64,000 bases of DNA from Streptomyces sp. NBC_00654. GTDB lineage: Bacteria > Actinomycetota > Actinomycetes > Streptomycetales > Streptomycetaceae. The translations under genes and the position numbers were made by a program. Position 1 is the first letter of the stretch, and every line of letters starts with the position of its first letter. The DNA is taken from assembly GCF_026341775.1 (NCBI RefSeq), contig NZ_JAPEOB010000007.1:20283-84282 (forward strand), read 5' to 3'. Of this stretch, positions 1 to 64,000 are shown piece by piece. The notes under the pieces were generated by a model. That model was not told the DNA's origin and did not search any database. It saw only the letters and a program-made list of their open reading frames with translations.

Positions 1-48
1 TGAGAGCAGTGCCGGGTGCGTGACCGCAGCGGCGGAAGAAGGGGCGCT

Positions 49-603
49 TCATCGAGTTGGCTCCTCGGAGGTGGGGTGCGGGGTGGCCGTCGGCATGGCA
101 GGGCTCAGGTAGCGGGCTGCGGTGTTCACGAAGTTGTCGTGGGCGACCTTCGCGGCCTCGCGGGCCTCGGTGAGCCGCTGTTTGGCCGCCTCACGGTCGG
201 TGCCGACCGCAGCGGTGGGGACCGTCTGCCGGATCGCGTAGGTCAGCGTGATCATGCGGTCGGCGGCGGCGCGCACGGCCTGGTCCTCGATGAGGACGCG
301 CAGGACGACCAGTGGGCGGGTGATGGCGCTGCGGGTCATGTGGCTCTCGCCGCGCAGGGTCTCGATCCGGTCGGCGCTGGCGCCCTTGAGGACGGCGTCA
401 CCGCGCCTCCACATCGTCGTGCGGTGGTCGCTGGCGGCGCAGGCGAGCGCGGTGACGGCCTCCAGGCGGTCACGGCGGATCGCCTCGCCGTGGCTGGCAC
501 GGACGCCTCGTTCGGCGGCGCGCTCCTGAAAACGGCCGGAGACGATCGCACCCAGCAGGGTGGCGACGATGGCGAGGGCGGCTGTGATGAGGGTGGGTAA
601 CAC
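49..603 (-). CDS. Membrane-anchored hypothetical protein, paralog of the gene at 57,076
   Basis: The protein has 184 residues. An N-terminal hydrophobic segment (residues about 2-22) precedes a charged helical domain, suggesting an inner-membrane anchor with a cytoplasmic body. The GTG start at 603 follows a GAGAGG ribosome site 6 bases upstream. The C-terminus is Pro/Thr rich. A second copy lies at 57,076-57,558 and shares the SGRFQERAAER, RRDRL.AVTALACAASDH and GDAVLKGAS stretches. I do not recognise a catalytic motif and assign no function. Having a copy at both ends of the arm suggests a plasmid-linked family. Sure of the gene, unsure of its role. Confidence 0.8.
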   Translation of the reverse strand: MLPTLITAALAIVATLLGAIVSGRFQERAAERGVRASHGEAIRRDRLEAVTALACAASDHRTTMWRRGDAVLKGASADRIETLRGESHMTRSAITRPLVVLRVLIEDQAVRAAADRMITLTYAIRQTVPTAAVGTDREAAKQRLTEAREAAKVAHDNFVNTAARYLSPAMPTATPHPTSEEPTR

Positions 604-642
604 GCGGGTCCTCTCGATGCGCTGACGTGGCGGGAAATGAGG

Positions 643-680
643 AGCGCCGCGCCCCGGCGTTCCGGTCGGGGCGCGGCGCT
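643..680 (-). terminator. Intergenic hairpin after the Nudix gene
   Basis: A 14-bp perfect stem (643-656 with 667-680) and a 10-base loop lie just after the Nudix stop on the minus strand. There is no T-tract, as is usual for Streptomyces terminators. Confidence 0.7.
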
Positions 681-699
681 TGGTGCTTGTGGCGGTGTC

Positions 700-1128
700 T
701 CAGGAGGCCGTGGCCGCGCGGAGGATTTCGGCGTGGTCGAACGCCAGGTGCTTCGGAAGCTGGTTCAGGGGCCACCAGCGGGCGTTGCGGGCGTCGTCCC
801 CGGCAACGATCGGGGTGTCGGCGGGGACGATGGCGGCGTACGCGACGGTGACGTACCGGCCGCGCGGGTCGCGGCCGGGCTGGTCGAAGACGCCGATCTG
901 ACGCAGGTCGTCGGCGGCGACGTGGACACCGGTCTCTTCAGCCAGCTCCCGGGCCGCTGCTGTACGGCTCGTCTCTCCAACGTCGCAATGGCCGCCCGGC
1001 AGGGCCCAGGCGCCTTCGTGCGGCGCCCAGCCCCGCTCGATCAACAGGACGTCACCGCCGGGTGTCAGGGCCACCACGTCGGCGGTGTAGCGGATGGTCT
1101 CGAAGGTCTCGGTCTCGGTGTCGGTCAT
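700..1128 (-). CDS. Nudix hydrolase
   Basis: This is a 142-residue protein, normal for a single-domain Nudix enzyme. The Nudix box is complete: GGHCDVGE, then RELAEETGV at residues about 45-68, matching GX5EX7REUXEEXGU. The family hydrolyses nucleoside diphosphates linked to another group, using Mg2+ held by the box glutamates. The substrate cannot be read from sequence. The ATG at 1128 follows an AGAGGTG site. It is the last gene of a leftward group (94-aa protein, GGDEF, ASCH, Nudix), which gives the group a nucleotide theme. A terminator-like hairpin follows. Confidence 0.9.
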   Translation of the reverse strand: MTDTETETFETIRYTADVVALTPGGDVLLIERGWAPHEGAWALPGGHCDVGETSRTAAARELAEETGVHVAADDLRQIGVFDQPGRDPRGRYVTVAYAAIVPADTPIVAGDDARNARWWPLNQLPKHLAFDHAEILRAATAS

Positions 1129-1184
1129 GTGCACCTCTCGGTGGGACGGGTTGGTGGATGGTGTCGGTGACCACGAGGAACTGG

Positions 1185-1625
1185 TCACGGCAGGAAGCCG
1201 GGCAGTTGCTGGAACACGCGGTCCAGCAGGTCCGGCGTCGGCTTCCAGGGCACGACCTGCCCGCGTGCGGGGACGGGCAGGGGCAGCTCCCGGACGTCCT
1301 GGAGCACGAGGTGCCAGGCGCCCGGGTGCGCCCACTGCGTGCAGGGCGGCGCTCCCTCGGGGTCCTGGTGGCAGTCGGTGATCCGGGCGATGCCGACGAC
1401 CGCGCCGGTGACCATCTCGCGGTCGCGGATCGTGCGGCCGACCAGCGGGAGGCGCAGGGCGGGCCGGTCGATGGTCCTGCTCGTGTGCAGCAGGACCCAG
1501 CCGGTCCGCCACCGGCCGGGCCGGTTCTCCACCGTCTTGGCACCGGCGAGGATGCAGGCCGCGTACGGCTGCCGGATGCTGATGCCGCGGATCCAGTCGC
1601 CCTCGGGCAGGGTCACGGTGCTCAT
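1185..1625 (-). CDS. ASCH-domain protein (PUA-like fold)
   Basis: This 146-residue protein has the ASCH signature near the N-terminus: ISIRQPYA, then ILAGAKTVENR, then a strand ending LLHTS. ASCH domains are PUA-like and are thought to bind RNA or modified nucleotides; some cut RNA or deacetylate acetylcytidine. Which applies here is unknown. The ATG at 1625 overlaps the TGA of the upstream GGDEF gene in an ATGA arrangement, so translation is probably coupled. The stop is 56 bases before the Nudix start. Confidence 0.85.
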   Translation of the reverse strand: MSTVTLPEGDWIRGISIRQPYAACILAGAKTVENRPGRWRTGWVLLHTSRTIDRPALRLPLVGRTIRDREMVTGAVVGIARITDCHQDPEGAPPCTQWAHPGAWHLVLQDVRELPLPVPARGQVVPWKPTPDLLDRVFQQLPGFLP

Positions 1626-2299
1626 GCGGCCCGCCCCCACACGCTGGTGCCCGGCCGTCCGGCCCGGCGCCCGTTGATGGACGGCACCGTGACGTGCTGC
1701 GCCGTCGCGAGGGCCGCGCGGCCGGAGTGCTTGCCGTCGTAGAGGGCGGCATCTGCGGCCCTCTGCAACACGGTCAGGTCGCAGGAGCCGACCGAGGCCG
1801 GGGTCGCGGCGCCGACCGAGGCGGCGACGTCGACGGTGCGGCCGTCGTCCAGGGTGACCGGGGTGTGCAGCATCCGGACCAGCTGCTCCAGGCGGTGTGC
1901 AAGGCGGTCGGGGGTCAGCTCCAGGACCACTGCGAACTCATCGCCCCCGAGCCTGCCGATCGCTGCGCGCGGGCCCGCCCACGCGGTGAGCCGGGCTCCG
2001 ATCGCAGCGAGGACCGTGTCCCCGGCCGCGTGGCCCATGCCGTCATTGATCTGCTTGAAGTGGTCGGCGTCGACCATCACCACGGTCACCTTGTCGCCGT
2101 GGCGGGCCAGGAGCCGGCGGGCGCGGGCGGTGTAGGCGTCGCGGCGCAGCAGGCCGGTCAGCGGGTCGCGGCGGCTCGCGGCGATCTTCTTGTGCAGGGC
2201 GATGGCGTGGACGGCCCAGCCGGTCAACGGCACGGCTGCGGTCGTCAGGAGGAGTGTGCGCTGCCCGAACCGGGCCTGTGTGCGCAGGACGGAGCCCAT
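1622..2299 (-). CDS. Membrane-anchored diguanylate cyclase-like GGDEF protein
   Basis: This 225-residue protein has one N-terminal hydrophobic segment (about 14-32) and then a GGDEF domain. The domain starts at DPLTGLLRR and includes DADHFKQINDGMGHAAGD and an intact RLGGDEF active site, so it should make cyclic di-GMP from two GTP. The RxxD inhibitory site five residues before GGDEF is absent, so product inhibition at that site is unlikely. The ATG at 2299 has a GAGGGAGA site. No EAL or PAS domain is attached. It is coupled to the ASCH gene by an ATGA overlap. Confidence 0.9.
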   Translation of the reverse strand: MGSVLRTQARFGQRTLLLTTAAVPLTGWAVHAIALHKKIAASRRDPLTGLLRRDAYTARARRLLARHGDKVTVVMVDADHFKQINDGMGHAAGDTVLAAIGARLTAWAGPRAAIGRLGGDEFAVVLELTPDRLAHRLEQLVRMLHTPVTLDDGRTVDVAASVGAATPASVGSCDLTVLQRAADAALYDGKHSGRAALATAQHVTVPSINGRRAGRPGTSVWGRAA

Positions 2300-2388
2300 A
2301 CTGGTGTCTCCCTCTCGTCTCGTACGGGATGGGGAACCCGGGGCGGTCGACTGGTTTTCCGGCCTTTGGCGGCCGTCCCGGGGCGAAT

Positions 2389-2664
2389 TCACATCAGGCT
2401 GTTGGGGTTGACCCACGCCTTGGTGGTGGCCTTGTGCCAGTCCAGGACCCAGCCGGGGCGCAGGCCGCGCGCGACCCATCCGTCGCTGGAGTCATCGGGG
2501 GCCGGGCGGCCGGCGGACATCTGCTGCACGGCCCGGTCGTAGGCGTTGTGCGCAGCGGCCAGGGCATCGCCCGGTCCGGCGGCGCGGCCGGTGAAGACGT
2601 GAAGACCTCGCCGTTCCTGGTCCGTTGCGTGGTGTATCGGGATGTCGACCTCGTATCGGCGCAT
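2389..2664 (-). CDS. Small hypothetical protein
   Basis: The protein has about 91 residues, starting MRRYEVDIPIHH. I chose the ATG at 2664 because AAGGAG sits 9 bases upstream; the earlier in-frame ATG at 2673 touches the ribosome site. The protein is mixed alpha/beta with no cysteine cluster or membrane segment. It opens the GGDEF-ASCH-Nudix group. Function unknown. Confidence 0.7.
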   Translation of the reverse strand: MRRYEVDIPIHHATDQERRGLHVFTGRAAGPGDALAAAHNAYDRAVQQMSAGRPAPDDSSDGWVARGLRPGWVLDWHKATTKAWVNPNSLM

Positions 2665-2701
2665 GACGTCCATCTCCTTCCGTACTGAGGGACCACCGCG
2701 A

Positions 2702-2737
2702 CCGCCCCGGCCTCCGTCGTGCGGGAGGCCGGGGCGG
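2702..2737 (-). terminator. Intergenic hairpin
   Basis: A perfect 14-bp GC stem with an 8-base loop lies between the stop at 2751 and the start at 2664. It would separate the two transcription units. Confidence 0.65.
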
Positions 2738-2750
2738 CACGGAGCGTCCG

Positions 2751-3596
2751 TCAGGCGCGGTAGGTGGGCGGGCGGATTCCGGCGCGGAGTTCACGGATGA
2801 TCGAGCAGGGGCCCTTGGTGGCGCAGTACGCGTCGTCGGTGTCCGGGAGGGCGTTGCCCGTGGTTCCCCACATGTCGCGGGCGGCCGCGTTCACGGCGCG
2901 CAGCATCTCGCCGTTGTTGGGGCGGCAGGAGCTGTTCGTGTCGCCGACGCCTTGCCGGGCGGCGCTGATGAGGTGCTGGCGGGCCTGTCGGGCGGCCCAG
3001 CGTCGGCTGCTGGGGCCGGTGTTCTCGTGCACGTGCCCGCAGTCGTGGAACGTGTCCAGGTGGCAGCCGGTGCAGTGGTAGGTGACCAGCTGCTGAGGCT
3101 CGCTGTCGGGAAGCCACTTGCCTTCGAACTCGTAGACGATGACCTCGGCACCTGGGATCTCGGTGTGCGCGAAGGCGGTGACGAGGCCGACGCCGTCCGC
3201 GATCCCACCGCGCGCCTTCACGTTCCAGAAGACGCGGGGGAGGAAGTCGTCCCAGCCCTTGCCGTGGGGCCACTGGGCGTACATGACGCCCTGCGAGGCG
3301 TCGAAGGTCGCCTTGCCGTTGGTGTTCTCGCGCTGGTACTGCTCGATCTGTGCGATCGATCCGAAGTACGTCGCGCTGAACTCCTCGGACTCCAGGAAGA
3401 TCAGCCCGTAGCCCTCGGGGCGGGTGTCGTGGCCGTTGTCCTTCAGGGTCTCGACCATGTCCTCGTAGCCGGGGTTGCCCGGGGCGATGGTGCCGACGAG
3501 CGGTAACCGGTAGCGGTCGCAGCTGGTGACGTGGGCCGGGTTGGTCTCGCTGACGTTGTGCGCGGTGCCGTACGTGTTCGTGATCGTGATGCTCAT
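2751..3596 (-). CDS. Hypothetical protein with a Cys/His cluster
   Basis: This 281-residue protein has an ATG at 3596 behind a GGAAGG site. Residues about 167-180 read CTGCHLDTFHDCGH, a possible zinc site of CxxC plus His/Cys. The N-terminal half contains YGLIFLESEEFS and QYQRENTNGKATFD and looks like a compact soluble domain. Two further cysteines near the C-terminus (CATKGPC) may pair. It follows the P-loop gene by 92 bases. I do not recognise the family. Confidence 0.75.
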   Translation of the reverse strand: MSITITNTYGTAHNVSETNPAHVTSCDRYRLPLVGTIAPGNPGYEDMVETLKDNGHDTRPEGYGLIFLESEEFSATYFGSIAQIEQYQRENTNGKATFDASQGVMYAQWPHGKGWDDFLPRVFWNVKARGGIADGVGLVTAFAHTEIPGAEVIVYEFEGKWLPDSEPQQLVTYHCTGCHLDTFHDCGHVHENTGPSSRRWAARQARQHLISAARQGVGDTNSSCRPNNGEMLRAVNAAARDMWGTTGNALPDTDDAYCATKGPCSIIRELRAGIRPPTYRA

Positions 3597-3688
3597 GGGT
3601 GGGTGTCCTTCCCGGGGAAGCAGCGGGTGCCCGGCGTGGCCGGGGCGCGGCGGGTTCTGGCTGTTCGGCGAAGCGTCGGCGGCACGAC

Positions 3689-4651
3689 TCACTCGCGGAC
3701 CGCGGCCGCGTACTGCGCTTCCAGGTCGGCGCGGCCCTCGGGGTCGTGGTCCTGGTCCTCGTCGGTGTTCGGGCCGTGGACGGTGCAGACGATGTCCTGG
3801 TCGTAGTCCAGGTCGCCGTTCAGCGCCCGGAACAGGCAGGTGACGCTGTAGGCGGGTACCCAGGCGTAGCCGGTGCACTTGTAGTCGTGCGGGCACGGGA
3901 CGGCGACGTCGAACCCGTAGTCGCCCTCGCCGTCGACGTTCGGGCGGAACGCGAGGGTGAGGTACATCTGCCCGAGGCGGATCTCCGCGACGCGGTCGCC
4001 GCCGACGATGTTCGAGCCGTCCTTCCACCGCCACAGAGGCAGGATCTCCGGGCCGAACACCCGGCGGGGGAGCAGCAGATCACCGAGGCAGTCGCCGTTG
4101 TCCAGTCCGAGGTCGGCCTGGCGCTTCTCGCTGAGCCGCTCCAGGAACGGCAGCAGCTGGTAGAGGCTCTCGGAGTAGGCGACCTCGGTGAAGCCTTCCG
4201 ACTTGAGGCCACGCCGCTGGGAGTTGACCATGTCCTGCCGCTGCCGGATGACGGCCTCTTCCGGCACGCGGCGGTTGGCCGGCCGCGCGCCCTGCCGGTC
4301 CACGCACACCGTGCCGGGCGTGGAGACCATGAGCGCGATGGGGAGCATGTCGTGCCGCTTGGCGGCGGCGATCAGTGGCTCCCTGGAAGCGCTGGTGACG
4401 TTTGTGGCGTCGATGACCGTGAACAGCCGTCGGCGCATCCTCGCCTCCAGGAGCAGGTGCAGGGCGGCGACCGCGTCGCCGGTCGCGTCCTGGTCGCCCG
4501 CGTCGTCGCTGACGACCTCCCGCAGCGCGTCCAGGGACAGGACCTGCGAGGCGGGCCAGGTGTTCGCGATGGTGGTCTTCCCGGCTCCGGAGGGGCCGAT
4601 GAGGACGACCAGGCTGTTCTCGGGCATCTGCGGGTAGTACGGCGCGGTCAT
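3689..4651 (-). CDS. P-loop kinase / AAA-type ATP-binding protein
   Basis: The protein has 320 residues. A Walker A motif, GPSGAGKTT, sits at about 19-27, followed by LSLDALREVVSDD and VIDATNVT, the layout of polynucleotide-kinase-like (AAA_33) P-loop proteins. The C-terminal 130 residues form an added domain with CPHDYKCTGY and an acidic tail. It may phosphorylate a nucleic acid end or small molecule; the substrate is unknown. The ATG at 4651 follows AAGGAG. Confidence 0.8.
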   Translation of the reverse strand: MTAPYYPQMPENSLVVLIGPSGAGKTTIANTWPASQVLSLDALREVVSDDAGDQDATGDAVAALHLLLEARMRRRLFTVIDATNVTSASREPLIAAAKRHDMLPIALMVSTPGTVCVDRQGARPANRRVPEEAVIRQRQDMVNSQRRGLKSEGFTEVAYSESLYQLLPFLERLSEKRQADLGLDNGDCLGDLLLPRRVFGPEILPLWRWKDGSNIVGGDRVAEIRLGQMYLTLAFRPNVDGEGDYGFDVAVPCPHDYKCTGYAWVPAYSVTCLFRALNGDLDYDQDIVCTVHGPNTDEDQDHDPEGRADLEAQYAAAVRE

Positions 4652-4740
4652 ACGGATCTCCTTGTGGATGAGGGGTGCCGGGCAGCCCGGATGAGGCGCT
4701 GCCCGGCGTTGTCGGTGAGCAGGACGGCGGCTTCGTGCGG
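4648..4740 (-). pseudogene. Truncated duplicate of the 3' end of the gene at 4,915
   Basis: The reading PHEAAVLLTDNAGQRLIRAAR repeats the tail of the 58-aa gene at 4,915-5,091 (LHEAAALITDNAGQRLIRAAR) at both DNA and protein level, but no start codon or N-terminal half remains. It looks like a partial tandem duplication left just upstream of the P-loop gene. Confidence 0.6.
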
Positions 4741-4745
4741 CGCCG

Positions 4746-4913
4746 TCAGCGGACGATCATGTGGTTGGGGTGGCCGTTGTTCATGTGGTCCACGCACTGC
4801 GGGCAGTCCTCGCGTGGACCGAGCCCGGCGTGCGCCTGACGGCTGGCGTAGGCGTGGAACCAGCACTGGGTGCACTGCCCCTTGGGCGGGTTCTCCGCCT
4901 TGGTGTTCGCCAT
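4746..4913 (-). CDS. 55-aa double-CxxC zinc-ribbon-like protein (pRL2-8 type)
   Basis: Translated directly from the sequence: 55 residues starting MANTKAENPPKGQCTQCWFH. Two CxxC pairs (CTQC at 14-17, CPQC at 37-40) flank a His/Arg-rich middle, a probable single zinc site. The ATG at 4913 has GGAGG upstream and starts one base after the stop of the preceding gene. From memory it resembles small proteins annotated pRL2-8 on Streptomyces linear plasmids; no search was done. Function unknown. Confidence 0.75.
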   Translation of the reverse strand: MANTKAENPPKGQCTQCWFHAYASRQAHAGLGPREDCPQCVDHMNNGHPNHMIVR

Positions 4914-4914
4914 C

Positions 4915-5091
4915 TCAGCTGCCTCCCTGCGGGTGGAGGGCGCGGGCAGCCCGGATGAGGCGCTGCCCGGCGTTGTCGGTGATCAGGGCGGCGGCTTCGT
5001 GCAGCGGGCACGAGGCATCGCCGTCACGGTCGGGCTCGACCTGCTCGGCACGGCGCGCGGCGACGGTGAGCAGCTGCGCGACGGACGCCAT
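4915..5091 (-). CDS. 58-aa hypothetical protein
   Basis: Translated from the minus strand: MASVAQLLTVAARRAEQVEP onward, ending LIRAARALHPQGGS. It is a short helical protein with one cysteine. It sits between the 79-aa gene, which it overlaps, and the zinc-ribbon gene, which starts one base after it, so the three appear to be one transcript. Its C-terminal third is duplicated at 4,648-4,740. Confidence 0.6.
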   Translation of the reverse strand: MASVAQLLTVAARRAEQVEPDRDGDASCPLHEAAALITDNAGQRLIRAARALHPQGGS

Positions 5092-5263
5092 GAACCCGCC
5101 GGGGCGGATCGGTATCCTCGATGAGCTCGCGCAGGATCGCGGCGAGCTCCTCCTGGTCGACGTCGTCGGCGCTGAGGTCGTCCTCGATCTGCTGGAAGGC
5201 CAGAGAGGCGATCCCGACCGAGGCGCGTACGCGTTCCAGTCGCATCCGGGGCCGACTGGTCAC
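5024..5263 (-). CDS. Small hypothetical protein coupled to the membrane gene
   Basis: The GTG at 5263 overlaps the TGA of the preceding membrane gene (GTGA). The N-terminal 48 residues, containing VGIASLAFQQIEDDLSADD and an acidic QEELAAILRELIEDTD, look like genuine protein. The Arg-rich tail overlaps the 58-aa gene in another frame, so the true end may be elsewhere or there may be a frameshift. Confidence 0.5.
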   Translation of the reverse strand: MTSRPRMRLERVRASVGIASLAFQQIEDDLSADDVDQEELAAILRELIEDTDPPRRVHGVRRAAAHRRRAPCRAGRARP

Positions 5264-5772
5264 CGGGGGGTGGCCTTGGTCGTGGCGATGAGCGCGGCGA
5301 CGGTCTCCCAGCCGTGGTGCCAGGAGTTGTCGAGCTGGAAAGCACCGTTCATGCCGTGCGAGGCCAGCTGGTAGAAGTTGGTTTTGCCGGTCTTGTCGGC
5401 GAGCTTCTCCAGAACCCCGTGGCCCGGGACACGGCGGTCCGCGATGTAGTGCGTGCCGAAGGACAGGGCGAGCGCGGCCGCGGCCGCGCCGGGGTGGACC
5501 CGGATGCCCAGGGCGCGGGCCCCGAGTCCGGCGACGATCGCCTGCGTGGCCGTGTAGGTGAGGCAATGAGTCAGGCATGCCTTGCGGCCGTCGGCGGTGC
5601 CGTGGGTGGTCTTGGCCTTGGTTGTCGGGTTCTCGTAGGTGACCGGGTGGTCGTCGGAGGCGCCCTTCACCTGGGCACAGAAATCCGACTGGATCCAGAA
5701 GTCGCCGGCGGCGCTGGCGGCGCGGGTCAGTCCGAGCAGGGCACCGAAGATGGCGGGACGGTGAGCATGCAT
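5260..5772 (-). CDS. DUF3307-like membrane protein
   Basis: This 170-residue protein starts at the ATG at 5772 behind AGGAGAAC. Features are GDFWIQSDFCAQ near the start, HCLTYTATQAIVAGLG in the middle and ALSFGTHYIADRR after a hydrophobic stretch. The spaced Asp/His residues next to membrane helices resemble DUF3307 proteins, whose role is unknown. The family call is from pattern only. Its stop is coupled to the next gene by a GTGA overlap. Confidence 0.65.
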   Translation of the reverse strand: MHAHRPAIFGALLGLTRAASAAGDFWIQSDFCAQVKGASDDHPVTYENPTTKAKTTHGTADGRKACLTHCLTYTATQAIVAGLGARALGIRVHPGAAAAALALSFGTHYIADRRVPGHGVLEKLADKTGKTNFYQLASHGMNGAFQLDNSWHHGWETVAALIATTKATPR

Positions 5773-5863
5773 GCTGGTGTTCTCCTGATCTCGAATTCGG
5801 GTGAAGGGAGCGGGGCGGCCGGCCTCTTTGCCGATGCTGCGGTCGACCCCGTGTGTGCGGCTG

Positions 5864-5890
5864 CGCCCCCGGCCTACGTGGCCGGGGGCG
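5864..5890 (-). terminator. Intergenic hairpin
   Basis: A 10-bp perfect stem with a 7-base loop lies between the stop at 5900 and the start at 5772. Confidence 0.6.
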
Positions 5891-5899
5891 GAGTCCGTT

Positions 5900-6184
5900 T
5901 CAGAACGGCGGTTCGTAGGCGGTTGCGGGCAGCGGCAGGAGCCGGATACGGAGCTCGCGCCGGTTTGCCCAGCAGTCGCACGCCTGCATCTCCGGGAACA
6001 GGCCGCTGGTCCACCGGCCGCCCGCGCCCCGGCAGTCGGGGCAGGAGCGGCGGGCGGCGGGCGTGAGGTGGATGCGGTGGCGGTCGGCGTACAGCGTCCA
6101 GTGGCCGGCTTTGAGGACGGCGGCGGCCGCGGCGACCGTGACGGGCACGGCGGCCGCGACCAGGGCCGCGGTTCGGGCGCGCAC
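5900..6184 (-). CDS. Small membrane protein with a CxxC...CxC cluster
   Basis: About 94 residues. An N-terminal hydrophobic helix (TAALVAAAVPVTVAAAAAVL) is followed by a soluble tail with CPDCRGAGG and CDC, half of a DnaJ-type zinc finger. The GTG at 6184 lies 3 bases past the upstream stop; a TTG at 6190 would overlap that stop. Function unknown. Confidence 0.6.
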   Translation of the reverse strand: MRARTAALVAAAVPVTVAAAAAVLKAGHWTLYADRHRIHLTPAARRSCPDCRGAGGRWTSGLFPEMQACDCWANRRELRIRLLPLPATAYEPPF

Positions 6185-6186
6185 CG

Positions 6187-6717
6187 TCAAGGCCGGTCGA
6201 AGGGCTGGACGGTGAAGCGGACGCCCTGCCCGGAGTCGGCGGGCGCCGCGGTGAGGAAGCCGGGGTCGGCCTGCGCGATGCCGCCCAGCAGCGCCTTGAT
6301 CCGGTCGGTGGGGCGCTGAAGGTCGACGCGGAGCCCGTCGAAGTCCGAGAGGCGCACCGGGTGCGGGGACGTGCCGTAGCGGTGGGCCCACAGCCGGGTG
6401 CGGATCAGCTTCGCGGCCTCGGTGTCGTCGGGACGGGCGGGGATGCCGCGCGGCATCGCCCGGCAGGCGGCGGCGTGCGCGTTGGCGGCCGTGGCGGCCT
6501 CCGCCTCCGTCATCACGGTGCCCGCAGTGTTGCGGTCCGCGCGGTGGGTGCAGCCCAGGCACGCGGCGACGTAGCGCGGCGTGCCGTGGTCGGTGTCGGC
6601 GGTGTAGACGAGGACGGTCGCGCCCTCCAGCGCCCGGTAGCGCTGGGAGACGATCGTGCCCTCCGGCGTCCACGTCTCGGGGACGGCAGCGGGGGCGGTG
6701 CGGGTGAACAGCGACAC
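6187..6717 (-). CDS. Hypothetical protein with a zinc-like motif
   Basis: This 176-residue protein has its GTG at 6717 behind AAGGAG. A CLGCTHRAD segment about 50 residues in, with a later His/Cys in AHAAACRAM, could hold a metal. The C-terminal half (LSDFDGLRVDLQRPTDRIKALL) looks amphipathic. It begins the leftward run that continues to position 600. No family recognised. Confidence 0.7.
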   Translation of the reverse strand: MSLFTRTAPAAVPETWTPEGTIVSQRYRALEGATVLVYTADTDHGTPRYVAACLGCTHRADRNTAGTVMTEAEAATAANAHAAACRAMPRGIPARPDDTEAAKLIRTRLWAHRYGTSPHPVRLSDFDGLRVDLQRPTDRIKALLGGIAQADPGFLTAAPADSGQGVRFTVQPFDRP

Positions 6718-6764
6718 GGTGATTCTCCTTCGAGGGTTCGTTGATCAGGCGGCGAGCCGGTGGG

Positions 6765-6905
6765 TTACCGGGCCGTAGTGGTGAAGTACGTGTCGGGGCT
6801 GGGTTCGTAGCCCCGTGCGCAGGGGTCGCAGCAGCCCTGGGTGCGCAGCGGTACTGGCGCAGAGCACTTGTTCCGTGGCTGTCGTATTCCTGCGGCCACG
6901 GTCAC
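6765..6905 (-). CDS. Possible very small cysteine-rich protein
   Basis: A 46-residue reading from a GTG at 6905 ends CSAPVPLRTQGCCDPCARGY then a short tail. The cysteine pattern (C, CC, C) looks selected, but the start is weak and there is no clear ribosome site. It lies in the gap between the leftward run and murJ. Confidence 0.3.
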   Translation of the reverse strand: MTVAAGIRQPRNKCSAPVPLRTQGCCDPCARGYEPSPDTYFTTTAR

Positions 6906-6983
6906 GGCCGGGGAGCGTTCGCTGAACTCTGCGGCCGTACGGACGAATTGGGGCCGGGGAACCTTGGGGCATAGGTTGACGGC

Positions 6984-8666
6984 ATGGTGGAGGGGGCGAA
7001 CTCCGCGGCGCAGACCATGCCGCAGGAGCAGCAAAAAAGGGGGCGGCATGCCGCCCGGCGGAAGAAGGACAAGGGCGGACTGGCTCGTTCGTCCTTGCTG
7101 ATGGCTGTTGGCACGGTGGTGTCACGGGCGACGGGACTGATCCGCCAAGTGCTGCAGGCCGCAGCGCTGGGAACGGGCTTGCTGGCCAGTACGTACAACA
7201 CGGCGAACACCGTGCCCACGAGCCTGTACACGCTGCTGATCGGTGGCGCGCTCAACGCCGTGTTGGTGCCGCAGCTGGTCCGGGCCAGGGCAACGCAGCC
7301 CGATGGCGGACGCGCTTACGAGCAGCGTCTGGTCACCCTTGTGGTCTGTGTACTGGGTGTGGGCACGGCGCTGGCGGTGTGGGCGGCGCCGCAGATCGTG
7401 GGCCTGTACATGCGGGACACCCCGGACAGTCACGAGGCGTTCGAGCTGACGGTGACGTTCGCGCGGTTCCTGTTGCCGCAGATCTTCTTCTATGGGTTGT
7501 TCAGCATCTACGGGCAGGTGTTGAACGCTCGCGAGAAGTTCGGCGCGATGATGTGGACCCCGGTACTGAACAACGTGGTGCTGGTCGGCATGTTCGCCGC
7601 CTATCTGGGGCTGCTGACGGTTCCCGACCGGGTGGAGGACATCACCTCCGACCAGGTGCAGTTGCTGGGGATCGGGACGACAGCAGGAATCGCCGTGCAG
7701 GCCTTGGCACTGATCCCGTTCGCGCGGGCGGCCGGTTTCCGTTTCCGCCCGCGGTTCGACTGGCGAGGCACCGGCTTGGGCAAGAGCGTCCATGCGGCGA
7801 AGTGGACGCTGCTGTTCGTCTTGGCCAACCAGGTGGCGCTGACGGTGGTCACGAATTACGCCAATGCCGCCGACCAGGAGCTGCCGCAGGCCGGCGCGGG
7901 CTACTCGGCCTACACCTACGCGCAGACCATCTGGATGCTTCCGCAGTCGATCGTGACGGTGTCCCTGGTCACGGCCCTACTGCCGCGCATGAGCCGGGCC
8001 GTCGCCGAGGGGCGCATCCCGGATCTACGCGCGGACCTGTCCCGGGTGCTGCGGATCAGCGGCGTGGTCATCGTGCCCGCCGCGTTCCTCTTCCTCGCCC
8101 TGGGCCCGCAGATCTCCTCGCTGCTATTTGCCCACGGGGCGGCAGACGCCGCCTCGGCCCGCCCGCTGGGGTACATGCTGCAGGCGTTCGGACTCGGGCT
8201 CATCCCGTTCTCCGCCCAGTACCTGCTGCTGCGCGGCTTCTACGCCTTCGAAGACACCCGCACGCCGTTCTTCATGGCCGCCTGGATCGCGGGCGTGAAC
8301 ATCGCCCTGGCCACCGCCTGTCACATGCTGCTGCCGGCCCGCTGGGCGGTCGTTGGCATGGCCGGCGCCTACACCCTCTCCTACGTGGCCGGTCTCGCAC
8401 TCACCGCGCATCTGCTGCGCAAGAGGCTTGGGGGCCGCATCGACGACGGCGGCCTGCGCCGCACCTACGTAAAACTGTTCTGCGCCGCGGGCCCGGCTGC
8501 AGGGCTGGGCTGGGCTGCAGCGCGTGCATGTGCGGGTCTCGGAAGTGGAACGTGGCCTACGGCCGTCGCACTGGCTACCGGGGCGCTGGCGACAGCCGTG
8601 GGATACCTCCTTCTCGCCCGGCTGATGAAGGTCAACGAGTTGCGTCGCCTGCCCGGGATGCGCTGA
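6984..8666 (+). CDS. murJ: MurJ/MviN-family lipid II flippase
   Basis: This 560-residue polytopic membrane protein has a basic cytoplasmic N-terminus (GRHAARRKKDKGG) and then the MurJ core. ARSSLLMAVGTVVSRATGLIR, SLYTLLIGGALNAVLVPQLV, a dozen or more hydrophobic helices and PQSIVTVSLVTALLPRMS are all characteristic. MurJ moves lipid II across the membrane for peptidoglycan synthesis. It lacks the long C-terminal extension of many actinobacterial chromosomal copies. The host should have its own murJ, so this is an accessory copy. Its 3' end overlaps the convergent recombinase-like gene by 35 bases. Confidence 0.88.
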   Translation: MVEGANSAAQTMPQEQQKRGRHAARRKKDKGGLARSSLLMAVGTVVSRATGLIRQVLQAAALGTGLLASTYNTANTVPTSLYTLLIGGALNAVLVPQLVRARATQPDGGRAYEQRLVTLVVCVLGVGTALAVWAAPQIVGLYMRDTPDSHEAFELTVTFARFLLPQIFFYGLFSIYGQVLNAREKFGAMMWTPVLNNVVLVGMFAAYLGLLTVPDRVEDITSDQVQLLGIGTTAGIAVQALALIPFARAAGFRFRPRFDWRGTGLGKSVHAAKWTLLFVLANQVALTVVTNYANAADQELPQAGAGYSAYTYAQTIWMLPQSIVTVSLVTALLPRMSRAVAEGRIPDLRADLSRVLRISGVVIVPAAFLFLALGPQISSLLFAHGAADAASARPLGYMLQAFGLGLIPFSAQYLLLRGFYAFEDTRTPFFMAAWIAGVNIALATACHMLLPARWAVVGMAGAYTLSYVAGLALTAHLLRKRLGGRIDDGGLRRTYVKLFCAAGPAAGLGWAAARACAGLGSGTWPTAVALATGALATAVGYLLLARLMKVNELRRLPGMR

Positions 8667-9810
8667 GTCCAGGCAGACGAAGCGAGGAAGCGTGCTTCAG
8701 GGACGGTCCTGCGCGGCTGGCGATGTAGTCGAGCCAGTCCCGCTTGGCATATCCGGTCCAGCGAGTGGAATTGCTGATGCTGGTGCCGGTGAAGTCGGCG
8801 AGGACAGATGCTGGTAGATCGGTGGCCAGCGCGAGTCGAGCACTGTTCCGGCTGGCGAGGGGCGCAATGCCGTGTCGGCGGAGCTTCAAGTAGAGGTAGG
8901 TGGCTCCGAGAGCGCGGGCGGGCTCCTGCCCGGGGAACAGCCATGGTGTTGTGCTGGCCGTCTGGTCGAGGTGCCAGCGTTTCTGGCGCTGGTCGCGCAG
9001 TGCGCGGACCAGCTGGGCGACTTCGGGTGGCAGCGGAAGACGATGACCGTTGAGGTTGAGCGCCACCACCGTGCCGTTGTCGATGATGTCGTGCACGGTG
9101 AGTTCCAGCAGTCGGGTGTGCTGCAGCCCGAACAGGAGTGTCAGGGCGCCGGCCGTGCGGACATCGAGAGGCAGTGCATTGTCGTCGAGACACCGGTGCA
9201 GTTGTTCGGCCTGGTCCTCGTCCGTGCTGAAGACGCTGGGTGCGGCGACGGGGACCCGTGGGACTACGAGCTCGCCGACCAGGCCCCGGCCTCTCGCCCA
9301 GGTGACGAAGGCACGCACCTCACGACGTTTCTCAGACCCTTCCTCCAGCCACATCTCGAGTTCTGGCTGTGTGAGCTCCCCGAGAGGGATGCCGTGCTCG
9401 TCGAGCCAGCCCAGCAGTTCCACGGCTCGGCGCAGCCGCGATCGCATCTGGTGCTGCGTGCTGGCGCGTAGCGGGCGGTGCCGGTGGGCCCGGCGGATGC
9501 GGTGCAGCAGGTACCAGTGGGTGAAGGGGGTGAGGAACTTGCGCTGGGGGAGTGGTGCCTGGGTCAAGAGGGCGTCTGCCCAGCGGGGCAGGGCCTCCAG
9601 TCGGTCGTCCCGCGGCGGCAGCACCGCAGCGGCGATGAGGACGTCGCGGATGTATCGAGTGGTCGGCGTGTTGGGCAGGTCGTCGAGCTGCTGGTGGGTG
9701 AACTCCTCATCAGAAGCACCAAGTTGAGACAGGAGAGCTGGCACTCCGTCGCGGGTCAGCCAGTACGCCACTCGGCGGGGCGGCCGGTCGGCCTGTCCGG
9801 TCCTCGCCAC
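8632..9810 (-). CDS. Tyrosine-recombinase-like (XerC/D-type) protein, possibly degenerate
   Basis: The protein has 392 residues, with an N-terminal SAM-like helical domain and a catalytic-like domain from about residue 215. Box I resembles TLLFGLQHTRLLELTVHDI, with the arginine in place. The second half reads LASRNSARLALATDLP where HxxR is expected, so the histidine is replaced by arginine; a tyrosine in WTGYAKRDW is near the nucleophile position. It may be inactive as an integrase or act only in DNA binding. The start is the GTG at 9810. Convergent with murJ. Confidence 0.65.
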   Translation of the reverse strand: MARTGQADRPPRRVAYWLTRDGVPALLSQLGASDEEFTHQQLDDLPNTPTTRYIRDVLIAAAVLPPRDDRLEALPRWADALLTQAPLPQRKFLTPFTHWYLLHRIRRAHRHRPLRASTQHQMRSRLRRAVELLGWLDEHGIPLGELTQPELEMWLEEGSEKRREVRAFVTWARGRGLVGELVVPRVPVAAPSVFSTDEDQAEQLHRCLDDNALPLDVRTAGALTLLFGLQHTRLLELTVHDIIDNGTVVALNLNGHRLPLPPEVAQLVRALRDQRQKRWHLDQTASTTPWLFPGQEPARALGATYLYLKLRRHGIAPLASRNSARLALATDLPASVLADFTGTSISNSTRWTGYAKRDWLDYIASRAGPSLKHASSLRLPGLSASRAGDATR

Positions 9811-9849
9811 CCCTGCCGGGGGGCGAGGACCAGGCGGAGCGACCGGAGG

Positions 9850-10560
9850 TCAGCCTCGGAAGGGGCAGCCGGTGTGCTGGTCGGCGGTTACGGCCGGGGC
9901 CGGGACGTGGATCTCGGGCCGGACGGCGACGGTCGCCGGGCGGGTTGCGGGGCGACGCAGGGTCAGGCCGTGCAGCGCGAACGCGGAGAGGACGGTCCAG
10001 GCGAGGAGGGTGAGTCCGGCTGCGACGGGGCGGCCGTTTTCCGGGGTGGCCGTCCAGACCATGAACACGGTGGCTGCGCCGTGCCCGGCCCACGTCGCGC
10101 GCAGGCTGTTGCTCTCGGAGAGGTAGCCGAGGACCAGGGCGACGATGCCGGTGAGCAGCCACAGCGTGTAGACGGTGGAGCCTTCGACGGGGAGGCCTGC
10201 GGAGTGCTGGGCAATGTATGTGCGTACCGGCTGGTCGACGACGGCGAACATCCCGTGGGAGGTGTCGGCGGTGAGCACCTGGTGCAGCGTCCGGAGAATG
10301 ACTTCGCCGGCGGTCTTGGCCAGCACCACGACGAGGCTGGCCCCGGCGATCGTGAGAACGGTGCGGAGCCAGGAGGCCATGTGCCGGAAGCCGTGCTGGG
10401 GGGCGCTGAGGATGTCCTCCCACATCGTGTGCAGCAAGCCGCCCCTCTTCCAGGTGGTGGTCCACCAGGTGCGCAGGGCGGCGAACCGCGGCTTGCCGGG
10501 CCGGGCTTTCGGGACGGGTGCGGGGAGGTGGTTCTGGCGGGGGATGTTGTGGGACGGCAC
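9850..10560 (-). CDS. Four-helix membrane protein of the transfer region
   Basis: This 236-residue protein has a basic N-terminus followed by about four hydrophobic helices (TVLTIAGASLVVVLAKTA, TLWLLTGIVALVLGYLS, GAATVFMVWTA, LTLLAWTVLSAFALHGL) and a short Pro-rich tail. The GTG at 10560 has AAGGAG 8 bases upstream. It sits at the downstream end of the TraB/Spd cluster, where Streptomyces plasmids usually carry small membrane partners of the translocase. Such a role is inferred from position only. Confidence 0.75.
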   Translation of the reverse strand: MPSHNIPRQNHLPAPVPKARPGKPRFAALRTWWTTTWKRGGLLHTMWEDILSAPQHGFRHMASWLRTVLTIAGASLVVVLAKTAGEVILRTLHQVLTADTSHGMFAVVDQPVRTYIAQHSAGLPVEGSTVYTLWLLTGIVALVLGYLSESNSLRATWAGHGAATVFMVWTATPENGRPVAAGLTLLAWTVLSAFALHGLTLRRPATRPATVAVRPEIHVPAPAVTADQHTGCPFRG

Positions 10561-10650
10561 GGGGCAACTCCTTGTGGGATCGGTGTTCAGGGAGCGTGCG
10601 AATGGGGCCAGGCTGGGAGCGACTGGCCTGGGAAGGAAAGGGGTGACGGG

Positions 10651-10872
10651 ATGGGGTTCTGGACCCGTGATGAGCCGGAGGCGGTCGTCTTCGACGAGGT
10701 CATCGACACGGACGGGCAGATCTGGCCCGCTTTCACCGACGATGCCGGGGTGCTGTGGATCGACGTGGAGGAGGACGTCGAGGTGACCATCGACCGGGCG
10801 ATCGTGGACGGTCAGATCCGGGGTGCCGAGGTCGATGACCACGGCCGTATCTGGATCGACTACGCCGACTGA
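10651..10872 (+). CDS. Acidic 73-aa hypothetical protein
   Basis: A short rightward gene starts MGFWTRDEPEAVVFDEVIDT and is strongly acidic throughout (VDVEEDVEVTID, DHGRIWIDYAD). The ATG at 10651 has AAGGGG nearby. It is divergent from the membrane gene at 10560, with a 90-base promoter gap. Its acidity suggests a DNA mimic or partner protein, but that is speculation. Confidence 0.65.
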   Translation: MGFWTRDEPEAVVFDEVIDTDGQIWPAFTDDAGVLWIDVEEDVEVTIDRAIVDGQIRGAEVDDHGRIWIDYAD

Positions 10873-10946
10873 CCGCAGGGCCGGACACTCTGTCCCGCAC
10901 CCGAAGCCCCGTTGGGGTGTCGGATGCGAGGCAGGGTGTCCGGAGT

Positions 10947-11438
10947 TCAGCGGACGTCGTTGCGGGTGCGGGCGAACATCCCGCGCTGGCTGGTGTTGGT
11001 GATCTGTGTGTTCTGCACTACGGGCCCCTCGTACACGGTTGTCGTGCTGGCGGAGCGGGCCTTGCTGATCGCGCCGCCGATGGCAGTGGCGACCATGGCG
11101 ACGCCCGCAAGGGGGAGGGTCACCATCAGCACGCCGTAGAGGGTGACCGAGGCGAGGCCCTGGAGGACGAGCCAGGCGCCGCAGCCCATGCCGGTGATGC
11201 CTGCGCCGACGCCGATGGAGGCGACGGCGATCCCGGCCGCCCAGGCCGGGACGATCCGCCTGTCGTCCTGCGGGACGGGCGGGGTGGTGCCGAACCGGGG
11301 CAACGGGGTGTCGTCCCGGTAGGACGTCTGGGCGGGCTGCTCGGCGTCGGGCCGGACGAAGGCGCTCTTGAGGATCCGCTGAGCCTCGGCGGCTGCTTCG
11401 TCGTCGGTCAGCGGGCGGGTGATGTGGCCGAAGTCCAC
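10947..11438 (-). CDS. Membrane protein of the transfer region
   Basis: This 163-residue reading starts at the GTG at 11438, which has GGAG 6 bases upstream. The N-terminal soluble part (RPLTDDEAAAEAQRILKSAF) precedes two hydrophobic segments (GIAVASIGVGAGITGMGCGAWLV and GVLMVTLPLAGVAMVATAIGG). The tail (TTTVYEGPVVQNTQITNTSQ) is polar. The frame is open further upstream to 11711, but a strong hairpin at 11461-11493 and the good ribosome site favour a separate start here. Confidence 0.7.
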   Translation of the reverse strand: MDFGHITRPLTDDEAAAEAQRILKSAFVRPDAEQPAQTSYRDDTPLPRFGTTPPVPQDDRRIVPAWAAGIAVASIGVGAGITGMGCGAWLVLQGLASVTLYGVLMVTLPLAGVAMVATAIGGAISKARSASTTTVYEGPVVQNTQITNTSQRGMFARTRNDVR

Positions 11439-11460
11439 GGGGTCTCCTCGGGCTGCGCCC

Positions 11461-11493
11461 GTGCCCTCCCCGCCGTGGTGGCGGGGAGGGCAC
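11461..11493 (-). terminator. Perfect 14-bp hairpin
   Basis: Arms 11461-11474 and 11480-11493 are exact complements with a 5-base loop. It lies inside an open frame joining two likely genes, which argues that the two are separate. Confidence 0.7.
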
Positions 11494-11711
11494 GGGCGGG
11501 ATGGGGGTGTGGGGCGGGGGTTACGGCCGGTCGGAGGCGGCGTCGGGTACTGCCAGCGCGGCAGCTGCAGGCGCCCGGACCCGACGCGGACAGGGAGGTC
11601 GTCGCGGTGTCCGGTGAGCAGCAGTGCGGTCAGCGACGCGCGGGTCTCCGAGCTGCGGGCGAGGAACGCGGCGGCCTCGTCGGCCATGAGCACCAGGGGG
11701 AGGTTCGTCAT
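11494..11711 (-). CDS. Excisionase-like small DNA-binding protein; 3' end uncertain
   Basis: The ATG at 11711 starts MTNLPLVLMADEAAAFLARS and continues through LLLTGHRDDLPVRVGSGRLQLPRW, a layout like small Xis/AlpA helix-turn-helix proteins (short helices, then a PVRVG..RLPR wing). No stop occurs in this frame before the next gene, so the end given here, at the terminator, is arbitrary. Either it is fused to the downstream membrane gene or a base error hides its stop; another frame stops at 11521-11523. Confidence 0.4.
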
Positions 11712-11744
11712 CGTGTTCTCCTTCGTCGGTTCGGTGGGGCAGGA

Positions 11745-13844
11745 CTATTCGGACCAGCCGAGGGGGGCGTATTCACCGTGGTCGACCTGGAGGAGGAGCC
11801 CGGCCTCGACCAGTTCGCTGAGTGCGTTGCGGACGGTGCCTGCGGCGCCGTCGACCGCGGTCCGGATTTCCTTGGAGGTCATCCGCCGGGTCACCGCCGC
11901 GAGGACCTGGTCCTTGACCGTCACCCGTTTCTTGGCCGTGGTGAATACCGGCGGCATCGGGGCGAAGCCGTCGTGGTCGTGGTCGTCGTCGGTGGTGTCG
12001 GGGGGAGGTGCGTCCCAGTCGCCGTAGAGGTCGCCCAGGGCGTCGCTCTCGCGGTCGGTGAGGGTGCTGACGGCACCGTTCTCGGGGAAGATCTCGCCCA
12101 GGCCGTCGGGGCTGCCGTCGTCGGGGAGATGGACGTACAGGGTGCGCATGAGCAGGGTGTCGGACCCGGTGACGACGTGGCCCGCGCCTTGTGTGGACTG
12201 ACCGGGGCGGTCGTCCTCGGTGCCTCGCATCCGGTCGAGGAGGGAGACAGCGGCGCCGAGCCGGTCGGGGATCGAGGCGAGGTCGGCGTCACCGGCCAGG
12301 CCGCCGGTGGCCTGGCGGGCGGCGACACCGCCCGAGATGCGGAGCACGATGCCGACGCCGCCCTGGACCTGCTCGCGCAGGGAGGCGGCGCCGCCGAGCT
12401 TGTCGAGGTTGAGGGTCTGTCCGGCGAACAGGACGCCGATGCCGAACTTGCGGCCCTCGCGGGCGAGGATGTCGGTCAGTTCGGCGATCTCGTCGCCGTA
12501 TTCGGGGTCGGTGACCAGCGAGTTGAACTCGTCGAGGACCAGGACCAGGGCGGGGTAGGGGGAGTGCGGTGAGAAGTCGTGGCCGACTTCGGTGTTGATC
12601 TCGCCGCGGATCCCCATCAGGGCCACGGCCGCGCGGAGCTGACGGACGGTGCGCAGAGCGCCGGAGCCCTGCCGGTCGACGTAGCGGCCGACCGCGGCCA
12701 TCTGCGCGTCCGGGCGGGCCGCGGTCACCCAGCAGACGACACCGGCGTTCGAATAGGCGGCGCACATGAGCGCCATCGCGACGGTCTTGCCGGAGCCGGT
12801 GACGCCGACGAGGAACCCGTGCAGGGTGCCGGAGGCGGACCGCATGTGGACCTTGGCGTCGCGTCCGTCGTGACCGGTGCCCAGAGTGAACCGGCCGTAC
12901 TGGTCCAGGGCGAGGAGCTCGCGGGTTGCCGGGCGAGCCCGCTTGAACGGAGCCTCGTCGTACAGCGAGATCAGCACTTCGCGGCCCTGCGGTTCGGCGA
13001 CCAGCCGCATCTCAGACGGGGCGACACCGAACGCGCTGCAGAGCTGTTCGTGGTTGACCCGGGCGACCTGGCTGGCGGGAACCGCGGCGAGGATCATGGT
13101 CCTGCCGGGCACCTCGTCGTCGATCGCAACGACCTGCGCGCCGGGGATCGCCCCGCCGGGTGCGGCGATGTAGTCGCGCCACATCGTGTCGAAGCGGCTT
13201 TTCCCCTCGCGGGAGGGCTGCACGCTCAGACGTATCCGGCCGGGCCCGGTGTCCGCGATCTCCTCCAGCGACACCGTCGTCACGGGAAAGCCGTAGACGG
13301 CGGCGATATCGGTGGGATCCATGCGGGGCACGGCCGTGCCGGCCGGGGCGACGATGTCGGCGGTGAAGTCCGGCCGGTCCTGCGCCAGTTGCCGGATGTT
13401 CTCCAGCCGGGTCTCCTGCGCCACCTTGGAGTCGGCCCACATCCTGGCGACGATGCCGTCGAAGTCCTTCGGATACGCAGCCGTTGTGTCGCCGGGCTCT
13501 CCGGGGGTCCATCCGGCGCGGGAGGCCGGGAGCCAGGCCCCCATCAGCGCGCCCCACACGACCGGGGCGGCGATCTGCCACCAGGACGTGCCAGGCACGA
13601 TCGCGTTCGCGGCGTACACGCCAGTGCCGGTGACGACCGGCAGCACCCGCTGAGCGGTCTTTAGCGCCTTGGAGAAGTCACCGGACTTCACCCGCCGGTA
13701 CAGCCACCACAGGCAGCTACTGCCAGCCAGCGCGACAGGCACATGGGCGGCTGCGCCGCCCAGCTCGGGGAGTGCGGCCAGCGCGACGGCGGACACCCCG
13801 TACGCGGCCAGCTCCGCCTTCGCCTTCCTGGGCATCCGCTTCAT
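11745..13844 (-). CDS. TraB/FtsK-type DNA translocase for conjugation
   Basis: This 699-residue ATPase has two hydrophobic segments in the first 105 residues and a linker domain. Walker A is GVTGSGKT at about 347-354 and Walker B is LVLVLDEF at about 433-440. The C-terminus has a winged-helix domain (TVKDQVLAAVTRRMTSKEIR to LLLQVDHGEYAPL), as used by FtsK/TraB proteins to recognise repeated DNA sites. Streptomyces plasmids move as double-stranded DNA through such a hexameric motor. AGGAGG precedes the ATG at 13844 by 10 bases; a GTG one codon earlier is equally possible. The first gene downstream is the excisionase-like one. Confidence 0.88.
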   Translation of the reverse strand: MKRMPRKAKAELAAYGVSAVALAALPELGGAAAHVPVALAGSSCLWWLYRRVKSGDFSKALKTAQRVLPVVTGTGVYAANAIVPGTSWWQIAAPVVWGALMGAWLPASRAGWTPGEPGDTTAAYPKDFDGIVARMWADSKVAQETRLENIRQLAQDRPDFTADIVAPAGTAVPRMDPTDIAAVYGFPVTTVSLEEIADTGPGRIRLSVQPSREGKSRFDTMWRDYIAAPGGAIPGAQVVAIDDEVPGRTMILAAVPASQVARVNHEQLCSAFGVAPSEMRLVAEPQGREVLISLYDEAPFKRARPATRELLALDQYGRFTLGTGHDGRDAKVHMRSASGTLHGFLVGVTGSGKTVAMALMCAAYSNAGVVCWVTAARPDAQMAAVGRYVDRQGSGALRTVRQLRAAVALMGIRGEINTEVGHDFSPHSPYPALVLVLDEFNSLVTDPEYGDEIAELTDILAREGRKFGIGVLFAGQTLNLDKLGGAASLREQVQGGVGIVLRISGGVAARQATGGLAGDADLASIPDRLGAAVSLLDRMRGTEDDRPGQSTQGAGHVVTGSDTLLMRTLYVHLPDDGSPDGLGEIFPENGAVSTLTDRESDALGDLYGDWDAPPPDTTDDDHDHDGFAPMPPVFTTAKKRVTVKDQVLAAVTRRMTSKEIRTAVDGAAGTVRNALSELVEAGLLLQVDHGEYAPLGWSE

Positions 13845-13885
13845 CACGGCAGGGCCTCCTTCTTCTGTTGTTGTCCGGGACGGGA

Positions 13886-13921
13886 GAGGGCCGCACCCCG
13901 CTTTCGGCGGGTGCGGCCCTC
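13886..13921 (-). terminator. Intergenic hairpin
   Basis: A 13-bp stem (arms ending 13,898 and starting 13,909) lies between the 133-aa gene and the TraB-like gene. Confidence 0.6.
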
Positions 13922-13945
13922 GATGAAAGCGGAGGAGCGGGCGGG

Positions 13946-14347
13946 TCAGCGCTTGCGGTAGAACCCGGGCTTGGCCTGACGGGCCTTCGTCGCCTGTACC
14001 GCGGCGTGGATGCCGCCGTACTGGGCCTGATGCACGGTCTTCGCCCGGCCGGCCGCCTGACTGATCCGGTCCGCCGCGCCCGCCACACGCAGTCCGTGTG
14101 CGGTACAGCGCCCGAAGGCGCGGGACACCCCGCCGATGGCGGTGAGATGCCGGGCGTCGACCTCCGCGGCCGCGCACATGTCGGCCACGACGGCCGCGAA
14201 CTTGGCGTTGCGCTTCATACGCAGCGCCACCCCCTCTGCCTCCTCCCGCAGCCGGTCGGCGGCGTTCTGGAGGCGGGTGAGCTTGGCGCGCAGCGCCTTG
14301 TATCCGTTGTTTTCGCCATCGGATCCGACGGCGGGAAAGTTGCTCAT
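13946..14347 (-). CDS. Helical transfer-region protein
   Basis: This 133-residue, Ala-rich, mostly helical protein starts MSNFPAVGSDGENNGYKALR and ends with a strongly basic tail (QATKARQAKPGFYRKR). It has no membrane segment. A coiled-coil stretch (LTRLQNAADRLREEAEGVALRM) is likely. It sits immediately before the TraB-like gene and so is probably a translocation partner, but this is inferred from position. Confidence 0.7.
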   Translation of the reverse strand: MSNFPAVGSDGENNGYKALRAKLTRLQNAADRLREEAEGVALRMKRNAKFAAVVADMCAAAEVDARHLTAIGGVSRAFGRCTAHGLRVAGAADRISQAAGRAKTVHQAQYGGIHAAVQATKARQAKPGFYRKR

Positions 14348-14360
14348 CGCGGATCCCCGA

Positions 14361-16550
14361 TCAGTTCTCGTTGTGTACGCGTGCGCTGGGCGTGAGCAGG
14401 CCCGCGTCGACGGTCGCGTCGGCGACGGGACGATGGTCACGGTTCATGGCCGTCTCCTCCGCCTCGGACAGCTCGGCCGCCTCCAGGCAGGCCTTGGCCA
14501 TCCGTGCGACGTGGCGGATGAGACCGGAGATCTCATTCGCCACTTCGGCCAGGGCCGACATCAGCTCCTTGCTGCCCACGTTGTGGTCCTCGGCAAGGTC
14601 ATCGGCCATGGCCTGCACCACGCTGAGCAGCCGCCGGCCGGACTTGACCAGGGACTCGCAGTCGTCGTGCGTGTCCATGCCCTGCGTCGTCAGCTTGTCC
14701 AGCGACCTGCAGACATCGTCGAGCGTGATGTCGGTCATGTGCCGGCCGCTCGCGACCTTCGTCACGGTGAACTTCGGGATCACTGGTTCCATGGGAATTG
14801 CCTTCCTCTTACGGGTCGTACCGGGCCTCTTGCCTGCCGGGCGCTGCGGCGCACGGGGCAGGGCCGACGGTCCGGACTGCGGGATGCCGCGCCGGGCGGG
14901 CGCGATCGGGGCGGGCTCCCACGGCTTGCTGTTGCGGCGTGCCGGACCGGCCTGGGTCCAGATGACCGTCGCGGGCTCCTGCGCACCGACGTCCCACGGC
15001 GAGGTACGGGACCAGCCGAAGCCCGGACCCGAACCAGGAGTACTGCCGGCCGGGCCTGGCCCGGCCTTACCGGGCGGGGTCTTCTTCCATGGCCCCTTGC
15101 CCGCCGCTGCACCGGGACCGCTCCCCGTCCCGCCACCGGTGGGGGTGTTCGTCGGGCCGCCGGGGGCGGAGGTGTTCTTCGGTCCGCCGGGCGTTTTCTT
15201 CTTCCACGGTCCCTTGCCCGCCGCTGTACCCGGGCCGGTTGCCGTCCCGCCACCGGTGGGGGTGTTCGTCGGGCCGCCGGGGGCGGAGGTGTTCTTCGGT
15301 CCGCCGGGCGTTTTCTTCTTCCACGGTCCCTTGCCCGCCGCTGTACCCGGGCCGGTTGCCGTCCCGCCACCGGTGGGAGTGTTCGTCGGACTGCCGGGCG
15401 GGCCGCTCGTACTGCTGCGGCGCTTCTTCCAGCGAGCTGCCATCGTCTCGCCGACCGCTTGCCAGAACGTCGTGCGCCCCGTGCCCGGTGCGGCGCCGCT
15501 GGAGGAGCCGTTGACGCCGCCGGGCGGTGTGGTAATGCCGCTGTTGGGCTTGTTCGGCTTACTCAGGACCGGCGTCGGCGGCTGACGCCGGTTCCACCGG
15601 TCCTGCACCGTGTTGCCGACGGCCTGGGGGAGCGTCGTCCGCTGGTGCTTCGACCCGCCTTTCGACGTGCCGCCGGACGCTCCCGAGGACCCTGACGTCC
15701 CAGGCCCGTTCGACCTGCCCCGGCCCTCTGAGCTCCGCCCGGGACCGGTCCCTCCGCGGCCGGCGCCGGCGCCGGCGCCCTGCTGGCCGGAGCCCGATGA
15801 GCCCGACCGGCCAGAACCCTTCGGGCCGGATCCCGACCGGCCGGAGTTGTTCTGGCCGCCCGGACTGTTGGACTTCCCGCCACCGGAACTACCGGAAGGT
15901 CCGGGCTTGTTGGGAGCGGTCCGCGACGAGCCCGACGAGCCCGCCCCTGAACCTCCAGACGGCCCCCTGGAGCCCTTCCGTGACCCGCCCGGCCCCATCG
16001 GGCCACCGGACCGTCCCGGGCCGCCAGAACCCTGCCCACGGGCCGTCCTGCCGTACTCGTGGGACGACTGCACACCACGCTGCGCCTTGGCGCGCTCGGC
16101 GACAGCCTGTGCGGCGAACCGTGTCCCGTCCGCGTCGGCCTTGGCCGACAGCATTTCCATTGCGCGTTTGTGTTTCCCGGCCTCCGCCCTGCGCGGACCG
16201 GATTCCTGCACCCAGGTACGGATTCCCTCGAAAGCGGCGAGAGCGATTGCCAGAATCGCGGCCATCGAAAGCGCCCCCGTGCGGGGCGCCCCGGCGTCGG
16301 CCGGAGCGTCTCCCGGGCCTTCGCTGCGGAAAGTCGGGGGGACAACTCCCGCCGGGGGCGTGGCAATAGACGGTGCGGGTGCGTCGAACGGGGAAACCCG
16401 GACCGGTTCCGTTCTGTCACTGTTTCCCGCTCCCGTTCCCGTCCCACTGTCCGATGTCAGTACCGGAGCAGGCGGGACTGCGGGAGGCGGGGGCAGAGAG
16501 CCGATCCGGGGGATCGGGACCACGTTGTCCGGGCCTTGATCGTCGGACAC
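14361..16550 (-). CDS. Anchored Gly/Ser/Pro-rich repeat protein of the transfer region
   Basis: The protein has 729 residues from a GTG at 16550 with GGGAGGG 3 bases upstream. Order: Pro-rich N-terminus, one membrane helix (ALSMAAILAIALAAFEGI), a Gln/Ala/Arg coiled stretch, about 350 residues of Gly/Ser/Pro low complexity including three 39-residue repeats, then a folded helical C-terminal domain (DITLDDVCRSLDKLTTQGMD onward). A possible internal start at 14794 would give the C-terminal domain alone. It may span or scaffold the cell wall at the transfer site; that role is inferred. Confidence 0.72.
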   Translation of the reverse strand: MSDDQGPDNVVPIPRIGSLPPPPAVPPAPVLTSDSGTGTGAGNSDRTEPVRVSPFDAPAPSIATPPAGVVPPTFRSEGPGDAPADAGAPRTGALSMAAILAIALAAFEGIRTWVQESGPRRAEAGKHKRAMEMLSAKADADGTRFAAQAVAERAKAQRGVQSSHEYGRTARGQGSGGPGRSGGPMGPGGSRKGSRGPSGGSGAGSSGSSRTAPNKPGPSGSSGGGKSNSPGGQNNSGRSGSGPKGSGRSGSSGSGQQGAGAGAGRGGTGPGRSSEGRGRSNGPGTSGSSGASGGTSKGGSKHQRTTLPQAVGNTVQDRWNRRQPPTPVLSKPNKPNSGITTPPGGVNGSSSGAAPGTGRTTFWQAVGETMAARWKKRRSSTSGPPGSPTNTPTGGGTATGPGTAAGKGPWKKKTPGGPKNTSAPGGPTNTPTGGGTATGPGTAAGKGPWKKKTPGGPKNTSAPGGPTNTPTGGGTGSGPGAAAGKGPWKKTPPGKAGPGPAGSTPGSGPGFGWSRTSPWDVGAQEPATVIWTQAGPARRNSKPWEPAPIAPARRGIPQSGPSALPRAPQRPAGKRPGTTRKRKAIPMEPVIPKFTVTKVASGRHMTDITLDDVCRSLDKLTTQGMDTHDDCESLVKSGRRLLSVVQAMADDLAEDHNVGSKELMSALAEVANEISGLIRHVARMAKACLEAAELSEAEETAMNRDHRPVADATVDAGLLTPSARVHNEN
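15084..15434 (-). repeat. Three 117-bp tandem repeats within the Gly/Pro-rich gene
   Basis: Copies begin at 15084, 15201 and 15318, exactly 117 bases apart. Each encodes 39 residues around GPWKKKTPGGPKN and TPTGGGTATGPGTAAGK. Copies 2 and 3 are nearly identical, which points to recent unequal exchange and likely length variation between strains. Confidence 0.9.
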
Positions 16551-16671
16551 GTGCCCTCCCTTCATGGTGACGGCCGGTCACCGGGGGCGGGTGCCTCGCA
16601 CGCGTACATAGCACGCGTGGTTGGGACCCGCCAACCCGGCTTCCCGGCCGTGATGATGATGACGATGACAG

Positions 16672-16893
16672 TCACACCAGGTGAGTTCGGTAGATCCGCT
16701 CCAGCTCACCGGAGACCGTGTTGAAGAGGCGCCCGTCGCCCGATCTCCGGGCCTTCTGCAGCGCCGACACCTTCACGAAGTCGAGCCAGACCCGCATGAA
16801 TTCCTCGGGCCCTTTCTCTCCTTTCGTGTGCGCCTCCTCGAACCTCCTGTTCCAGTACTCCGCTTTCTTCGGAGACATGGCCGAGATCTTCAC
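16672..16893 (-). CDS. Small basic hypothetical protein
   Basis: This 73-residue protein is rich in Lys/Arg/Glu (KKAEYWNRRFEEAHTKGEKG). The GTG at 16893 directly follows the TAG of the preceding gene and has AAGGAG 9 bases upstream, so the two are coupled. A MSPKK start five codons later is also possible. No family recognised. Confidence 0.65.
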   Translation of the reverse strand: MKISAMSPKKAEYWNRRFEEAHTKGEKGPEEFMRVWLDFVKVSALQKARRSGDGRLFNTVSGELERIYRTHLV

Positions 16894-17388
16894 CTACGCG
16901 CTCTCCTTCGACTTGAAGAAGTCACTGAGCACCTGTGGTGCACCGGCCTCTTCTCCATCATTCTTCGCGGGTGCCAGACGCTCCAGGGTGCGAGCAGCAG
17001 AATTCTGCGCGATGGCCCTGGCCTGGCCTTTCCTCTGAGCCTTTTTCAGAGCCTTCCTTTCCCGGGTCTCTCCGACCTGCTGCGGGTCGGTCCTCTCATA
17101 GGCGGCGACCGTCCCGTTGATGGCCTTCGCGGCCTTGCGCATAGCCCTGGCCGCCTCCCGCAGGGGCTTGGCGCGCTGCTTCGCCCGCAGCGCTTTCGAC
17201 CAGGGCAGATCCCCGTCGACCGCACGCTGTTTCAGGTCCGATTCCAGGGCGTCGGCCAGCGCGTCGTAGCTCTGCGCGTCGGTCAGCAGACCCGCACTGT
17301 GCTGCGCCTGCCAGGAGTCGCGCGATCCATCCAGACGCAGGGCCTGGACACCGGACGTCACCCGGGTCGCAATGTCAGTACTGCTCAT
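16894..17388 (-). CDS. Helical hypothetical protein of the transfer region
   Basis: This 164-residue protein has an N-terminal SDSWQ-type soluble domain (DALADALESDLKQRAVDGDL) followed by a long basic helix (LRAKQRAKPLREAARAMRKA). It has no cysteine and no membrane helix. It lies upstream of the Gly/Pro-rich gene and downstream of a terminator-like hairpin, so it may start that transcript. Confidence 0.7.
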   Translation of the reverse strand: MSSTDIATRVTSGVQALRLDGSRDSWQAQHSAGLLTDAQSYDALADALESDLKQRAVDGDLPWSKALRAKQRAKPLREAARAMRKAAKAINGTVAAYERTDPQQVGETRERKALKKAQRKGQARAIAQNSAARTLERLAPAKNDGEEAGAPQVLSDFFKSKESA

Positions 17389-17450
17389 GGGATTTCTCTC
17401 CTCATCGGGGGGGAATCGGTGGAGACCGGGACCGGCGCTTCGACGCCTTC

Positions 17451-17490
17451 ACCGCGCTCCCGAGGCGCTGACTTCACCTCGGAGCGCGGT
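17451..17490 (-). terminator. Imperfect hairpin
   Basis: A 14-bp stem with one bulged base and an 11-base loop ends the leftward unit coming from 18,039 and precedes the gene at 17,388. Confidence 0.5.
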
Positions 17491-17563
17491 GGAACCGTCG
17501 AACAGCCCATCCGTTCAGGTCAGAGGGCCGGGTGGTAGCCGTGAGGACCAGGTCGACAGCCTC

Positions 17564-17860
17564 CTAGCGGTACTTCGAGGCGCTGTCGGTTGAGGACACC
17601 CCCGTCTCGCGCTGTCCGTCGGCGGGCAGCGCCTGGTCGGCGTCGCCGCCGGAGACGAGAATCCGGACGGCCGTGCGGACGGCACGCTCGGGACGGCGCC
17701 CGAGCTCGGTGCGGAGGAGACGAATGCGGCCGTGGCGCGGGGCGGGTGGTTCTCGGTTGTGCCTGGCCCGCTGTGTCCGTGCTCGGGGCGCGGTGCGGGC
17801 CAGCGGCCTGCCGGCCGTGGCCGTCACCGGTCCGCGCTCGGGTGTGAGCGGGGCCGGTGG
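17564..17860 (-). pseudogene. Degraded duplicate of the SpdB-like C-terminal domain
   Basis: The reading RHGRIRLLRTELGRRPE matches RHARIRLLYTELGRRPE at the C-terminus of the protein encoded at 18,196-20,358, and a Pro/Glu linker resembling that protein's linker precedes it. After RRPE the similarity ends in an unrelated tail, and no start codon with a ribosome site is evident. It looks like a decayed partial duplication of the spread-gene tail. Confidence 0.5.
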
Positions 17861-17877
17861 CGACCATGGCCAGCAGG

Positions 17878-18039
17878 TCAGCGCCGCTTTCGCGGCAGCA
17901 GGCGGGGGTGGCACCACCAGCAGGTGGGGCCGTGGTCGTACAGGCTGCGGGAGTGGACCAGCAGGAACGGCGTGGCCAGGATCATGACGAGGGTGATCAG
18001 GACGAGGATCACGCCGATCGCGTACTGAAGATTGCTCAT
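17878..18039 (-). CDS. 53-aa single-pass membrane protein
   Basis: Translated from the minus strand: MSNLQYAIGVILVLITLVMI, then LATPFLLVHS and a short cytoplasmic tail with CWWCH and a basic end (RLLPRKRR). One transmembrane helix covers residues about 6-28. The ATG at 18039 has GAGAGGAA upstream. It sits between the SpdB-like gene and a decayed copy of that gene's tail. Small membrane proteins are common partners in Streptomyces plasmid spread loci. Confidence 0.7.
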   Translation of the reverse strand: MSNLQYAIGVILVLITLVMILATPFLLVHSRSLYDHGPTCWWCHPRLLPRKRR

Positions 18040-18108
18040 GTCGAGTTCCTCTCAACTCAGTCGAAGCTCGGGGAGGGTTGGGTGGGCGACCTGACGCTCG
18101 CGCTCACA

Positions 18109-18145
18109 CACCGGCCCGCGCTCGGGGTGCGAGCGCGGGCCGGTG
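18109..18145 (-). terminator. Perfect 16-bp hairpin after the SpdB-like gene
   Basis: Arms 18109-18124 and 18130-18145 are exact complements with a GGGTG loop. Weaker complementarity extends it outward. It ends the long leftward SpdB-like gene. Confidence 0.75.
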
Positions 18146-18195
18146 GCGAGCGTGAGCGTCAGGCGGTGAGCGCCTCGCGCTCACCGGGCGCTCAC

Positions 18196-20358
18196 CTACG
18201 CGCCCGGGGTGGCCTCCTCGACCTGAGCGCGCAGACGCTGGGCGGTCGGGCGGGAGACCGGACTGTCGGACAGCTTCGCGTCGGTGAGCGCGTCGCGGAT
18301 CTCCTTCCACTCGGGGCGGCGCCCGAGCTCGGTGTAGAGGAGACGGATGCGAGCGTGGCGGCGCTCGGTGAGCGCGTCGCTCTCGCTGCGCGTGAGCGCG
18401 CCGTCCGCTCGGTGAGCGTCGTCATCGTCCGTGTCACGCTCACCTTCGTGAGCGCCGGAGGTGAGCGCCGGGCGCTCGCGCTCACCGCGCGTCTCCTCAT
18501 CGGTGAGCGCGCTCATGTCCGGGCGAGCGTGCTCGCTCTCCTCCACCCGTTCGACGGTGAGCGCGTCCTCGGGGGTGAGCGTGTCGGCGAGCGCGGCGGG
18601 CGCGGAGCCGAGCTTGAGCGCCATCCGCTTGTCCAACGGGGCCTTCCAGCGCCACAGCAGACCGAAGTCTTCCTTGAGCTGCGCTCGCATGTAGGTCTCC
18701 TCCTGGAGGCGGGTGAGCGCCTGCTGGTAGGAGGTGATCTCCCACAGGATCATCCGGCGGCGGAGCCGGGCGGTGGGGATCGGAGCGAGGATCCAGCGGC
18801 TACGGCGCACCGTCTCCATCCGCTTCTTGCCGGTAACCGCGCCGATCCGGGTGCCGTACACGTGCGAGGCGATCTCGGAGAAGATGACCCAGAGCAGCGT
18901 GAGGGCGGCGTGCCCGATACGGCCTCCGGGGGTGGAGGACGCCTGCCAGTTGAGGTAGACCGTCACCGCTGTCAGCGCGCGGGGCACCCAGCGGATCCAG
19001 CGGAGCTCCATGCCCATCCGGATGAGGATGAGGTTGGCGCCGGTGAACGCGGGGATCGCGACGTCGATGCCGACGGGGAGCAGCCACGGCCAGTCCCAGC
19101 CCCACTTGGCGGCCTTGGTCTCCAGCGCGGTGTAGGAGGAGAGCAGCCCGAGGGTGGAGACGACCGCGGCCGCCAGGACGATCCCGACGACCAGCACCAG
19201 CTCCTGGCCGGACAGCGGCGGCACCCCGTCGGCGGGCCGGGCGTCGTCGCGGGCTTTGCGCCGCTTGGCGCGCGACTCGGTCCGAATCTCCCGGCGCCGC
19301 GCCCGCTGGACGGTGCGCTGCGTCGCCGCCTCGAGGATCCGGTCAGCTTCGGCGCGGGCCTGGGCGGCGGCGGTCTGGTCGGCCGTGGCCTGCGCCGCTG
19401 CCTCCCGGGCCGTCGTCGCGTCGGCGTCGGCCTGCTCGCGCAGCCGGGCGGCGTTCTTGTCTGCCGCGGTCCGCAGTTCCTCGGCGGAGGTGCGGGCGTC
19501 GGCCAGGGCGCGGTCGGCGTCGGCGCGGAGGCCGGCGGCCACCTTCTCGGCTCCGGCCCGTACCTGCGCGGCCTGGCCGTCCGCGCTCTCGCGCATCCGG
19601 CCGGCCTCGCTCCGTGCCCGCTCCAGCACCTGTTCGGCGTCGGTGGTGGCCCGGGTGCGGGTCTGGGCCGCGGTGCGCTCCGCACCGGCCAGCAGCTCGG
19701 CGCGCTGCGTCTCCGTGTCGGAGATGATCTTCGTGGCGGCCTGCGCGGCCTCGGTGCGGACCTTGTCGGCGTGCGTGGCCGCCGTGGTGGTGACCTCCTG
19801 CGCCTGGCGGTGGGCGTCGGCGAGCAGCTGCTCGACTGTCGCCTTGGCGTCGGCGAGGACCTTCTCCGCCTCACTGGCCGCCGTCGCCGCGACGGTGTCG
19901 GCCTGGCGGCGCGCGTCGGCGAGCAGCTGCTCCGCCGCCGTCTCGGCGGCTGCGCGGACCTGGTCGGCGTCGGCGACCGCGGTGGTGGCGGCCTCCGTGC
20001 GGACCCGGTCGGCGTCCGTCGCGGCGGCGGCCAGGAGTCGGGTCTGCTCCGCCTTGGCGGCCTCGGTGATCGAGGTCGCCTCGGTGCGGGCGCCGTCCAG
20101 CAGCTCGGTGGCGAGCACCTGGCCGTCGGCGAGGATCCGCGCGACGTCGTCGGCGGCCTGGTCCCGGAGGTCGGCGGCGCGGTCGGCGGCGTCGGCCAGG
20201 ACCGGGTCGGCCTCCGGGTGCACCAGCGGGACGGTGGTCTCGGGGGCGGCGGCCTGGGCAGGGATGGAGGCCGGCGTCGCCGGGGTCTTGGCGTGCCCGT
20301 TGCGGGGCTTCGGGTTCGCCGCGGGGCGCCGGCGGCGGGTGGCGGGCTTGGTGGCCAC
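18196..20358 (-). CDS. SpdB-like plasmid spread protein with DUF2637 and long coiled coil
   Basis: This 720-residue protein starts at the GTG at 20358 behind GAGAGGA. Residues about 1-45 are basic and Pro-rich. About 50-375 form a long Ala/Glu/Asp/Arg-rich coiled coil built of degenerate repeats (ADARRQADTVAATAASEAEK and similar). About 395-520 hold four membrane helices matching DUF2637, including WDWPWLLPVGIDVAIPAF and WVIFSEIASHVYGT. A C-terminal helical domain ends RIRLLYTELGRRPEWKEIRD, like a helix-turn-helix. DUF2637 proteins include SpdB, which spreads plasmids from compartment to compartment in recipient hyphae. The coiled coil is unusually long. Confidence 0.82.
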   Translation of the reverse strand: MATKPATRRRRPAANPKPRNGHAKTPATPASIPAQAAAPETTVPLVHPEADPVLADAADRAADLRDQAADDVARILADGQVLATELLDGARTEATSITEAAKAEQTRLLAAAATDADRVRTEAATTAVADADQVRAAAETAAEQLLADARRQADTVAATAASEAEKVLADAKATVEQLLADAHRQAQEVTTTAATHADKVRTEAAQAATKIISDTETQRAELLAGAERTAAQTRTRATTDAEQVLERARSEAGRMRESADGQAAQVRAGAEKVAAGLRADADRALADARTSAEELRTAADKNAARLREQADADATTAREAAAQATADQTAAAQARAEADRILEAATQRTVQRARRREIRTESRAKRRKARDDARPADGVPPLSGQELVLVVGIVLAAAVVSTLGLLSSYTALETKAAKWGWDWPWLLPVGIDVAIPAFTGANLILIRMGMELRWIRWVPRALTAVTVYLNWQASSTPGGRIGHAALTLLWVIFSEIASHVYGTRIGAVTGKKRMETVRRSRWILAPIPTARLRRRMILWEITSYQQALTRLQEETYMRAQLKEDFGLLWRWKAPLDKRMALKLGSAPAALADTLTPEDALTVERVEESEHARPDMSALTDEETRGERERPALTSGAHEGERDTDDDDAHRADGALTRSESDALTERRHARIRLLYTELGRRPEWKEIRDALTDAKLSDSPVSRPTAQRLRAQVEEATPGA

Positions 20359-20499
20359 GGGGGGGGTCCTCTCTCTTCCGGGCGCCTCGTGCAAGAGGTC
20401 ACGGTGGATCTACGGCGGTGGGTAAGGTTGTGACCAGGCCCTCCGGAACCCCGGCAGCTCTGATGCCGAGGTCCCGGAGGGCCGTTGTGCTGGAGTGAT

Positions 20500-20877
20500 T
20501 CAGCGCCGGACGGGCAACGCGCTGTTGTGCTGCGCGAGGTGCTGGCGCAGCCAGGCGACGGCGGCCGGGGTCATCGCCCCGGTGTCCGGCTCGCTCAGCG
20601 GCGCGGTGTCGATGTCGCGCATCGCGTCCGTCGCCGGGAGCGGCCTCATGTAGTCGGGGTCGATCCCGCCGCGGGCGCGGTTGCCGCTCGCGTTGAGTTC
20701 TATGAGGTCGTAGAGGAGCCGGTGGTTGTGGACGTTCGTCCAGGACCGCTCCACCCGGCCGATGAACGTGTGGCCGGGCAGCCCGAGCCAGAACCGCTCG
20801 ACGTCGCGGAACAGGACCAGGTCCCCCTTGAGGTAGCGGGTCTGCGGTCGTACGGCGGGCTGCGTCTGCTGTGCCAT
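20500..20877 (-). CDS. Hypothetical protein, beta-rich
   Basis: This 125-residue protein starts at the ATG at 20877 with GAGGAG 6 bases upstream. It has a YLKGDLVLFRDVERFWLGLPG segment like a small beta barrel and then a helical region. It is one of a run of short leftward genes separated by hairpins. No family recognised. Confidence 0.7.
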   Translation of the reverse strand: MAQQTQPAVRPQTRYLKGDLVLFRDVERFWLGLPGHTFIGRVERSWTNVHNHRLLYDLIELNASGNRARGGIDPDYMRPLPATDAMRDIDTAPLSEPDTGAMTPAAVAWLRQHLAQHNSALPVRR

Positions 20878-20925
20878 GGGCTCTCCTCGTATCGCGTGTA
20901 CCGGCGCAGGGCCGGCGGTCCGGTC

Positions 20926-20992
20926 TGTCCGGCTCCCCGTCACCGCCCGACCCGGCCGCCGTAGTCGGCGGTCGGTGCGGGCGGATCAGGCA
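20926..20992 (-). repeat. Constant-flank hairpin cassette, copy 1
   Basis: TGTCCGGCTCCC-n-GTCAC (20926-20943), then a 40-base hairpin (20944-20983), then GATCAGGCA. The hairpin sequence is the exact reverse complement of the one in copy 2, while the flanks keep their orientation. It lies between a stop at 21006 and a start at 20877. Confidence 0.8.
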
Positions 20993-21005
20993 ACTGGCAG
21001 TCGGG

Positions 21006-21182
21006 TCACTGCGCGGCGGTGGTCACCTCGTCGCGGGTGGGGAAGTTGCGGCGGCCGTCGTCCATGCGGACCGTCAGGTGGCCGCCGGTGTGGACCTCTT
21101 CGACGGTTCCCTGGGCCCCTGCCTGGTGGCGGGTGCCGAGCGCCTCGATGTCCGTGGTGAGCTTGATGCGGTCTCCGCGCAT
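21006..21182 (-). CDS. DUF4314-like small SH3-fold protein
   Basis: A 58-residue protein starting MRGDRIKLTTDIEALGTRHQ. The RGDRIKL, GAQGTVEEVH and VRMDDGRRNF segments are spaced like DUF4314/KOW-type small beta barrels. I chose the ATG at 21182 because AAGGG lies 6 bases before it; the ATG two codons earlier is too close to the ribosome site. Role unknown. Confidence 0.7.
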   Translation of the reverse strand: MRGDRIKLTTDIEALGTRHQAGAQGTVEEVHTGGHLTVRMDDGRRNFPTRDEVTTAAQ

Positions 21183-21205
21183 GGCCATCCCTTCGTGGTC
21201 CGGAC

Positions 21206-21272
21206 TGTCCGGCTCCCTGTCACCGCCCGCACCGACCGCCGACTACGGCGGCCGGGTCGGGCGGATCGGGCA
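21206..21272 (-). repeat. Constant-flank hairpin cassette, copy 2
   Basis: TGTCCGGCTCCC-n-GTCAC (21206-21223), a 40-base hairpin (21224-21263), then GATCGGGCA. The hairpin is inverted relative to copy 1. It lies between a stop at 21277 and a start at 21182. Confidence 0.8.
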
Positions 21273-21276
21273 GCCG

Positions 21277-21537
21277 TCAGGCCGCGACCGCGGCGAGGGG
21301 CCGGTGCGGGGCGATGATCTGGCCGTCGGGCAGCAGTTCCCCGGTGTCCTCAAACAGCACCAGGGCGTTGCACAGCAGGCTCCAGCCCTGCTCCGGGTGA
21401 GCGGCCACGACCTGCGCGGCCTCGCGGTCCGGGCTGGCGGCCGTCGGGCACTTCGGGGTGTGCTTGCACAGCGAGTCCGGCATCCGGGAGGCGCCGGTGG
21501 GGGTCGTCGCGGTGTCGAGCTGGTGGCTGCTTTCCAT
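21277..21537 (-). CDS. DUF5999-like protein
   Basis: This 86-residue protein contains SLCKHTPKCPTAASPDREAA, then GWSLLCNALVLFEDTGELLP and GQIIAPHRP, a strongly conserved Streptomyces pattern known as DUF5999. Three cysteines and a histidine could bind zinc. The ATG at 21537 follows GGAGAG. The function of the family is unknown. Confidence 0.8.
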   Translation of the reverse strand: MESSHQLDTATTPTGASRMPDSLCKHTPKCPTAASPDREAAQVVAAHPEQGWSLLCNALVLFEDTGELLPDGQIIAPHRPLAAVAA

Positions 21538-21675
21538 GGAGCTCTCCTGCGGGGAGGAACGCGGTCCCGGGATTGTTCCGGGCTGGAGACGTGCGAGATG
21601 GCCGGTTGCCCGCCGTGCGGACAGCCGTTGTGCTGGGGTGCTGCGAGGCGGGCCGGAAGTTGCCCGGCGCTCCCG

Positions 21676-21978
21676 TCAGGCGGTGCGCTTGCGGGCGGCG
21701 CGGCGCCTGATCCGGCGGCGGTCGTCCGCGTCGGTGCCGCCCCACACGCCATGCTCCTGGCCGCTCTCCAGCGCCCACTGCAGGCAGCGCTCCATGACGG
21801 GGCAGCTACGGCAGACGGCCTTGGCTTCCTCGATCTGGAGCAGCGCCGGGCCGGTGTTGCCGATCGGGAAGAACAGCTCGGGGTCTTCGTCCGTGCAGGC
21901 GGAGGCGGCCCGCCAGTTGGTGTTGACCGGCAGGTCGGCGGAGGGCGCGTAGACCGCGTTCACGATGGAGTGGTTCAT
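21676..21978 (-). CDS. WhiB-like transcription factor
   Basis: A 100-residue Wbl protein. Four cysteines at 28, 56, 59 and 65 would hold a [4Fe-4S] cluster; the GVWGG turn is at about 77-81, followed by a basic tail (RRRIRRRAARKR) for DNA contact. Wbl proteins usually act with the main sigma factor in response to redox or nitric oxide. It is plasmid-borne and probably controls plasmid or host development genes. The ATG at 21978 has AGAGG upstream. Confidence 0.92.
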   Translation of the reverse strand: MNHSIVNAVYAPSADLPVNTNWRAASACTDEDPELFFPIGNTGPALLQIEEAKAVCRSCPVMERCLQWALESGQEHGVWGGTDADDRRRIRRRAARKRTA

Positions 21979-22045
21979 CAGGGCCTCTCAGAAGGTCCGG
22001 GCAAGAGACAGCCCCGGGGGTGCATCCCCGGGGGCGGGCACGGGT

Positions 22046-22080
22046 ACGGCCGGTGGCCCGTCGTGCGGGCCACCGGCCGT
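22046..22080 (-). terminator. Perfect 15-bp hairpin
   Basis: Arms 22046-22060 and 22066-22080 are exact complements with loop TCGTG, between the stop at 22160 and the WhiB start at 21978. Confidence 0.65.
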
Positions 22081-22159
22081 GAACCGTGCAGGCAGGCGGG
22101 CAGGGAACTGGGTCCCGGTACCGCCCTGCGGGAGCAGCGGCAACCGCGGGCAGCGGGTG

Positions 22160-22738
22160 TCAGGCTGCGGCGGGTTCGGCGAGGTCGTCGGCTGCCGGGC
22201 CGTGGGTGCGGGCGAACCGGGCCCCGGCCCGGAGCAGGGCGACGATGTCCTGGTAGGTGCGGACCTGGCGCTCCGACCACGGCATGGCGCGGGCGGTGGC
22301 GGATCCGGTGTGGGCCTGGATCACTACGTCCAGTACCGAGCCCGCGAGCGACATGGTGTCCGTGTCGCCCTGGTCGCCCTCGCTGACCCGGGTCAGCGCG
22401 ATGCCCAGCGAGAGACGGCCGGCCGGGGAGTATTCGATCTCGTCCCGGATCAGCCGCAGCACGGCGCGGACCATGTCCTTGACCGTCATCCCGCTGTCGT
22501 CGGCCGGGAGGTCCGTGGTGCGGGCGGTGGTGTAGATCATGGTCCGGGACCAGCCGCTCTTCTCAAGGAGAGCGGCGGTGGCGTCGAGGTGGCGGGCCAC
22601 CGCCTCGCCGGTGTTCTGCTCGCCGGACTGGCCGGTCCAGAACGGGCGGTAGGAGTCGTCCGCGAGAACCTTGGCCGCAGTCAGCGTCTCATCGCTGAAC
22701 ACGGCGGCGGAAAGGGTGGGGGCGGTCTGCTGGGTCAT
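22160..22738 (-). CDS. Hypothetical helical protein
   Basis: This 192-residue protein starts at the ATG at 22738 behind GAGGATCAC. It is mostly helical: MVRAVLRLIRDEIEYSPAGRLSLG in the middle, an Ala-rich acidic tail, and no membrane segment. It resembles uncharacterised Streptomyces proteins of similar size, but I cannot name a function. Confidence 0.75.
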   Translation of the reverse strand: MTQQTAPTLSAAVFSDETLTAAKVLADDSYRPFWTGQSGEQNTGEAVARHLDATAALLEKSGWSRTMIYTTARTTDLPADDSGMTVKDMVRAVLRLIRDEIEYSPAGRLSLGIALTRVSEGDQGDTDTMSLAGSVLDVVIQAHTGSATARAMPWSERQVRTYQDIVALLRAGARFARTHGPAADDLAEPAAA

Positions 22739-22809
22739 GTGATCCTCGCTGTCTGCGAACGGGGCGGCCGGTCGTCCGGCCGGAGCGGAGGGTGATCTCC
22801 CGGCGCTCT

Positions 22810-22860
22810 CCACCGCCCCCGCCCCTCCCCTGGTAAAGAGGGGAGGGGCGGGGACGGTGG
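22810..22860 (-). terminator. 22-bp hairpin
   Basis: Long stem (one mismatch) with loop GGTAAAG between the stop at 22875 and the start at 22738. Confidence 0.65.
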
Positions 22861-22874
22861 GCTACGCCGGGCGG

Positions 22875-23072
22875 TCAGCCCTCCAGTCGGGCCTGCACAC
22901 GCATCAGGTCCTCGGTCGACATGGTCGCCGCGAGCTCCTCGACAGCGGCCGGGCCGCCGGACACGGCGGCGGAGACGACCGCGCCGGCCTGCGCCTTGGT
23001 GAGGTCGGCCTGAATCGCCTCCGCGACCACACCGCTCAGGGCGGCCGACATCTCGTCCAGGTTCTGCCACAT
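22875..23072 (-). CDS. 65-aa helical protein
   Basis: MWQNLDEMSAALSGVVAEAI then an Ala/Val-rich helical run and a basic end. The ATG at 23072 has GAGAGGGA upstream. Small, acidic, no cysteine. Function unknown. Confidence 0.65.
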   Translation of the reverse strand: MWQNLDEMSAALSGVVAEAIQADLTKAQAGAVVSAAVSGGPAAVEELAATMSTEDLMRVQARLEG

Positions 23073-23107
23073 GGTGATGTCCCTCTCGATCAGGTGCGGA
23101 TCCGGGC

Positions 23108-23174
23108 TGTCCGGCTCCCAGTCACCGCGCAGCGCCCACCGGCATCGGCCGGTGGGCGCTGCGCGGATCAGGCA
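23108..23174 (-). repeat. Constant-flank hairpin cassette, copy 3
   Basis: TGTCCGGCTCCC-n-GTCAC (23108-23125), a 40-base hairpin of unrelated sequence with a perfect 17-bp stem (23126-23165), then GATCAGGCA. It lies between a stop at 23191 and a start at 23072. Confidence 0.8.
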
Positions 23175-23190
23175 ACCTGAAGACCGGCCG

Positions 23191-23508
23191 TCACCAGCCG
23201 TTGAGGACCGCCTCGTAGTACGGCCAGCCGTGGCGGGCGGCGGCGGCGAGCTCCCGGGATCCCTGGGCGCCGTAGGCCCAGATCTCGGCTGCGATGTCGT
23301 GTCCGTCGGCGGTCAGCCGGTCGGCCTCGGCCTGCTGGCACCGGGCCGATTTCAGGTAGTCGGCGGCGAGGGCCTGCATCTCCGCGTAGCTGTAGAGCGT
23401 CGGCGGGGGCGGGGTGATCTCGCCGAGCACGAAGTAGTCGTCGATGGTGGCGGCCGTCCAGGTGGCCGGGTCGCCGTGGATGTCGCGGAATCGGTCGAGG
23501 GTGAGCAT
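23191..23508 (-). CDS. Hypothetical helical protein
   Basis: About 105 residues: MLTLDRFRDIHGDPATWTAA, then YSYAEMQALAADYLKSARC and an Ala-rich helix. GAGGAG lies 7 bases before the ATG at 23508 (another ATG at 23511). No family recognised. Confidence 0.65.
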   Translation of the reverse strand: MLTLDRFRDIHGDPATWTAATIDDYFVLGEITPPPPTLYSYAEMQALAADYLKSARCQQAEADRLTADGHDIAAEIWAYGAQGSRELAAAARHGWPYYEAVLNGW

Positions 23509-23529
23509 CATCGGTCTCCTCGCGTGTGG

Positions 23530-23721
23530 TCAGCGGGTGTTCAGGTGGTTGAGGTACTCGTCCTGGGCGGTGGCGAGCGCCTGGTAGTGCGGGGCGCCGC
23601 CGGTGCAGGCGGTCCCGGTCCGGGCGCGGATCCATGTCCGGCAGACCGGGCACGCCATGACGTGTGCGGTCCAGAGGTCACCGGCGCGGAGGTAGCGCTG
23701 GAGGAGCGTCGGGGCGGCCAT
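23530..23721 (-). CDS. 63-aa zinc-like protein
   Basis: MAAPTLLQRYLRAGDLWTAH, then MACPVCRTWIRARTGTACTG. CxxC plus a later Cys and His could form a zinc site. The ATG at 23721 overlaps the upstream TGA (ATGA), so it is coupled to the 139-aa gene. Confidence 0.7.
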   Translation of the reverse strand: MAAPTLLQRYLRAGDLWTAHVMACPVCRTWIRARTGTACTGGAPHYQALATAQDEYLNHLNTR

Positions 23722-24140
23722 CAGGCGGCCCGAAGTGCCGGTGCGGGGGCGGGGGCGACCCCACCGCAGTTCCCGGAGCACAGCCACCGGTCGCAGTTCG
23801 GGCATCGCTCGTCCGACGACCGGAAGGTCAGCGGGCGACCGAGCAGCAGTACCGGCTGTCGCTCGTAGCCGGGTGCCATCTCACCGAGCTTGCGGCGTGC
23901 GTGGCGGCCAGCGGTCGCGGCGCGGTGGTCGCCGTCGGCGACCAGCTGGTCGACGAGGCGGTGGTACTGCTGGGTGTCGGTCTCGTCGGGCATCGGGCCG
24001 AGGTCGGTGTCGCGCTGCTCCTCGTCCTCCAGCCATCCGGCACGCGGAGCCAGGGACGGGACGATGCTGCCATCGCAGGGGCCCGTCTGAGCCGGGCCGG
24101 TACGGGTGGTGCGGGCGGGGCGTGTCAAGATTCCGTTCAC
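23721..24140 (-). CDS. Hypothetical protein with C-terminal CxxC...CxxxC
   Basis: About 139 residues from the GTG at 24140 (GGGAG upstream). The middle is acidic and helical (DETDTQQYHRLVDQLVADGD); the C-terminus has CPNCDRWLCSGNC, a compact zinc knuckle. Coupled to the 63-aa zinc-like gene. Possibly a nucleic-acid-binding pair, inferred from the zinc motifs only. Confidence 0.7.
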   Translation of the reverse strand: MNGILTRPARTTRTGPAQTGPCDGSIVPSLAPRAGWLEDEEQRDTDLGPMPDETDTQQYHRLVDQLVADGDHRAATAGRHARRKLGEMAPGYERQPVLLLGRPLTFRSSDERCPNCDRWLCSGNCGGVAPAPAPALRAA

Positions 24141-24162
24141 AGGGACTCCCGGTTCCTGTACT

Positions 24163-24194
24163 GACGGCCCGGAGGAGGCAACCTCCGGGCCGTC
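24163..24194 (-). terminator. 13-bp hairpin
   Basis: Perfect stem with loop AGGCAA in the leader just upstream of the GTG at 24140. Confidence 0.6.
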
Positions 24195-24218
24195 GCCGTG
24201 GCTGGTCGGACGAGCAGC

Positions 24219-24263
24219 CACGGCCCGGGCCGTCCCGCGTGGGGCGGGACGGCCGGGGCCGTG
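24219..24263 (-). terminator. 20-bp hairpin
   Basis: Long GC stem with a few mismatches after the stop at 24278. Together with the next hairpin it fills the intergenic gap. Confidence 0.6.
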
Positions 24264-24277
24264 GTCGATCGTCCGGG

Positions 24278-24508
24278 TCAGAAACGGTCCGGGTGGGTGT
24301 GGTCAGCCCACCCGCCGGCAGGCCAGCCGCGAGCACCGGAGCGGGCGGTGGCCTCCGCCGTGGCGATCGCGGCGAACGCCTGCGCCACCGCGGCGTGGGT
24401 CCGGGCGGAGGCAGGCGAGCCGCCCTCCGCGTAAGCGGCTGCGCGGAGGGCGTGCTCAACCGCGCGGGAGTACGCCTCAGGGCCGGTCATGGTGGGCAGG
24501 TCAGTCAT
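24278..24508 (-). CDS. 76-aa Ala-rich helical protein
   Basis: MTDLPTMTGPEAYSRAVEHA, then repeated Ala-rich helices (RAAAYAEGGSPASARTHAAV). Amphipathic helical hairpin likely. Its ATG overlaps the stop of the upstream 82-aa reading. Role unknown. Confidence 0.7.
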   Translation of the reverse strand: MTDLPTMTGPEAYSRAVEHALRAAAYAEGGSPASARTHAAVAQAFAAIATAEATARSGARGWPAGGWADHTHPDRF

Positions 24509-24753
24509 GCGTGTTCCTCCTGGGTGACGAGCTGGTGATGGGCAGTCGGACGGGTCAGCGAGCAGGTCAAGCGGCCCTGGCGGCCAGCACCCACACCACC
24601 GGAGACGGGAGCGGCTCCAGCGGGGCCGGCGGGAGAGCCCGGACCGCGGGCGGCTCCATCCCGGACGGGAACTCCCGGCTCCGGGAGGTCTCCAGGTGTC
24701 CGAGCGCCTGATCGAGCAGCCCGGTCAGGACCGGCCATCAGAGTGGTACGCAT
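24505..24753 (-). CDS. Possible 82-aa Gly/Pro/Ala-rich protein
   Basis: The ATG at 24753 has GGAGG about 9 bases upstream and its TGA overlaps the next start (ATGA), which supports a real gene. The protein itself is low complexity (PAGPAGAAPVSGGVGAGRQG), so it could be a chance frame. Confidence 0.4.
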   Translation of the reverse strand: MRTTLMAGPDRAARSGARTPGDLPEPGVPVRDGAARGPGSPAGPAGAAPVSGGVGAGRQGRLTCSLTRPTAHHQLVTQEEHA

Positions 24754-24800
24754 CAGGGGGTCCTCCGGGGTCGGGGCGGCAGCGACTGCTGTACGAGCAG

Positions 24801-24846
24801 CCGAGGCCCCGGCCGACCCGAGTGATCGGGTCGGCCGGGGCCTCGG
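24801..24846 (-). terminator. Perfect 21-bp hairpin
   Basis: Arms 24801-24821 and 24826-24846 are exact complements with a GTGA loop, after the stop at 24871. It is one of the strongest hairpins in the window. Confidence 0.75.
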
Positions 24847-24870
24847 TCGTTCGTCATCGGGAACTCGCGG

Positions 24871-25605
24871 TCAGAACGAGGTACGCGTCCAGGCCGGGAA
24901 GCGACCGGCGCAGCGTCCGCAGTGAGACCGGTGAGTGATCCGGCACCATCCGGCAGCGACCGCGCTGGTCAGGCTGGACTCGGTGGCACCGCAGCGCTCG
25001 CACGTGAGCGGGCCCTGTTCCGGCTGCTCGGCAGCCTGGCGGGGGACCAGGTGGTCCAGGGGAACATCGGGGCCTTCGGCAGGCTGCGCGCCCCGGGGAA
25101 CGGCGCCACGCCGCTGGTCGGCCTGCCGCACACGGTAGAGAACGCCGGCCCACTCAACGCGGCGCGTAACCGGCCCGCGCTCGTCACGCCCGCGCAGAAC
25201 CCGCTCGGTCTGCGGGCTGGCCGGCTTCGGCAGCACCTTCTTGGCCCGGCGGGTGGCGACCGACGCGGACACCTCGGTCCGCTCGGTCAGCTGCTCCTGC
25301 CACGCCTTGACCTCGGTGTCGAGGACGATGCGGCGGTTGGTGTTGGAGCAGCGGCGGCGGGGTGTCGTGGTGGGGTCGTGGTACGGGGTGGTGTGGTGCG
25401 GAACCAGCACCGGCGTGCCGAGGACTCCGGTGATCTGCGTCCAGGTCTTGCAGGCCGGGCACAGGACGTGCTCCTTGCCCGGCGTCAGGTCGATCCGACC
25501 GGCCGTGAACTCGGAGGCGATAAGCGGCTGGAGGTAGCTGACGGTCTTCGTGCGGGTCTTCCGGCGGCGCTTGCGGGCCGTGGGCTCCGCAGTGGTTGCG
25601 GCCAT
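24871..25605 (-). CDS. Hypothetical protein with two zinc-like sites
   Basis: 244 residues. The basic N-terminus (ARKRRRKTRTKTVSYL) is followed by CPACKTW and, near the C-terminus, CERCGATE plus HCGRC. It could bind nucleic acid. The ATG at 25605 follows GGAGGAG. It is the first gene of the leftward run of small genes (20,500-25,605), so its promoter lies in the divergent region to 25,958. The C-terminal third is Arg-rich and may include a frame error. Confidence 0.65.
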   Translation of the reverse strand: MAATTAEPTARKRRRKTRTKTVSYLQPLIASEFTAGRIDLTPGKEHVLCPACKTWTQITGVLGTPVLVPHHTTPYHDPTTTPRRRCSNTNRRIVLDTEVKAWQEQLTERTEVSASVATRRAKKVLPKPASPQTERVLRGRDERGPVTRRVEWAGVLYRVRQADQRRGAVPRGAQPAEGPDVPLDHLVPRQAAEQPEQGPLTCERCGATESSLTSAVAAGWCRITHRSHCGRCAGRFPAWTRTSF

Positions 25606-25620
25606 GAGGGGCTCCTCCGG

Positions 25621-25648
25621 TAGAGGGGAGAGGGGAGAGGGGAGAGGG
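25621..25648. repeat. Short GGGGAGA tandem repeat
   Basis: Four copies of a 7-base purine-rich unit just upstream of the leftward start. It might affect promoter strength or allow slippage. Confidence 0.7.
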
Positions 25649-25876
25649 GTTGCGTCGCGGGTGAGCTCTCCGACCGCCAGGCGCTCGACCGAGGTTGGCG
25701 TCCTGGCTGATCGGACAGCGCATCAGCGCTGCGACGTGCAACAGGAGTTGACCGGCCAGGTGACCGGCCCAGGGGATTTGGTGGAGCTATCAACCCTGGT
25801 CCTCCCCTTCGGGGAAGCACTCCTGCGGTGGTGCAATGTGAGGCGTTGCCTACTGGCTGTCACCTCGCATTCCTAA

Positions 25877-25895
25877 GGTTCCCTATGGTCCCCTA
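25877..25895 (+). promoter_or_regulatory. Tandem operator candidate upstream of the GntR gene
   Basis: GGTTCCCTA and GGTCCCCTA repeat with a 10-base period about 65-80 bases before the GntR start, next to CCTAAG motifs that recur at 25,921. One helical turn of spacing fits a dimeric GntR repressor controlling itself and the divergent leftward genes. Confidence 0.45.
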
Positions 25896-25958
25896 AGCTG
25901 TCAAGCGGTACGGTAAGAAACCTAAGATTTGAAGCGACGAGTCACCGAGGAGGCAGAC

Positions 25959-26708
25959 GTGAGCCGGGCCGACAACAGACCTCCGTACGCACGGATCGCA
26001 GGTCACTATCGAGATCTGATTGAGTCCGGCGCGCTGGTCGCCGGCACACTCTTGCCGAGCATCAAGAACCTGTCGGAGGAGTGGTCCGTCAGCACAGCCA
26101 CGGTCGAGAAGGCCCTGCGCGTCCTCAAGGAAGAACGCCTGGTTGCCGGGATTCACGGCATTGGCACGGAAGTGATCGGCACGCAGGTATCCCTCTCCTC
26201 TGGAGCTGAACGACACGACCGCAGCAGTAGGACCCAGTCGTCCTGGGGGGTCGGGGAGAAGTCGTCCGGTCATACGGCTGGTGTGGTGCCGGCCCCGGTC
26301 GATGTCGCCGAGGTCATGGGGATCACACCTGGTGCCGAGGTGATTCGCCGAAGTCGCGTTTACCGTGATGCGCACGGAATCGTCTCCCACTCGACCTCGT
26401 GGATCCCGATCAGGTTCGCCGTGGAGATCCCGGACCTGGCACGCAGCGAGCGCCTCAAAGGAGGCATCTCGCTGGACTTGATCGCCCGGGTGACAGGGCG
26501 GCACGCTGTACGCCGCGTGGACGAGGAGACCGCTCGCATCGCCACAACGCACGACCTCGAGCTCCTGGAGCTGGAGGCTGGCACCGTGGCGGCAATCCTG
26601 GTGCTGACCGCACGGTTCCTTGACTCGAATGGTGAGCTGCTGGAGTACGGCGTGGACCTGGGCGCCCCTGGCCGCACCCGGCGAACCACGTCCGAGGTTC
26701 TGCGATGA
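25959..26708 (+). CDS. GntR/HutC-family regulator
   Basis: 249 residues from the GTG at 25959 (GGAGGCAGAC upstream). The N-terminal winged helix-turn-helix (YARIAGHYRDLIESGALVAG, LSEEWSVSTATVEKALRVLK) is followed by a UTRA ligand-binding domain from about residue 120. KorSA-type GntR repressors control transfer genes on many Streptomyces plasmids, and this gene faces the leftward cluster across a shared promoter gap. It is coupled to the kinase gene by an ATGA overlap. Confidence 0.88.
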   Translation: MSRADNRPPYARIAGHYRDLIESGALVAGTLLPSIKNLSEEWSVSTATVEKALRVLKEERLVAGIHGIGTEVIGTQVSLSSGAERHDRSSRTQSSWGVGEKSSGHTAGVVPAPVDVAEVMGITPGAEVIRRSRVYRDAHGIVSHSTSWIPIRFAVEIPDLARSERLKGGISLDLIARVTGRHAVRRVDEETARIATTHDLELLELEAGTVAAILVLTARFLDSNGELLEYGVDLGAPGRTRRTTSEVLR

Positions 26709-27292
26709 CCGGGCGCAACACCGGCCGCCCGGTTCCTACGCCTCGCGCGATCCTCATGTCAGGCCTCCAGGGCGCGGGCAAAACGACCCTCGCTCGCGCC
26801 CTGGAGGAGGCCGGCTTCCGGCGCCTCTGCCCCGACGAGGAGATGTTCCGCCGCTACGGCCACTACGGCCGGGACTTCCCTCGCGGGCAGTTCAGGGTTA
26901 GGGAGGCACCCGTGCTCAAGGACATCGCCCTTGAGCTCGAAGAGCTCCTGGCGGCCGGACACGACGCCGTGGTCGACCACGGCTTCTGGACTCCGGAGGA
27001 GCGGGCCCAGTGGGCAGCGACTGTGGTGAAGGCGGGCGGTGAGCCCATTCTGATCTACCTGCCGCTCCCGCACGAGGCGCGCTGGGACCGGATCCGGAAG
27101 CGCAACGAGCAATCGCTGATCGACGCGAACGCCATCGAGTTCAGCGAGGAGGATCTTCTTCGTCATGCGGGACGCTTCTCGCCGCCGACCGATGACGAGC
27201 CGCACTTCCTGTACGACGGTCATCCGGACAGCGTCCTCGCCCTGCTCCGCCGCGCGCAGCAGCCGGATGCAGATGGAACCGTAGAACACTAA
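26705..27292 (+). CDS. P-loop kinase-like protein
   Basis: 195 residues. Walker A is SGLQGAGKTT at about 19-28, then DEEMFRRYG, a VVDHGFWTPEER segment and RWDRIRKRNEQ as a lid. This is the AAA_33 / small-molecule kinase pattern. Translation is coupled to GntR, suggesting the kinase makes or senses the GntR ligand. Substrate unknown. Confidence 0.8.
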   Translation: MTGRNTGRPVPTPRAILMSGLQGAGKTTLARALEEAGFRRLCPDEEMFRRYGHYGRDFPRGQFRVREAPVLKDIALELEELLAAGHDAVVDHGFWTPEERAQWAATVVKAGGEPILIYLPLPHEARWDRIRKRNEQSLIDANAIEFSEEDLLRHAGRFSPPTDDEPHFLYDGHPDSVLALLRRAQQPDADGTVEH

Positions 27293-27296
27293 GAGC

Positions 27297-27349
27297 CTCC
27301 CGAGTCGGCGGACCGTCCGTTTCGGTTCTAGGTCCGCCACACTCGGGAG
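27297..27349 (+). terminator. Terminator after the kinase gene
   Basis: An 18-bp interrupted stem (CTCCCGAGT with ACTCGGGAG, plus GGCGGACC with GGTCCGCC) follows the TAA at 27,292. Confidence 0.75.
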
Positions 27350-27362
27350 TTCCAGATCTGAC

Positions 27363-27387
27363 ATGTGGCCGGATCATCTGGCCACAT
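27363..27387 (+). promoter_or_regulatory. ATGTGGCC palindromic operator
   Basis: ATGTGGCC, 9 bases, GGCCACAT: a perfect 8-bp dyad 23 bases before the XRE/TPR start. The half-site recurs twice inside the gene (27,672 and 27,693). It is a likely autoregulatory site. Confidence 0.6.
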
Positions 27388-27409
27388 AGGCCACGAGGTT
27401 GGGGGCGGG

Positions 27410-28846
27410 ATGGCGCAGAAGCCGAGGGAGCTGACGCCCTGGGTGTCGCCCTTGCACAACTGGGGGTACCAGCTGCGGGAGCTGCGGAGCTCCCGGGGGC
27501 TGAGCCTTCGCGAGCTCGGTCGGCTTACTCGTATCGACCACAGCCACCTGGGACGATTCGAGCGCGCGGAGCGAACGCCCGACCGATCACAGGCCGTGGT
27601 CCTGGACGACAAGCTAGGTGCCAGCGGGATGCTGTTCCGTCTCTGGGAGCGGATCGGTGACGAGCATGGCCATGTGGCCAATCCACCAGCCCATGTGGCC
27701 AGATCATCGGTGGATCTGGCTTTTGCCGTGTCTGACCAGGCAGCGTCGGACGGTGAGGGGATCTCGGTCCCGTGTCGTCTACGTGATGGGTCGGTGGTCT
27801 GGGTGGCTCTGGATCGACGCGCGCTGCTGCGCGGTGGGGTGGGACTGGGGGCTGCGGCCGCCATCGGTATGGGGTCGCTGGCTGCAGCGGACTCGTCGAG
27901 TGCCGTGCCGGGCCTGGTCCGCAAGGCGCGGGCGGCCTCCGCGTACGGGTCAACACCGTTGGAGCACCTGCGTCGTACGCGTCGTCTGCTGATCGACAGC
28001 GACAACCTGCTCGGCCCCCGCCAGGCTCTCCGGGCGGTCCGGGACCACATCGAGGTCATCAAGGAGCTGCGGATCGACTCGTCGGGAGCCGACCGGCGCG
28101 ACATGCTGGAACTCCAGACGCAGTACGGCGAGCTGTTGGCCTGGCTCTACCAGGACCTCGGCGATAAGAGCGCGGCCTCGTACTGGCTGGACCGGGCAAT
28201 GCAGTGGTCGCACACGGTCGGCGACGCCGACCTGACCACGTACGTGATGGCCCGCAAGGCCCAGCTCGCTGGCGACGAGCGGGACCTGACGGATGTCGTC
28301 GACCTGGCGGAGGCTGCGCAGCGTGTGGCCCGGCCGCGTAGTCGGCTCGCGGCGGTCGCACGGACGTACGAGGCGTACGGGCACGCGCTGCGCGGCGACG
28401 CCGTCGAGAGCGAGCGCGCCATCGACGACGTCCGCAATGCTCTCGACGGGCTCGGGTCCGATCCGACGCCTTGGGGCGTGTGGCTGACCGCCTCCTACGT
28501 GGAGGTTCACCGCGCCCAGGGTCTGGAGGCCCTCGGTGACCATGCCCGTGCCGCCGACACATTCGCCGACGCGATCCGGATGATGCCGGACGGCTTTCAC
28601 CGTGACCGCGGCGTCTACATGGCGCGGCAGGCCGTGGCACTGGCCGGTGCTCGCGCCCCCGAGCAGGCCGCCGCGATCGGCATGCACGCCCTGACCGTCG
28701 CCGCGGACACCGGCTCCGGCCGGATCACAGCAGAACTCGCCCGCCTCGACTCGGCCCTCATCCCCTGGCAGCGCGAGCCAGAGGTCGCCGAGTTCCGCGC
28801 GGCCTTCGACACCACCATCGCCCACGAGACCCGAGCGGACGTCTAA
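27410..28846 (+). CDS. XRE-family regulator with TPR-like sensor domain
   Basis: 478 residues from the ATG at 27410. The N-terminal helix-turn-helix (LRSSRGLSLRELGRLTRIDH) is followed by a hydrophobic segment near about residue 145 (GVGLGAAAAIGMGSLAAA). About 270 residues of helical TPR-like repeats follow (LLAWLYQDLGDKSAASYWLD, MARKAQLAGDERDL). This layout is common in Streptomyces regulators that bind a peptide or metabolite. It ends 3 bases before the RibD-like reductase and probably governs that operon. Confidence 0.85.
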   Translation: MAQKPRELTPWVSPLHNWGYQLRELRSSRGLSLRELGRLTRIDHSHLGRFERAERTPDRSQAVVLDDKLGASGMLFRLWERIGDEHGHVANPPAHVARSSVDLAFAVSDQAASDGEGISVPCRLRDGSVVWVALDRRALLRGGVGLGAAAAIGMGSLAAADSSSAVPGLVRKARAASAYGSTPLEHLRRTRRLLIDSDNLLGPRQALRAVRDHIEVIKELRIDSSGADRRDMLELQTQYGELLAWLYQDLGDKSAASYWLDRAMQWSHTVGDADLTTYVMARKAQLAGDERDLTDVVDLAEAAQRVARPRSRLAAVARTYEAYGHALRGDAVESERAIDDVRNALDGLGSDPTPWGVWLTASYVEVHRAQGLEALGDHARAADTFADAIRMMPDGFHRDRGVYMARQAVALAGARAPEQAAAIGMHALTVAADTGSGRITAELARLDSALIPWQREPEVAEFRAAFDTTIAHETRADV

Positions 28847-28849
28847 CCC

Positions 28850-29530
28850 ATGACAACCCGCCCCTACGTCCTTCTCTCCGCCGCCATGTCGGTCGATGGC
28901 TACCTGGACGACGCCAGCCCCGAACGGCTGCTGCTCTCCAACACCGACGACTTCGACCGCGTCGACGAGGTCCGGGCCTCCTGCGACGCGATCCTGATCG
29001 GCGCAACAACCATGCGGACGGACAACCCCCGCCTGTTGGTCAACTCGGAGGAACGCCGCGCGACGCGGATCGCGGAGGGCCGGTCGGAGTACCCGCTCAA
29101 GGTCACGGTGACCAGGACAGGGAACCTCTCCTCCGACCTGAAGTTCTGGCACCACGGCGGAGACAAGCTGGTGTTCACCGTCGACGAGGCGGTGGAGAAG
29201 GTCCGCGCGGCGCTCGGCGGGCTCGCGGACGTCGTCAGTGTTGGTACGGAACTCGACTGGGGCCTGGTCCTCGATGACCTCGGCCGTCGCGGCGTCGGCC
29301 GGCTGATGGTGGAGGGGGGCGGCACGATCCACACCCAACTCATGGCCCAGGACCTGGCCGACGAGCTCCACCTCGCCGTCGCCCCGCTCCTGGTGGGGCA
29401 GTCGGCTGCCCCACGCTTCCTCGGTGCCGCCGATTACCCAGGCGGCACAACCGCCCGGATGCGGCTGCTGGAGACTCGGGCGATCGGCGATGTTGTCCTG
29501 CTGCGCTACGCGCCGGGGGAGCGCTCCTGA
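28850..29530 (+). CDS. RibD C-terminal-type reductase
   Basis: 226 residues matching the dihydrofolate-reductase-like domain of RibD: VLLSAAMSVDGYLDD, DAILIGATTMRTDNPRLLV and RLMVEGGGTIHTQLM. The RibD reductase uses NADPH on a ribosylamino-pyrimidine. Here it stands alone, with the deaminase half as the next gene, in reverse order to the usual fusion. No other riboflavin genes are near, so the product may be a specialised pyrimidine or pterin-like metabolite. Coupled to the deaminase by a TGATG overlap. Confidence 0.88.
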   Translation: MTTRPYVLLSAAMSVDGYLDDASPERLLLSNTDDFDRVDEVRASCDAILIGATTMRTDNPRLLVNSEERRATRIAEGRSEYPLKVTVTRTGNLSSDLKFWHHGGDKLVFTVDEAVEKVRAALGGLADVVSVGTELDWGLVLDDLGRRGVGRLMVEGGGTIHTQLMAQDLADELHLAVAPLLVGQSAAPRFLGAADYPGGTTARMRLLETRAIGDVVLLRYAPGERS

Positions 29531-29994
29531 TGCGTTCGGTTAACCGGGATGAGGATGTGCGCTGGATGCGGCGCGCGATCGGCCTCGCCGCGCTGTGCCC
29601 CCCGGCCGCCGGGGCGTACTCGGTGGGCGCGGTCATCGTCGCCGAGGACGGCACCGAGCTCGCGTCCGGATTCTCGCGCGAGGCCGATCCGCGTGAACAC
29701 GCGGAGGAGGCCGCCCTCGCGAAAGTCCCGACGGGCGACCCGCGGCTGACCACGGCGACGATCTACTCGTCCCTGGAGCCGTGTTCCCAGCGAAGCGCTG
29801 ACCGTACTCCGTGCACGCAGCGGATCCTTGAGGCCGGGATCCCGCGCGTCGTCATCGCTTGGCGCGAACCGCCGTTGTTCGTTGCCAACTGTGTGGGGGC
29901 CGAGCAGCTCGCCGAGGCGGGCGTGGACGTCGTGGAGCTGCCGGAACTCGCAAAGGCCGCACGAGCCGCGAACTCGCACCTGGGGCTCTCGTGA
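29530..29994 (+). CDS. RibD N-terminal-type deaminase
   Basis: 154 residues. Zinc motif HAEEAA (His57, Glu59) and LEPCSQRSADRTPC (Cys85, Cys95) match the cytidine-deaminase-like domain of RibD, which removes an amino group from the pyrimidine ring. The ATG at 29530 overlaps the stop of the reductase. The two probably act one after the other in the same pathway. Confidence 0.88.
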   Translation: MRSVNRDEDVRWMRRAIGLAALCPPAAGAYSVGAVIVAEDGTELASGFSREADPREHAEEAALAKVPTGDPRLTTATIYSSLEPCSQRSADRTPCTQRILEAGIPRVVIAWREPPLFVANCVGAEQLAEAGVDVVELPELAKAARAANSHLGLS

Positions 29995-30110
29995 TCACGC
30001 CTGTCCGTAATCTCGGCATCGCCGTTTCGTTGACAGCAGGCCAGGCGCTTCCCTCACAAAGATCCAGTGATGTATGGTTTCGGAGAACATCAGATGGGAT
30101 GGAGACTGCT

Positions 30111-30377
30111 ATGTCGGATCCGCTGCGTCGAGACGATGCCCTAGTGGATGCTGACACGCTGCCTCCGCCGCACATTCGTCGGCGGCTGCGCATCGCCGCG
30201 AACCTTACCCAGGAGGAAGTCGCCGAGGTCATCGGCGTCAGGCGCCTCGCTATCGTCGGGTGGGAAGCCGGCCACACGCAGCCCCACCGCAGCAACCGCC
30301 TGAAGTATGCGGAGTTCCTCCGCGGCCTGGCCAAGGAGCACCCGGCCGTCGCCCAGGGAGGTTCGCGTGAGGACTGA
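30111..30377 (+). CDS. Small XRE-family DNA-binding protein
   Basis: 88 residues from the ATG at 30111, with GGAG 6 bases upstream. The helix-turn-helix (IRRRLRIAANLTQEEVAEVI, RLAIVGWEAGHTQP) fills most of the protein; the rest is a short basic tail. It stands just before the hairpin array and rep gene and may control replication or act at the array. Confidence 0.8.
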   Translation: MSDPLRRDDALVDADTLPPPHIRRRLRIAANLTQEEVAEVIGVRRLAIVGWEAGHTQPHRSNRLKYAEFLRGLAKEHPAVAQGGSRED

Positions 30378-30594
30378 CCTCGTTCCCGGTTTCGGGCACG
30401 CCGACTCCACCTTCGGTTTCGAGGGGGTCGGGGTGACGTAGCCGCCACCGGCCGCACGCGCCAAACGAGTGGACTGCAATCCACTTCGGCCTCGCGCGGC
30501 CCTTCACGCCGACCATCGGGTCGGCCGCCCAGTCCCCGGTTGGCCCCGGTTCTGGGCTCCAGCTCACTGAGCTGGGTCTTACATCTCTCAAATC

Positions 30595-30792
30595 CCCGCC
30601 TTGGCAGGCGGGCACCCGGTCCGCTTTGGCAAGCGGGCCACCCTGACCGTCAGTCCGGGAGTCCCCTTGGCAGGGGGCTCCTGAAGGTCGGTCCAGCTTC
30701 ACTCCGGGTTCCGGCGGCTTTGGCAGGCCGTCGGTGCTCGGGGCTCCGTCCGTACGAGCACTCGGTCGCGGTCGGGTCCCTTGACAGGGGCC
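30595..30792 (+). other. Five hairpins with a constant TTGGCA loop: probable replication origin or control array
   Basis: Loops at 30601, 30626, 30667, 30720 and 30781 read TTGGCA (the last TTGACA). Each is enclosed by a different but self-complementary stem of 5-8 bp: CCCGCC/GGCGGG, CCGCT/AGCGG, CCCC/GGGG, CGGCT/GGCCG and CCC/GGG, several extended outward by GU-compatible pairs. Stems vary while pairing is kept and the loop is fixed. Centre spacings are 25, 41, 53 and 61 bases. The array lies in a 900-base gene-free gap ahead of the rep gene. Confidence 0.75.
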
Positions 30793-31283
30793 TGGTCACG
30801 GTTGGGCGTCCATATGAAGGTTGGTGTCCCCGTCATAGTGCCTGATCTCCCTGTTTATGGAAAGCGGGCCCCTGTCCGTTTCGAGCTGATTCGGTCGTCC
30901 GGATCGTCCCGCGTGACGGGATCGGCGGTCATTTTGACCGCTTATGCGGCCTCTGTGTGGGACATCGCAGGTCTCGTAGGAACACACACATACCGGTCAG
31001 TCACCCGGCATAGCGGCGGTTTCGGAGCTGTCTCGCCGGGCTCGGGCGCGGTCGCGGCGTCGGCCGCCCGGCTCGTGCACCCGCTCGCGGAGGTCGTACA
31101 CACCTGCGCCGACGGAAGCGTCCGCGAGGGCGGCTTCCCGCCTGGCGGGACGGGTTCCAAGATTTCTGCCCGCCGTGCGGGAGCGCGGGGGGTAATCCGC
31201 GCTGAGCACGCCCTGTCCACAGGCCGCGTGTTGCAGGGTCGGCGGATGGATCACGAAGCGCGCGTTTTGCCTGCTGAGGGCCG
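30793..31283 (+). other. Gene-free rep leader
   Basis: No gene is seen here. It includes a 7-bp hairpin (GCGGTCA TTT TGACCGC near 30,924), a lower-GC patch around 30,840-31,010 and a purine-rich CGCGGGG run near 31,185. It may hold the rep promoter or unwinding region. Confidence 0.5.
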
Positions 31284-32687
31284 ATGAGCAGCGTGGCGGC
31301 ACTGGCCGCCGCGCTGCCCGCTCCGCGTCAGCCGGCCGACGGTGACGCGGTCGGTGTGCTGCCGGGTGTGCGGTTCAGCCTGGTGGAGGGGGAGGAGCAG
31401 GACGTCCTGTACACGGCGTCGCGGCGGTCCGAGCCGCGGGCGTGGCTGCGGTCGGTGGTGTGGCTGGTCGCTGCGGGGCTGCACCCGGACACCGGGCCGT
31501 CGACGATCGTGGTGGCCGAGGACCTGAAGGGCCGGATGGATTACCGGCGCGGGATCGTGGTCTACGACCTGAAGGGCACGGCCCGGCGGACCGGCCTGTC
31601 AGTGGCGTCGGTGAAGCGGCACGTGGCCATCCTTCGGGAGCTGGGTGCGCTGGTGTGGCTGGTGTACGGCTCAAAGCGCAGTCTGGCGCTGCCCGGTGAG
31701 CCGTACATGGCGACGGCGACGATCTACGGGGCGGTGATCCCCCCGGTCTATGACGAGGCGATGGGGCACCGGCTGTCCGGGTCCGGGTACGAGGGCCGGG
31801 TGTGCGGGGTGACCGAGGCCGGCCGCGAGCGCGCGATCGCCGAATCTGCTGTACGGAGCGAGGCCCGCTGTGCCGGTCGTCGCCGGACGGAGCGGTCGCA
31901 GCGGTCGCAGCGGTCCGGTTCGGGTGTCCGCCGCGGTGCCGGTGCCGGGCGGGGCCGGGGGATGCTGCCTGTGGATAACCGGGGTGTGGATAACTCCTGC
32001 TCAGGAAGCCGTGAGCCCCATTCTCCTGGTAGTTACCACCGATCACCTGATGCTGATGTTGAGAGTGGTAGTAAAGACACCTCGCAGGCGAGCCGTCGAA
32101 CCGCAGCCTCCCCCTCGAACCAGAAAAAGCGCAGCAGCGGCCGTCCGGCGTGGCAGGTTCAGCGTGACGTCACGATCGCCCGGCAGGTGCGGCCGCTGGT
32201 GGGCTGGACGCAGCGGTCCGGTCTGCGGCAGTTGGCGTTCGCGCTGCGCCCGCTCATCAATGAGGGCCTGGACGTGCACACGATCGCCGCTGAGCTGCAT
32301 GCCTGGCACCTGAGCTGGCATCCGGCCCGCCCGGCCGCGTACATCATCGCCCAGCTGCGTCGCCGGGCACTGCGGCAGGCAGCGCTCGATCACGCCACCG
32401 CCCCGCAGGCCAACACCGCGTGGGTGGCCTGGCGGGAGCAGCAGCACAAGGCGGCCGCAGTGCTCGACGAGCTGCTCGGAGCTGCTGCCGCCCCGCGTAC
32501 GGATGCGGACCGGCGCCTGGCCCGGCAGCACGGCATCTACGACCCGCAGCTGGTCATCGACGCCTACGAGGACGACTCTGACGACGCCTTCGACCTCTAC
32601 GGCATCACCCTCGTCTCCCGGATCTGCGGGGGACTCGCGAACCGACGCCATGTCCGGTTGGGGCATGACCATGACGAGCACCAGTAA
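31284..32687 (+). CDS. Winged-helix replication initiator-like protein
   Basis: 467 residues. The N-terminal domain carries a winged helix (LKGTARRTGLSVASVKRHVA, then ILRELGALVWLVYGSKRSL). A low-complexity Arg/Ser/Gly linker (residues about 195-275) precedes a helical C-terminal domain (IARQVRPLVGWTQRSGLRQL to DLYGITLVSRICGG). Similar two-domain proteins serve as Rep on Streptomyces plasmids, and the upstream hairpin array supports this. No nickase motif is present, in line with bidirectional theta-type replication of linear plasmids. The DciA-like gene overlaps its 3' end. Confidence 0.7.
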   Translation: MSSVAALAAALPAPRQPADGDAVGVLPGVRFSLVEGEEQDVLYTASRRSEPRAWLRSVVWLVAAGLHPDTGPSTIVVAEDLKGRMDYRRGIVVYDLKGTARRTGLSVASVKRHVAILRELGALVWLVYGSKRSLALPGEPYMATATIYGAVIPPVYDEAMGHRLSGSGYEGRVCGVTEAGRERAIAESAVRSEARCAGRRRTERSQRSQRSGSGVRRGAGAGRGRGMLPVDNRGVDNSCSGSREPHSPGSYHRSPDADVESGSKDTSQASRRTAASPSNQKKRSSGRPAWQVQRDVTIARQVRPLVGWTQRSGLRQLAFALRPLINEGLDVHTIAAELHAWHLSWHPARPAAYIIAQLRRRALRQAALDHATAPQANTAWVAWREQQHKAAAVLDELLGAAAAPRTDADRRLARQHGIYDPQLVIDAYEDDSDDAFDLYGITLVSRICGGLANRRHVRLGHDHDEHQ

Positions 32688-33552
32688 TCCCGTCGACCCG
32701 CCGGTCGCGGCCGGGGTCGACCTGGCCAGGGTTGCGCTGCGCGCCGCTCAGGCCCAGGCCCGGCAGCAGCCCACCACCAAGAAGCCGGTACACCGCCGGG
32801 CGTCCTCACCCCGGGGTGACGGCCGTGATCCGCTCGGACTCGGTGCGCTCCTGGGGCGCTTGGTGGTGGAACGGGCCTGGGACGTGCCGGTGGCCGGAGG
32901 CCGGCTCTCCGACCGGTGGGCCACGATCGCCCCGCACCTGGCCGGGCATGTCCAGCCCGCGGGTTTCGACACGGACACCGGTGAGCTCCTCCTGCACGCC
33001 GACTCCGACGCCTGGGCCACGAAGGCACGCCTGGACACTGCGGACATCGTGGCCGCGGCGAACCGGGCCGCTGGCCGGACCGCGGTGCGCAGCGTCAAAA
33101 CGCTCTGCCGCCCGTACCCAGCAGCACCGAGCACGACACGACCGGCAACAACCCCAATCTCGGCACCGGACAGCACGCCGCCACGTGCAGTACCGGCGGC
33201 CGCCCCGGAGCCTGCGGTGAAGTCGGCCGGCTTCCTCGAGGTCCTTGCCGCCCACCGGCAGGCATGGCCAGGCCCCCAGACCGACCCCACCGTCCAGGCC
33301 AAGAAGGAGCGGCAGGTCCGGGAGCGGCTGCGCGAGCCCGAAGAGCTCTTCGCCGACGGCCGCCAGGCCCTCTCCGACCTGAAAGCCTGCACAGGCGCCA
33401 CCACGGACAGTTCCCGGTCCAGTGATGCCGCCCGGACACGGGCCCTGCAACGCCTGGCAGCCGAGCGGGCCGGGCTGTCGACGATCACACCTGCGGCCGC
33501 GCCCCGCCTTCAGCATGTCGTCCAGGTCATAACCGATGCGGAAGCATCCTGA
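32665..33552 (+). CDS. DciA-like (DUF721) protein
   Basis: About 295 residues. Residues about 45-150 (DPLGLGALLGRLVVERAWDV, RWATIAPHLAGHVQPAGF, LLLHADSDAWATKARL) match DUF721/DciA, the protein that helps load DnaB helicase in many bacteria. The C-terminal half is a Pro-rich linker and a helical region. It overlaps the end of rep, so it is probably co-translated and could recruit host helicase to the plasmid origin. Start uncertain: ATGs at 32650, 32665 and 32671. Confidence 0.75.
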   Translation: MTMTSTSNPVDPPVAAGVDLARVALRAAQAQARQQPTTKKPVHRRASSPRGDGRDPLGLGALLGRLVVERAWDVPVAGGRLSDRWATIAPHLAGHVQPAGFDTDTGELLLHADSDAWATKARLDTADIVAAANRAAGRTAVRSVKTLCRPYPAAPSTTRPATTPISAPDSTPPRAVPAAAPEPAVKSAGFLEVLAAHRQAWPGPQTDPTVQAKKERQVRERLREPEELFADGRQALSDLKACTGATTDSSRSSDAARTRALQRLAAERAGLSTITPAAAPRLQHVVQVITDAEAS

Positions 33553-33686
33553 TGAGCGACGACGAGATCCCGGAACCGAAGCTGACACGGCCCCAGTGGT
33601 TCGGCGACAGATCGGCCTGGTGGATTCCAGCGCTTCGGTCGAAGGACTTCGCAGCACGCGTGGAGCCGCTCGGCATCGACGGGTAG
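33552..33686 (+). CDS. 44-aa protein at the end of the rep operon
   Basis: Translated directly: MSDDEIPEPKLTRPQWFGDR, then SAWWIPALRSKDFAAR and a short end. The ATG overlaps the stop of the DciA-like gene (TGATG). Trp-rich and acidic at the start. Function unknown. Confidence 0.65.
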   Translation: MSDDEIPEPKLTRPQWFGDRSAWWIPALRSKDFAARVEPLGIDG

Positions 33687-33773
33687 CGGCGGCTGCGGAC
33701 CTCAGTTGCACTCCGTGAAGGCAGGTGTGAGCGAAGGGGGTGGCTGGCGGTGTAGGGCCGATAGGGTGAGCTG

Positions 33774-35537
33774 GTGACGCAGAGTTCTGAACCTTCACCT
33801 TTGGTTGCCGGTCTGACCCGGCTGATCCCCTCCGTCGTGCCAGTAGCTGGTGCCGATCCTGAGCTCGTGGCCTTGGGGGAGCGGTACTGGGCGCTGGCGG
33901 GCTTCGTTCCCGAATTGGGAACGCCGGTCTGGTGCGAAAAGGCCAACGACATCAGCGTCGCGGGCTGGGGAAAGAAGCTCTACGCGGTGGCCGCCGCTGG
34001 CGTGCGTGCTGTGGTTCCGGAGCGGGAGTGCTCCCAGTGCGGTGGCGCGCTGAGTCTCACCTCCCGGACGGCTTTCCAGCAGGTCCTCGACGACGAGGAG
34101 ACGGCTTGCGTGGACTGCACGCCGTCCCTGCTGGAGGCAGTCCAGTACGTCATCGACCCGGCTCGGAAGGCAAAACGCGAGCGGGCCCTGGTGCGGGAGC
34201 TGTCCCAGCAGGCCGCGCAGGACGCCCGAGCACGTTGGCTCGCTGAGCAGAAGGAAGCGATCGCGGACGACCACCCGGCCGTATTCCCCCGCGACGACGG
34301 GTTCCCGCTTACGGGCGTGAAGGAGATGGTGGCGACGCTGGCACTGTTGCGGTTCGCACCGTCGACTTCACCGATTTCCCGGGTTCGGGACTGGATGACA
34401 CCCCTACACCCTGAGACGGCTAAGGCTTCCACGATCGTCGCCTCAACGATCCAGTCGGGTCTTCTGGCCATCCACCCGAGCAGCTCGCCTGGCGCATTCG
34501 TCTGGGAGCCGCAGTCCTACGAGCATGCCCTGCAGCAGGCGGGCGGTGACGTGGACGCCGTAGCGTCACCGGAACTCACCGACCGGTTCTACCCGCTCGA
34601 TGCCAGCCTGTTCGCCCCTCGGGGATCGAGTGCCGGAACTGCGGTCAAGGCCTTGGACGACCACCTTGCTGAAGAACTCCGGCCAGCCAACATGAAGGCA
34701 ACCCGGCAGGAAGACCTCCTCGCCCTCGCGCATGAGCTCATCGCTGGCGAGGCCATCCGCTACTTCACCAACCAGCTGGACGAACTCAACCTGCCCGACG
34801 TGCCTGCCAACCACACCGCTCGCCTGGGCGACGCCGTCGGAAAAGTCTCGGCGCACCGTCCCCTCAACGAGATCTACAACCTGGCATGGCGTGCGGTGCG
34901 TTCCGCGGCCGCGGCGGCGCAGAAGAACCCCCGAGCTCCGCGCGCAAACATGACCACCTACGCGGTAAACCAGCTCGAGTCGCTCGCGAAGCGGGCCGTA
35001 GACGAGCCCGACTGGTCACTCAAGGCGTTCAGCGAGGATCCGCGCTGCAGCGCGGCCGCCATGACCCGAGTTCTGTTCTTCAACGTGCTCGACGCCAATC
35101 CCCTCGAGGCAACGCTTCCTTCGCTCCGGGCATCTCTTCCCGCCCCCATTCCGGAGTACGACGGCGGTGCTGCCGAGCCCGACAGCGCCCCCACCCCGGT
35201 TAGGGAAACCCTCAACGATCTCGCCTGGCTGGGCGTCAACCAGCAATCGTGGAACCCGCTCGAGGTCCCGCGGCTTCTCAACACGATCAGCACGAGAGCG
35301 AGCGATTCGCCCGACCCACAGGTAAACGATCGCGTGCTGGCCCGCGAAGCGACCCGCCTGAAGGACCTGTACGAGAACCTGAAGCCGCACCTTGGCGAAC
35401 ATCATGCGGCCATGGCCGTGTTCGGTGCTGCCCAACTGCTGACCCACCCACTGAGCTACACCGACGAGCAGCGCACGAGCGGCGAATTCCTTCAGGAACT
35501 GATGTCCTACTTCCTGGTGAAGACCGAGGAAGAGTAG
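33774..35537 (+). CDS. 587-aa hypothetical protein with N-terminal zinc site
   Basis: The GTG at 33774 starts a soluble protein. ECSQCGGALSL and, 30 residues on, ETACVDC give a CxxC...CxxC ribbon at about 86-115. A helical body follows, with FPLTGVKEMVATLALLRFAP, DELNLPDVPANHTARLGDAV and a conserved-looking C-terminal helical bundle ending LMSYFLVKTEEE. No nuclease, ATPase or membrane motif is visible. It stands alone after the rep operon. I do not recognise it. Confidence 0.75.
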   Translation: MTQSSEPSPLVAGLTRLIPSVVPVAGADPELVALGERYWALAGFVPELGTPVWCEKANDISVAGWGKKLYAVAAAGVRAVVPERECSQCGGALSLTSRTAFQQVLDDEETACVDCTPSLLEAVQYVIDPARKAKRERALVRELSQQAAQDARARWLAEQKEAIADDHPAVFPRDDGFPLTGVKEMVATLALLRFAPSTSPISRVRDWMTPLHPETAKASTIVASTIQSGLLAIHPSSSPGAFVWEPQSYEHALQQAGGDVDAVASPELTDRFYPLDASLFAPRGSSAGTAVKALDDHLAEELRPANMKATRQEDLLALAHELIAGEAIRYFTNQLDELNLPDVPANHTARLGDAVGKVSAHRPLNEIYNLAWRAVRSAAAAAQKNPRAPRANMTTYAVNQLESLAKRAVDEPDWSLKAFSEDPRCSAAAMTRVLFFNVLDANPLEATLPSLRASLPAPIPEYDGGAAEPDSAPTPVRETLNDLAWLGVNQQSWNPLEVPRLLNTISTRASDSPDPQVNDRVLAREATRLKDLYENLKPHLGEHHAAMAVFGAAQLLTHPLSYTDEQRTSGEFLQELMSYFLVKTEEE

Positions 35538-35545
35538 GGCGTCAC

Positions 35546-35953
35546 GGTTTCGATCGACGACGTGCCGGACCCGGCGTTGGATCTTCGGCCGGATCTGGAT
35601 CCCGTCCCGCTCACGACGAGGATCACCGAGGGCATGTCGTTGCAGGAACGGGCCGTGGCGAGCAGGACTGGGAGCCGGCGGAGTGCGACCAGCCGTGCCC
35701 GTGCGGCACACCGGACTGCGGTCACGGCGAGCCGTGTGGGGCTGAGGGCTGCGAGGGTCACGACCGGCACACCATGCGTAATCCGACGACCGAGGATGAC
35801 GTGACGGCCTGGCAGGACTCGCTCGACTGCTGCGAGAGCTGCGGCTCCGCGTTCCTGAACCGCTTGCTGCCGGAGCAGCCGTGGGGGACCTTGAACGGCG
35901 ATGGCACCGTGACGGTGTTCGACGGCGTCAGCCACTACGAGCTCGGTGTGTAG
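35546..35953 (+). pseudogene. Cysteine-rich protein gene, apparently frameshifted
   Basis: The first part reads well in one frame (SIDDVPDPALDLRPDLDPVP, TRITEGMSLQER) and the rest in another (DWEPAECDQPCPCGTPDCGH, then DCCESCGSAFLNRLLPEQPW to YELGV stop). The two join near 35,650-35,680. Ten or more cysteines suggest zinc binding. A one-base error or a real frameshift would explain the break. Confidence 0.45.
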
Positions 35954-35977
35954 CCGGACTTCTGCGGGACGTGCCCG

Positions 35978-36365
35978 GTGACCACTGGGTTTGACTGGGC
36001 GTCACCGTACTGCCACGATGGCGCGCTACAACCCCATATAGAGGCGTTCTGCGAGGAGGTGACGCACCACGAGGTTCCCTGAGTAGAGCGCGGTTTTACG
36101 GCTGAGGTTTCAGAGAGCTCTTTCAACTCCCTCACCGCCGGTGCACCAGCTGCACGAATCCCTCGTTCCCGTCCCGGGACGGCGGCCACTTGCCATCCAA
36201 TCCGGTGACCACCCGGTTTGACCGGACGTGAACGGCACTGTCAGGATGACGACCCACAACCGCATATAGAGGTACCGGCGGGCGAGGTGGAGCCAAGCTC
36301 CCTCACGACGGTGCAAGCACTACGGCGAGGTTGATGGCTCCAGCAAATCCCTCGCCTGCTCCACC
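35978..36365. repeat. Two diverged copies of an intergenic leader-like element
   Basis: Copy A begins about 35,978 and copy B about 36,203. Shared blocks are CCGGTGACCAC..GGTTTGAC, then CATATAGAGG about 50 bases on, then CTCCCTCAC..CGGTGCA and AATCCCTCG. TTGAC and TATAGA fall at roughly promoter-like places but with too wide a spacing. No gene is seen in the stretch 35,954-36,435. It could be a duplicated promoter or a small RNA. Confidence 0.55.
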
Positions 36366-36435
36366 GCACCAAAGCTCTCGTCCGTCCCGGGCGGGAGTTC
36401 TTTGTCTCTCCACCCCCGCATGTCCTGTGTTCGCA

Positions 36436-36460
36436 AGCCCCGGCGCCCGCCGGGGCTTTT
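36436..36460 (+). terminator. Canonical terminator with T-tract
   Basis: A 9-bp stem (AGCCCCGGC / GCCGGGGCT) with a 4-base loop runs directly into TTTT. It is the only clear intrinsic terminator with a T-run in the window, and it ends whatever is transcribed from the duplicated leader. Confidence 0.8.
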
Positions 36461-36483
36461 CTGCATGCCCTTCGGAGGTCTCC

Positions 36484-36756
36484 GTGACGGATCTTGCTTT
36501 TGCTGTGCCCGCTTACGTCCTGCTCGCTGCGCTCGCGGTCATCGTCGTCCTGCTCACCGTGGTCGCCATCGTCGCGCGGGCGGTCGTGGCGAAGGCCCGG
36601 CCCGAGGACTTACAGCACATCCTCCCGGGCCTGGGGCAGGTCCTGGCCGCGCTCGCTCTCTTCCTCCCCTGGGGGCGTGGGACACGGGGCCCGACCGCCG
36701 CGCCGCCGGTCCCCGCACGGTCCGAGCGCAGAGGAGGCCAGCGGCCGCGTGGCTGA
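36484..36756 (+). CDS. 90-aa membrane protein
   Basis: The GTG at 36484 follows GGAGGTCTCC. One strong hydrophobic helix (VLLAALAVIVVLLTVVAIVA) at about 12-34, then a soluble part with a second weaker segment (GLGQVLAALALFLPW) and a Pro/Arg-rich end. Function unknown. It converges on the SLATT-like gene. Confidence 0.65.
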   Translation: MTDLAFAVPAYVLLAALAVIVVLLTVVAIVARAVVAKARPEDLQHILPGLGQVLAALALFLPWGRGTRGPTAAPPVPARSERRGGQRPRG

Positions 36757-36764
36757 AGCCGGGG

Positions 36765-37670
36765 TCAGGCCGCCGGCGACTGGCTGGAGGGCGTGGCTTG
36801 GTCGGCGGGCTGGTCCAGCTGCTGCTGGCGGCGGCGCTGTTCGTTTCGGTGGTCCTCGACGCGCTGGGTGAACTTCTTCAGCGCCTCGTTCTCCCGGCCG
36901 GGCCCGTACTCGCTGTAGTGGCCGATGCCGAGCCGGACGGCGTTGGCCTCCTCCTCGATGGCGTCGGCGGTCTGCTGGAGGAAGTAGCTGCGCTCGCGGA
37001 ACTTGTAGTAGCCGGTGAACATCGCGGCCACCGTGATGGCGAAGCTGATGGCGGTCAGGGTGACGCTCTGCCAGGTCAGTTCCTTGCCGGTGTCCAGGGC
37101 CGCGATCGTGGTCGTGGAGGCTGAGCCGATCATGATGAGGGTCTGCAGGCCGTTGTGGACCGCCCGGTACTTGCGGCTGTCGGCCTGGTACTGCTCGATC
37201 GCGGTGGTGACTTCCTCGCGGTAGAGCTTGCGCCGGTCGTCCAGGTCCGGGCTGCTCTTGACCTTCTGCTGCCACAGAGACTCCTGCTGCGAGGCGAGAT
37301 GCGCCTCCAGGCGCTGGAGGCTGGACACGTTCCGCCCGGCGAAATAGACGCCGACCAGCGTCAACAGGGACATCAGGAGCAGGCCACCGCAGATCAGGTC
37401 ACCCACGACGAACCGCGCCGGGTCGCCTGTGGTGCCCCAGGCGATGCCCGTGCCGATGACGGCGGTGAGTAAGGACAGCCAGCTGATGGCCGCCCCTGCG
37501 TGCCAGATGCGGTCCAGGAGCCGGCGCCGGGCGAGCTGCTCCTGGGCGTCGATGACGAGGTTGGCGGTCACCACGTAGATCCGTTCGTCGGCGTCCCGCT
37601 GGCGGGCGAGGACCAGTTCGTTCGCGTCCCCGATCCGGCGGGGCGCGTCGTCGTCGAAGTCGCGGGCCAC
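36765..37670 (-). CDS. SLATT/DUF4231-like membrane protein
   Basis: 301 residues with two pairs of membrane helices (about 59-78, 88-111, 175-193, 204-223) separated by a coiled, charged region (ASQQESLWQQKVKSSPDLDD, YREEVTTAIEQYQADSRKYR). This paired arrangement is typical of SLATT/DUF4231 proteins, proposed pore-forming effectors often found with nucleotide-signalling or defence genes. The start is the GTG at 37670, 4 bases after the upstream stop, so it is co-transcribed with the 190-aa gene. Family call by pattern only. Confidence 0.65.
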   Translation of the reverse strand: MARDFDDDAPRRIGDANELVLARQRDADERIYVVTANLVIDAQEQLARRRLLDRIWHAGAAISWLSLLTAVIGTGIAWGTTGDPARFVVGDLICGGLLLMSLLTLVGVYFAGRNVSSLQRLEAHLASQQESLWQQKVKSSPDLDDRRKLYREEVTTAIEQYQADSRKYRAVHNGLQTLIMIGSASTTTIAALDTGKELTWQSVTLTAISFAITVAAMFTGYYKFRERSYFLQQTADAIEEEANAVRLGIGHYSEYGPGRENEALKKFTQRVEDHRNEQRRRQQQLDQPADQATPSSQSPAA

Positions 37671-37674
37671 AGGG

Positions 37675-38247
37675 TCAGCGGGCGAACGCTTCGGTCAGGC
37701 TGATGCGGTAGCCGTCCTCTTCCATCAGCACGACGGTGACGCCGAACGGGTCGGGGTGGTCCAGCTCGATGGGGGTGAAGGAGAAGTTCATCGCGGCCTG
37801 GATCGGCGGCACCAGCTCGCCGCCGGGCTGCGGCGCGGGCGTCGGTCTCCAGTCGGGGGCGACCGACGCCCAGCCCTCGGGGCTGCGGGACAGGAGCTGC
37901 TCGCTGTAGGGGAACTGGTGCAGGACGTGCCCGTCGCGGGTGGCGAGCACCATGTTCAGGCACGGCGCCGGACCGACGATCGGCAGCTCGCAGGCGGTGG
38001 CGACGTCGTGGGTCTCCCACGCGAGGACGACCTCGTCTGCTCCGGCCGCCGCAGCGATGTTCGAGAGCTCCGCGATCCCGGCGAGCGCGTCCTGGCCGAC
38101 CTTGAGCGGGCGGACCCAGATCAGCCCGACCAGCTCGCCGCGCACCAGCGGCATCATCAGCGGGCGCGGCACGACCCCCTCACCCAGCGATGCGGTGTAC
38201 GTCTCCTTCGCGACGCCGACCAGTCCGTTCCACATCCGTGCTTCCAC
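37675..38247 (-). CDS. Hypothetical partner of the SLATT-like gene
   Basis: 190 residues, alpha/beta. LMMPLVRGELVGLIWVRPLK, DEVVLAWETHDVATACELP and an acidic C-terminal half with GVTVVLMEEDGYRI. No membrane helix, no clear catalytic motif. It precedes the SLATT-like gene by 4 bases and could be its sensor or regulator; inferred from context. Confidence 0.65.
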   Translation of the reverse strand: MEARMWNGLVGVAKETYTASLGEGVVPRPLMMPLVRGELVGLIWVRPLKVGQDALAGIAELSNIAAAAGADEVVLAWETHDVATACELPIVGPAPCLNMVLATRDGHVLHQFPYSEQLLSRSPEGWASVAPDWRPTPAPQPGGELVPPIQAAMNFSFTPIELDHPDPFGVTVVLMEEDGYRISLTEAFAR

Positions 38248-38408
38248 GGAAGCCCCCTCCGTCTGCCGATCCGATCACCGCACCCTGCCACGGGGGCCGA
38301 GGCCGTGTCAGCGAGATGATCAGCCAGCTCCCGACCGGGCGCGGCGGGGAGGAACCGGTCTCAGGCGGCCGCCCGCATGCGTGGGCGACCGCGGGTGCGG
38401 ACAGTTGT

Positions 38409-38711
38409 TCAGGATGGTGGGGTGTCGTCGGAGGGCCCCTGCTGGTTCTTGGGCTCGTCGCCGTCAGCTGCCGGAGGGTCGGTGACCGGCTCCTCGGTGC
38501 CGCCGGGGGCTGTGCCGCCGGCGGGATACACATCAGTGGGGGAGGAGCGGTCGTCCAGGGTGATGGTGACCTGCTGGCCGTGCGGGGTGAGGCCGGTCAG
38601 GCGGGCCTGGATCCTCTCGTACAGGGTGGCGGCCAGCTCCTGGTCGCCGTAACAGTGCCATTTCGCCAGCGGACAGCCGAAAACAGCCGCACCGGGAAAA
38701 CGCCGCCCCAA
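38409..38711 (-). CDS. Possible 100-aa protein
   Basis: The ordered N-terminal half (CYGDQELAATLYERIQARLT, HGQQVTITLDDRSS) is followed by a disordered acidic Pro/Gly tail. The start at 38711 lacks a clear ribosome site. It may be a remnant. Confidence 0.4.
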   Translation of the reverse strand: MGRRFPGAAVFGCPLAKWHCYGDQELAATLYERIQARLTGLTPHGQQVTITLDDRSSPTDVYPAGGTAPGGTEEPVTDPPAADGDEPKNQQGPSDDTPPS

Positions 38712-38886
38712 GGCGGTCGCCCTGTCGGCCGCGCTGGCTCTCGCACGTCAGGAGACGTGGGCCGCGGCCCACAGCCAGTACGCGGCGCTGCCGACCCCGG
38801 ACCGACCCGACGGCGCGATCATCGCGACCACCACTCCGGGCCTGTGGGAAGGGGAAGCGGTCCGCGTCCTGGACCTCAACGCCTGA
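38655..38886 (+). pseudogene. Tail of a lost rightward gene
   Basis: A frame that looks coding (RQETWAAAHSQYAALPTPDR, then GAIIATTTPGLWEGEAVRV) ends in TGA at 38,886. It has no start codon and follows a stop about 70 residues upstream. It reads as the 3' remnant of a deleted gene. Confidence 0.35.
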
Positions 38887-39037
38887 CAAATCACGATCAC
38901 CGCAGCACGGGCGGGATGGCTCGTGGGGGCGGGGAGCGGCCAGGAGCGGCCCTTCGACGACGAAGGGGCGGTGGGTACGGGCGCGGTATCGTGGGGTTCC
39001 CTTATCTGCGGTTTTTTGTGATCTGGCGGGAGTACGC

Positions 39038-39277
39038 GTGCCTGAGGACCCCATCGCCCACAGCGAGCTCGCCGCTCTGACCCGGCGGTTCGAGGAGGTC
39101 GCGGAGAAGCACGATCGTGAGTTCGGGATCGTCAAATCCGACCTCACCGCGGTGCGGCTCCAGATCGGCAACCTGGATCAGAAGGTCGAGGCGCTCAGCG
39201 ACAAGATCGACCGTAACCAGGCCCAGATCATTGAGCTGCTCACCCGGCTTGTGGGTCGGAACCCCGACGCTGGCTGA
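39038..39277 (+). CDS. 79-aa coiled-coil protein
   Basis: MPEDPIAHSELAALTRRFEE, then a clean heptad coiled coil (SDLTAVRLQIGNLDQKVEAL) to the end. The GTG at 39038 has only a weak ribosome site. Such proteins often act as adaptors. Function unknown. Confidence 0.6.
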   Translation: MPEDPIAHSELAALTRRFEEVAEKHDREFGIVKSDLTAVRLQIGNLDQKVEALSDKIDRNQAQIIELLTRLVGRNPDAG

Positions 39278-39312
39278 TTCTGTTGCCGGGCCCGGCGCCC
39301 GGTCCTTTTTGT

Positions 39313-39360
39313 ACGTGACGACGGCCCGGCCGGGCTCCTCCGGTCGGGCCGTCGTCACGT
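39313..39360 (+). terminator. 16-bp hairpin
   Basis: ACGTGACGACGGCCCG pairs exactly with the mirror arm ending 39,360. It is placed just after the coiled-coil gene, preceded by a T-run at 39,305. Confidence 0.75.
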
Positions 39361-39513
39361 GCCGGGGCAGGGTCCGTAGACGAGGTGTTACTGGCCGCTC
39401 GCGTTCCGACGAGAGCGTCGGCGGTCTGCGTGGCCGGAGCCGGGCGGGCCGTTTCCCGGCACACCGGCTCCCTGAAGGCCCCTTGTCTTGTCCCTGATGC
39501 GCCAGCGCGTCGG

Positions 39514-39701
39514 TCAGTTCTGTGCGAGCAGGGTGCAACGGGCTTCGACCAGTGCGCGCCAGCGGGTGCGGGTGGTGTGCTTGCCCTCGAGCCATTGGGT
39601 GAGAGAGGCGTTGGTAAGGGGCAGACCAGCGGCGCGGCGGCGTGGTGGAAGGCGAGGGCGAGCTTCACGAACCGGTGGAGGAAGGGGAGCGGATCGGCCA
39701 T
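39514..39701 (-). pseudogene. Small helix-turn-helix gene with a frameshift
   Basis: It starts MADPLPFLHRFVKLALAFHH two bases after the stop of the SpoIIE gene; then a shift of frame gives RRRAAGLPLTNASLTQWLEG and ends LVEARCTLLAQN stop. The second half resembles an XRE recognition helix. Length 188 bases is not a multiple of three. It may be a base error or a decayed gene. Confidence 0.5.
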
Positions 39702-39703
39702 CG

Positions 39704-42517
39704 CTACTGCTTCTGGCTGTTCGCCGCTTGAACTGGCGGCAGACTCAGCTCGAACCAGACGACCTTGCCGATCGAGAGCCGTGCGGCACCCCAATGCCTG
39801 GCCAGCTGGCTCACGACCGACAGGCCCCGGCCGACCTCGTCCATGTCCCGCGCCCGGCGCCGCCGGGGCAGCTGCGGGGAGTCGTCGATGACCTCGCAGT
39901 GCAGAATTTCGGTACGCAGCAGCCGCAGCGTTATTGGTCGCTCCGCGTAATGCACCGCATTGGTCACCACCTCGCTGACTAGCAGCTCCACCGTGTCGGA
40001 CAGGTCGTCCAGGCCCCAGCGGCTCAGTGTCTGGCGGGCCAGCCTGCGGGCTTTCCTGGGGGCGGTTTCGTCCGGCTCCAGGTGCCCGTACGCGACATCG
40101 TTCGGCGCGATCCCGTCGAAGCGGGCCGCGAGCAGCGCGATGTCGTCGTCCCGGTCACCGGGGCCGAGCATGTCCAGAACGTCGTCGCAGAGTGCCTCCA
40201 GCGGCAGCGGGTGGTCCGGGCCATTCAGTCGGGCCGTGGCGGCAAGCCGTTCGCGCAGCAGCTCGATCCCGGTCCAGACGTCCCGCAACCGGGACTCCAC
40301 CAGACCGTCCGTGTACAGCAGCAGCGTGGCCCCTGCGGGCGCGTCCAGCTCGACGGCCTCGAAGACGTGCCCGACCCCGATCGGGACACCGGTGGGTACC
40401 TGCAGCACCTCCGCACTGCCGTCCAGATGGAGAAGGACGGGCGGCGGATGCCCGGCGTTGGCGATGGTGATCCGGTGCGCGACCGGGTCGTACACCGCGT
40501 ACAGACAGGTCGCCACCGCGTCCGGGCCGATTCGCTGGGCTTGTTCGTCGAGGAGCTGCAGGACCTCCTGCGGCAGCAGGTCGAGCCCGGCCAGGGTCTG
40601 CACGGTGGCACGGAGCTGCCCCATGATCGCCGCAGACGTCATGGAGTGCCCCATGACGTCGCCGACGACCAGGGCGACCCGGCTGCCGGGCAGCGGGATC
40701 GCGTCGTACCAGTCGCCGCCGACCCGGGCTGTCTCGGCGGCTGGCAGATAGATGGAGGCGAGCTTGACGCCAGTTTGCTGCGGCAGGGAGTTAGGCAGCA
40801 TCAGGCGCTGGACCTTGTCGGCGAAATGCGCCTCCCGCCCGTACATCACGGCCTTGTCGATGCCGAGCGCGCTCTGGGTGGCGAGCTGGGCGGCGACCAG
40901 GAGGTCGTCGTCCGAGTCGAACGCCGGCCGCCCGGCTCCGCGCTCGAAGACCGCCGCGCCGACTACACGACGGCGGCCGCGCAGCGGGGCGAGGATCACC
41001 CGATGTCCGCTCGGTGTACTGCAACTGTCGCCCAAGAGTTCGGGCAGGGCGGCCTGGGCGACGGCTGAGTCGCCGAAGACGGGGCGCACACCACGCAGTA
41101 CCTCGGCTAACGCGCTGCCGGAGGGTACTTCGCATAGCTCGGCCGGCGGGGCGGGTGCAGGCTGCGGGTCCAGCACCGGCAGCAGGGCACGGGCTGAGCC
41201 GTTGCTTTCCTCGACGGGCGGGCGCAGTTGGTCGCTGCGGCGCAGTCGCAGCACGAGGGGTTTCACGGGGCGCTCGTCGCCGACCGGCAGCGGGTCACGC
41301 AGGTAGACCACGATCTTGTCCGCAAACGTTGGTACCGCGGCCCGGCAGAGGCCAAGGACGATCTCATCGAGGTCCATTCCGCGGGAGATCCGCCGGGACG
41401 CGGCTCCGACGAACCGCATACGGTCTGACTGCCTTTTCAGAACCAGCCCGCTTCCCGGCTCTTCATCGCTGCTGGGAGGGTTGTTCGGGGTTGTTCCGAA
41501 GAACTCGCCACCCACGGTCACGCGAGGTCCATCAGGATCCAGGCCTAGCCACTCCGCGTCTGGCCCGGTGTCGCCAGGAGACTCACGCCACCCCAGCTCG
41601 TCGGCGATTTCCTCCACAGCCTCGTGCTCGCGGTCAAGCAGACCGCGGGCCGTCTGGAGCGCTTCATCCATCTGATCGAGCGCACCGTCTTCGTCAGAGC
41701 GGCCAGTGAACTGCTGAGGAAGGCGCACTTCCGGCCCCAGCGGGGGCGAGGCCTCCGGACTGCCCGCAGTCCGGAGGCCCTTGAGCTCGGCCTCCAAGAC
41801 GAGAATCCGGCGGGCCGCCACGTCCGCCAGGGCCTGGGCCTTCGCTCGTTCGGTCTCCGCACGAGCGAGCTGGAGCTTCAGATCGCCTCGCTGCGCCGTG
41901 GCACGTCCGAGACGGTGGCGCACGGAACCGATACCCGTGGCATCCGGGTCCGGAGCACCATTCAGAGCGTCCAGGCGGCGCGTGAGTTCGGAGACCTGGG
42001 CCTGAGCCTGGCCCAGGAGGTTGAAGAGAACAGTTGCGACCTGCAGTGACTGGTTGCGTGCGCGCTCGCTGGCCTCGTAGGCCTGTCGCACACGGTTGAG
42101 TTCCTCCAGCGCGCTGAGGGTTCGTTCCTGGGCCTGGAAGAGCTCACGGGCGGATACTGCCGGTTCGCCATCGGAAGCAATCACGGTGGGGTGGGCTTGG
42201 GCGGCCTCCCATAAGAAGCGCGCCGGCTCCATGCGGCGAGTCGTCGCTGCTTGGGGTTCGTGCCGGAAACAGGAATCCGCGACTGCCTCGACCAGGTCCC
42301 ATGCCAGGCCTTCACCTGCGAGCCGCTCGCGCAGCTTCCGCAGCGGAGGAACTGCTCCGTCGTGGAAGTGATCCGGGGTGAGCTGGGAGTGCAGCTCGGA
42401 AACGCTCAGAGCCGCTTCGTCCAGCCACGACCTGACGATGCCGACGAGGTCGTTGATCTCGGTGCAGCGCCCCTTGATCGCCCCCCATGGACGGCCCGGC
42501 CGATTTGCGCCAGTCAC
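39704..42517 (-). CDS. SpoIIE-type PPM phosphatase with GAF and RsbW-like ATPase domains
   Basis: 937 residues from the GTG at 42517. Order: N-terminal helix-turn-helix-like domain (about 1-110), coiled coil (about 130-270), GAF-like domain (about 390-570). The SpoIIE/RsbU phosphatase carries GGDWYDA and GDVMGHS. A C-terminal HATPase_c_2 domain carries LVSEVVTNAVHYAERP. Phosphatase and kinase-like ATPase in one chain point to a partner-switching circuit that controls an anti-sigma-factor antagonist. No such antagonist gene is in the window, so the target is probably chromosomal. Confidence 0.88.
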   Translation of the reverse strand: MTGANRPGRPWGAIKGRCTEINDLVGIVRSWLDEAALSVSELHSQLTPDHFHDGAVPPLRKLRERLAGEGLAWDLVEAVADSCFRHEPQAATTRRMEPARFLWEAAQAHPTVIASDGEPAVSARELFQAQERTLSALEELNRVRQAYEASERARNQSLQVATVLFNLLGQAQAQVSELTRRLDALNGAPDPDATGIGSVRHRLGRATAQRGDLKLQLARAETERAKAQALADVAARRILVLEAELKGLRTAGSPEASPPLGPEVRLPQQFTGRSDEDGALDQMDEALQTARGLLDREHEAVEEIADELGWRESPGDTGPDAEWLGLDPDGPRVTVGGEFFGTTPNNPPSSDEEPGSGLVLKRQSDRMRFVGAASRRISRGMDLDEIVLGLCRAAVPTFADKIVVYLRDPLPVGDERPVKPLVLRLRRSDQLRPPVEESNGSARALLPVLDPQPAPAPPAELCEVPSGSALAEVLRGVRPVFGDSAVAQAALPELLGDSCSTPSGHRVILAPLRGRRRVVGAAVFERGAGRPAFDSDDDLLVAAQLATQSALGIDKAVMYGREAHFADKVQRLMLPNSLPQQTGVKLASIYLPAAETARVGGDWYDAIPLPGSRVALVVGDVMGHSMTSAAIMGQLRATVQTLAGLDLLPQEVLQLLDEQAQRIGPDAVATCLYAVYDPVAHRITIANAGHPPPVLLHLDGSAEVLQVPTGVPIGVGHVFEAVELDAPAGATLLLYTDGLVESRLRDVWTGIELLRERLAATARLNGPDHPLPLEALCDDVLDMLGPGDRDDDIALLAARFDGIAPNDVAYGHLEPDETAPRKARRLARQTLSRWGLDDLSDTVELLVSEVVTNAVHYAERPITLRLLRTEILHCEVIDDSPQLPRRRRARDMDEVGRGLSVVSQLARHWGAARLSIGKVVWFELSLPPVQAANSQKQ

Positions 42518-42679
42518 TCTTGACGTCCCTTCAGGGTTATCGCGAACAACCCTGTGTTGTCGGCAGAACAACATCCAACCCGCACGTGAACGCTCCTCGC
42601 AGGTGGATCCTCGAATTGCCCGAGCACAGGGCATTCCACAGATCCGCAGGCACGGCCTGCTCACGAGAGGCGACCGATC

Positions 42680-43066
42680 ATGGAGATTCTCACCGACGCG
42701 CTGCCGGAGTTCCTGGGAGCTCTGGGCTCGGCCGGAGCCGTCGGGACCGTGATGTGGTGCTTCCGCACCTGGCGGCGGCGCGCACGAGGCCCAGCGAGGG
42801 GGCCAGCGTCCACCAGCCTCACGGAGTTCATCGGTGACCAGGCAGCGCCTGCGGACCAGCGCAATGCGACGGCCAGGCGCTACACCCTGCTCGGTACGTT
42901 GACAGAAGACGGCAGCCCGAAGCAGCTGACCAGCACGCGGTCGGCAGGGACGGTCATCGTGTGGCCGATGGGACACGGGCAGGAGCGTTTCGAGCTCACT
43001 GACGTGCAGCTCTACGACGGCACGTTTGCGGCCGAGCCGGCCACCCGATACGAGGCAGCTCGTTGA
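42680..43066 (+). CDS. 128-aa protein with one membrane segment
   Basis: MEILTDALPEFLGALGSAGA, then VGTVMWCFRTWRRR as a short anchor, then a soluble beta-rich domain (YTLLGTLTEDGSPKQLTSTR). Divergent from the SpoIIE gene across a 160-base promoter region. Function unknown. Confidence 0.65.
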   Translation: MEILTDALPEFLGALGSAGAVGTVMWCFRTWRRRARGPARGPASTSLTEFIGDQAAPADQRNATARRYTLLGTLTEDGSPKQLTSTRSAGTVIVWPMGHGQERFELTDVQLYDGTFAAEPATRYEAAR

Positions 43067-43069
43067 GAT

Positions 43070-43119
43070 GACGTTGAAGGGGTGCAGCATTCAGACGGAG
43101 GCTGCACCCCTTCAACGTC
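43070..43119. terminator. 18-bp perfect hairpin before tap
   Basis: Arms 43070-43087 and 43102-43119 are exact complements. It insulates tap from the gene at 42,680. Confidence 0.8.
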
Positions 43120-43161
43120 TGTTCCGCGTGGCCGCGTGGCTCGCCGCCGGGAAGCGTGTGT

Positions 43162-43200
43162 GATTCATGCGCGATTGAATGCGTGAATCGATGCGCGATC
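43162..43200 (+). promoter_or_regulatory. Repeated GATTCATGCGCGAT-like operator ahead of tap
   Basis: GATTCATGCGCGAT at 43162 and GAATCGATGCGCGAT at 43185 repeat with a 23-base step; ATTCA and TGAAT also make a dyad. The site is 30-65 bases before the tap start, a likely binding place for Tap itself or another regulator. Confidence 0.5.
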
Positions 43201-43228
43201 GGGTACGATGCGTTTGGAGGTGACTTCT

Positions 43229-45430
43229 GTGTCCACTGAGAACGAGCTGTTCAGCGCCGTCGACGCACTGCTGGAGCAAGTCGCGCAGGACGACCTGCCG
43301 GACCCTGCGGAGCGCAAGCGTCTGCGCGAGGCGGCGGGCCTGAGCCAGGCGCAGATCGCCACGGCGCTGACCGCCCGCCGGGAAGCGGTCGGGAACTGGG
43401 AGACCGGGCGGACCGAGCCGCGGCCGCCGAAGCGCGCCGCCTACGCCCGACTGCTGGAGGGCCTCGCCGCCCGCTTCCCCGCCCCGGCCGCCGACGCGCC
43501 CGCCCCTGCCCCGGCCCCGGTGGTCCCGGAGGCATTCACCGGCCCGGCCCCGGAGCCGGCCCCTGCCGCGCCCGCCGCCGCTGTCCCGCCGTCCCGGCCG
43601 ACGACCGAGGCGAGCAGCACCAGGCCGACGACGACGTCGCGGCGCCCGGGTGCGAAGAAGGCGGCGGCGAAGAAGACCACAGCTGCCGGCGCCGTCGACC
43701 CGCGCTTCGAGAACGGCCCGCTCGCGGTGATCGACGCCGACGCCGACGGGGAGGTGTCGGCGTACTGCGTCGGCGGCCTGGTCCTGGACGTGCCCGCCAA
43801 GTCGATCCCGTCTCTGGTCGACTGGACTCTGACCGAAGCCAGGCTCGGGCAGGCCCGGCTGCACCGCAACGGCCGCGACGCCGACCCGATCCTCGTCCTG
43901 ACCGCAACCGCGCTGCACCGCTACGGCCTGCCCGCCGCCCTGTCGGAGGAGGAGCAGCGCCACGGACGGCTCGCGGACAGCCACAAGGTGGTCAAGCAGA
44001 TCGCCAAGGCCGGTCTCCAGCTCACGCAGCGCGGCCTCGGCCCGTGGGCGCGTGTCTTCCGTGAGCCCGAGGGCTCCAGGCGCCGCTGCGTCCAGCTGTG
44101 CGTCCTGCCGTGGAACGCGCTGGACGCGCGGGAGTGGGACCGTAAGGACAACCCGGTCCTGCCGACGATGCATCCGGCCGACCTCGCCCGGTACCTCGGT
44201 CTGTACGCGGAGCGGGTGATGACGCCGCGCGGCACCACGGCGACGACCGGCCTGGAGCTGATGGTCGCGCTGCGCCCGCCGACCCGCGCGGAGAAGGACG
44301 AGGCCACCGGCGAGTTCAAGCGGGCCTTCAACGACGACGCGCTCACCCAGCTCTATCCCGTGGTGGAGTGCGAGGTTCCCGACGAACACCCGGTCCTGAA
44401 GGGGAAGTTTGCCCGGCACCACCTGCGTACCCCTGCCGAGATGCTGATGGAGGAGCCCTACGACTGGTGCCGGCCGCTGACCGATGACGAGTGCGTGAAC
44501 CAGTTCCTGGTCGTCGTCGACCTCAACATGAGCTTTGCCGCGGCCGCGAACGGGCTCACGGTCGGGCTGAACGGGCCGACCCACCTGGAGAACAACCCGG
44601 CGTTCGACGCGTCGCTGCCCGGCTCGTGGCTGGTCGACCTGTCCCACGTCGACCTGTCCCGCGTCCGGATCAACGGGCGTACCGTCGACGGCTCCCGGCT
44701 GCCCTCCCCGTTCACGCCGAAGGGCGACCGCCCCGAGGGCCCGGCCTGGTACGCCACGCCCACCGTGCAGTACGCGGTGGAGCTGGGCTTCGACGTCGCG
44801 CCAATCGAGGCGTACGTGCGCACCCAGACCGGCCGCTACCTCGACTCCTGGTACAAGCGGCTGCGCGACGCCTACGTGGAGACGATGGCCGACATGGGCG
44901 TCACCACCGACCTCACCGGGAGCGAGTTCCTCGAGGCGATGGCGCGTCGCAAGCAGGTCGACCCGACGATGGCGCTGCTGGAGACCGCGATCAAGGCGAC
45001 GGCGAAGGGCGCGATCGGCAAGCTGCGCCAGCGCTCCCGGGGCCAGGTGCCGTACTACGAGCCCTACCCGGCGCTGGAGCGGTGGACGTGGCGCCCCGAC
45101 ATCCGGGCCGCCGTGCTCGCGAACCAGCGGACCGGCCTGCACCGCAAGCTGATGAAGACGGCGGCCACCGCCGACCTGTACCCGGTCGCGATCGGCACCG
45201 ACGCGATCGTCTACCCCTCGCCCGGCCCGTCGCCGCTGGACGTCCTGCCGCACACGCCCGAGGGCAAGCCGGCGCCGGGCACGTTCCGGCTCGGGGTCTC
45301 GCCCGGAATGGTCAAGCACCAGGGCGCCCAGACCGTCCTGTGGGCAGAGCAGCAGTTCGAAGAGCGCGGCGGCGTCTTCAACATCGCCAACCTCATCAAG
45401 ACCGACCAGAGCGCCGGAGAAGGGGAGTAA
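43229..45430 (+). CDS. tap: Telomere-associated protein Tap
   Basis: 733 residues from the GTG at 43229 (GGAGGTG 6 bases upstream), close to the usual Tap length. The N-terminal helix-turn-helix (AAGLSQAQIATALTARREAV) and Pro/Ala linker precede a large conserved body (AYCVGGLVLDVPAKSIPSLV, VVVDLNMSFAAAANGL, LSHVDLSRVRINGR). Tap binds telomere hairpins and brings the terminal protein Tpg for end patching. Its stop lies 3 bases before tpg. The pairing of the two genes and the telomere in the same window is strong support. Confidence 0.93.
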   Translation: MSTENELFSAVDALLEQVAQDDLPDPAERKRLREAAGLSQAQIATALTARREAVGNWETGRTEPRPPKRAAYARLLEGLAARFPAPAADAPAPAPAPVVPEAFTGPAPEPAPAAPAAAVPPSRPTTEASSTRPTTTSRRPGAKKAAAKKTTAAGAVDPRFENGPLAVIDADADGEVSAYCVGGLVLDVPAKSIPSLVDWTLTEARLGQARLHRNGRDADPILVLTATALHRYGLPAALSEEEQRHGRLADSHKVVKQIAKAGLQLTQRGLGPWARVFREPEGSRRRCVQLCVLPWNALDAREWDRKDNPVLPTMHPADLARYLGLYAERVMTPRGTTATTGLELMVALRPPTRAEKDEATGEFKRAFNDDALTQLYPVVECEVPDEHPVLKGKFARHHLRTPAEMLMEEPYDWCRPLTDDECVNQFLVVVDLNMSFAAAANGLTVGLNGPTHLENNPAFDASLPGSWLVDLSHVDLSRVRINGRTVDGSRLPSPFTPKGDRPEGPAWYATPTVQYAVELGFDVAPIEAYVRTQTGRYLDSWYKRLRDAYVETMADMGVTTDLTGSEFLEAMARRKQVDPTMALLETAIKATAKGAIGKLRQRSRGQVPYYEPYPALERWTWRPDIRAAVLANQRTGLHRKLMKTAATADLYPVAIGTDAIVYPSPGPSPLDVLPHTPEGKPAPGTFRLGVSPGMVKHQGAQTVLWAEQQFEERGGVFNIANLIKTDQSAGEGE

Positions 45431-45433
45431 CCC

Positions 45434-45991
45434 ATGGTCGACTCACTCGGGGACAGCCTGGACCGCGCGCTGGAGGGGGCGTTCACCCGCCGCATCCCGC
45501 AGAGCGCCCAGGCGCAGATGAAGTACCTCGTCAAGCAGCTCAAGGGCACCAAGGCCGCCGCCCAGGCGCTCGGGATCTCCCAGCGCACGGTGGAACGCTA
45601 CGTCTCGGGCAAGCTCAAGCGGCCCCGCCAGGACCTGCGCGGCCGCCTGGAGCGCGAGGTCAAGAAGAGGTGGCAGCCGCAGATCCGCGCGAAGGCGAGG
45701 AAGAGGGCGGCGTCCGCGGACGGCCTGGTCGTCTCCACCCGCGCCCGGTTCGGGTTCACCGCGGAATCGGGCACGACCGACGACGCCCGGATCCGCGACA
45801 TCACCCAGGCCCTGCCGCCTGAGTTCGCCGACCAGCTGTTCAACGCACGGGAGCAGGGCAAGACCGAGGACCAGCTCCGGCAGATCGCCGCCGACGGCCT
45901 CGCCCGGATGTACTTCCGCGCCAACAACAGCCGCGCCCAAGGGCTGGGCGTGGAGTTCACCGACGTGGAGCGGCTCAACATCGAGCTGTGA
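45434..45991 (+). CDS. tpg: Telomere terminal protein Tpg
   Basis: 185 residues, the expected size. It has the Tpg layout: N-terminal QAQMKYLVKQLKGTKAAAQA and LGISQRTVERYVSGKLKRPR helix-turn-helix-like segment, then KRWQPQIRAKARKRAA, TRARFGFTAESGTTDD and the C-terminal FTDVERLNIEL. Tpg is linked to the 5' ends and primes synthesis that fills the telomere gap. Follows tap directly in one operon. A second, frameshifted copy is at 51,865. Confidence 0.95.
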   Translation: MVDSLGDSLDRALEGAFTRRIPQSAQAQMKYLVKQLKGTKAAAQALGISQRTVERYVSGKLKRPRQDLRGRLEREVKKRWQPQIRAKARKRAASADGLVVSTRARFGFTAESGTTDDARIRDITQALPPEFADQLFNAREQGKTEDQLRQIAADGLARMYFRANNSRAQGLGVEFTDVERLNIEL

Positions 45992-46003
45992 TCACCCGCC
46001 CAC

Positions 46004-46044
46004 GGCAGGGGCCCCGAACCGGCGTGAGGTTCGGGGCCCCTGCC
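46004..46044. terminator. 17-bp hairpin after tpg
   Basis: A perfect stem with loop GGCGTGA lies between tpg and the convergent gene at 46,061. Probably bidirectional. Confidence 0.85.
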
Positions 46045-46060
46045 AGATGCTGTCGCCGGG

Positions 46061-46555
46061 TCAGCCGACGGCGGCCTTCTCTTCGGCGAGTGTCTTCTTG
46101 GCCTGCTGGTAGTCCTCGTACGTTACGGCGTCCAGCGCCTCCATTCTGGCGAGCGTCTCCACCGTGTCGTCCTTCTTCATCGCGCTGTCGGTGAACTTCA
46201 GCAGCAGTTCCACCATCGCGTGGCTCTTCCAGTGCCGCAGTTCCGCCTCGTTCAGCAGCTCCGGGCCGCCGGTCATCATCAGGTCGACCAGCCGCTCCCG
46301 GGCCCGCCACTCCCGGCGCCGACGCCACCAGCCCCCGCCCGGCCGGTTCAGATCCCGCACCTTGCGGATCTGGTCCACCATGGCCCTGATCTGCGTCTCC
46401 TGCTCGGGCGTCCACGCCTTCCCAGCGCTGTCAGACAGCGCTTGGACGGCCTCTCGGGCGGCCTTGCTGTCGTCGCCCGGCCCGTCACTGCTCAGCTGCT
46501 CCACGGCCTTCCTGAGCGACGCTTCCGCCGCCGTGGTGTCGTCGTCTTCAGACAC
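46061..46555 (-). CDS. Acidic helical protein, SHOCT-like C-terminus
   Basis: 164 residues from the GTG at 46555. The acidic N-terminus (SEDDDTTAAEASLRKAVEQL) is followed by a basic WWRRRREWRARER segment. The C-terminus (TLARMEALDAVTYEDYQQAK) resembles a SHOCT motif, a short helical pair found at protein ends. Role unknown. Confidence 0.65.
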   Translation of the reverse strand: MSEDDDTTAAEASLRKAVEQLSSDGPGDDSKAAREAVQALSDSAGKAWTPEQETQIRAMVDQIRKVRDLNRPGGGWWRRRREWRARERLVDLMMTGGPELLNEAELRHWKSHAMVELLLKFTDSAMKKDDTVETLARMEALDAVTYEDYQQAKKTLAEEKAAVG

Positions 46556-46740
46556 GCTCTCCCCTTCTCCTCGCAGAGGCGCGCGGTATGCCCGCCGCAC
46601 CGCTCCCTGGGCAATTGGACGGTCGGCCTACTGGGGGTCCGGGTCCGACCCACCTGGCGCGGCCGCCGTACGACGGGAGCGCCGGCGGATGACGCCGGGC
46701 AGCTGGCGGGAGGCGGCGGCCGGGATGAAGAACAGCCCGG

Positions 46741-47163
46741 TCATGCCGAGCTGTCCTGTTGTGCCGTCCCTGTCTCAGCTCTGGGGGCAACGAGGCCATC
46801 GAAGTTGCCCATGGTGGTGACGTCATCGCACAGGCCAGCGGTGTCGGTGTCGACGGGGGTGAGAATGCCGTCGCTTCGGACGGTCCAGGCCACCAGCGGG
46901 TCCACGGTGAACGTGCCATCCTCGTTCTTGTACCGAGCGCTCCACCCACCACCGGGGATGGCGGCGACAACAAGGTGCCCACCTTCCGAGAGCCCGGTGA
47001 AGTTACGGCCGCTGTCCGCCGGGACGAGTCGACCACTGCGCTCATCAACGACGAGCGCCTGGCCCTCGTCGTCCCAGGCAATGACGGGCTTGCTCCTGTA
47101 GACCGTGCGGCCGTTTGCTTCCTGCTTGTAGTTCGCTTCATAGGGGTGTTGCGCTGGGATCAC
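46741..47163 (-). CDS. Hypothetical beta-rich protein
   Basis: 140 residues from the GTG at 47163 (GGAG upstream). YRSKPVIAWDDEGQALVVDE, then YKNEDGTFTVDPLVAWTVRS. Repeated turn-rich strands and no cysteine cluster. The start overlaps the stop of the 97-aa gene (TAGTG), so the two are coupled. Confidence 0.7.
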   Translation of the reverse strand: MIPAQHPYEANYKQEANGRTVYRSKPVIAWDDEGQALVVDERSGRLVPADSGRNFTGLSEGGHLVVAAIPGGGWSARYKNEDGTFTVDPLVAWTVRSDGILTPVDTDTAGLCDDVTTMGNFDGLVAPRAETGTAQQDSSA

Positions 47164-47456
47164 TACGTCTCCTGGGCAGGTTGGTACTGGTCTTGATGTG
47201 ACCGTACGGCCGGAGCGGTCTGTCCGTCCCGGGGTTCGATCAGGTCAGACCGGCCGTACGACGCCACGTCGCCGGGGCGGGGCAGCTGCTGCCCGGCCTG
47301 GTAGCCGACCTGGACCAGGTGCACCGGCACCTCCACCGCGATCACCACCCACATCAAAACCCGCAGCCCCCGTAACGCGCCGCGCTCCTCGTCCATCCAC
47401 ATCAAGTCAGGGGGAACGTACTGACCGGGCGTCCTTGCCCACCAGGGCACCATCAC
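47163..47456 (-). CDS. 97-aa membrane protein
   Basis: MMVPWWARTPGQYVPPDLMW, then one hydrophobic helix (LRVLMWVVIAVEVPVHLVQV) and a polar tail. The start could be the second Met. Coupled to the beta-rich gene. Function unknown. Confidence 0.65.
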   Translation of the reverse strand: MMVPWWARTPGQYVPPDLMWMDEERGALRGLRVLMWVVIAVEVPVHLVQVGYQAGQQLPRPGDVASYGRSDLIEPRDGQTAPAVRSHQDQYQPAQET

Positions 47457-47471
47457 CCGCAGGGATGATGA

Positions 47472-47845
47472 TCAGCCGCCTTCGATGTGGTCGAAGCCGC
47501 GCAGCACGGGGTCCAACTCCTGCCCTGCGCCGCACAGGGAGCACAGTCGGGTACCGGGCTGCTCCGCGATGTCCAGCGCCCGCGCCAGAGGCAGCAGCGG
47601 CGCGTCCTGCGGGGCCTCGGCGCAGTCGACGGCGTGGAGCACGGCACGGCCGGGCCCGCGGCCGCCGCCCACCTTCTGCAACACCCAGCCCGAGGGCCGG
47701 CGGGGCCCAGCACCTCGCGCACCGACGACGGCGGCGGCAGCCGCTCGGTAGGCACGGCGTCGTAGGAGACGCCGTCGACCGGCCGTACATGCTCGGGGGC
47801 GCGCACCCACACCCGGTACTCCGCAGCCTCCACACCGCCGTCCAC
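47472..47845 (-). pseudogene. DUF6233-like gene with a frameshift
   Basis: One frame gives EYRVWVRAPEHVRPVDGVSY and VREVLGPAG; a second frame continues with GWVLQKVGGGRGPGRAVLHA and ALDIAEQPGTRLCSLCGAGQ to the stop. Together they match the usual DUF6233 layout of Streptomyces. Length 374 bases needs a one-base shift near 47,697-47,710. Likely decayed or a base-calling error. Confidence 0.6.
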
Positions 47846-48037
47846 CTGGTGAAGAGGCCCTATTCGGACCGTGCGCTATTCCCCTGCCCGACGCTCGTTG
47901 GAGTGGTTGAGTCCAGGGTGTTCGAGACGCGAGGATCCGCCGATTTAGTCCAGCCTTCAGCCAGATAGCTGGTCTGGGCCTTGTGATGGCAGAGGCTCCG
48001 TCGTGATGACCCTTCGGAGACTTGGGAGGGCTGGACA
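47846..48037. other. Gene-free stretch
   Basis: No convincing gene. Minus-strand frames give short fragments with no start site or known family. Confidence 0.4.
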
Positions 48038-48253
48038 TCAGGTGAAGAAGGGGGAAAGGGCTGCGGTGATGGCGGCGGCGAGGGCGAGGACGGCGGCGAA
48101 GGTGCCAGCAGCCCGGGTGCAGGCTGTTGGCCAGGTGGCGCCGTCGATACGGGCCAGCATGCCGGCGCCGACGGCGGACAGCAGCGCGACGAGGAGAACG
48201 ACAGCGATGCTGAGAAGGACAAGAGCGACGGTCACGGCAGACTTCCTGGACAC
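48038..48253 (-). CDS. 71-aa two-helix membrane protein
   Basis: Start GTG at 48253: a short basic N-terminus, a first helix (VTVALVLLSIAVVLLVALLS), a polar loop, then a second helix (AGTFAAVLALAAAITAALSP). A ribosome site is weak. Divergent from the STAND-like gene. Function unknown. Confidence 0.6.
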   Translation of the reverse strand: MSRKSAVTVALVLLSIAVVLLVALLSAVGAGMLARIDGATWPTACTRAAGTFAAVLALAAAITAALSPFFT

Positions 48254-48352
48254 GGTGGGGTGTTGACAGGGACCAAGTTCGCGGAACCGCTGTGCGCCAT
48301 GGTTCACCTGAACGAAGATGAACACGGGCACACACGACCTGGAGGCCGTCAC

Positions 48353-51241
48353 ATGCACGACGAGCCGGACCGCCAACGGTCAGCACAGTCCGAGCTGCGC
48401 TCAAGACTGGATGAGGGGCGGGCCCTCGCCCGCTTGGATAAGACGCAACTCTTCAAGAGAGCGGGACTGGGGCGTACGACGGTGTCGAACGCGCTCTCCC
48501 CCAACAAGGGGGTGCCGTCGGTAGACACGGTGACGGTGCTGGCCGACGTGCTGAAGCTGCCGAGGGAAGAGCTGCTGGAGTTGCGGCGGATCGCGGCCGG
48601 GGAGACAGGCACCACGTCCGCCGACATGTCGGGGCCGGGCCGGCCGATCGGGCAGTGGGATCCGCACGAACTGGAAGTCCACCCCGCCGGACCCGGCAAG
48701 AGCCCGTCGAACACCGACGGCGTGCGGGCACTGCCGGGGTATGCGCGACGCGAGCACGACCAGGTGCTGGCCAACGCGGTCACCGCGGCCGCCACGGGCC
48801 GCAGCCAGATCGTGGTCCTGGTCGGGGCCTCCTCGACGGGTAAGACCCGGGCGTGCTGGGAGGCCGTGCAGCCGCTCGCCGAGAAGGGCTGGCGGCTATG
48901 GCATCCCTTCGATCCGACCCGCGCCGAAGCCGCACTTGAGGAGCTGCACCGGGTCGGGCCGCAGACGGTGGTGTGGCTGAACGAGGCACAGCACTACCTC
49001 GGCGACCGGAAGTTTGGCGAGCGGATCGCGGCCGCAGTGCGCCAGCTGCTGCTCGACGAGGAACGCGGCCCGGTCCTGGCCCTGGGCACGCTGTGGCCCG
49101 AGTACGCACACCACTACACCGCCCTGCCCAAACCGGGCGGAGACGATTCGTACAGCCTGGTGCGGGAACTGATGGCCGGACACATGGTGAGTGTCCCCGA
49201 AACGTTTGACACAGCGGCCCTGACCGCTGCTGCGGCTCTTGCCGAGCAGGGCGACGCCCTGCTGGCCGATGCGCTCACCCGCAGCCGGAACGGCGGCCGG
49301 ATCACCCAGGATCTGGCCGGAGCTCCCGAGCTCCTGCGCCGCTACGAACAGCCCCGCCAGGCCGCCTCCCGCGCGCTTCTGGAGGCGGCGATGGACGCCC
49401 GCCGACTCGGTACGGGCCTCCACATCCCCCGGGCCTTCCTGACCGACGCCGCACGCGACTACCTCAGCGACCACGACTACGACCAGCTCACCGACGACTG
49501 GGCCGAACAGGCCTACGCCGAACTCGCCGAGCGGGTCCACGGCAAGCAAGAACCCCTGCGCCACACCACGCCCCGGCCCTCACAACGCCCGCCCACCCCC
49601 ACCACCGACGCCGTCACCACACCGCCGCCCCCCGCGGGCCCGGTGTTCCTGCTCGCCGACTACCTCGAACAACACGGCCGCACCACCCGCCGCCACCTGT
49701 GCCCACCCGCATCCTTCTGGTATGCCGCACACACCCACCTCACCCACCCCGACGACCTGAACAACCTCGCCCAAGCAGCCACAGACCGGCATCGCCTGCA
49801 ATGGAGTCACCACCTCCTCCAACGCGCCGCCGACCACGGCAACACCTACGCCCTGACCCACCTGGCCAAGAGGCGGGAGGAGGCCGGGGACCGGGACGGC
49901 GCCGAAACCCTCGCCCGGCAGGCCGCCGACCACGGCGACAGTGGTGCCCTACTCAGCCTGGCCGTGGGGCGGGAGCATGCCGGGGACCGGGACGGTGCCG
50001 AAGCCCTCTACCGGCAGGCCGCCGACCACGGCAACACCTACGCCCTGACCCACCTGGCCAAGAGGCGGGAGCATGCCGGGGACCGGGAGGGCGCCGAAGC
50101 CCTCTACCGGCAGGCCGCCGACCACGGCGACAGTGGTGCCCTACTCAGCCTGGCCGTGGGGCGGGAGCATGCCGGGGACCGGGACGGTGCCGAAACCCTC
50201 GCCCGGCAGGCCGCCGACCACGGCAACACCTACGCCCTGAACTACATGGCCGAGAGGCGGGCGGAGGCCGGGGACCGGGAGGGCGCCGAAGCCCTCTACC
50301 GGCAGGCCGCCGACCACGGCGACACCGGCGCCCTGATCCACTTGGCCAAGATGCGGGCGGAGGCCGGGGACCGGGAGGGCGCCGAAGCCCTCTACCGGCA
50401 GGCCGCCGACCACGGCGACACCGGCGCCCTGACCCGCTTGGCCGAGAGGCGGGCGGAGGCCGGGGACCGGGAGGGTGCCGCCTCCCTCGCCTGGCAGGCC
50501 GCCGACCACGGCGACACCGGCGCCCTGACCCGCTTGGCCAAGATGCGGGCGGAGGCCGGGGACCGGGACGGTGCCGAAGCCCTCGCCTGGCAGGCCGCCA
50601 ACCACGGCGACACCGGCACCCTGACCCACATGGCCGAGAGGCGGGTGAGGGCGGGGGACTGGGAGGGTGCCGCCTCCCTCTACCGGCAGGCCGCCGACCA
50701 CGGCGACACCTGGGCCCTGACCGTCTTGGCCGAGAGGCGGGAGGAGGCCGGGGACCGGGACGGCGCCGAAACCCTCGCCCGGCAGGCCGCCAACCACGGC
50801 GACACCGGCACCCTGACCCACATGGCCGAGAGGCGGGTGGAGGCCGGGGACTGGGAGGGTGCCGAAGCCCTCGCCCGGCAGGCCGCCGACCACGGCGACA
50901 CCGGCGCCCTGAACTACATGGCCGTAATGCGGGAGCATGCCGGGGACCGGGAGGGCGCCGAAGCCCTTGCCTGGCAGGCCGCCAACCACGACGACATCTG
51001 GGCCCTGACCCGCTTGGCCAAGATGCGGGAGCATGCCGGGGACCGAGAGGGTGCCGAAGCCCTCGCCCGGCAGGCCGCCGACCACGGCGACACCGGCGCC
51101 CTGACCCACCCAGAGGGGCCGCCGGACATCTTCAACAGGCTGTGGCCGTATGGCCTGGACCCGGACGGCACACCGACATTTCCATGGCAACCGTCCGTGT
51201 CCGTAGAACGGAGGGAACACGGACTGCCGGGCCCGTCATAG
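48353..51241 (+). CDS. XRE-STAND-like ATPase with 13 near-identical repeats
   Basis: 962 residues from the ATG at 48353 (GGAGG 7 bases upstream). The N-terminal XRE helix-turn-helix (about 20-80) is followed by a P-loop ATPase: GASSTGKT at about 158-165, VVWLNEAQHY as a Walker B-like strand. A helical linker precedes 13 copies of a 32-residue helix-turn-helix repeat (AADHGDTGALTRLAERRAEA then GDREGAEALYRQ) and half a 14th. The repeats resemble TPR/Sel1 units. STAND proteins are oligomerising switches that sense a target through such repeats. No nuclease or other effector domain is visible, so the XRE domain may be the output. Confidence 0.8.
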   Translation: MHDEPDRQRSAQSELRSRLDEGRALARLDKTQLFKRAGLGRTTVSNALSPNKGVPSVDTVTVLADVLKLPREELLELRRIAAGETGTTSADMSGPGRPIGQWDPHELEVHPAGPGKSPSNTDGVRALPGYARREHDQVLANAVTAAATGRSQIVVLVGASSTGKTRACWEAVQPLAEKGWRLWHPFDPTRAEAALEELHRVGPQTVVWLNEAQHYLGDRKFGERIAAAVRQLLLDEERGPVLALGTLWPEYAHHYTALPKPGGDDSYSLVRELMAGHMVSVPETFDTAALTAAAALAEQGDALLADALTRSRNGGRITQDLAGAPELLRRYEQPRQAASRALLEAAMDARRLGTGLHIPRAFLTDAARDYLSDHDYDQLTDDWAEQAYAELAERVHGKQEPLRHTTPRPSQRPPTPTTDAVTTPPPPAGPVFLLADYLEQHGRTTRRHLCPPASFWYAAHTHLTHPDDLNNLAQAATDRHRLQWSHHLLQRAADHGNTYALTHLAKRREEAGDRDGAETLARQAADHGDSGALLSLAVGREHAGDRDGAEALYRQAADHGNTYALTHLAKRREHAGDREGAEALYRQAADHGDSGALLSLAVGREHAGDRDGAETLARQAADHGNTYALNYMAERRAEAGDREGAEALYRQAADHGDTGALIHLAKMRAEAGDREGAEALYRQAADHGDTGALTRLAERRAEAGDREGAASLAWQAADHGDTGALTRLAKMRAEAGDRDGAEALAWQAANHGDTGTLTHMAERRVRAGDWEGAASLYRQAADHGDTWALTVLAERREEAGDRDGAETLARQAANHGDTGTLTHMAERRVEAGDWEGAEALARQAADHGDTGALNYMAVMREHAGDREGAEALAWQAANHDDIWALTRLAKMREHAGDREGAEALARQAADHGDTGALTHPEGPPDIFNRLWPYGLDPDGTPTFPWQPSVSVERREHGLPGPS
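49826..51073 (+). repeat. Thirteen 96-bp tandem repeats in the STAND-like gene
   Basis: Unit boundaries step by exactly 96 bases from 49826. Neighbouring copies differ at only a few bases, even at silent positions, and copies 2 and 4, and 1 and 3, match as pairs, showing block duplication. Copy number is likely to vary. Confidence 0.9.
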
Positions 51242-51267
51242 GGATGCCGCCGTTTGCGGCTGGTGAC

Positions 51268-51301
51268 GATCCTGCTGGGTACGGAATAAGCCAGCAGGAT
51301 C
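51268..51301 (+). terminator. 11-bp hairpin after the STAND-like gene
   Basis: GATCCTGCTGG and CCAGCAGGATC pair exactly around a 12-base loop, 27 bases after the stop. Confidence 0.8.
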
Positions 51302-51864
51302 GAGGACAGGGTTCTTACCGGCCCAGTGATGTCGTCGATGGTGAGGCTGACCGATACGGCTGACGGGTTGCGCGCGCACGAGGCGGAACATCTCGAAGAT
51401 GTTCACGGTGTCGCCCGGCCGCGCGCACGTGAGCAGTTCGCCATACCCGGTACCTGAACCTGCTCCCGTGCCTGGGATGATCCCGCCACCTTCGGCGCAT
51501 CGGCCACAGGGCGAACCTTCGAATTGGGTCGAGCTCCCTCATCTCCATCGCCACCGCGGGTGCCCCCTTCGGGCGCATTCACCCGAACCAGCTTTCGTGC
51601 AACACCTGTTGCGGCTGCTAGCGTCAGGGAACCTGGCGCTGAGCTGCGGGAATCCCCCTAGGCCTACCTCGCCCCACAGCATCCACCCCAGAGAAGGTCT
51701 GGCCGTCCGGCAGGACCACGCGCACCGGCACGGGCACCGCCTGGCCCTGGGGCGTCGTCGTCATGCCGACCACGGTAGGCAGACCCGACCCCGCCCCGAC
51801 GCCCGCCGTGCGGCCCGCCGTGCGTCGGCCTCTGTCCACAGGCCCGGTCGGGCCTGATGATCAC
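51302..51864. other. Degenerate region with gene fragments
   Basis: A minus-strand reading from an ATG at 51764 (MTTTPQGQAVPVPVRVVLPD, then GQTFSGVDAVG) resembles the start of a DUF6233-type gene but ends at 51,624. Another minus-strand fragment near 51,380-51,530 is Arg-rich. No complete gene is seen. Confidence 0.4.
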
Positions 51865-52456
51865 ATGACTGATGACGACGTGAAGCGTGCGGCCCGAACT
51901 CGCTCCAAGATCCTGGATGGCTTCGCCCGTGCGGAGCGGGCCCTGTTCACCCGGCCCGCACCGAAATCCGCGCGAGCCCAGATGAAATTCCTTCGCACGC
52001 GCGAGAAGGGCTCCACCAAGACCCTGGCCGAACGTCTGGGCGTCTCGCGCAAGACGGTGCAGCGCCTACCTCTCGGGTGCCTCCACCAACCCGAACAAGC
52101 GGCTCCAGGAGGCGCTGGTGCAGGAGACCGAATCAGAGTGGCAACCGCAGGTCAGAGCACAGGCAAGGCAGCGCGCGACGTCCTCGGGCGGGCTGATCAT
52201 CTCCTGCCGGGCGTACTTCGGATTCGGCCCGGAGGGCACCTCGGACGCGGGCCGGGTGCGAGACATCAGCGTCGCCGTCAGCTCCTCCCACGCGGCCGCG
52301 ATCTACGCCGCGCAGGAGGACGGCGCGACGGAGAGCGACCTGCATGACGCAGTCGCGGAGGCCATCGCGGACACCTATTTCCGTCAAGGCGGCGGCGGCC
52401 GTGCGGGCCTGGAGGTGAAATTCGCGGACGTGGAGTGGCTCAACATCCAGTTTTAG
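51865..52456 (+). pseudogene. Second tpg-like gene with a one-base frameshift
   Basis: The first frame reads MTDDDVKRAARTRSKILDGF to LAERLGVSRKTVQR; the second continues YLSGASTNPNKRLQEALVQE to VKFADVEWLNIQF. Joined, it is about 196 residues and aligns along its length with the tpg product (ARAQMKFLRTREKGSTKTLA against QAQMKYLVKQLKGTKAAAQA). The extra base falls in CAGCGCCTACC near 52,066. Either a decayed terminal-protein gene or an assembly error; total length 592 bases fits one inserted base. It is closer to the telomere than tap-tpg. Confidence 0.8.
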
Positions 52457-52487
52457 CAGCGCAAAATTCGCGACTGCTGTAAACCTG

Positions 52488-53312
52488 GTGACCAGCTCGC
52501 CGAAGTGCAATTCAGGGCGAGCCGCGATTTCCGATTCCTATGTGAAAGCGAGTCCTGATGAACACGTCCGACGGGTGGCGTCCGCGCCGTGGCCGTGTCC
52601 CCGACGCCCGCGCCCCTCGATCGACTACGCGAAGGCCGGCCGGTCCGCGGTGCGGCGGCGCGCGCTGGGCATGACGCACACCGAAGCAGTGGCGGGCCTC
52701 GAACGGGCCGAACTCGACGCGCACCTGGGCCGTCGCGACGAATCCGCATTCGACGACGGCGGCCGCCGTGAAGCGGAGCTCACGGAGTGGCAGCGCATCG
52801 TGCAACTGCTCGCCGCGACCGGTGGCCCGTACGACCCGGACGCCGACGTCGTCGTCCAGGAGGAGCTCACCGAGGACCGGCGCCGCGAGGAGGCCGAGCA
52901 ACAGCGCCGCCAGGAGCAGCAGCAGATCGCCGACCGGGCCGAGGAACTGGCGGCCCTGGCCGGGGCCGGCCGACTCGATCGGACCGTGGCAAGCCGGTCC
53001 GGAGACGAAGCAGCCCGCGAACTGCTGGCCGACCGCAACGACTACCGCGTCGAAGCGGTCGATGACTGGCTCGCCCGCGCCCTCGCCGATCACTCCGGTC
53101 ACTACGCGGCCCCGGGCGCCCGTACGGCCGCCGTCGGCTCGCTGCCTGCCCCGGTGCGCGCCCATGCCGCCCTGCTTGCCGCGCTCGCCCGCATCGGCGC
53201 CCCGGCCACCGACGACGAGCGGGAGTTCACCGGCCGTCTCGCCCAGGCCGACCCGGCCGCCACCAACGCGCTCGCCGCCTCACTCCGCACCCGGGGAGCA
53301 GCTTGTGAGTGA
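52488..53312 (+). CDS. Charged coiled-coil protein
   Basis: About 274 residues, start uncertain (the first 40 residues are poor; GTGs near 52,543 and 52,575 are possible). An AKAGRSAVRRRALGMTHTEA segment is followed by a strong Glu/Arg/Gln coiled coil (EELTEDRRREEAEQQRRQEQ) and an Ala-rich helical C-terminus. No motif recognised. The next gene overlaps its stop. Confidence 0.6.
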   Translation: MTSSPKCNSGRAAISDSYVKASPDEHVRRVASAPWPCPRRPRPSIDYAKAGRSAVRRRALGMTHTEAVAGLERAELDAHLGRRDESAFDDGGRREAELTEWQRIVQLLAATGGPYDPDADVVVQEELTEDRRREEAEQQRRQEQQQIADRAEELAALAGAGRLDRTVASRSGDEAARELLADRNDYRVEAVDDWLARALADHSGHYAAPGARTAAVGSLPAPVRAHAALLAALARIGAPATDDEREFTGRLAQADPAATNALAASLRTRGAACE

Positions 53313-53565
53313 GGACGTGGTCGCCGTGTGGGTGGAGTCGACGGGCTGCGGCCCCCGGTACGAAGAGCTGGCGGCCGACGGCGAGCTCTACGTCGACTAC
53401 GCGCCCCCGCTCGGGGAGCCGTACTTCGAAGGTGATGACGACCCGGACTACAACCCGATCTGCGGCTGCCCGCACCTCCCGAAGCAGTGGTGCACGGGGT
53501 GCGGCGGATGCGCGGTCTGCGGGCAGTGCCGCGAGCCGCACGTCTGGCCGCCGCTCCGGAACTGA
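53305..53565 (+). CDS. 86-aa cysteine-rich protein
   Basis: Start GTG at 53305, overlapping the upstream stop (GTGAGTGA). The acidic N-terminus is followed by CGCPHLPKQWCTGCGGCAVC and GQCREPH. Eight cysteines form a probable double zinc site. Function unknown. Confidence 0.7.
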   Translation: MSEDVVAVWVESTGCGPRYEELAADGELYVDYAPPLGEPYFEGDDDPDYNPICGCPHLPKQWCTGCGGCAVCGQCREPHVWPPLRN

Positions 53566-53578
53566 TCACCGACGCCCC

Positions 53579-53613
53579 CAGCCCTCAGCTCCCCGGCGAA
53601 GAGCTGGGGGCTG
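53579..53613 (+). terminator. 13-bp hairpin
   Basis: Stem with one mismatch, 13 bases after the cysteine-rich gene's stop. Confidence 0.65.
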
Positions 53614-54127
53614 GCTCTGTCCGTGACAGCGGCGTCCGGCAGCGCTGTGGCCGCCGCCACGCATCGAATGTTCACGACGACGGGCAGCAGCGCGGGGCGC
53701 CTTGCGAGGGCAGCGGAGATCGGTACGTCTGCTGCTCGTTCAGGGAAGGGCGCGTCCCGCAGAGCCCGGAGCCGGTGTCACGCTGACAGACCGTGACTAC
53801 CGCGCACCTCATGGATAAGTGTCACGCCGCAGACAACATGACCGCCTATGTCCTTTTCTGGGGGTCACAAGCGGCCCTCAGTGGGAGTCTTCGCTTCCTT
53901 GGGGGAGTCTGTGGTTGACCTGCGCCAGTTGATCGATTGCCACCGATGGATGACCAGTGGCCTTCTGTGTCAATGAAGGGTGATCACTCGCTCGCTTATG
54001 TCAGCGAAGGATGACCGGTGGTGGTAGATGCCCCTCCGTCGATCTGGTCCCCTGCCTCAGATGATCTGGTCCGAGACGGTCGCCGCTTGCTGATCGGCAA
54101 CTCCCAGGAGCCGATAAGTTCCAGAGC
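53614..54127. other. Gene-free stretch before the acetyltransferase
   Basis: About 500 bases with no convincing frame. TGATCTGGTCC-like and GGATGACC..TGG words recur loosely around 53,950-54,090; these could be operator remnants or an old insertion scar. Confidence 0.4.
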
Positions 54128-54562
54128 ATGAGTGTTGAGACTGGTGTCGTTCACGAGGCGACTGATGAAGTGGTGGAGGCGTTCGCTCGTCTCCTTCCGC
54201 AGCTGTCATCCAAGGCCAAGCCCCTGGACCATGAAGCAGTGGGGAGATTGACGGGTGTCAGCACCAACACGTTGCTGGTGGCCCGTGTCGAGGGCGTGAT
54301 CGTCGGGACGTTGACGCTGGTGATGTCACCCTTGCCGTCCGGCCTGCGGGCTCACATCGAGGATGTAGTGGTCGATGCCGCCGCCCGTGGCCACGGGGTC
54401 GGCAAGGTCCTGATCGACAAGGCCCTTGGCCTGGCCGCGGACGCAGGAGCTCGAACCGTCGACCTCACATCGCGCCCTTCGCGAGAGGCTGCGAACCGCT
54501 TGTATGAGCGGGCAGGTTTTCAACGGAAAGAGTCCACTGTCTATCGAGTCACCCTGGACTGA
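54128..54562 (+). CDS. GNAT-family N-acetyltransferase
   Basis: 144 residues, single GNAT domain. LVARVEGVIVGTLTLVMSP, IEDVVVDAAARGHGVGKVLI (acetyl-CoA pyrophosphate loop RGHGVG) and SREAANRLYERAGFQRKEST are all in order. It transfers acetyl from acetyl-CoA to an amine; substrate unknown. Confidence 0.9.
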   Translation: MSVETGVVHEATDEVVEAFARLLPQLSSKAKPLDHEAVGRLTGVSTNTLLVARVEGVIVGTLTLVMSPLPSGLRAHIEDVVVDAAARGHGVGKVLIDKALGLAADAGARTVDLTSRPSREAANRLYERAGFQRKESTVYRVTLD

Positions 54563-54563
54563 A

Positions 54564-54598
54564 GCGCGGCGCCGGCCTCTGTTGAGGCCGAGCCGCGC
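54564..54598 (+). terminator. Hairpin after the GNAT gene
   Basis: Nested stems GCGCGGC/GCCGCGC and GGCCTC/GAGGCC with loop TGTT, immediately after the stop. Confidence 0.75.
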
Positions 54599-54875
54599 CC
54601 TTCAGGCAGCGGGTCCAGACAGACTGGGCAGGACAGGGCTCCGGGGGACGCCAACAGGGTCGGGCAGTGAGATCCGCTTTGGATGGATTGGTGCGCCACC
54701 GATGAGCCCGCTGGCGGCATCGGGCTGAGCACGTGCGGCGTCGTGACTGCCCGCGCCCGGTTGACCTGAACCCGCCCGTCGCGTGCCGGGGCCCGGTTCG
54801 CCGGTTCCTGGGTCCGGCGCCCTGCCCCGGCGATACCGTGGTGAGACACGACAGTTCTGCCCCACGGAGTCCTCG

Positions 54876-55106
54876 ATGAGCGAACAGCCGGTCCCCACCA
54901 GCGTCCGGCAGCAGCTGGAGCCCGCAACCGCAGACGCGGTCCGCGCGTACGCGGCCAAGACCCGCGAGAACGCCGACCGGCTCGCCGCCGTCCTGGAGGA
55001 CATCGCCACCAACGGCCTGCCCTCGATAGAGGAGTGCACCCCCTGGGAGGAGCTGCGCGAGGCCCACCTCACCCGCCTCGCCGCCCAGCGTCCGGCCGTC
55101 GCCTGA
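54876..55106 (+). CDS. Probable antitoxin
   Basis: 76 residues from the ATG at 54876 (GGAG upstream): MSEQPVPTSVRQQLEPATAD, then a helical VRAYAAKTRENADRLAAVLE and an acidic middle. No canonical antitoxin fold is obvious. Its stop overlaps the start of the RelE/ParE-like gene (TGATG), the classic order and coupling of a type II antitoxin-toxin pair. Confidence 0.65.
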   Translation: MSEQPVPTSVRQQLEPATADAVRAYAAKTRENADRLAAVLEDIATNGLPSIEECTPWEELREAHLTRLAAQRPAVA

Positions 55107-55378
55107 TGGCCCCGCAGCATGCCCCGCGCCGCGCCAGGATCGCGTTCAGCGACTCCGCGGCCAAGCAGCTCGAGGAACTCACCACCGAGCACGAGATCCA
55201 CGCCCTGGACCGCACCCTGGTCGCCATCTCAGTCGACCCGGAGATCGGCGAGCCGATCCCCGGGGACGGCACCCGGCCCGAGCTCCGCCAGTACACAGAT
55301 GAATTCGAACGCGTGCGCTGCGTGTACTACGTGAGCGCGCTCAAGACCGTGGTCGTCGTCGCGTACATCGAGGTCTGA
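55106..55378 (+). CDS. RelE/ParE-like toxin
   Basis: 90 residues: ARIAFSDSAAKQLEELTTEH, HALDRTLVAISVDPEIGEPI, then FERVRCVYYVSALKTVVVVA. The order of two helices then three strands fits RelE/ParE-type toxins, which cut mRNA on ribosomes or block gyrase. The basic C-terminal residues common in RelE are few. Coupled to the antitoxin gene; likely plasmid maintenance. Confidence 0.7.
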   Translation: MAPQHAPRRARIAFSDSAAKQLEELTTEHEIHALDRTLVAISVDPEIGEPIPGDGTRPELRQYTDEFERVRCVYYVSALKTVVVVAYIEV

Positions 55379-55395
55379 CCAGCGAAGGAGTCACT

Positions 55396-55914
55396 GTGCC
55401 GTCGATCGTCCAGAAGCTCTCCGGCCGCCGCGCCATCGGAGGGCTGCGCATGCCGGTGCAGTGTTCCCTCAAGACCGCCGTTGTGCGTGAGGGCCCGGCG
55501 CAGAGCTCCGGAGCGGGCGCGGCCTGGATCGCGTACCTGTGCCCCGTGCACGCCGCGGACCTGGACGGGTGGCCCGGCGTCACGGACCACCCCGAGACCG
55601 GCCCGATGTCGTGCGGCACCGTCCTTGACTACCGCTCCCCCGAGGAGCAACTCCAGTCGCACGCCGATCTGTGGCTGACCCGCCTGACCGGCGTCGACCC
55701 GGCAGCATACGACGGGGTGTGGGCCGAAGTTCTCGACCAGGCCGACCGCGTACTGCTCACCCGGTTCGAGGAAGCCGGCACTACCGGCGAGGACAGCCCG
55801 CTGCAGAACATGCTGGCGCCGATGGACATGGCCCGGCAATACGCCGCCGAGGGCGATCTCGGGATGGCGGCAACGAGCCTCGGGTACTGCGAGACCTTCG
55901 CCCGGAACCTGTGA
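55396..55914 (+). CDS. Hypothetical protein next to the toxin pair
   Basis: 172 residues: MPVQCSLKTAVVREGPAQSS, AAWIAYLCPVHAADLDGWPG and a helical C-terminal half (EVLDQADRVLLTRFEEAGTT). Cys/His spacing might hold a metal. It starts 17 bases after the toxin and may share its transcript. No family recognised. Confidence 0.65.
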   Translation: MPSIVQKLSGRRAIGGLRMPVQCSLKTAVVREGPAQSSGAGAAWIAYLCPVHAADLDGWPGVTDHPETGPMSCGTVLDYRSPEEQLQSHADLWLTRLTGVDPAAYDGVWAEVLDQADRVLLTRFEEAGTTGEDSPLQNMLAPMDMARQYAAEGDLGMAATSLGYCETFARNL

Positions 55915-56057
55915 CTGCCCGGCCCGGGCGCTCCTCCGTCAGCCGGGGCCGACGGCTCCTCCGCGGACCGGGTCCGCAGAGGGTCCAGCAGAGCGTTCGC
56001 ACGACCCGGACGGCACACGGGGCCTGCCCCGGGTAGCAGGCCCTTACAGCACCAGGC

Positions 56058-56101
56058 AGCGGCCGTGCAGCAAACGAACAACCGTTTGCTGCACGGCCGC
56101 T
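56058..56101. terminator. 19-bp hairpin between convergent genes
   Basis: AGCGGCCGTGCAGCAAACG pairs perfectly with its mirror arm around a 6-base loop. It serves both the gene ending at 55,914 and the one ending at 56,112. Confidence 0.85.
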
Positions 56102-56111
56102 TCTCGCGCGA

Positions 56112-56504
56112 TCAGTCGGTGGTGCCGGTGGCCCACCGCTCCAGCTCACCCACCGGCGTCCTCAGCAGCGTGCGCCGGCGGGACTGCGCGGTCGCCCGGC
56201 TCTCCAGGTGCATCGCCCTCGCCAGGTCGGCGTGCGAGATGTCCTTGGCGGCGGGCTGGCGCAGGGAGGCATCCCGTACGGCCTCCAGCCGCTCCATGAG
56301 CCCGGTGGTGCCCTCGATGGTGGTGGCGAGGTCGGCGCTGCTCGTATGGCCCGTGCGCAGCAGCGCCAGCCCGTGCAGCGCGGTGGCCAGCAGTGTGGCC
56401 AGCTGCTCACCGTCGCCGCCGAGCAGGGCGGCGTCCGCGGCGGTGAGCGGGACCGCAAGGTCGGGGCGGCCGAGGTGGTTGGTGTTCTCAGGCTCGGTGT
56501 TCAC
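56112..56504 (-). CDS. Helical hypothetical protein
   Basis: 130 residues, Ala/Leu-rich: LTAADAALLGGDGEQLATLL, DLATTIEGTTGLMERLEAVR, with a basic segment near the end (RATAQSRRRTLL). No membrane helix. Function unknown. It lies 32 bases downstream of the RapZ-like gene. Confidence 0.65.
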   Translation of the reverse strand: MNTEPENTNHLGRPDLAVPLTAADAALLGGDGEQLATLLATALHGLALLRTGHTSSADLATTIEGTTGLMERLEAVRDASLRQPAAKDISHADLARAMHLESRATAQSRRRTLLRTPVGELERWATGTTD

Positions 56505-56536
56505 CGGGCCTCCTTCGGGTGGTGTGTGGGCCGTGC

Positions 56537-56977
56537 TCAGCGGGTGACGACGTCCTTGTCGAGGTCGCGGTGGTGGACCTCGACGGCCAGACCGCGTGCC
56601 TCGTACCGTTCGGCGAGATCGCCGACCCGGTATCCGGCGGCAGCCGCGGTGTCACCGGAGAGCACAGCAGCGAGTGCGTCCGCCACGGTCGCAGACCGAT
56701 GGCGACCGCCGGCGCACCCGACCGCCACGGTCACCGGTTCGTCCTGGCGCGGCCCGGCGAGGTAGGCGTCCACGGTGGCGGCCATCGCGTGCACGAGCGG
56801 CAGGATGCCGTCGGTCCCCATGACCGTCTCGCGCACAGCGGCGTCCCGGGCGGTGAGGTAGCGCAGTTCGGGCCGCAGGTGAGGGTCCCTGAACTGGTGG
56901 CGCAGGTCGTAGCACGCGTGCGCGGGCGGCTCCTGGTCGTGCAGATAGCCGAACGAGGTGATCACTACGGTGTTCAT
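56537..56977 (-). CDS. RapZ C-terminal-domain-like protein
   Basis: 146 residues from the ATG at 56977 (GGAGG upstream): VVITSFGYLHDQEPPAHACY, DLRHQFRDPH, then GCAGGRHRSATVADALAAVL. The last segment is the phosphate-loop-like GCTGG.HRSV motif of the RapZ C-terminal domain, found alone here without the ATPase half. In other bacteria that domain senses amino-sugar phosphates or binds RNA. Its role on this plasmid is unknown. Confidence 0.75.
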   Translation of the reverse strand: MNTVVITSFGYLHDQEPPAHACYDLRHQFRDPHLRPELRYLTARDAAVRETVMGTDGILPLVHAMAATVDAYLAGPRQDEPVTVAVGCAGGRHRSATVADALAAVLSGDTAAAAGYRVGDLAERYEARGLAVEVHHRDLDKDVVTR

Positions 56978-57075
56978 CGGTGGCCCTCCAGAGGTGACCG
57001 GGTGCTGGGCGTGAGTGCTGCCGGAGAGCGATGACATTCGGGGCGGTGTGCCCGGCCCGGCGGCACGTGGGCGGT

Positions 57076-57558
57076 TCAGACGTGCTGGGCGGGGTAGCCG
57101 GCGGCGGTGTCCACGAACTGGTCGTGGGCGAGCATCGCGGCCTCGCGTGCGGTGGTGAGTTCCTCGGTGCTGCCGAAGTGGTCCCGGATCGCGTACGTCA
57201 GCGTGATCATGTGGTCGGCGGCGGTGCGTACGGCCGGGTCTGTGATGAGGACGCGCATCGTGACCAGTGGGCGGGTGACCTGGGAGCGGGTCTGGTGGCT
57301 CTCCCGGCGCAGAGACTGGACCAGCTCGGTGCTGGCTCCCTTCAGGACCGCGTCGCCGCGCATCCACATCGTGCGGCGGTGGTCGCTGGCGGCGCAGGCC
57401 AGCGCGGTGACGGCGTCCAGGCGGTCCCTCCGGATCGTTTCGCCGTGGTTCACGCGGACGGACCGCTCGGCGGCCCGTTCCTGGAAGCGGCCGCTGACGA
57501 ACGAGCCGAGGAGCGTGCCGACGACGGCGATAGTGGCGGTGACGAGGGCGAGTAACAC
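57076..57558 (-). CDS. Membrane-anchored protein, paralog of the gene at 49-603
   Basis: 160 residues from the GTG at 57558 with AAGGA upstream. N-terminal hydrophobic anchor, then SGRFQERAAERSVRVNHGET and GDAVLKGAS as in the copy at 49. Shorter by about 24 residues at the C-terminus. It faces the replication region across a strong palindrome, which may be its operator. Function unknown. Confidence 0.75.
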   Translation of the reverse strand: MLLALVTATIAVVGTLLGSFVSGRFQERAAERSVRVNHGETIRRDRLDAVTALACAASDHRRTMWMRGDAVLKGASTELVQSLRRESHQTRSQVTRPLVTMRVLITDPAVRTAADHMITLTYAIRDHFGSTEELTTAREAAMLAHDQFVDTAAGYPAQHV

Positions 57559-57565
57559 GGCGGGT

Positions 57566-57628
57566 CCTTCCCTAGGTGTATGAACTTCAATACACTCACT
57601 GTATGGAACTTCATACACCTAGGGAAGG
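57566..57628. promoter_or_regulatory. 63-base nested palindrome, probable operator
   Basis: Outer arms of 19 bases (57566-57584 and 57610-57628) are exact complements. Between them TTCAATACA and TGTATGGAA form a second dyad with one mismatch. It lies just upstream of the leftward gene at 57,558. Two stacked dyads in one site suggest paired regulator dimers. Confidence 0.7.
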
Positions 57629-57669
57629 GGCCCTCTCGTGTTTCTTTTCGCGGCGCTACGACCTGCGCG

Positions 57670-57986
57670 TTTCCCGCCTGCGGGAAACATATGCGCGTAT
57701 CTGACATACGCGTCCCGCGTGCGGGACGTGGTGACGCTCCTGGCGTGGGTCCGGTTTCCCCTCCAGGGGAACGATGTTCACGCGGCTCCGCAGCGGCCCT
57801 GTGAGCTGGCGCAGTCCGGAGGCAGTGTCGCAGCCGACACAACGCGGACGGGCCTTGGAACTGCAGGTTTCCCCTCCAGGGGAACGATGTTCCACTTCTG
57901 CGTGGACAGCATGGCCACTTCCGCGTGGACAAATCCACACCTGAGGCGTCGCCGACCTGCTGGTTTCCCGCCCAGGGGAACGATGT
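57670..57986 (+). repeat. Palindromic repeats, left group of the telomere-proximal replicon
   Basis: GGTTTCCCCTCCAGGGGAACGATGTT occurs at 57753 and 57866, with a variant at 57962. Related dyads TTTCCCGCCTGCGGGAAA and CGTCCCGCGTGCGGGACG lie at 57670 and 57711. CCACTTCYGCGTGGACA also repeats at 57892 and 57915. Spacing between the main units is 96-113 bases. No gene lies in 57,630-58,057. Confidence 0.8.
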
Positions 57987-58057
57987 ATCGCCCTCAGCAC
58001 GCGCAAGAACGGCGCTGCACCGTGAGGAGGTGCAGCGCCGCGGTGCGAGCGGTGTGG

Positions 58058-58432
58058 CTACGAAGCGTGGAGCTGCCGGACGGTCGCCAAGGGCGCGTCG
58101 TCGTCCTCGGGCTCGGTAGGCGCCGACTGACCGGTTGCCTTGGAGCCCAGGCGGTAGAACTTCACGCCGACGGCCGTGTAAGCGAGCGTCAGCCAGCCGT
58201 TCTCCGCGAGTCGGCCGATGCTCCGCGAGGCGCTGGTGGTGCTCAGGCCGACCAGCTTCCCGATGTCCGTGGCCGTGCTGCGCACCGGATCCCCGACCGG
58301 GACCGCGGTGGCGTAGAACATCAGGACCTTCAGATCCGCGCCCTGTTTGAGCTGCGACCGCAGCAGGAGGGCGTTGAGCTCGCCGGCCTCCATGAAGCGC
58401 GGCTCGAACGACTCGGCGATCGGCGACGTCAT
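58058..58432 (-). CDS. Winged-helix replication-type protein B
   Basis: 124 residues. ADLKVLMFYATAVPVGDPVR, then winged helix ATDIGKLVGLSTTSASRSIG and RLAENGWLTLAYTAVGVKFYRLG. Its start overlaps the stop of protein A (ATGA). Same fold order as A (IGKLVGLSTTSASRSIGRL against IGNDLELRPNAVSKSVGNL). With palindromic repeats on both sides this looks like a replicon, RepL-like by pattern, but a regulator role cannot be excluded. Confidence 0.65.
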   Translation of the reverse strand: MTSPIAESFEPRFMEAGELNALLLRSQLKQGADLKVLMFYATAVPVGDPVRSTATDIGKLVGLSTTSASRSIGRLAENGWLTLAYTAVGVKFYRLGSKATGQSAPTEPEDDDAPLATVRQLHAS

Positions 58433-58905
58433 GACGCCTCCTTCTCCTTCTTCTCAGGCGGACACGTGGTCACAGGATGCCGTGCGTGCTGCGTGGCCCT
58501 GCGCTGCCGCCCCGAGCCGCCGTCGTAGGCGGCGCGGGCGTTCAGCTTGTAGAACTTCACCCGGCCCACCTTCTCGGCCTCCAGGAGGAAGCCTCCCCTG
58601 TTGAGGTTACCCACGGACTTGCTCACCGCGTTCGGACGCAACTCCAGGTCGTTGCCGATCTCGCGGAAGCTCAGGCGCAGCGGCTCATCCCCGGACGGCG
58701 CGTTGAACAGGTAGTAGCCGTAGACCAGCTTGTCGTTCTTGGTGTACCCGCTGCCCTTCTTCCACAGCCCGGCGCCCAGCTTCTTGCTGGCGTTCACGTG
58801 CCGACCGCCACCGCTCCAGTCGTACGGCTTGTCATCCTCCTTCAGCAGCTCCAGCTGGACGTACTCGCCCGTGCTGGTGTTCACCGCTGGCCTTGCCCGG
58901 CCCAT
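58429..58905 (-). CDS. Winged-helix replication-type protein A
   Basis: 158 residues from the ATG at 58905 (GAGGAG upstream). An N-terminal basic region (KKLGAGLWKKGSGYTKND) is followed by LVYGYYLFNAPSGDEPLRLS, winged helix FREIGNDLELRPNAVSKSVG and NLNRGGFLLEAEKVGRVKFY, then KLNARAAYDGG. The last part is like RepL-type initiators, where the wing ends in a LNP.aAY motif. It is the first gene of the pair and directly downstream of three palindromic repeats. Replication role inferred. Confidence 0.65.
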   Translation of the reverse strand: MGRARPAVNTSTGEYVQLELLKEDDKPYDWSGGGRHVNASKKLGAGLWKKGSGYTKNDKLVYGYYLFNAPSGDEPLRLSFREIGNDLELRPNAVSKSVGNLNRGGFLLEAEKVGRVKFYKLNARAAYDGGSGRQRRATQHARHPVTTCPPEKKEKEAS

Positions 58906-58921
58906 ACCGCTCCTCACCTTG

Positions 58922-59047
58922 GGATTTCCCCCAGAGGGGAACGATGTACGCGGCCTGACCGTAGCGACCCTTTCCCCTCCAGGGGAACCCGCCACGCCGA
59001 CCGGCACCAGGATCCAGACCGGCGAGTGTTTCCCCTCCAGGGGAAAG
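58922..59047 (+). repeat. Palindromic repeats, right group
   Basis: Units at 58922, 58971 and 59027 (TTTCCCC, 3-4 bases, GGGGAA), 49-57 bases apart, just upstream of protein A. They are the same family and orientation as the left group. Confidence 0.85.
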
Positions 59048-59279
59048 GTGCGTCCCAATCTGACACTCAAATAGCCTCGATTGATACATCACATGGCCTC
59101 TGACCAGCGACGATGCGTGTTCCCTCTATACGTACCTATCCGTAGGCTCCAACCAGCCCCCTCCCGCACGTGAGGGCCAGCCACCGTGTCGCACTGCCCT
59201 CTCGACTCCAGGGCTGCCCTCTGAGCCTGTACGTGGCTTACGGCGTGCCCATCCTTACTAATCTCCCGCCAATTCATCG

Positions 59280-59470
59280 GCGCACGTGTTCCCGACTTTT
59301 ATGCCGCTATTCTGGAAAAGGCAGAATATTATTCCGCGCCTTTCCCTTATCCATTCGATTCCGCGCATCTGAAACATTCCGCGAACCCTTTTACCTGCTC
59401 GGGGGTGGTGCAGTCCTATTCCAGTCTTAAGCTAGTCTATATTTTTGAAGCACACGCCCGGATCACTCGT
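59280..59470 (+). other. AT-rich stretch inside the telomere
   Basis: Unusually low GC for this replicon, with ATTCCGCG three times (59331, 59358, 59376). No gene. It could be an unwinding element for the neighbouring replicon. Confidence 0.5.
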
Positions 59471-59539
59471 CCTACCCGCTCCGATCTCCGTTCGATCCGC
59501 CACCCGTCCCGACTGTCCGTCACCACCCCTTCTCCTTGT

Positions 59540-59847
59540 TGCTGCTCGGGCCGCAGGCCCGTGGGTGGGCCGCGCGGAGCGTGGCACACCTGCCCACCCG
59601 TGGCTGTACTGGAGTTGACGGGGGATCTGGGGGATGGCTGGAGCGGAGCGGAAGCCGCGGGTCGGCCGGAAGCCGGCCCCGGCCCGCAACGCGGGCCGCC
59701 TGTCCTGCGGTTGGTGGCGGGCACGCAGTGCGTGCCACCTGGCGGTGAACGCAGTGAACCGCGTCCGCTCACGCGGAGCGGGAGCGGCCAGGCCCGCAGG
59801 GGCCCAGCTCGCTTCTACGGGCGCAGCCCGTAGGGACCCGCCCCGCG
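59540..59847 (+). other. Telomere: run of small-loop palindromes to the physical end
   Basis: Read from the end inward there are back-to-back hairpins with tiny loops: CTACGGGC-TGC-GCCCGTAG, then GCCAGGCCCC-TGC-GGGGCCTGGC (clearer in the mirror arm), then GGCACGCA-C-TGCGTGCC, and others. This is how Streptomyces telomere 3' overhangs fold. The end itself falls within 59,843-59,851, around CCCGCGCGCGGG. It does not match the archetypal CCCGCGGAGCGGG end. Confidence 0.8.
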
Positions 59848-62800
59848 CGCGGGCGGGTCCCTACGGGCTGCGCCCGTAGAAGCGAGCCAGGCCCCTGCGG
59901 GGCCTGGCCGCTCCCGCTCCGCGTGACGGACGCGGTTCACTGCGTTCACCGCCAGGTGGCACGCACTGCGTGCCCGCCACCAACCGCAGGACAGGCGGCC
60001 CGGCGTTGCGGAGCCGGGGCCGGCTTCCGGCCGACCCGGGCTTGCCCGCTCCGCTCCAGCCATCCCCCAGATCCCCCGTCAACTCCAGTACAGCCACGGG
60101 TGGGCAGGTGTGCCACGCTCCGCGCGGCCCACCCACGGGCCTGCGGCCCGAGCAGCAACAAGGAGAAGGGGTGGTGACGGACAGTCGGGACGGGTGGCGG
60201 ATCGAACGGAGATCGGAGCGGGTAGGACGAGTGATCCGGGCGTGTGCTTCAAAAATATAGACTAGCTTAAGACTGGAATAGGACTGCACCACCCCCGAGC
60301 AGGTAAAAGGGTTCGCGGAATGTTTCAGATGCGCGGAATCGAATGGATAAGGGAAAGGCGCGGAATAATATTCTGCCTTTTCCAGAATAGCGGCATAAAA
60401 GTCGGGAACACGTGCGCCGATGAATTGGCGGGAGATTAGTAAGGATGGGCACGCCGTAAGCCACGTACAGGCTCAGAGGGCAGCCCTGGAGTCGAGAGGG
60501 CAGTGCGACACGGTGGCTGGCCCTCACGTGCGGGAGGGGGCTGGTTGGAGCCTACGGATAGGTACGTATAGAGGGAACACGCATCGTCGCTGGTCAGAGG
60601 CCATGTGATGTATCAATCGAGGCTATTTGAGTGTCAGATTGGGACGCACCTTTCCCCTGGAGGGGAAACACTCGCCGGTCTGGATCCTGGTGCCGGTCAG
60701 CGTGTTCCCGGAGGAAAGTCGCTGATCTGACCTATCGTACATCTTCCCCTCTGAAATCCCTGGTGTGGGCCGGTACGAAGGAGGATGACGAGCCGACGTC
60801 GACATGAACGCCGGCAGACCGTATGGAAGAGGAGCATGGTACACCAAGAACGACAGGCCTGATCGACACCTGTTCGGCGCGCCTCCGAGAATGACGCCCT
60901 GGTCCGCGAGGTCGGCCTCGACGACGGGTTGCATCGAGCGCGGTGGCTGGTCGCTCGTCCTCGGCGAACTCGTTCTACGTACCCGCGCCGCGGCGGACGG
61001 CCTGGGGCCCGCAGCACGCACGGCATCCTGTGACCATGTCCGCCTGGGCATCAGCGACGTCGCCGATCGCCGAATGGGCGACCGCGCGCGCTTCTGGAGC
61101 GCCTGCGGTCGCCAAGCAGGGCGCGGATCTGGAGGTCCTGATGTTCTACGCCGCGGTCGAGGCGATCGAGCCCAGCGCCGGCTCCCCGGGTATCGGGGCT
61201 TCGTCGCCTGAGCGCACCACCAGCACCTCGCGGGCATCGACAGCAGCGAGCAGCACAACACGGCCGTCGGCGTGAAGCCGCCTGGGCTTCCAGGGCAACC
61301 GGTCGATCGGCGTCTACCGAAGCGCCCTGAAGGACGACGCGCCCGGCAACTCCGCCGTAGCCACCGCTCGCACCACCCCGGCTGCACCTCGCCGCGAGTT
61401 CGCTGCACGACCTTGCGCGTGCTGAGGGCGGCCTACGTCGTTACAGGCCGAAAGCTCCAGATCGCTCAGTGTGGATTGTCCACGCGGAAGTGGCCATGCT
61501 GTCCCGCGCAGAAATCGGAACATCCGCCCTGGAGAAACCTGCGGTTCAAGGCCCGTCCGCCGGCTGCGGCGCACTGCCGGACTCACAGGGCCGCTGCGGA
61601 GCCGCGTGGGCTATCGTTCGGAGAAACCGAGACCCACGCCGAAGGCGATGCACGTCCCGCGGGACGCATGTCGAGATACGCGAAAACTGCAGGTCATAGC
61701 CTGAAGAGCTGCGAGGGCCTTTCCTAGGTGTATGAGTTCCATACAGTGAGTGCTGTTAGTTCGCTGCCGCCGTGTTACTCGCCCTCGTCACCGCCGCCGT
61801 CGCCGTCATCGACGCATCGGCTCGTTCGTCAGCGGCCGCTTCAACGGGCCACCGAGGCGTCCGTCCCGCCCACGGCGAGCTGATCGAAGACCTGGATACC
61901 GTCGCCACGCTGGCCTACGCCGCCGGCGACACCGCCGCGATGTGCTGATGAAGAGCACCAGCTGGTCAATCGCCGGGAAGCCAGGCCAGCGCCGCCCGCC
62001 TGGTCAGCGTCGCGCGTCCTCATCCTGAACCCGGCCGGCCTACCGCCGCCGACGTGATCGCGATCGTACGCGATCCTTCGGCAGCCCTGGCCGACCACGG
62101 TCGCCGCATTCCCGGACCGTGGACACCGCCACCGGCTACCCGCCCAGTACTACCCGCGCCGGGCGGGGCGCCGCCCGTCGACGGCGCGCCCGGCGCCGGT
62201 ACCCTGGAGGCCACGCCGTGGTGTTCGGCCTATCACCGCGACCGAAGTACCCGCACGCGTCGCCCGCGACCTGCGCCACCGGGGACCTACGCCCATCACC
62301 GCCCGGGGACTCGCTGTGCGGACCGGCGGCATCCGCTCGACCCGTGGCCGTGGATACCTCGCCGAGGCCACGCCAGAACAGGCCGGCTGACCGCGGCGAT
62401 CCTGCGCCGACTCGGTCTGCGACGTGGCAGACGCACTTCGCTGCTGGTGGCCTTCGACGACACCGCGGCTGCCGCCGGTCTACCGGGTCGACCAGCCCGC
62501 GGCACGCCCGGTCTGTCACCACCGCGATCGACAGGACGTCGTCACCCGGAGCGCGGCCCGCACGCGCGAGAAGGCCGAGCCTGGTGCCGCCGGCCGCTGC
62601 GGTCCCCGCGCGGACGCCGCCCTGGCGGCGTCGCGACGTGGCCTGCCGCGCTGCGCGAGCTGGCGCTGCAACCACGGCAGCGCCGACCTCGCCGCCATCG
62701 AGGAGCGCCACCTGAGTACGCCAGCCCGCCGCCAGGGTATCTCGCGCCGGCCTGGCGGCGGCAAGCCGGGCGGCCGGTGCCGACGCCCGCAGAAGGACGC

Positions 62801-64000
62801 CGGTGGGTGGCGCCAGGCCGATGTACACCACCGATCGCGCGGCCGTGCAGCCAGGCGGTTGTTCGTTGCTGCACGGCCGCCACCTGGCCAATAAAGCCTG
62901 CTTGCCCCGGGGCGGGCCCGTGTGCCGTCATGCGAGGCGCTGCTGAACCGTGAAACGACCCCGGCTGATGAGGAGCGCCGGGCGGTCGGTGGGCGAGGTC
63001 GCAGTACCGTCGGATCGCCCTCGGCGGCATGCCGGGCCGTATCCATCGGCCGGCGTATTCTGCGGCCGTCGGCGAACCGACTCCTCGAACCGGGTGGCCA
63101 TGACCTGGTGAAGAACTCGGCCACCCGTCGGTCGAGATCATGCAGATCGGCGACCGACTCCTCGAGAACGTAGTCGGGCCGTGCCGCGATCAGGCCGGTC
63201 TCGAACGCCGGGCCACCACCGTGCACGGGCAGCCCATCCCGACTCTGCGCCAGGCCCTCGCGCAACGGCGACAATGCGCAACCCTCGATGGCGCAGCCGA
63301 AGCCTGGACGATCGACAGCAGTGAACTCCTCGCTGGTCAGATTTCGATGTACGACGACGACCACGATCTTGGCGTCGGTACGCGGCGCACGTTCGAACCG
63401 TCGATGTACTGGAATCGAGTACCGTAGGATCGGCTCGCCGATCAGTCGACGGATGGCGACCAGGCCGACCAGGGCGTGGTCTCGTTGTCGATGATGAACC
63501 ACCAGGCGCTGGCGCAGGTCTTCGGTGATCGGCATCAGGCCGCTCTGCAGGCCATCGACGACGCTGAACTGGCGGGCGAATGGGCCTCGCGCAGCTCCTC
63601 CAGTTGCGCCGAGGGCGAGCGTTGGTGGCGTGTCCTCCAGGACGGCGACGGTATCGACGTTCTCGCCGAACCCGGCCGCGCCGATCTGCGGTGCGGGCTC
63701 CATGCTGCCGGACGCTGGTGGACCGGCCTGTTCATCGCCGGTAGAGACCAGGCCAGGGCAGGGCTGTCGATGATGCCACCGATCGGCAGGGCAAGCGCCG
63801 GACCGAGCCGGCGAACCGGGCCCGGCACGGCGAACGGCGGTTCAGATCGGCCGGGCGCGGGCGGTACGGCGCCCTCGATGCCTCGGCGCGGTCATCGACG
63901 GCTTGACCATCAAGCAGCCGCTGCCCGACCCCTGTTCTTTGACCCTGTCCTGCCCAGGTCTGTCTGGACCGCGCCTGAAGGGCTCGGCCTCAACCCGGCC
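59848..64000. other. Fold-back copy of 54,570-59,847 (assembly artefact)
   Basis: Positions mirror about an axis near 59,847. Out to about 60,697 the copy is nearly exact. Beyond that it is a noisy, shortened mirror: the hairpin at 56,058 reappears near 62,842, the toxin tail near 63,343, and the terminator at 54,564-54,640 at the window's end. About 4.4 kb is compressed to 3.3 kb by deletions. Frames in this stretch are not genes. Confidence 0.9.

Follow-up and report, generated by a model that had tools for sequence, protein, structure and literature searches.

A recurrent intercistronic hairpin element of Streptomyces plasmids, and the probable origin of one copy with a backward core

How does the middle of a conserved intergenic element come to lie backwards between flanks that have kept their direction? 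The window, by which we mean the whole stretch of DNA analysed (64,000 nucleotides, the final 64,000 bases of an 84,282-base contig), raises this question in an array of genes that read best on the minus strand. An inverted-repeat search of the window returned 20943-20984 and 21223-21264 as exact reverse complements over 42 of 42 nt, with 238 nt between the arms; the elements that hold them, A and B, lie 280 bp apart, and an exact inverted pair of this length and spacing is far beyond chance. As the earlier note had described, the flanks of A and B are near-identical and point the same way while the cores differ by exact reversal, and a third site, element C, does have a different hairpin with another arm sequence. 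All three belong to one direct repeat family, D1 (20917-21000, 21197-21280 and 23099-23182). On the plus strand their common flanks read GRTCCGGnCTGTCCGGCTCCCnGTCACC ... GGATCRGGCA, longer than first reported; a 12-mer of the flank alone, with up to 2 mismatches, was found 24 times against 17.5 expected, that is, not beyond chance. The reading that we consider probable is that these sites are copies of one intercistronic structured RNA element of Streptomyces plasmids, and that the core at B is probably that of A, copied in inverted by a template switch. The features are as follows; elements A, B and C all formed part of the alignment behind the covariance model that scored them.

20500..20877, minus strand: gene downstream of A, 125 aa, no Pfam match
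20914..20999, minus strand: element A, left flank, hairpin and right flank, with canonical core; covariance-model match of 92.0 bits, E 3.3e-16
20943..20984, minus strand: hairpin of element A by RNA fold, 42 nt, exact reverse complement of 21223-21264
21006..21188, minus strand: 60-aa gene separating B from A, DUF4314-like below cut-off (16.5 bits, cut-off 27)
21194..21279, minus strand: element B, with a core inverted by arm signature; covariance-model match of 87.6 bits, E 2.6e-15
21223..21264, minus strand: hairpin of element B, running opposite to that of A and to its ortholog in the nearest of the relatives compared
21277..21537, minus strand: DUF5999 gene upstream of B (117.9 bits, cut-off 27.5), whose stop codon opens element B
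21676..21978, minus strand: WhiB-type regulator gene of the same array (89.8 bits, cut-off 23.6)
22875..23072, minus strand: gene downstream of C, 65 aa, no Pfam match
23096..23181, minus strand: element C, perfect 19-bp stem, other arm sequence; covariance-model match of 67.8 bits, E 3.2e-11
23125-23166: inverted repeat of element C
23191..23511, minus strand: gene upstream of C, 106 aa, no Pfam match

The array thus runs: 106-aa gene, C, 65-aa gene, DUF6197, WhiB, DUF5999, B, 60-aa gene, A, 125-aa gene. Hairpins that lack these flanks occur in other gaps of the same array (20437-20483, 22046-22080 and 22790-22880). A scan for promoters of the sigma-70-like type found no such site in 20400-24800. 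The relatives of the contig and its gene content suggest that it is a Streptomyces plasmid.

The hairpin element is widespread and is not named by Rfam. We assembled 120 distinct elements from 93 loci (68 elements from genome_contigs, 28 from other genomes, 21 from plasmid records and 3 from the window), counting a sequence present in two sources only once (L133 contributes nothing new) and leaving out both copies of the window (L002-L004, L020, L031, L034 and L116) and matches judged to be chance (L001, L018, L019, L024, L028 and L035). All 120 passed a filter of three of the five outer pairs, and the collection pattern fixed the right flank, so the conservation of the outermost pairs and of the right flank is partly a product of selection; the left flank in the loci found in genome_contigs by the right-flank pattern is free of it. 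A strict pattern matched in 25 of 392 Streptomyces-group genomes, the window's own included, with 4 of the 25 judged to be chance. The right-flank pattern yielded 72 loci in genome_contigs, all titled Streptomyces except "Actinobacteria bacterium OK074".

The flank pair is also present in other Streptomyces plasmids, where the earlier note had proposed to look: at an E limit of 10, 144 of the 369 matching plasmid records cover at least 80% of element A. Element B matched 121 plasmid records at E 1e-3, Streptomyces in every case, and the stretch from A to B matched 125, of which 124 are Streptomyces and one Kitasatospora. The window's own genome holds three copies on the window contig and at least two on another contig, and the first 20,000 bases of the window contig hold none; the covariance-model searches covered 89 and 9 sources rather than the whole genome. 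Among phage records none covers 80% of element B, and viral contigs gave one match, which lacks the element, and no match for the whole element. Rfam release 15 gave no match at gathering score in the window; what it matched in 20880-23200 and in the L067 element stayed below threshold throughout. The element was not found in the titles and abstract openings of literature on conserved hairpins and RNA motifs of Streptomyces plasmids, papers matched by the flank 12-mers concern other subjects only, and the literature searched gave no mention of DUF5999.

The flanks might have been common leader sequence that occurs without hairpins, a doubt raised in the earlier note, and this is not what we found, as a left-flank partner lies near nearly all right-flank matches. 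In the genome_contigs loci the right flank alone has 78 exact matches, with an exact TGCCYGATC within 75 nt upstream in 70; the others have a one-base variant (5) or a shortened form (1) or are cut by the end of the stretch (2). The covariance model, which many of these loci had helped to build, matched with the hairpin included at all 72, the hairpin being partial at L039 and L047, where the stretch is incomplete. Two variants deserve mention. In 9 of the 120 elements (L017, L021, L029, L054, L058, L062, L070, L094 and L101) the left flank TGCCTGATC is doubled, about 21 nt apart, before the hairpin; the earlier of the two copies may still belong to the coding sequence of the upstream gene, as its end. 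A possible sister type (L043 3481-3560, L078 4560-4634 and L107 4083-4157) matches the model weakly, at 35-42 bits, and keeps GGGAGCCGGACAG with another internal loop.

Read on the gene strand, the flank consensus is TGnCGGCTGCCYGATC before the hairpin and GTGACnGGGAGCCGGACAGYCCGGACC after it. A short outer helix and a conserved internal loop are followed by the hairpin, which varies between elements, and by a small third helix. RNAalifold, applied to 56 elements (set A1 is 56 of the 117 non-redundant elements), drew the outer helix as GCU-CC/GG-AGC, the internal loop as YGAU/UGACn, the base of the variable hairpin, and the third helix as CGG/CCG. The three window cores all measure 40 nt, which had suggested a rule of exactly 40 bases; over the 120 elements cores range from 19 to 67 nt, with 41 nt in 34 and 40 nt in 15, so the agreement in the window is coincidental.

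Pairing in the element is conserved through changes of sequence. In an alignment of 125 distinct rows, made by fitting to the model and including two or more antisense rows, 99.1% of 1845 cells are paired, against 24-62% when the structure is slid along the alignment. Double changes occur in 6 of 15 pairs and amount to 44 cells, compared with 3.8 in shuffles, and none of 500 shuffles reached 44. The compensatory signal is strong at the hairpin base, with double changes in five of seven pairs, and weak in the outer helix, where one of five pairs has a double change (2 compensatory cells, 32 G-U cells, 8 unpaired); the third helix has no double change in this alignment. At the level of aligned sequences, the variable hairpin is shown to be free in both sequence and length while its pairing covaries. 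Loop composition does not differ clearly from that of nearby spacer.

Wobble pairs bear on which strand acts. In the gene sense G-U exceeds A-C by 87 to 37 when the conserved mismatch positions 7, 8 and 12 are omitted (position 12 is mostly A-C), an excess that moderately favours a gene-sense RNA; the support is only moderate because a C-to-T bias and shared ancestry could contribute to it. The outer helix formed in the folds of B and of the 86-nt A, and was absent from the 150-nt minimum free energy fold of A and from both folds of C. The 150-nt stretch around A folded no better than shuffles (z -0.61), and the plus strand folded about as well as the gene strand. The element most likely works as an RNA on the gene strand. 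Several known structures were considered and set aside: a kink-turn for the YGAU/UGACn loop, considered on paper, was dropped when its bulge did not fit the outer helix chosen by RNAalifold; c-di-GMP-II-GCG at site C was sub-threshold (19.8 bits, cut-off 47.9) and did not recur with the consensus-like L067 element; and miRNA-type Rfam matches appeared at permissive E-values only.

The position of the element between genes is regular. In 119 of 120 elements an upstream open frame terminates close to the left flank, its stop codon standing exactly 7 nt before TGCC in 60, and 112 of these 119 upstream frames have strong third-position GC. A coding-like sense start follows in 105 of the 120, and 77 of the 105 starts fall 41-58 nt past the hairpin; on the antisense strand, used as a control, 85 of 120 have a start and only 16 of the 85 lie at that distance, so that start distances separate the strands and start counts do not. 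From its place in these sequences, the element is shown to follow a co-directional stop closely and usually to precede the next start by 41-58 nt. Downstream proteins form seven clusters of at least six members; when upstream and downstream frames were clustered jointly the two largest merged, perhaps through over-long upstream frames, and the description of the downstream genes as unrelated is therefore safe for about six clusters. Among 16 fetched plasmid stretches, whose gene tables are incomplete, gene order is similar in most, with WhiB annotated in 13, DUF5999 in 11, and DUF2637 and a divergent GntR gene in 7 each. The annotated plasmid stretches contain 26 gene-strand elements: 25 lie outside ORFs, overlapping them by at most 14 nt, and one (L113 4998-5083) lies inside.

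These regularities suggest that the element is probably an intercistronic RNA element of control or insulation. We propose that the flanks form the outer helix (GGCUGCC/GGGAGCC), the YGAU/UGACn internal loop and the small third hairpin, and that a factor, or the translation or decay machinery, would recognise this flank structure and so set apart neighbouring genes of one operon. The variable hairpin would act as a clamp, and conserved flanks around a free stem would resemble a recognised RNA core. A bolder version, which we think unlikely, makes the element an intercistronic RNA switch of a new class, common to unrelated genes of plasmid operons. Here the extended outer helix (CGGCU/AGCCG), which formed in the fold of site B, would compete for bases with the third hairpin (CGG-ACAGY-CCG), a factor at the YGAU/UGACn loop would coordinate the expression of many small plasmid genes, and replication would keep rewriting the clamp hairpin, having once inverted one.

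If the element were instead a DNA operator, with a plasmid regulator binding half sites in the flanks across an incidental hairpin spacer, one would understand why the flanks are extremely conserved (partly by our selection), why they form imperfect inverted repeats of about 14 nt, and why the right flank contains CCGG-ACAGY-CCGG. A spacer of 19-67 nt would nonetheless shift the helical phase freely, yet pairing within it is kept by compensatory changes, and it is to the preceding gene's stop codon that the element is anchored, not to operon starts; such an operator is doubtful. Quite unlikely, too, is a transcription terminator or attenuator, although strong gene-strand hairpins do stand between genes (z -2.7, -3.5 and -6.9 for the three 86-nt elements): there is no U-tract, GTGACnGGGAGCC following the hairpin instead, a scan for U-tract terminators flags none of the three sites, and termination leaves about 27 conserved nt past the hairpin unexplained. 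That the element is a mobile palindromic repeat of REP or MITE type inserting in gaps accords with its presence in several gaps and before several protein clusters, but is very improbable given the fixed stop-codon spacing and clustered start spacing on one strand and the occurrence of A and B at the same positions in several plasmids.

The closest published analogue found to the intercistronic RNA element is the ESAS of mycobacteriophages (PMC3203893). SAS and ESAS are likewise conserved repeats before the starts of many gene families, mostly in one orientation, and imperfect inverted repeats around a variable spacer, with the upstream stop codon sometimes inside. Our element, too, stands before a gene and has imperfect inverted repeats on either side of a spacer that varies, a resemblance only, as the sequences and spacer length differ. 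The SAS 13-mer GGGATAGGAGCCC stands 3-7 bp before the start and the ESAS spacer is mostly 4-13 bp, its authors finding little support for pairing in mRNA, whereas here a covarying hairpin of 19-67 nt forms the spacer, and the start mostly comes 41-58 nt after it. The 13-mer has one match with 2 mismatches in the window (1993-2005; 2.34 expected) and none at the elements.

The origin of the backward core can be approached through the arms of the hairpin. In cores of 38-47 nt (n = 91, with counts not corrected for relatedness) arm positions 7 and 8 are both unpaired in 57, both paired in 23 and singly paired in 11, the typical mismatch, CA against GT or GA, occurring in 50. Relative to this state the left arm has become complementary to the right in 11 cores, the right arm to the left in 7, and both have been exchanged in one, window B. 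Arms are thus homogenised in both directions with neighbouring positions changing together, and in one case the middle is inverted between matching arms as a derived state, which is the pattern left by polymerase template switching in a quasi-palindrome. The earlier note had suggested that the inner part can be inverted independently of the flanks. This holds for one site (21223-21264); by arm signature B is the sole clearly inverted core among the 99 scored in the 120 elements, and all 22 cross-locus pairs that align better after reversal involve it.

In a tree of the sequence outside the hairpins, built from nine of 12 chosen loci (the window and eight relatives), the neighbour of the window is Streptomyces sp. 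G-G2 (L100), with support of 100/99. The site-B core of L100 matches window B at 95% identity after reverse complementation and at 78% in the direct sense. This nearest of the eight compared relatives keeps an uninverted B core, and the inversion was therefore derived in the lineage of the window. Gene conversion, the other suggestion made earlier, survives in outline: A and B match in their cores at 100% after reverse complementation and at 78% directly, whereas no other pair within a locus (30 within-locus pairs in all) exceeds 90% directly or 83% after reversal. Had an L100-like core simply been flipped, 2 differences from A should remain, and the window shows none; inverted copying from A into B is therefore the simpler account, and the exact identity suggests it. 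An exchange between A and B together with a flip is, like inverted copying, simpler than a plain flip; a local flip at B followed by 2 substitutions may also have produced the inverted core.

We suggest that a replicating strand would switch templates between the arms, a step made possible by the quasi-palindromic nature of the hairpin. Such a switch would homogenise the arms, the outcome seen repeatedly, and could copy the middle in backwards. At B the core of A would have been copied in inverted, with breakpoints inside the terminal CCGCCCG/CGGGCGG arms, and the function of B should survive because only pairing matters. Arm homogenisation and spacer inversion are the known products of template switching between inverted repeats (PMC8604942), and the same two outcomes appear here, arms corrected either way and one middle turned round completely, its breakpoints lying in the terminal arms. 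The spacer inversions described in that paper are in yeast coding genes and involve 2-5 substitutions. Here, in contrast, the inverted middle measures 28 nt, lies on a bacterial plasmid-like contig and was apparently copied from an element 280 bp away. The backward hairpin most likely arose when the replication machinery slipped, and not by the action of a dedicated cassette system. The related plasmid L110 carries a hybrid element (4000-4085) that matches window B exactly in its left flank and window A exactly in its right, and it lacks the gene that separates the two in the window; this arrangement reflects either direct recombination between A and B or an older state.

A site-specific cassette, its core inverted or exchanged by a recombinase within constant flanks so as to act as a switch, is extremely unlikely: the exact inversion within direct flanks and the different core at site C speak for it, against one clearly inverted core in 120 elements, cores of varying length, the little that flipping a nearly symmetric hairpin alters, and 18 PF00589 (tyrosine) and 6 PF00239 (serine recombinase) matches in the window's own genome of which none is on the window contig, although a recombinase may act from elsewhere in the genome. 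The idea that cores are swapped as small cassettes fails also on the hairpins themselves, which diverge by compensatory change, the arm type of element C recurring at other loci with paired substitutions (CGCGCAGCGCCC in the window, CGCGAAGCGCCC in L112). An integron attC site is an imperfect hairpin with conserved ends and a variable middle, placed after the stop of an ORF, and carries a box of GTTRRRY/RYYYAAC type. Our element shares the hairpin, its ends and middle, and the position past a stop; it differs in that its flank table has no conserved box of this type, the contig has no tyrosine recombinase, and gene order is similar in most plasmid stretches examined.

The main yield of the analysis is the element family and its record of template switching. 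If our reading is right, Streptomyces plasmids have a common intercistronic element linking many small genes annotated without function, beside DUF5999 and WhiB. They would also hold a natural record of bacterial template switching, in which one orthologous site is found canonical, homogenised either way and inverted; as several states are seen at the same orthologous site, template switching could be counted by sequencing alone.

Other repeats of the window lie apart from the gene array. A 96-base period marks a tandem array at 49730-51181 (reported as 13 overlapping 300-nt copies), and a 117-base unit is repeated three times in tandem at 15070-15420. A palindrome at 55362-63353, centred near 59848, has perfect arms of 659 nt (58993-59651 and 60046-60704) that extend outward as diverging inverted arms on the 84,282-base contig; it may represent a head-to-head junction of two linear-plasmid ends, whether a genuine fusion or a product of the assembly.
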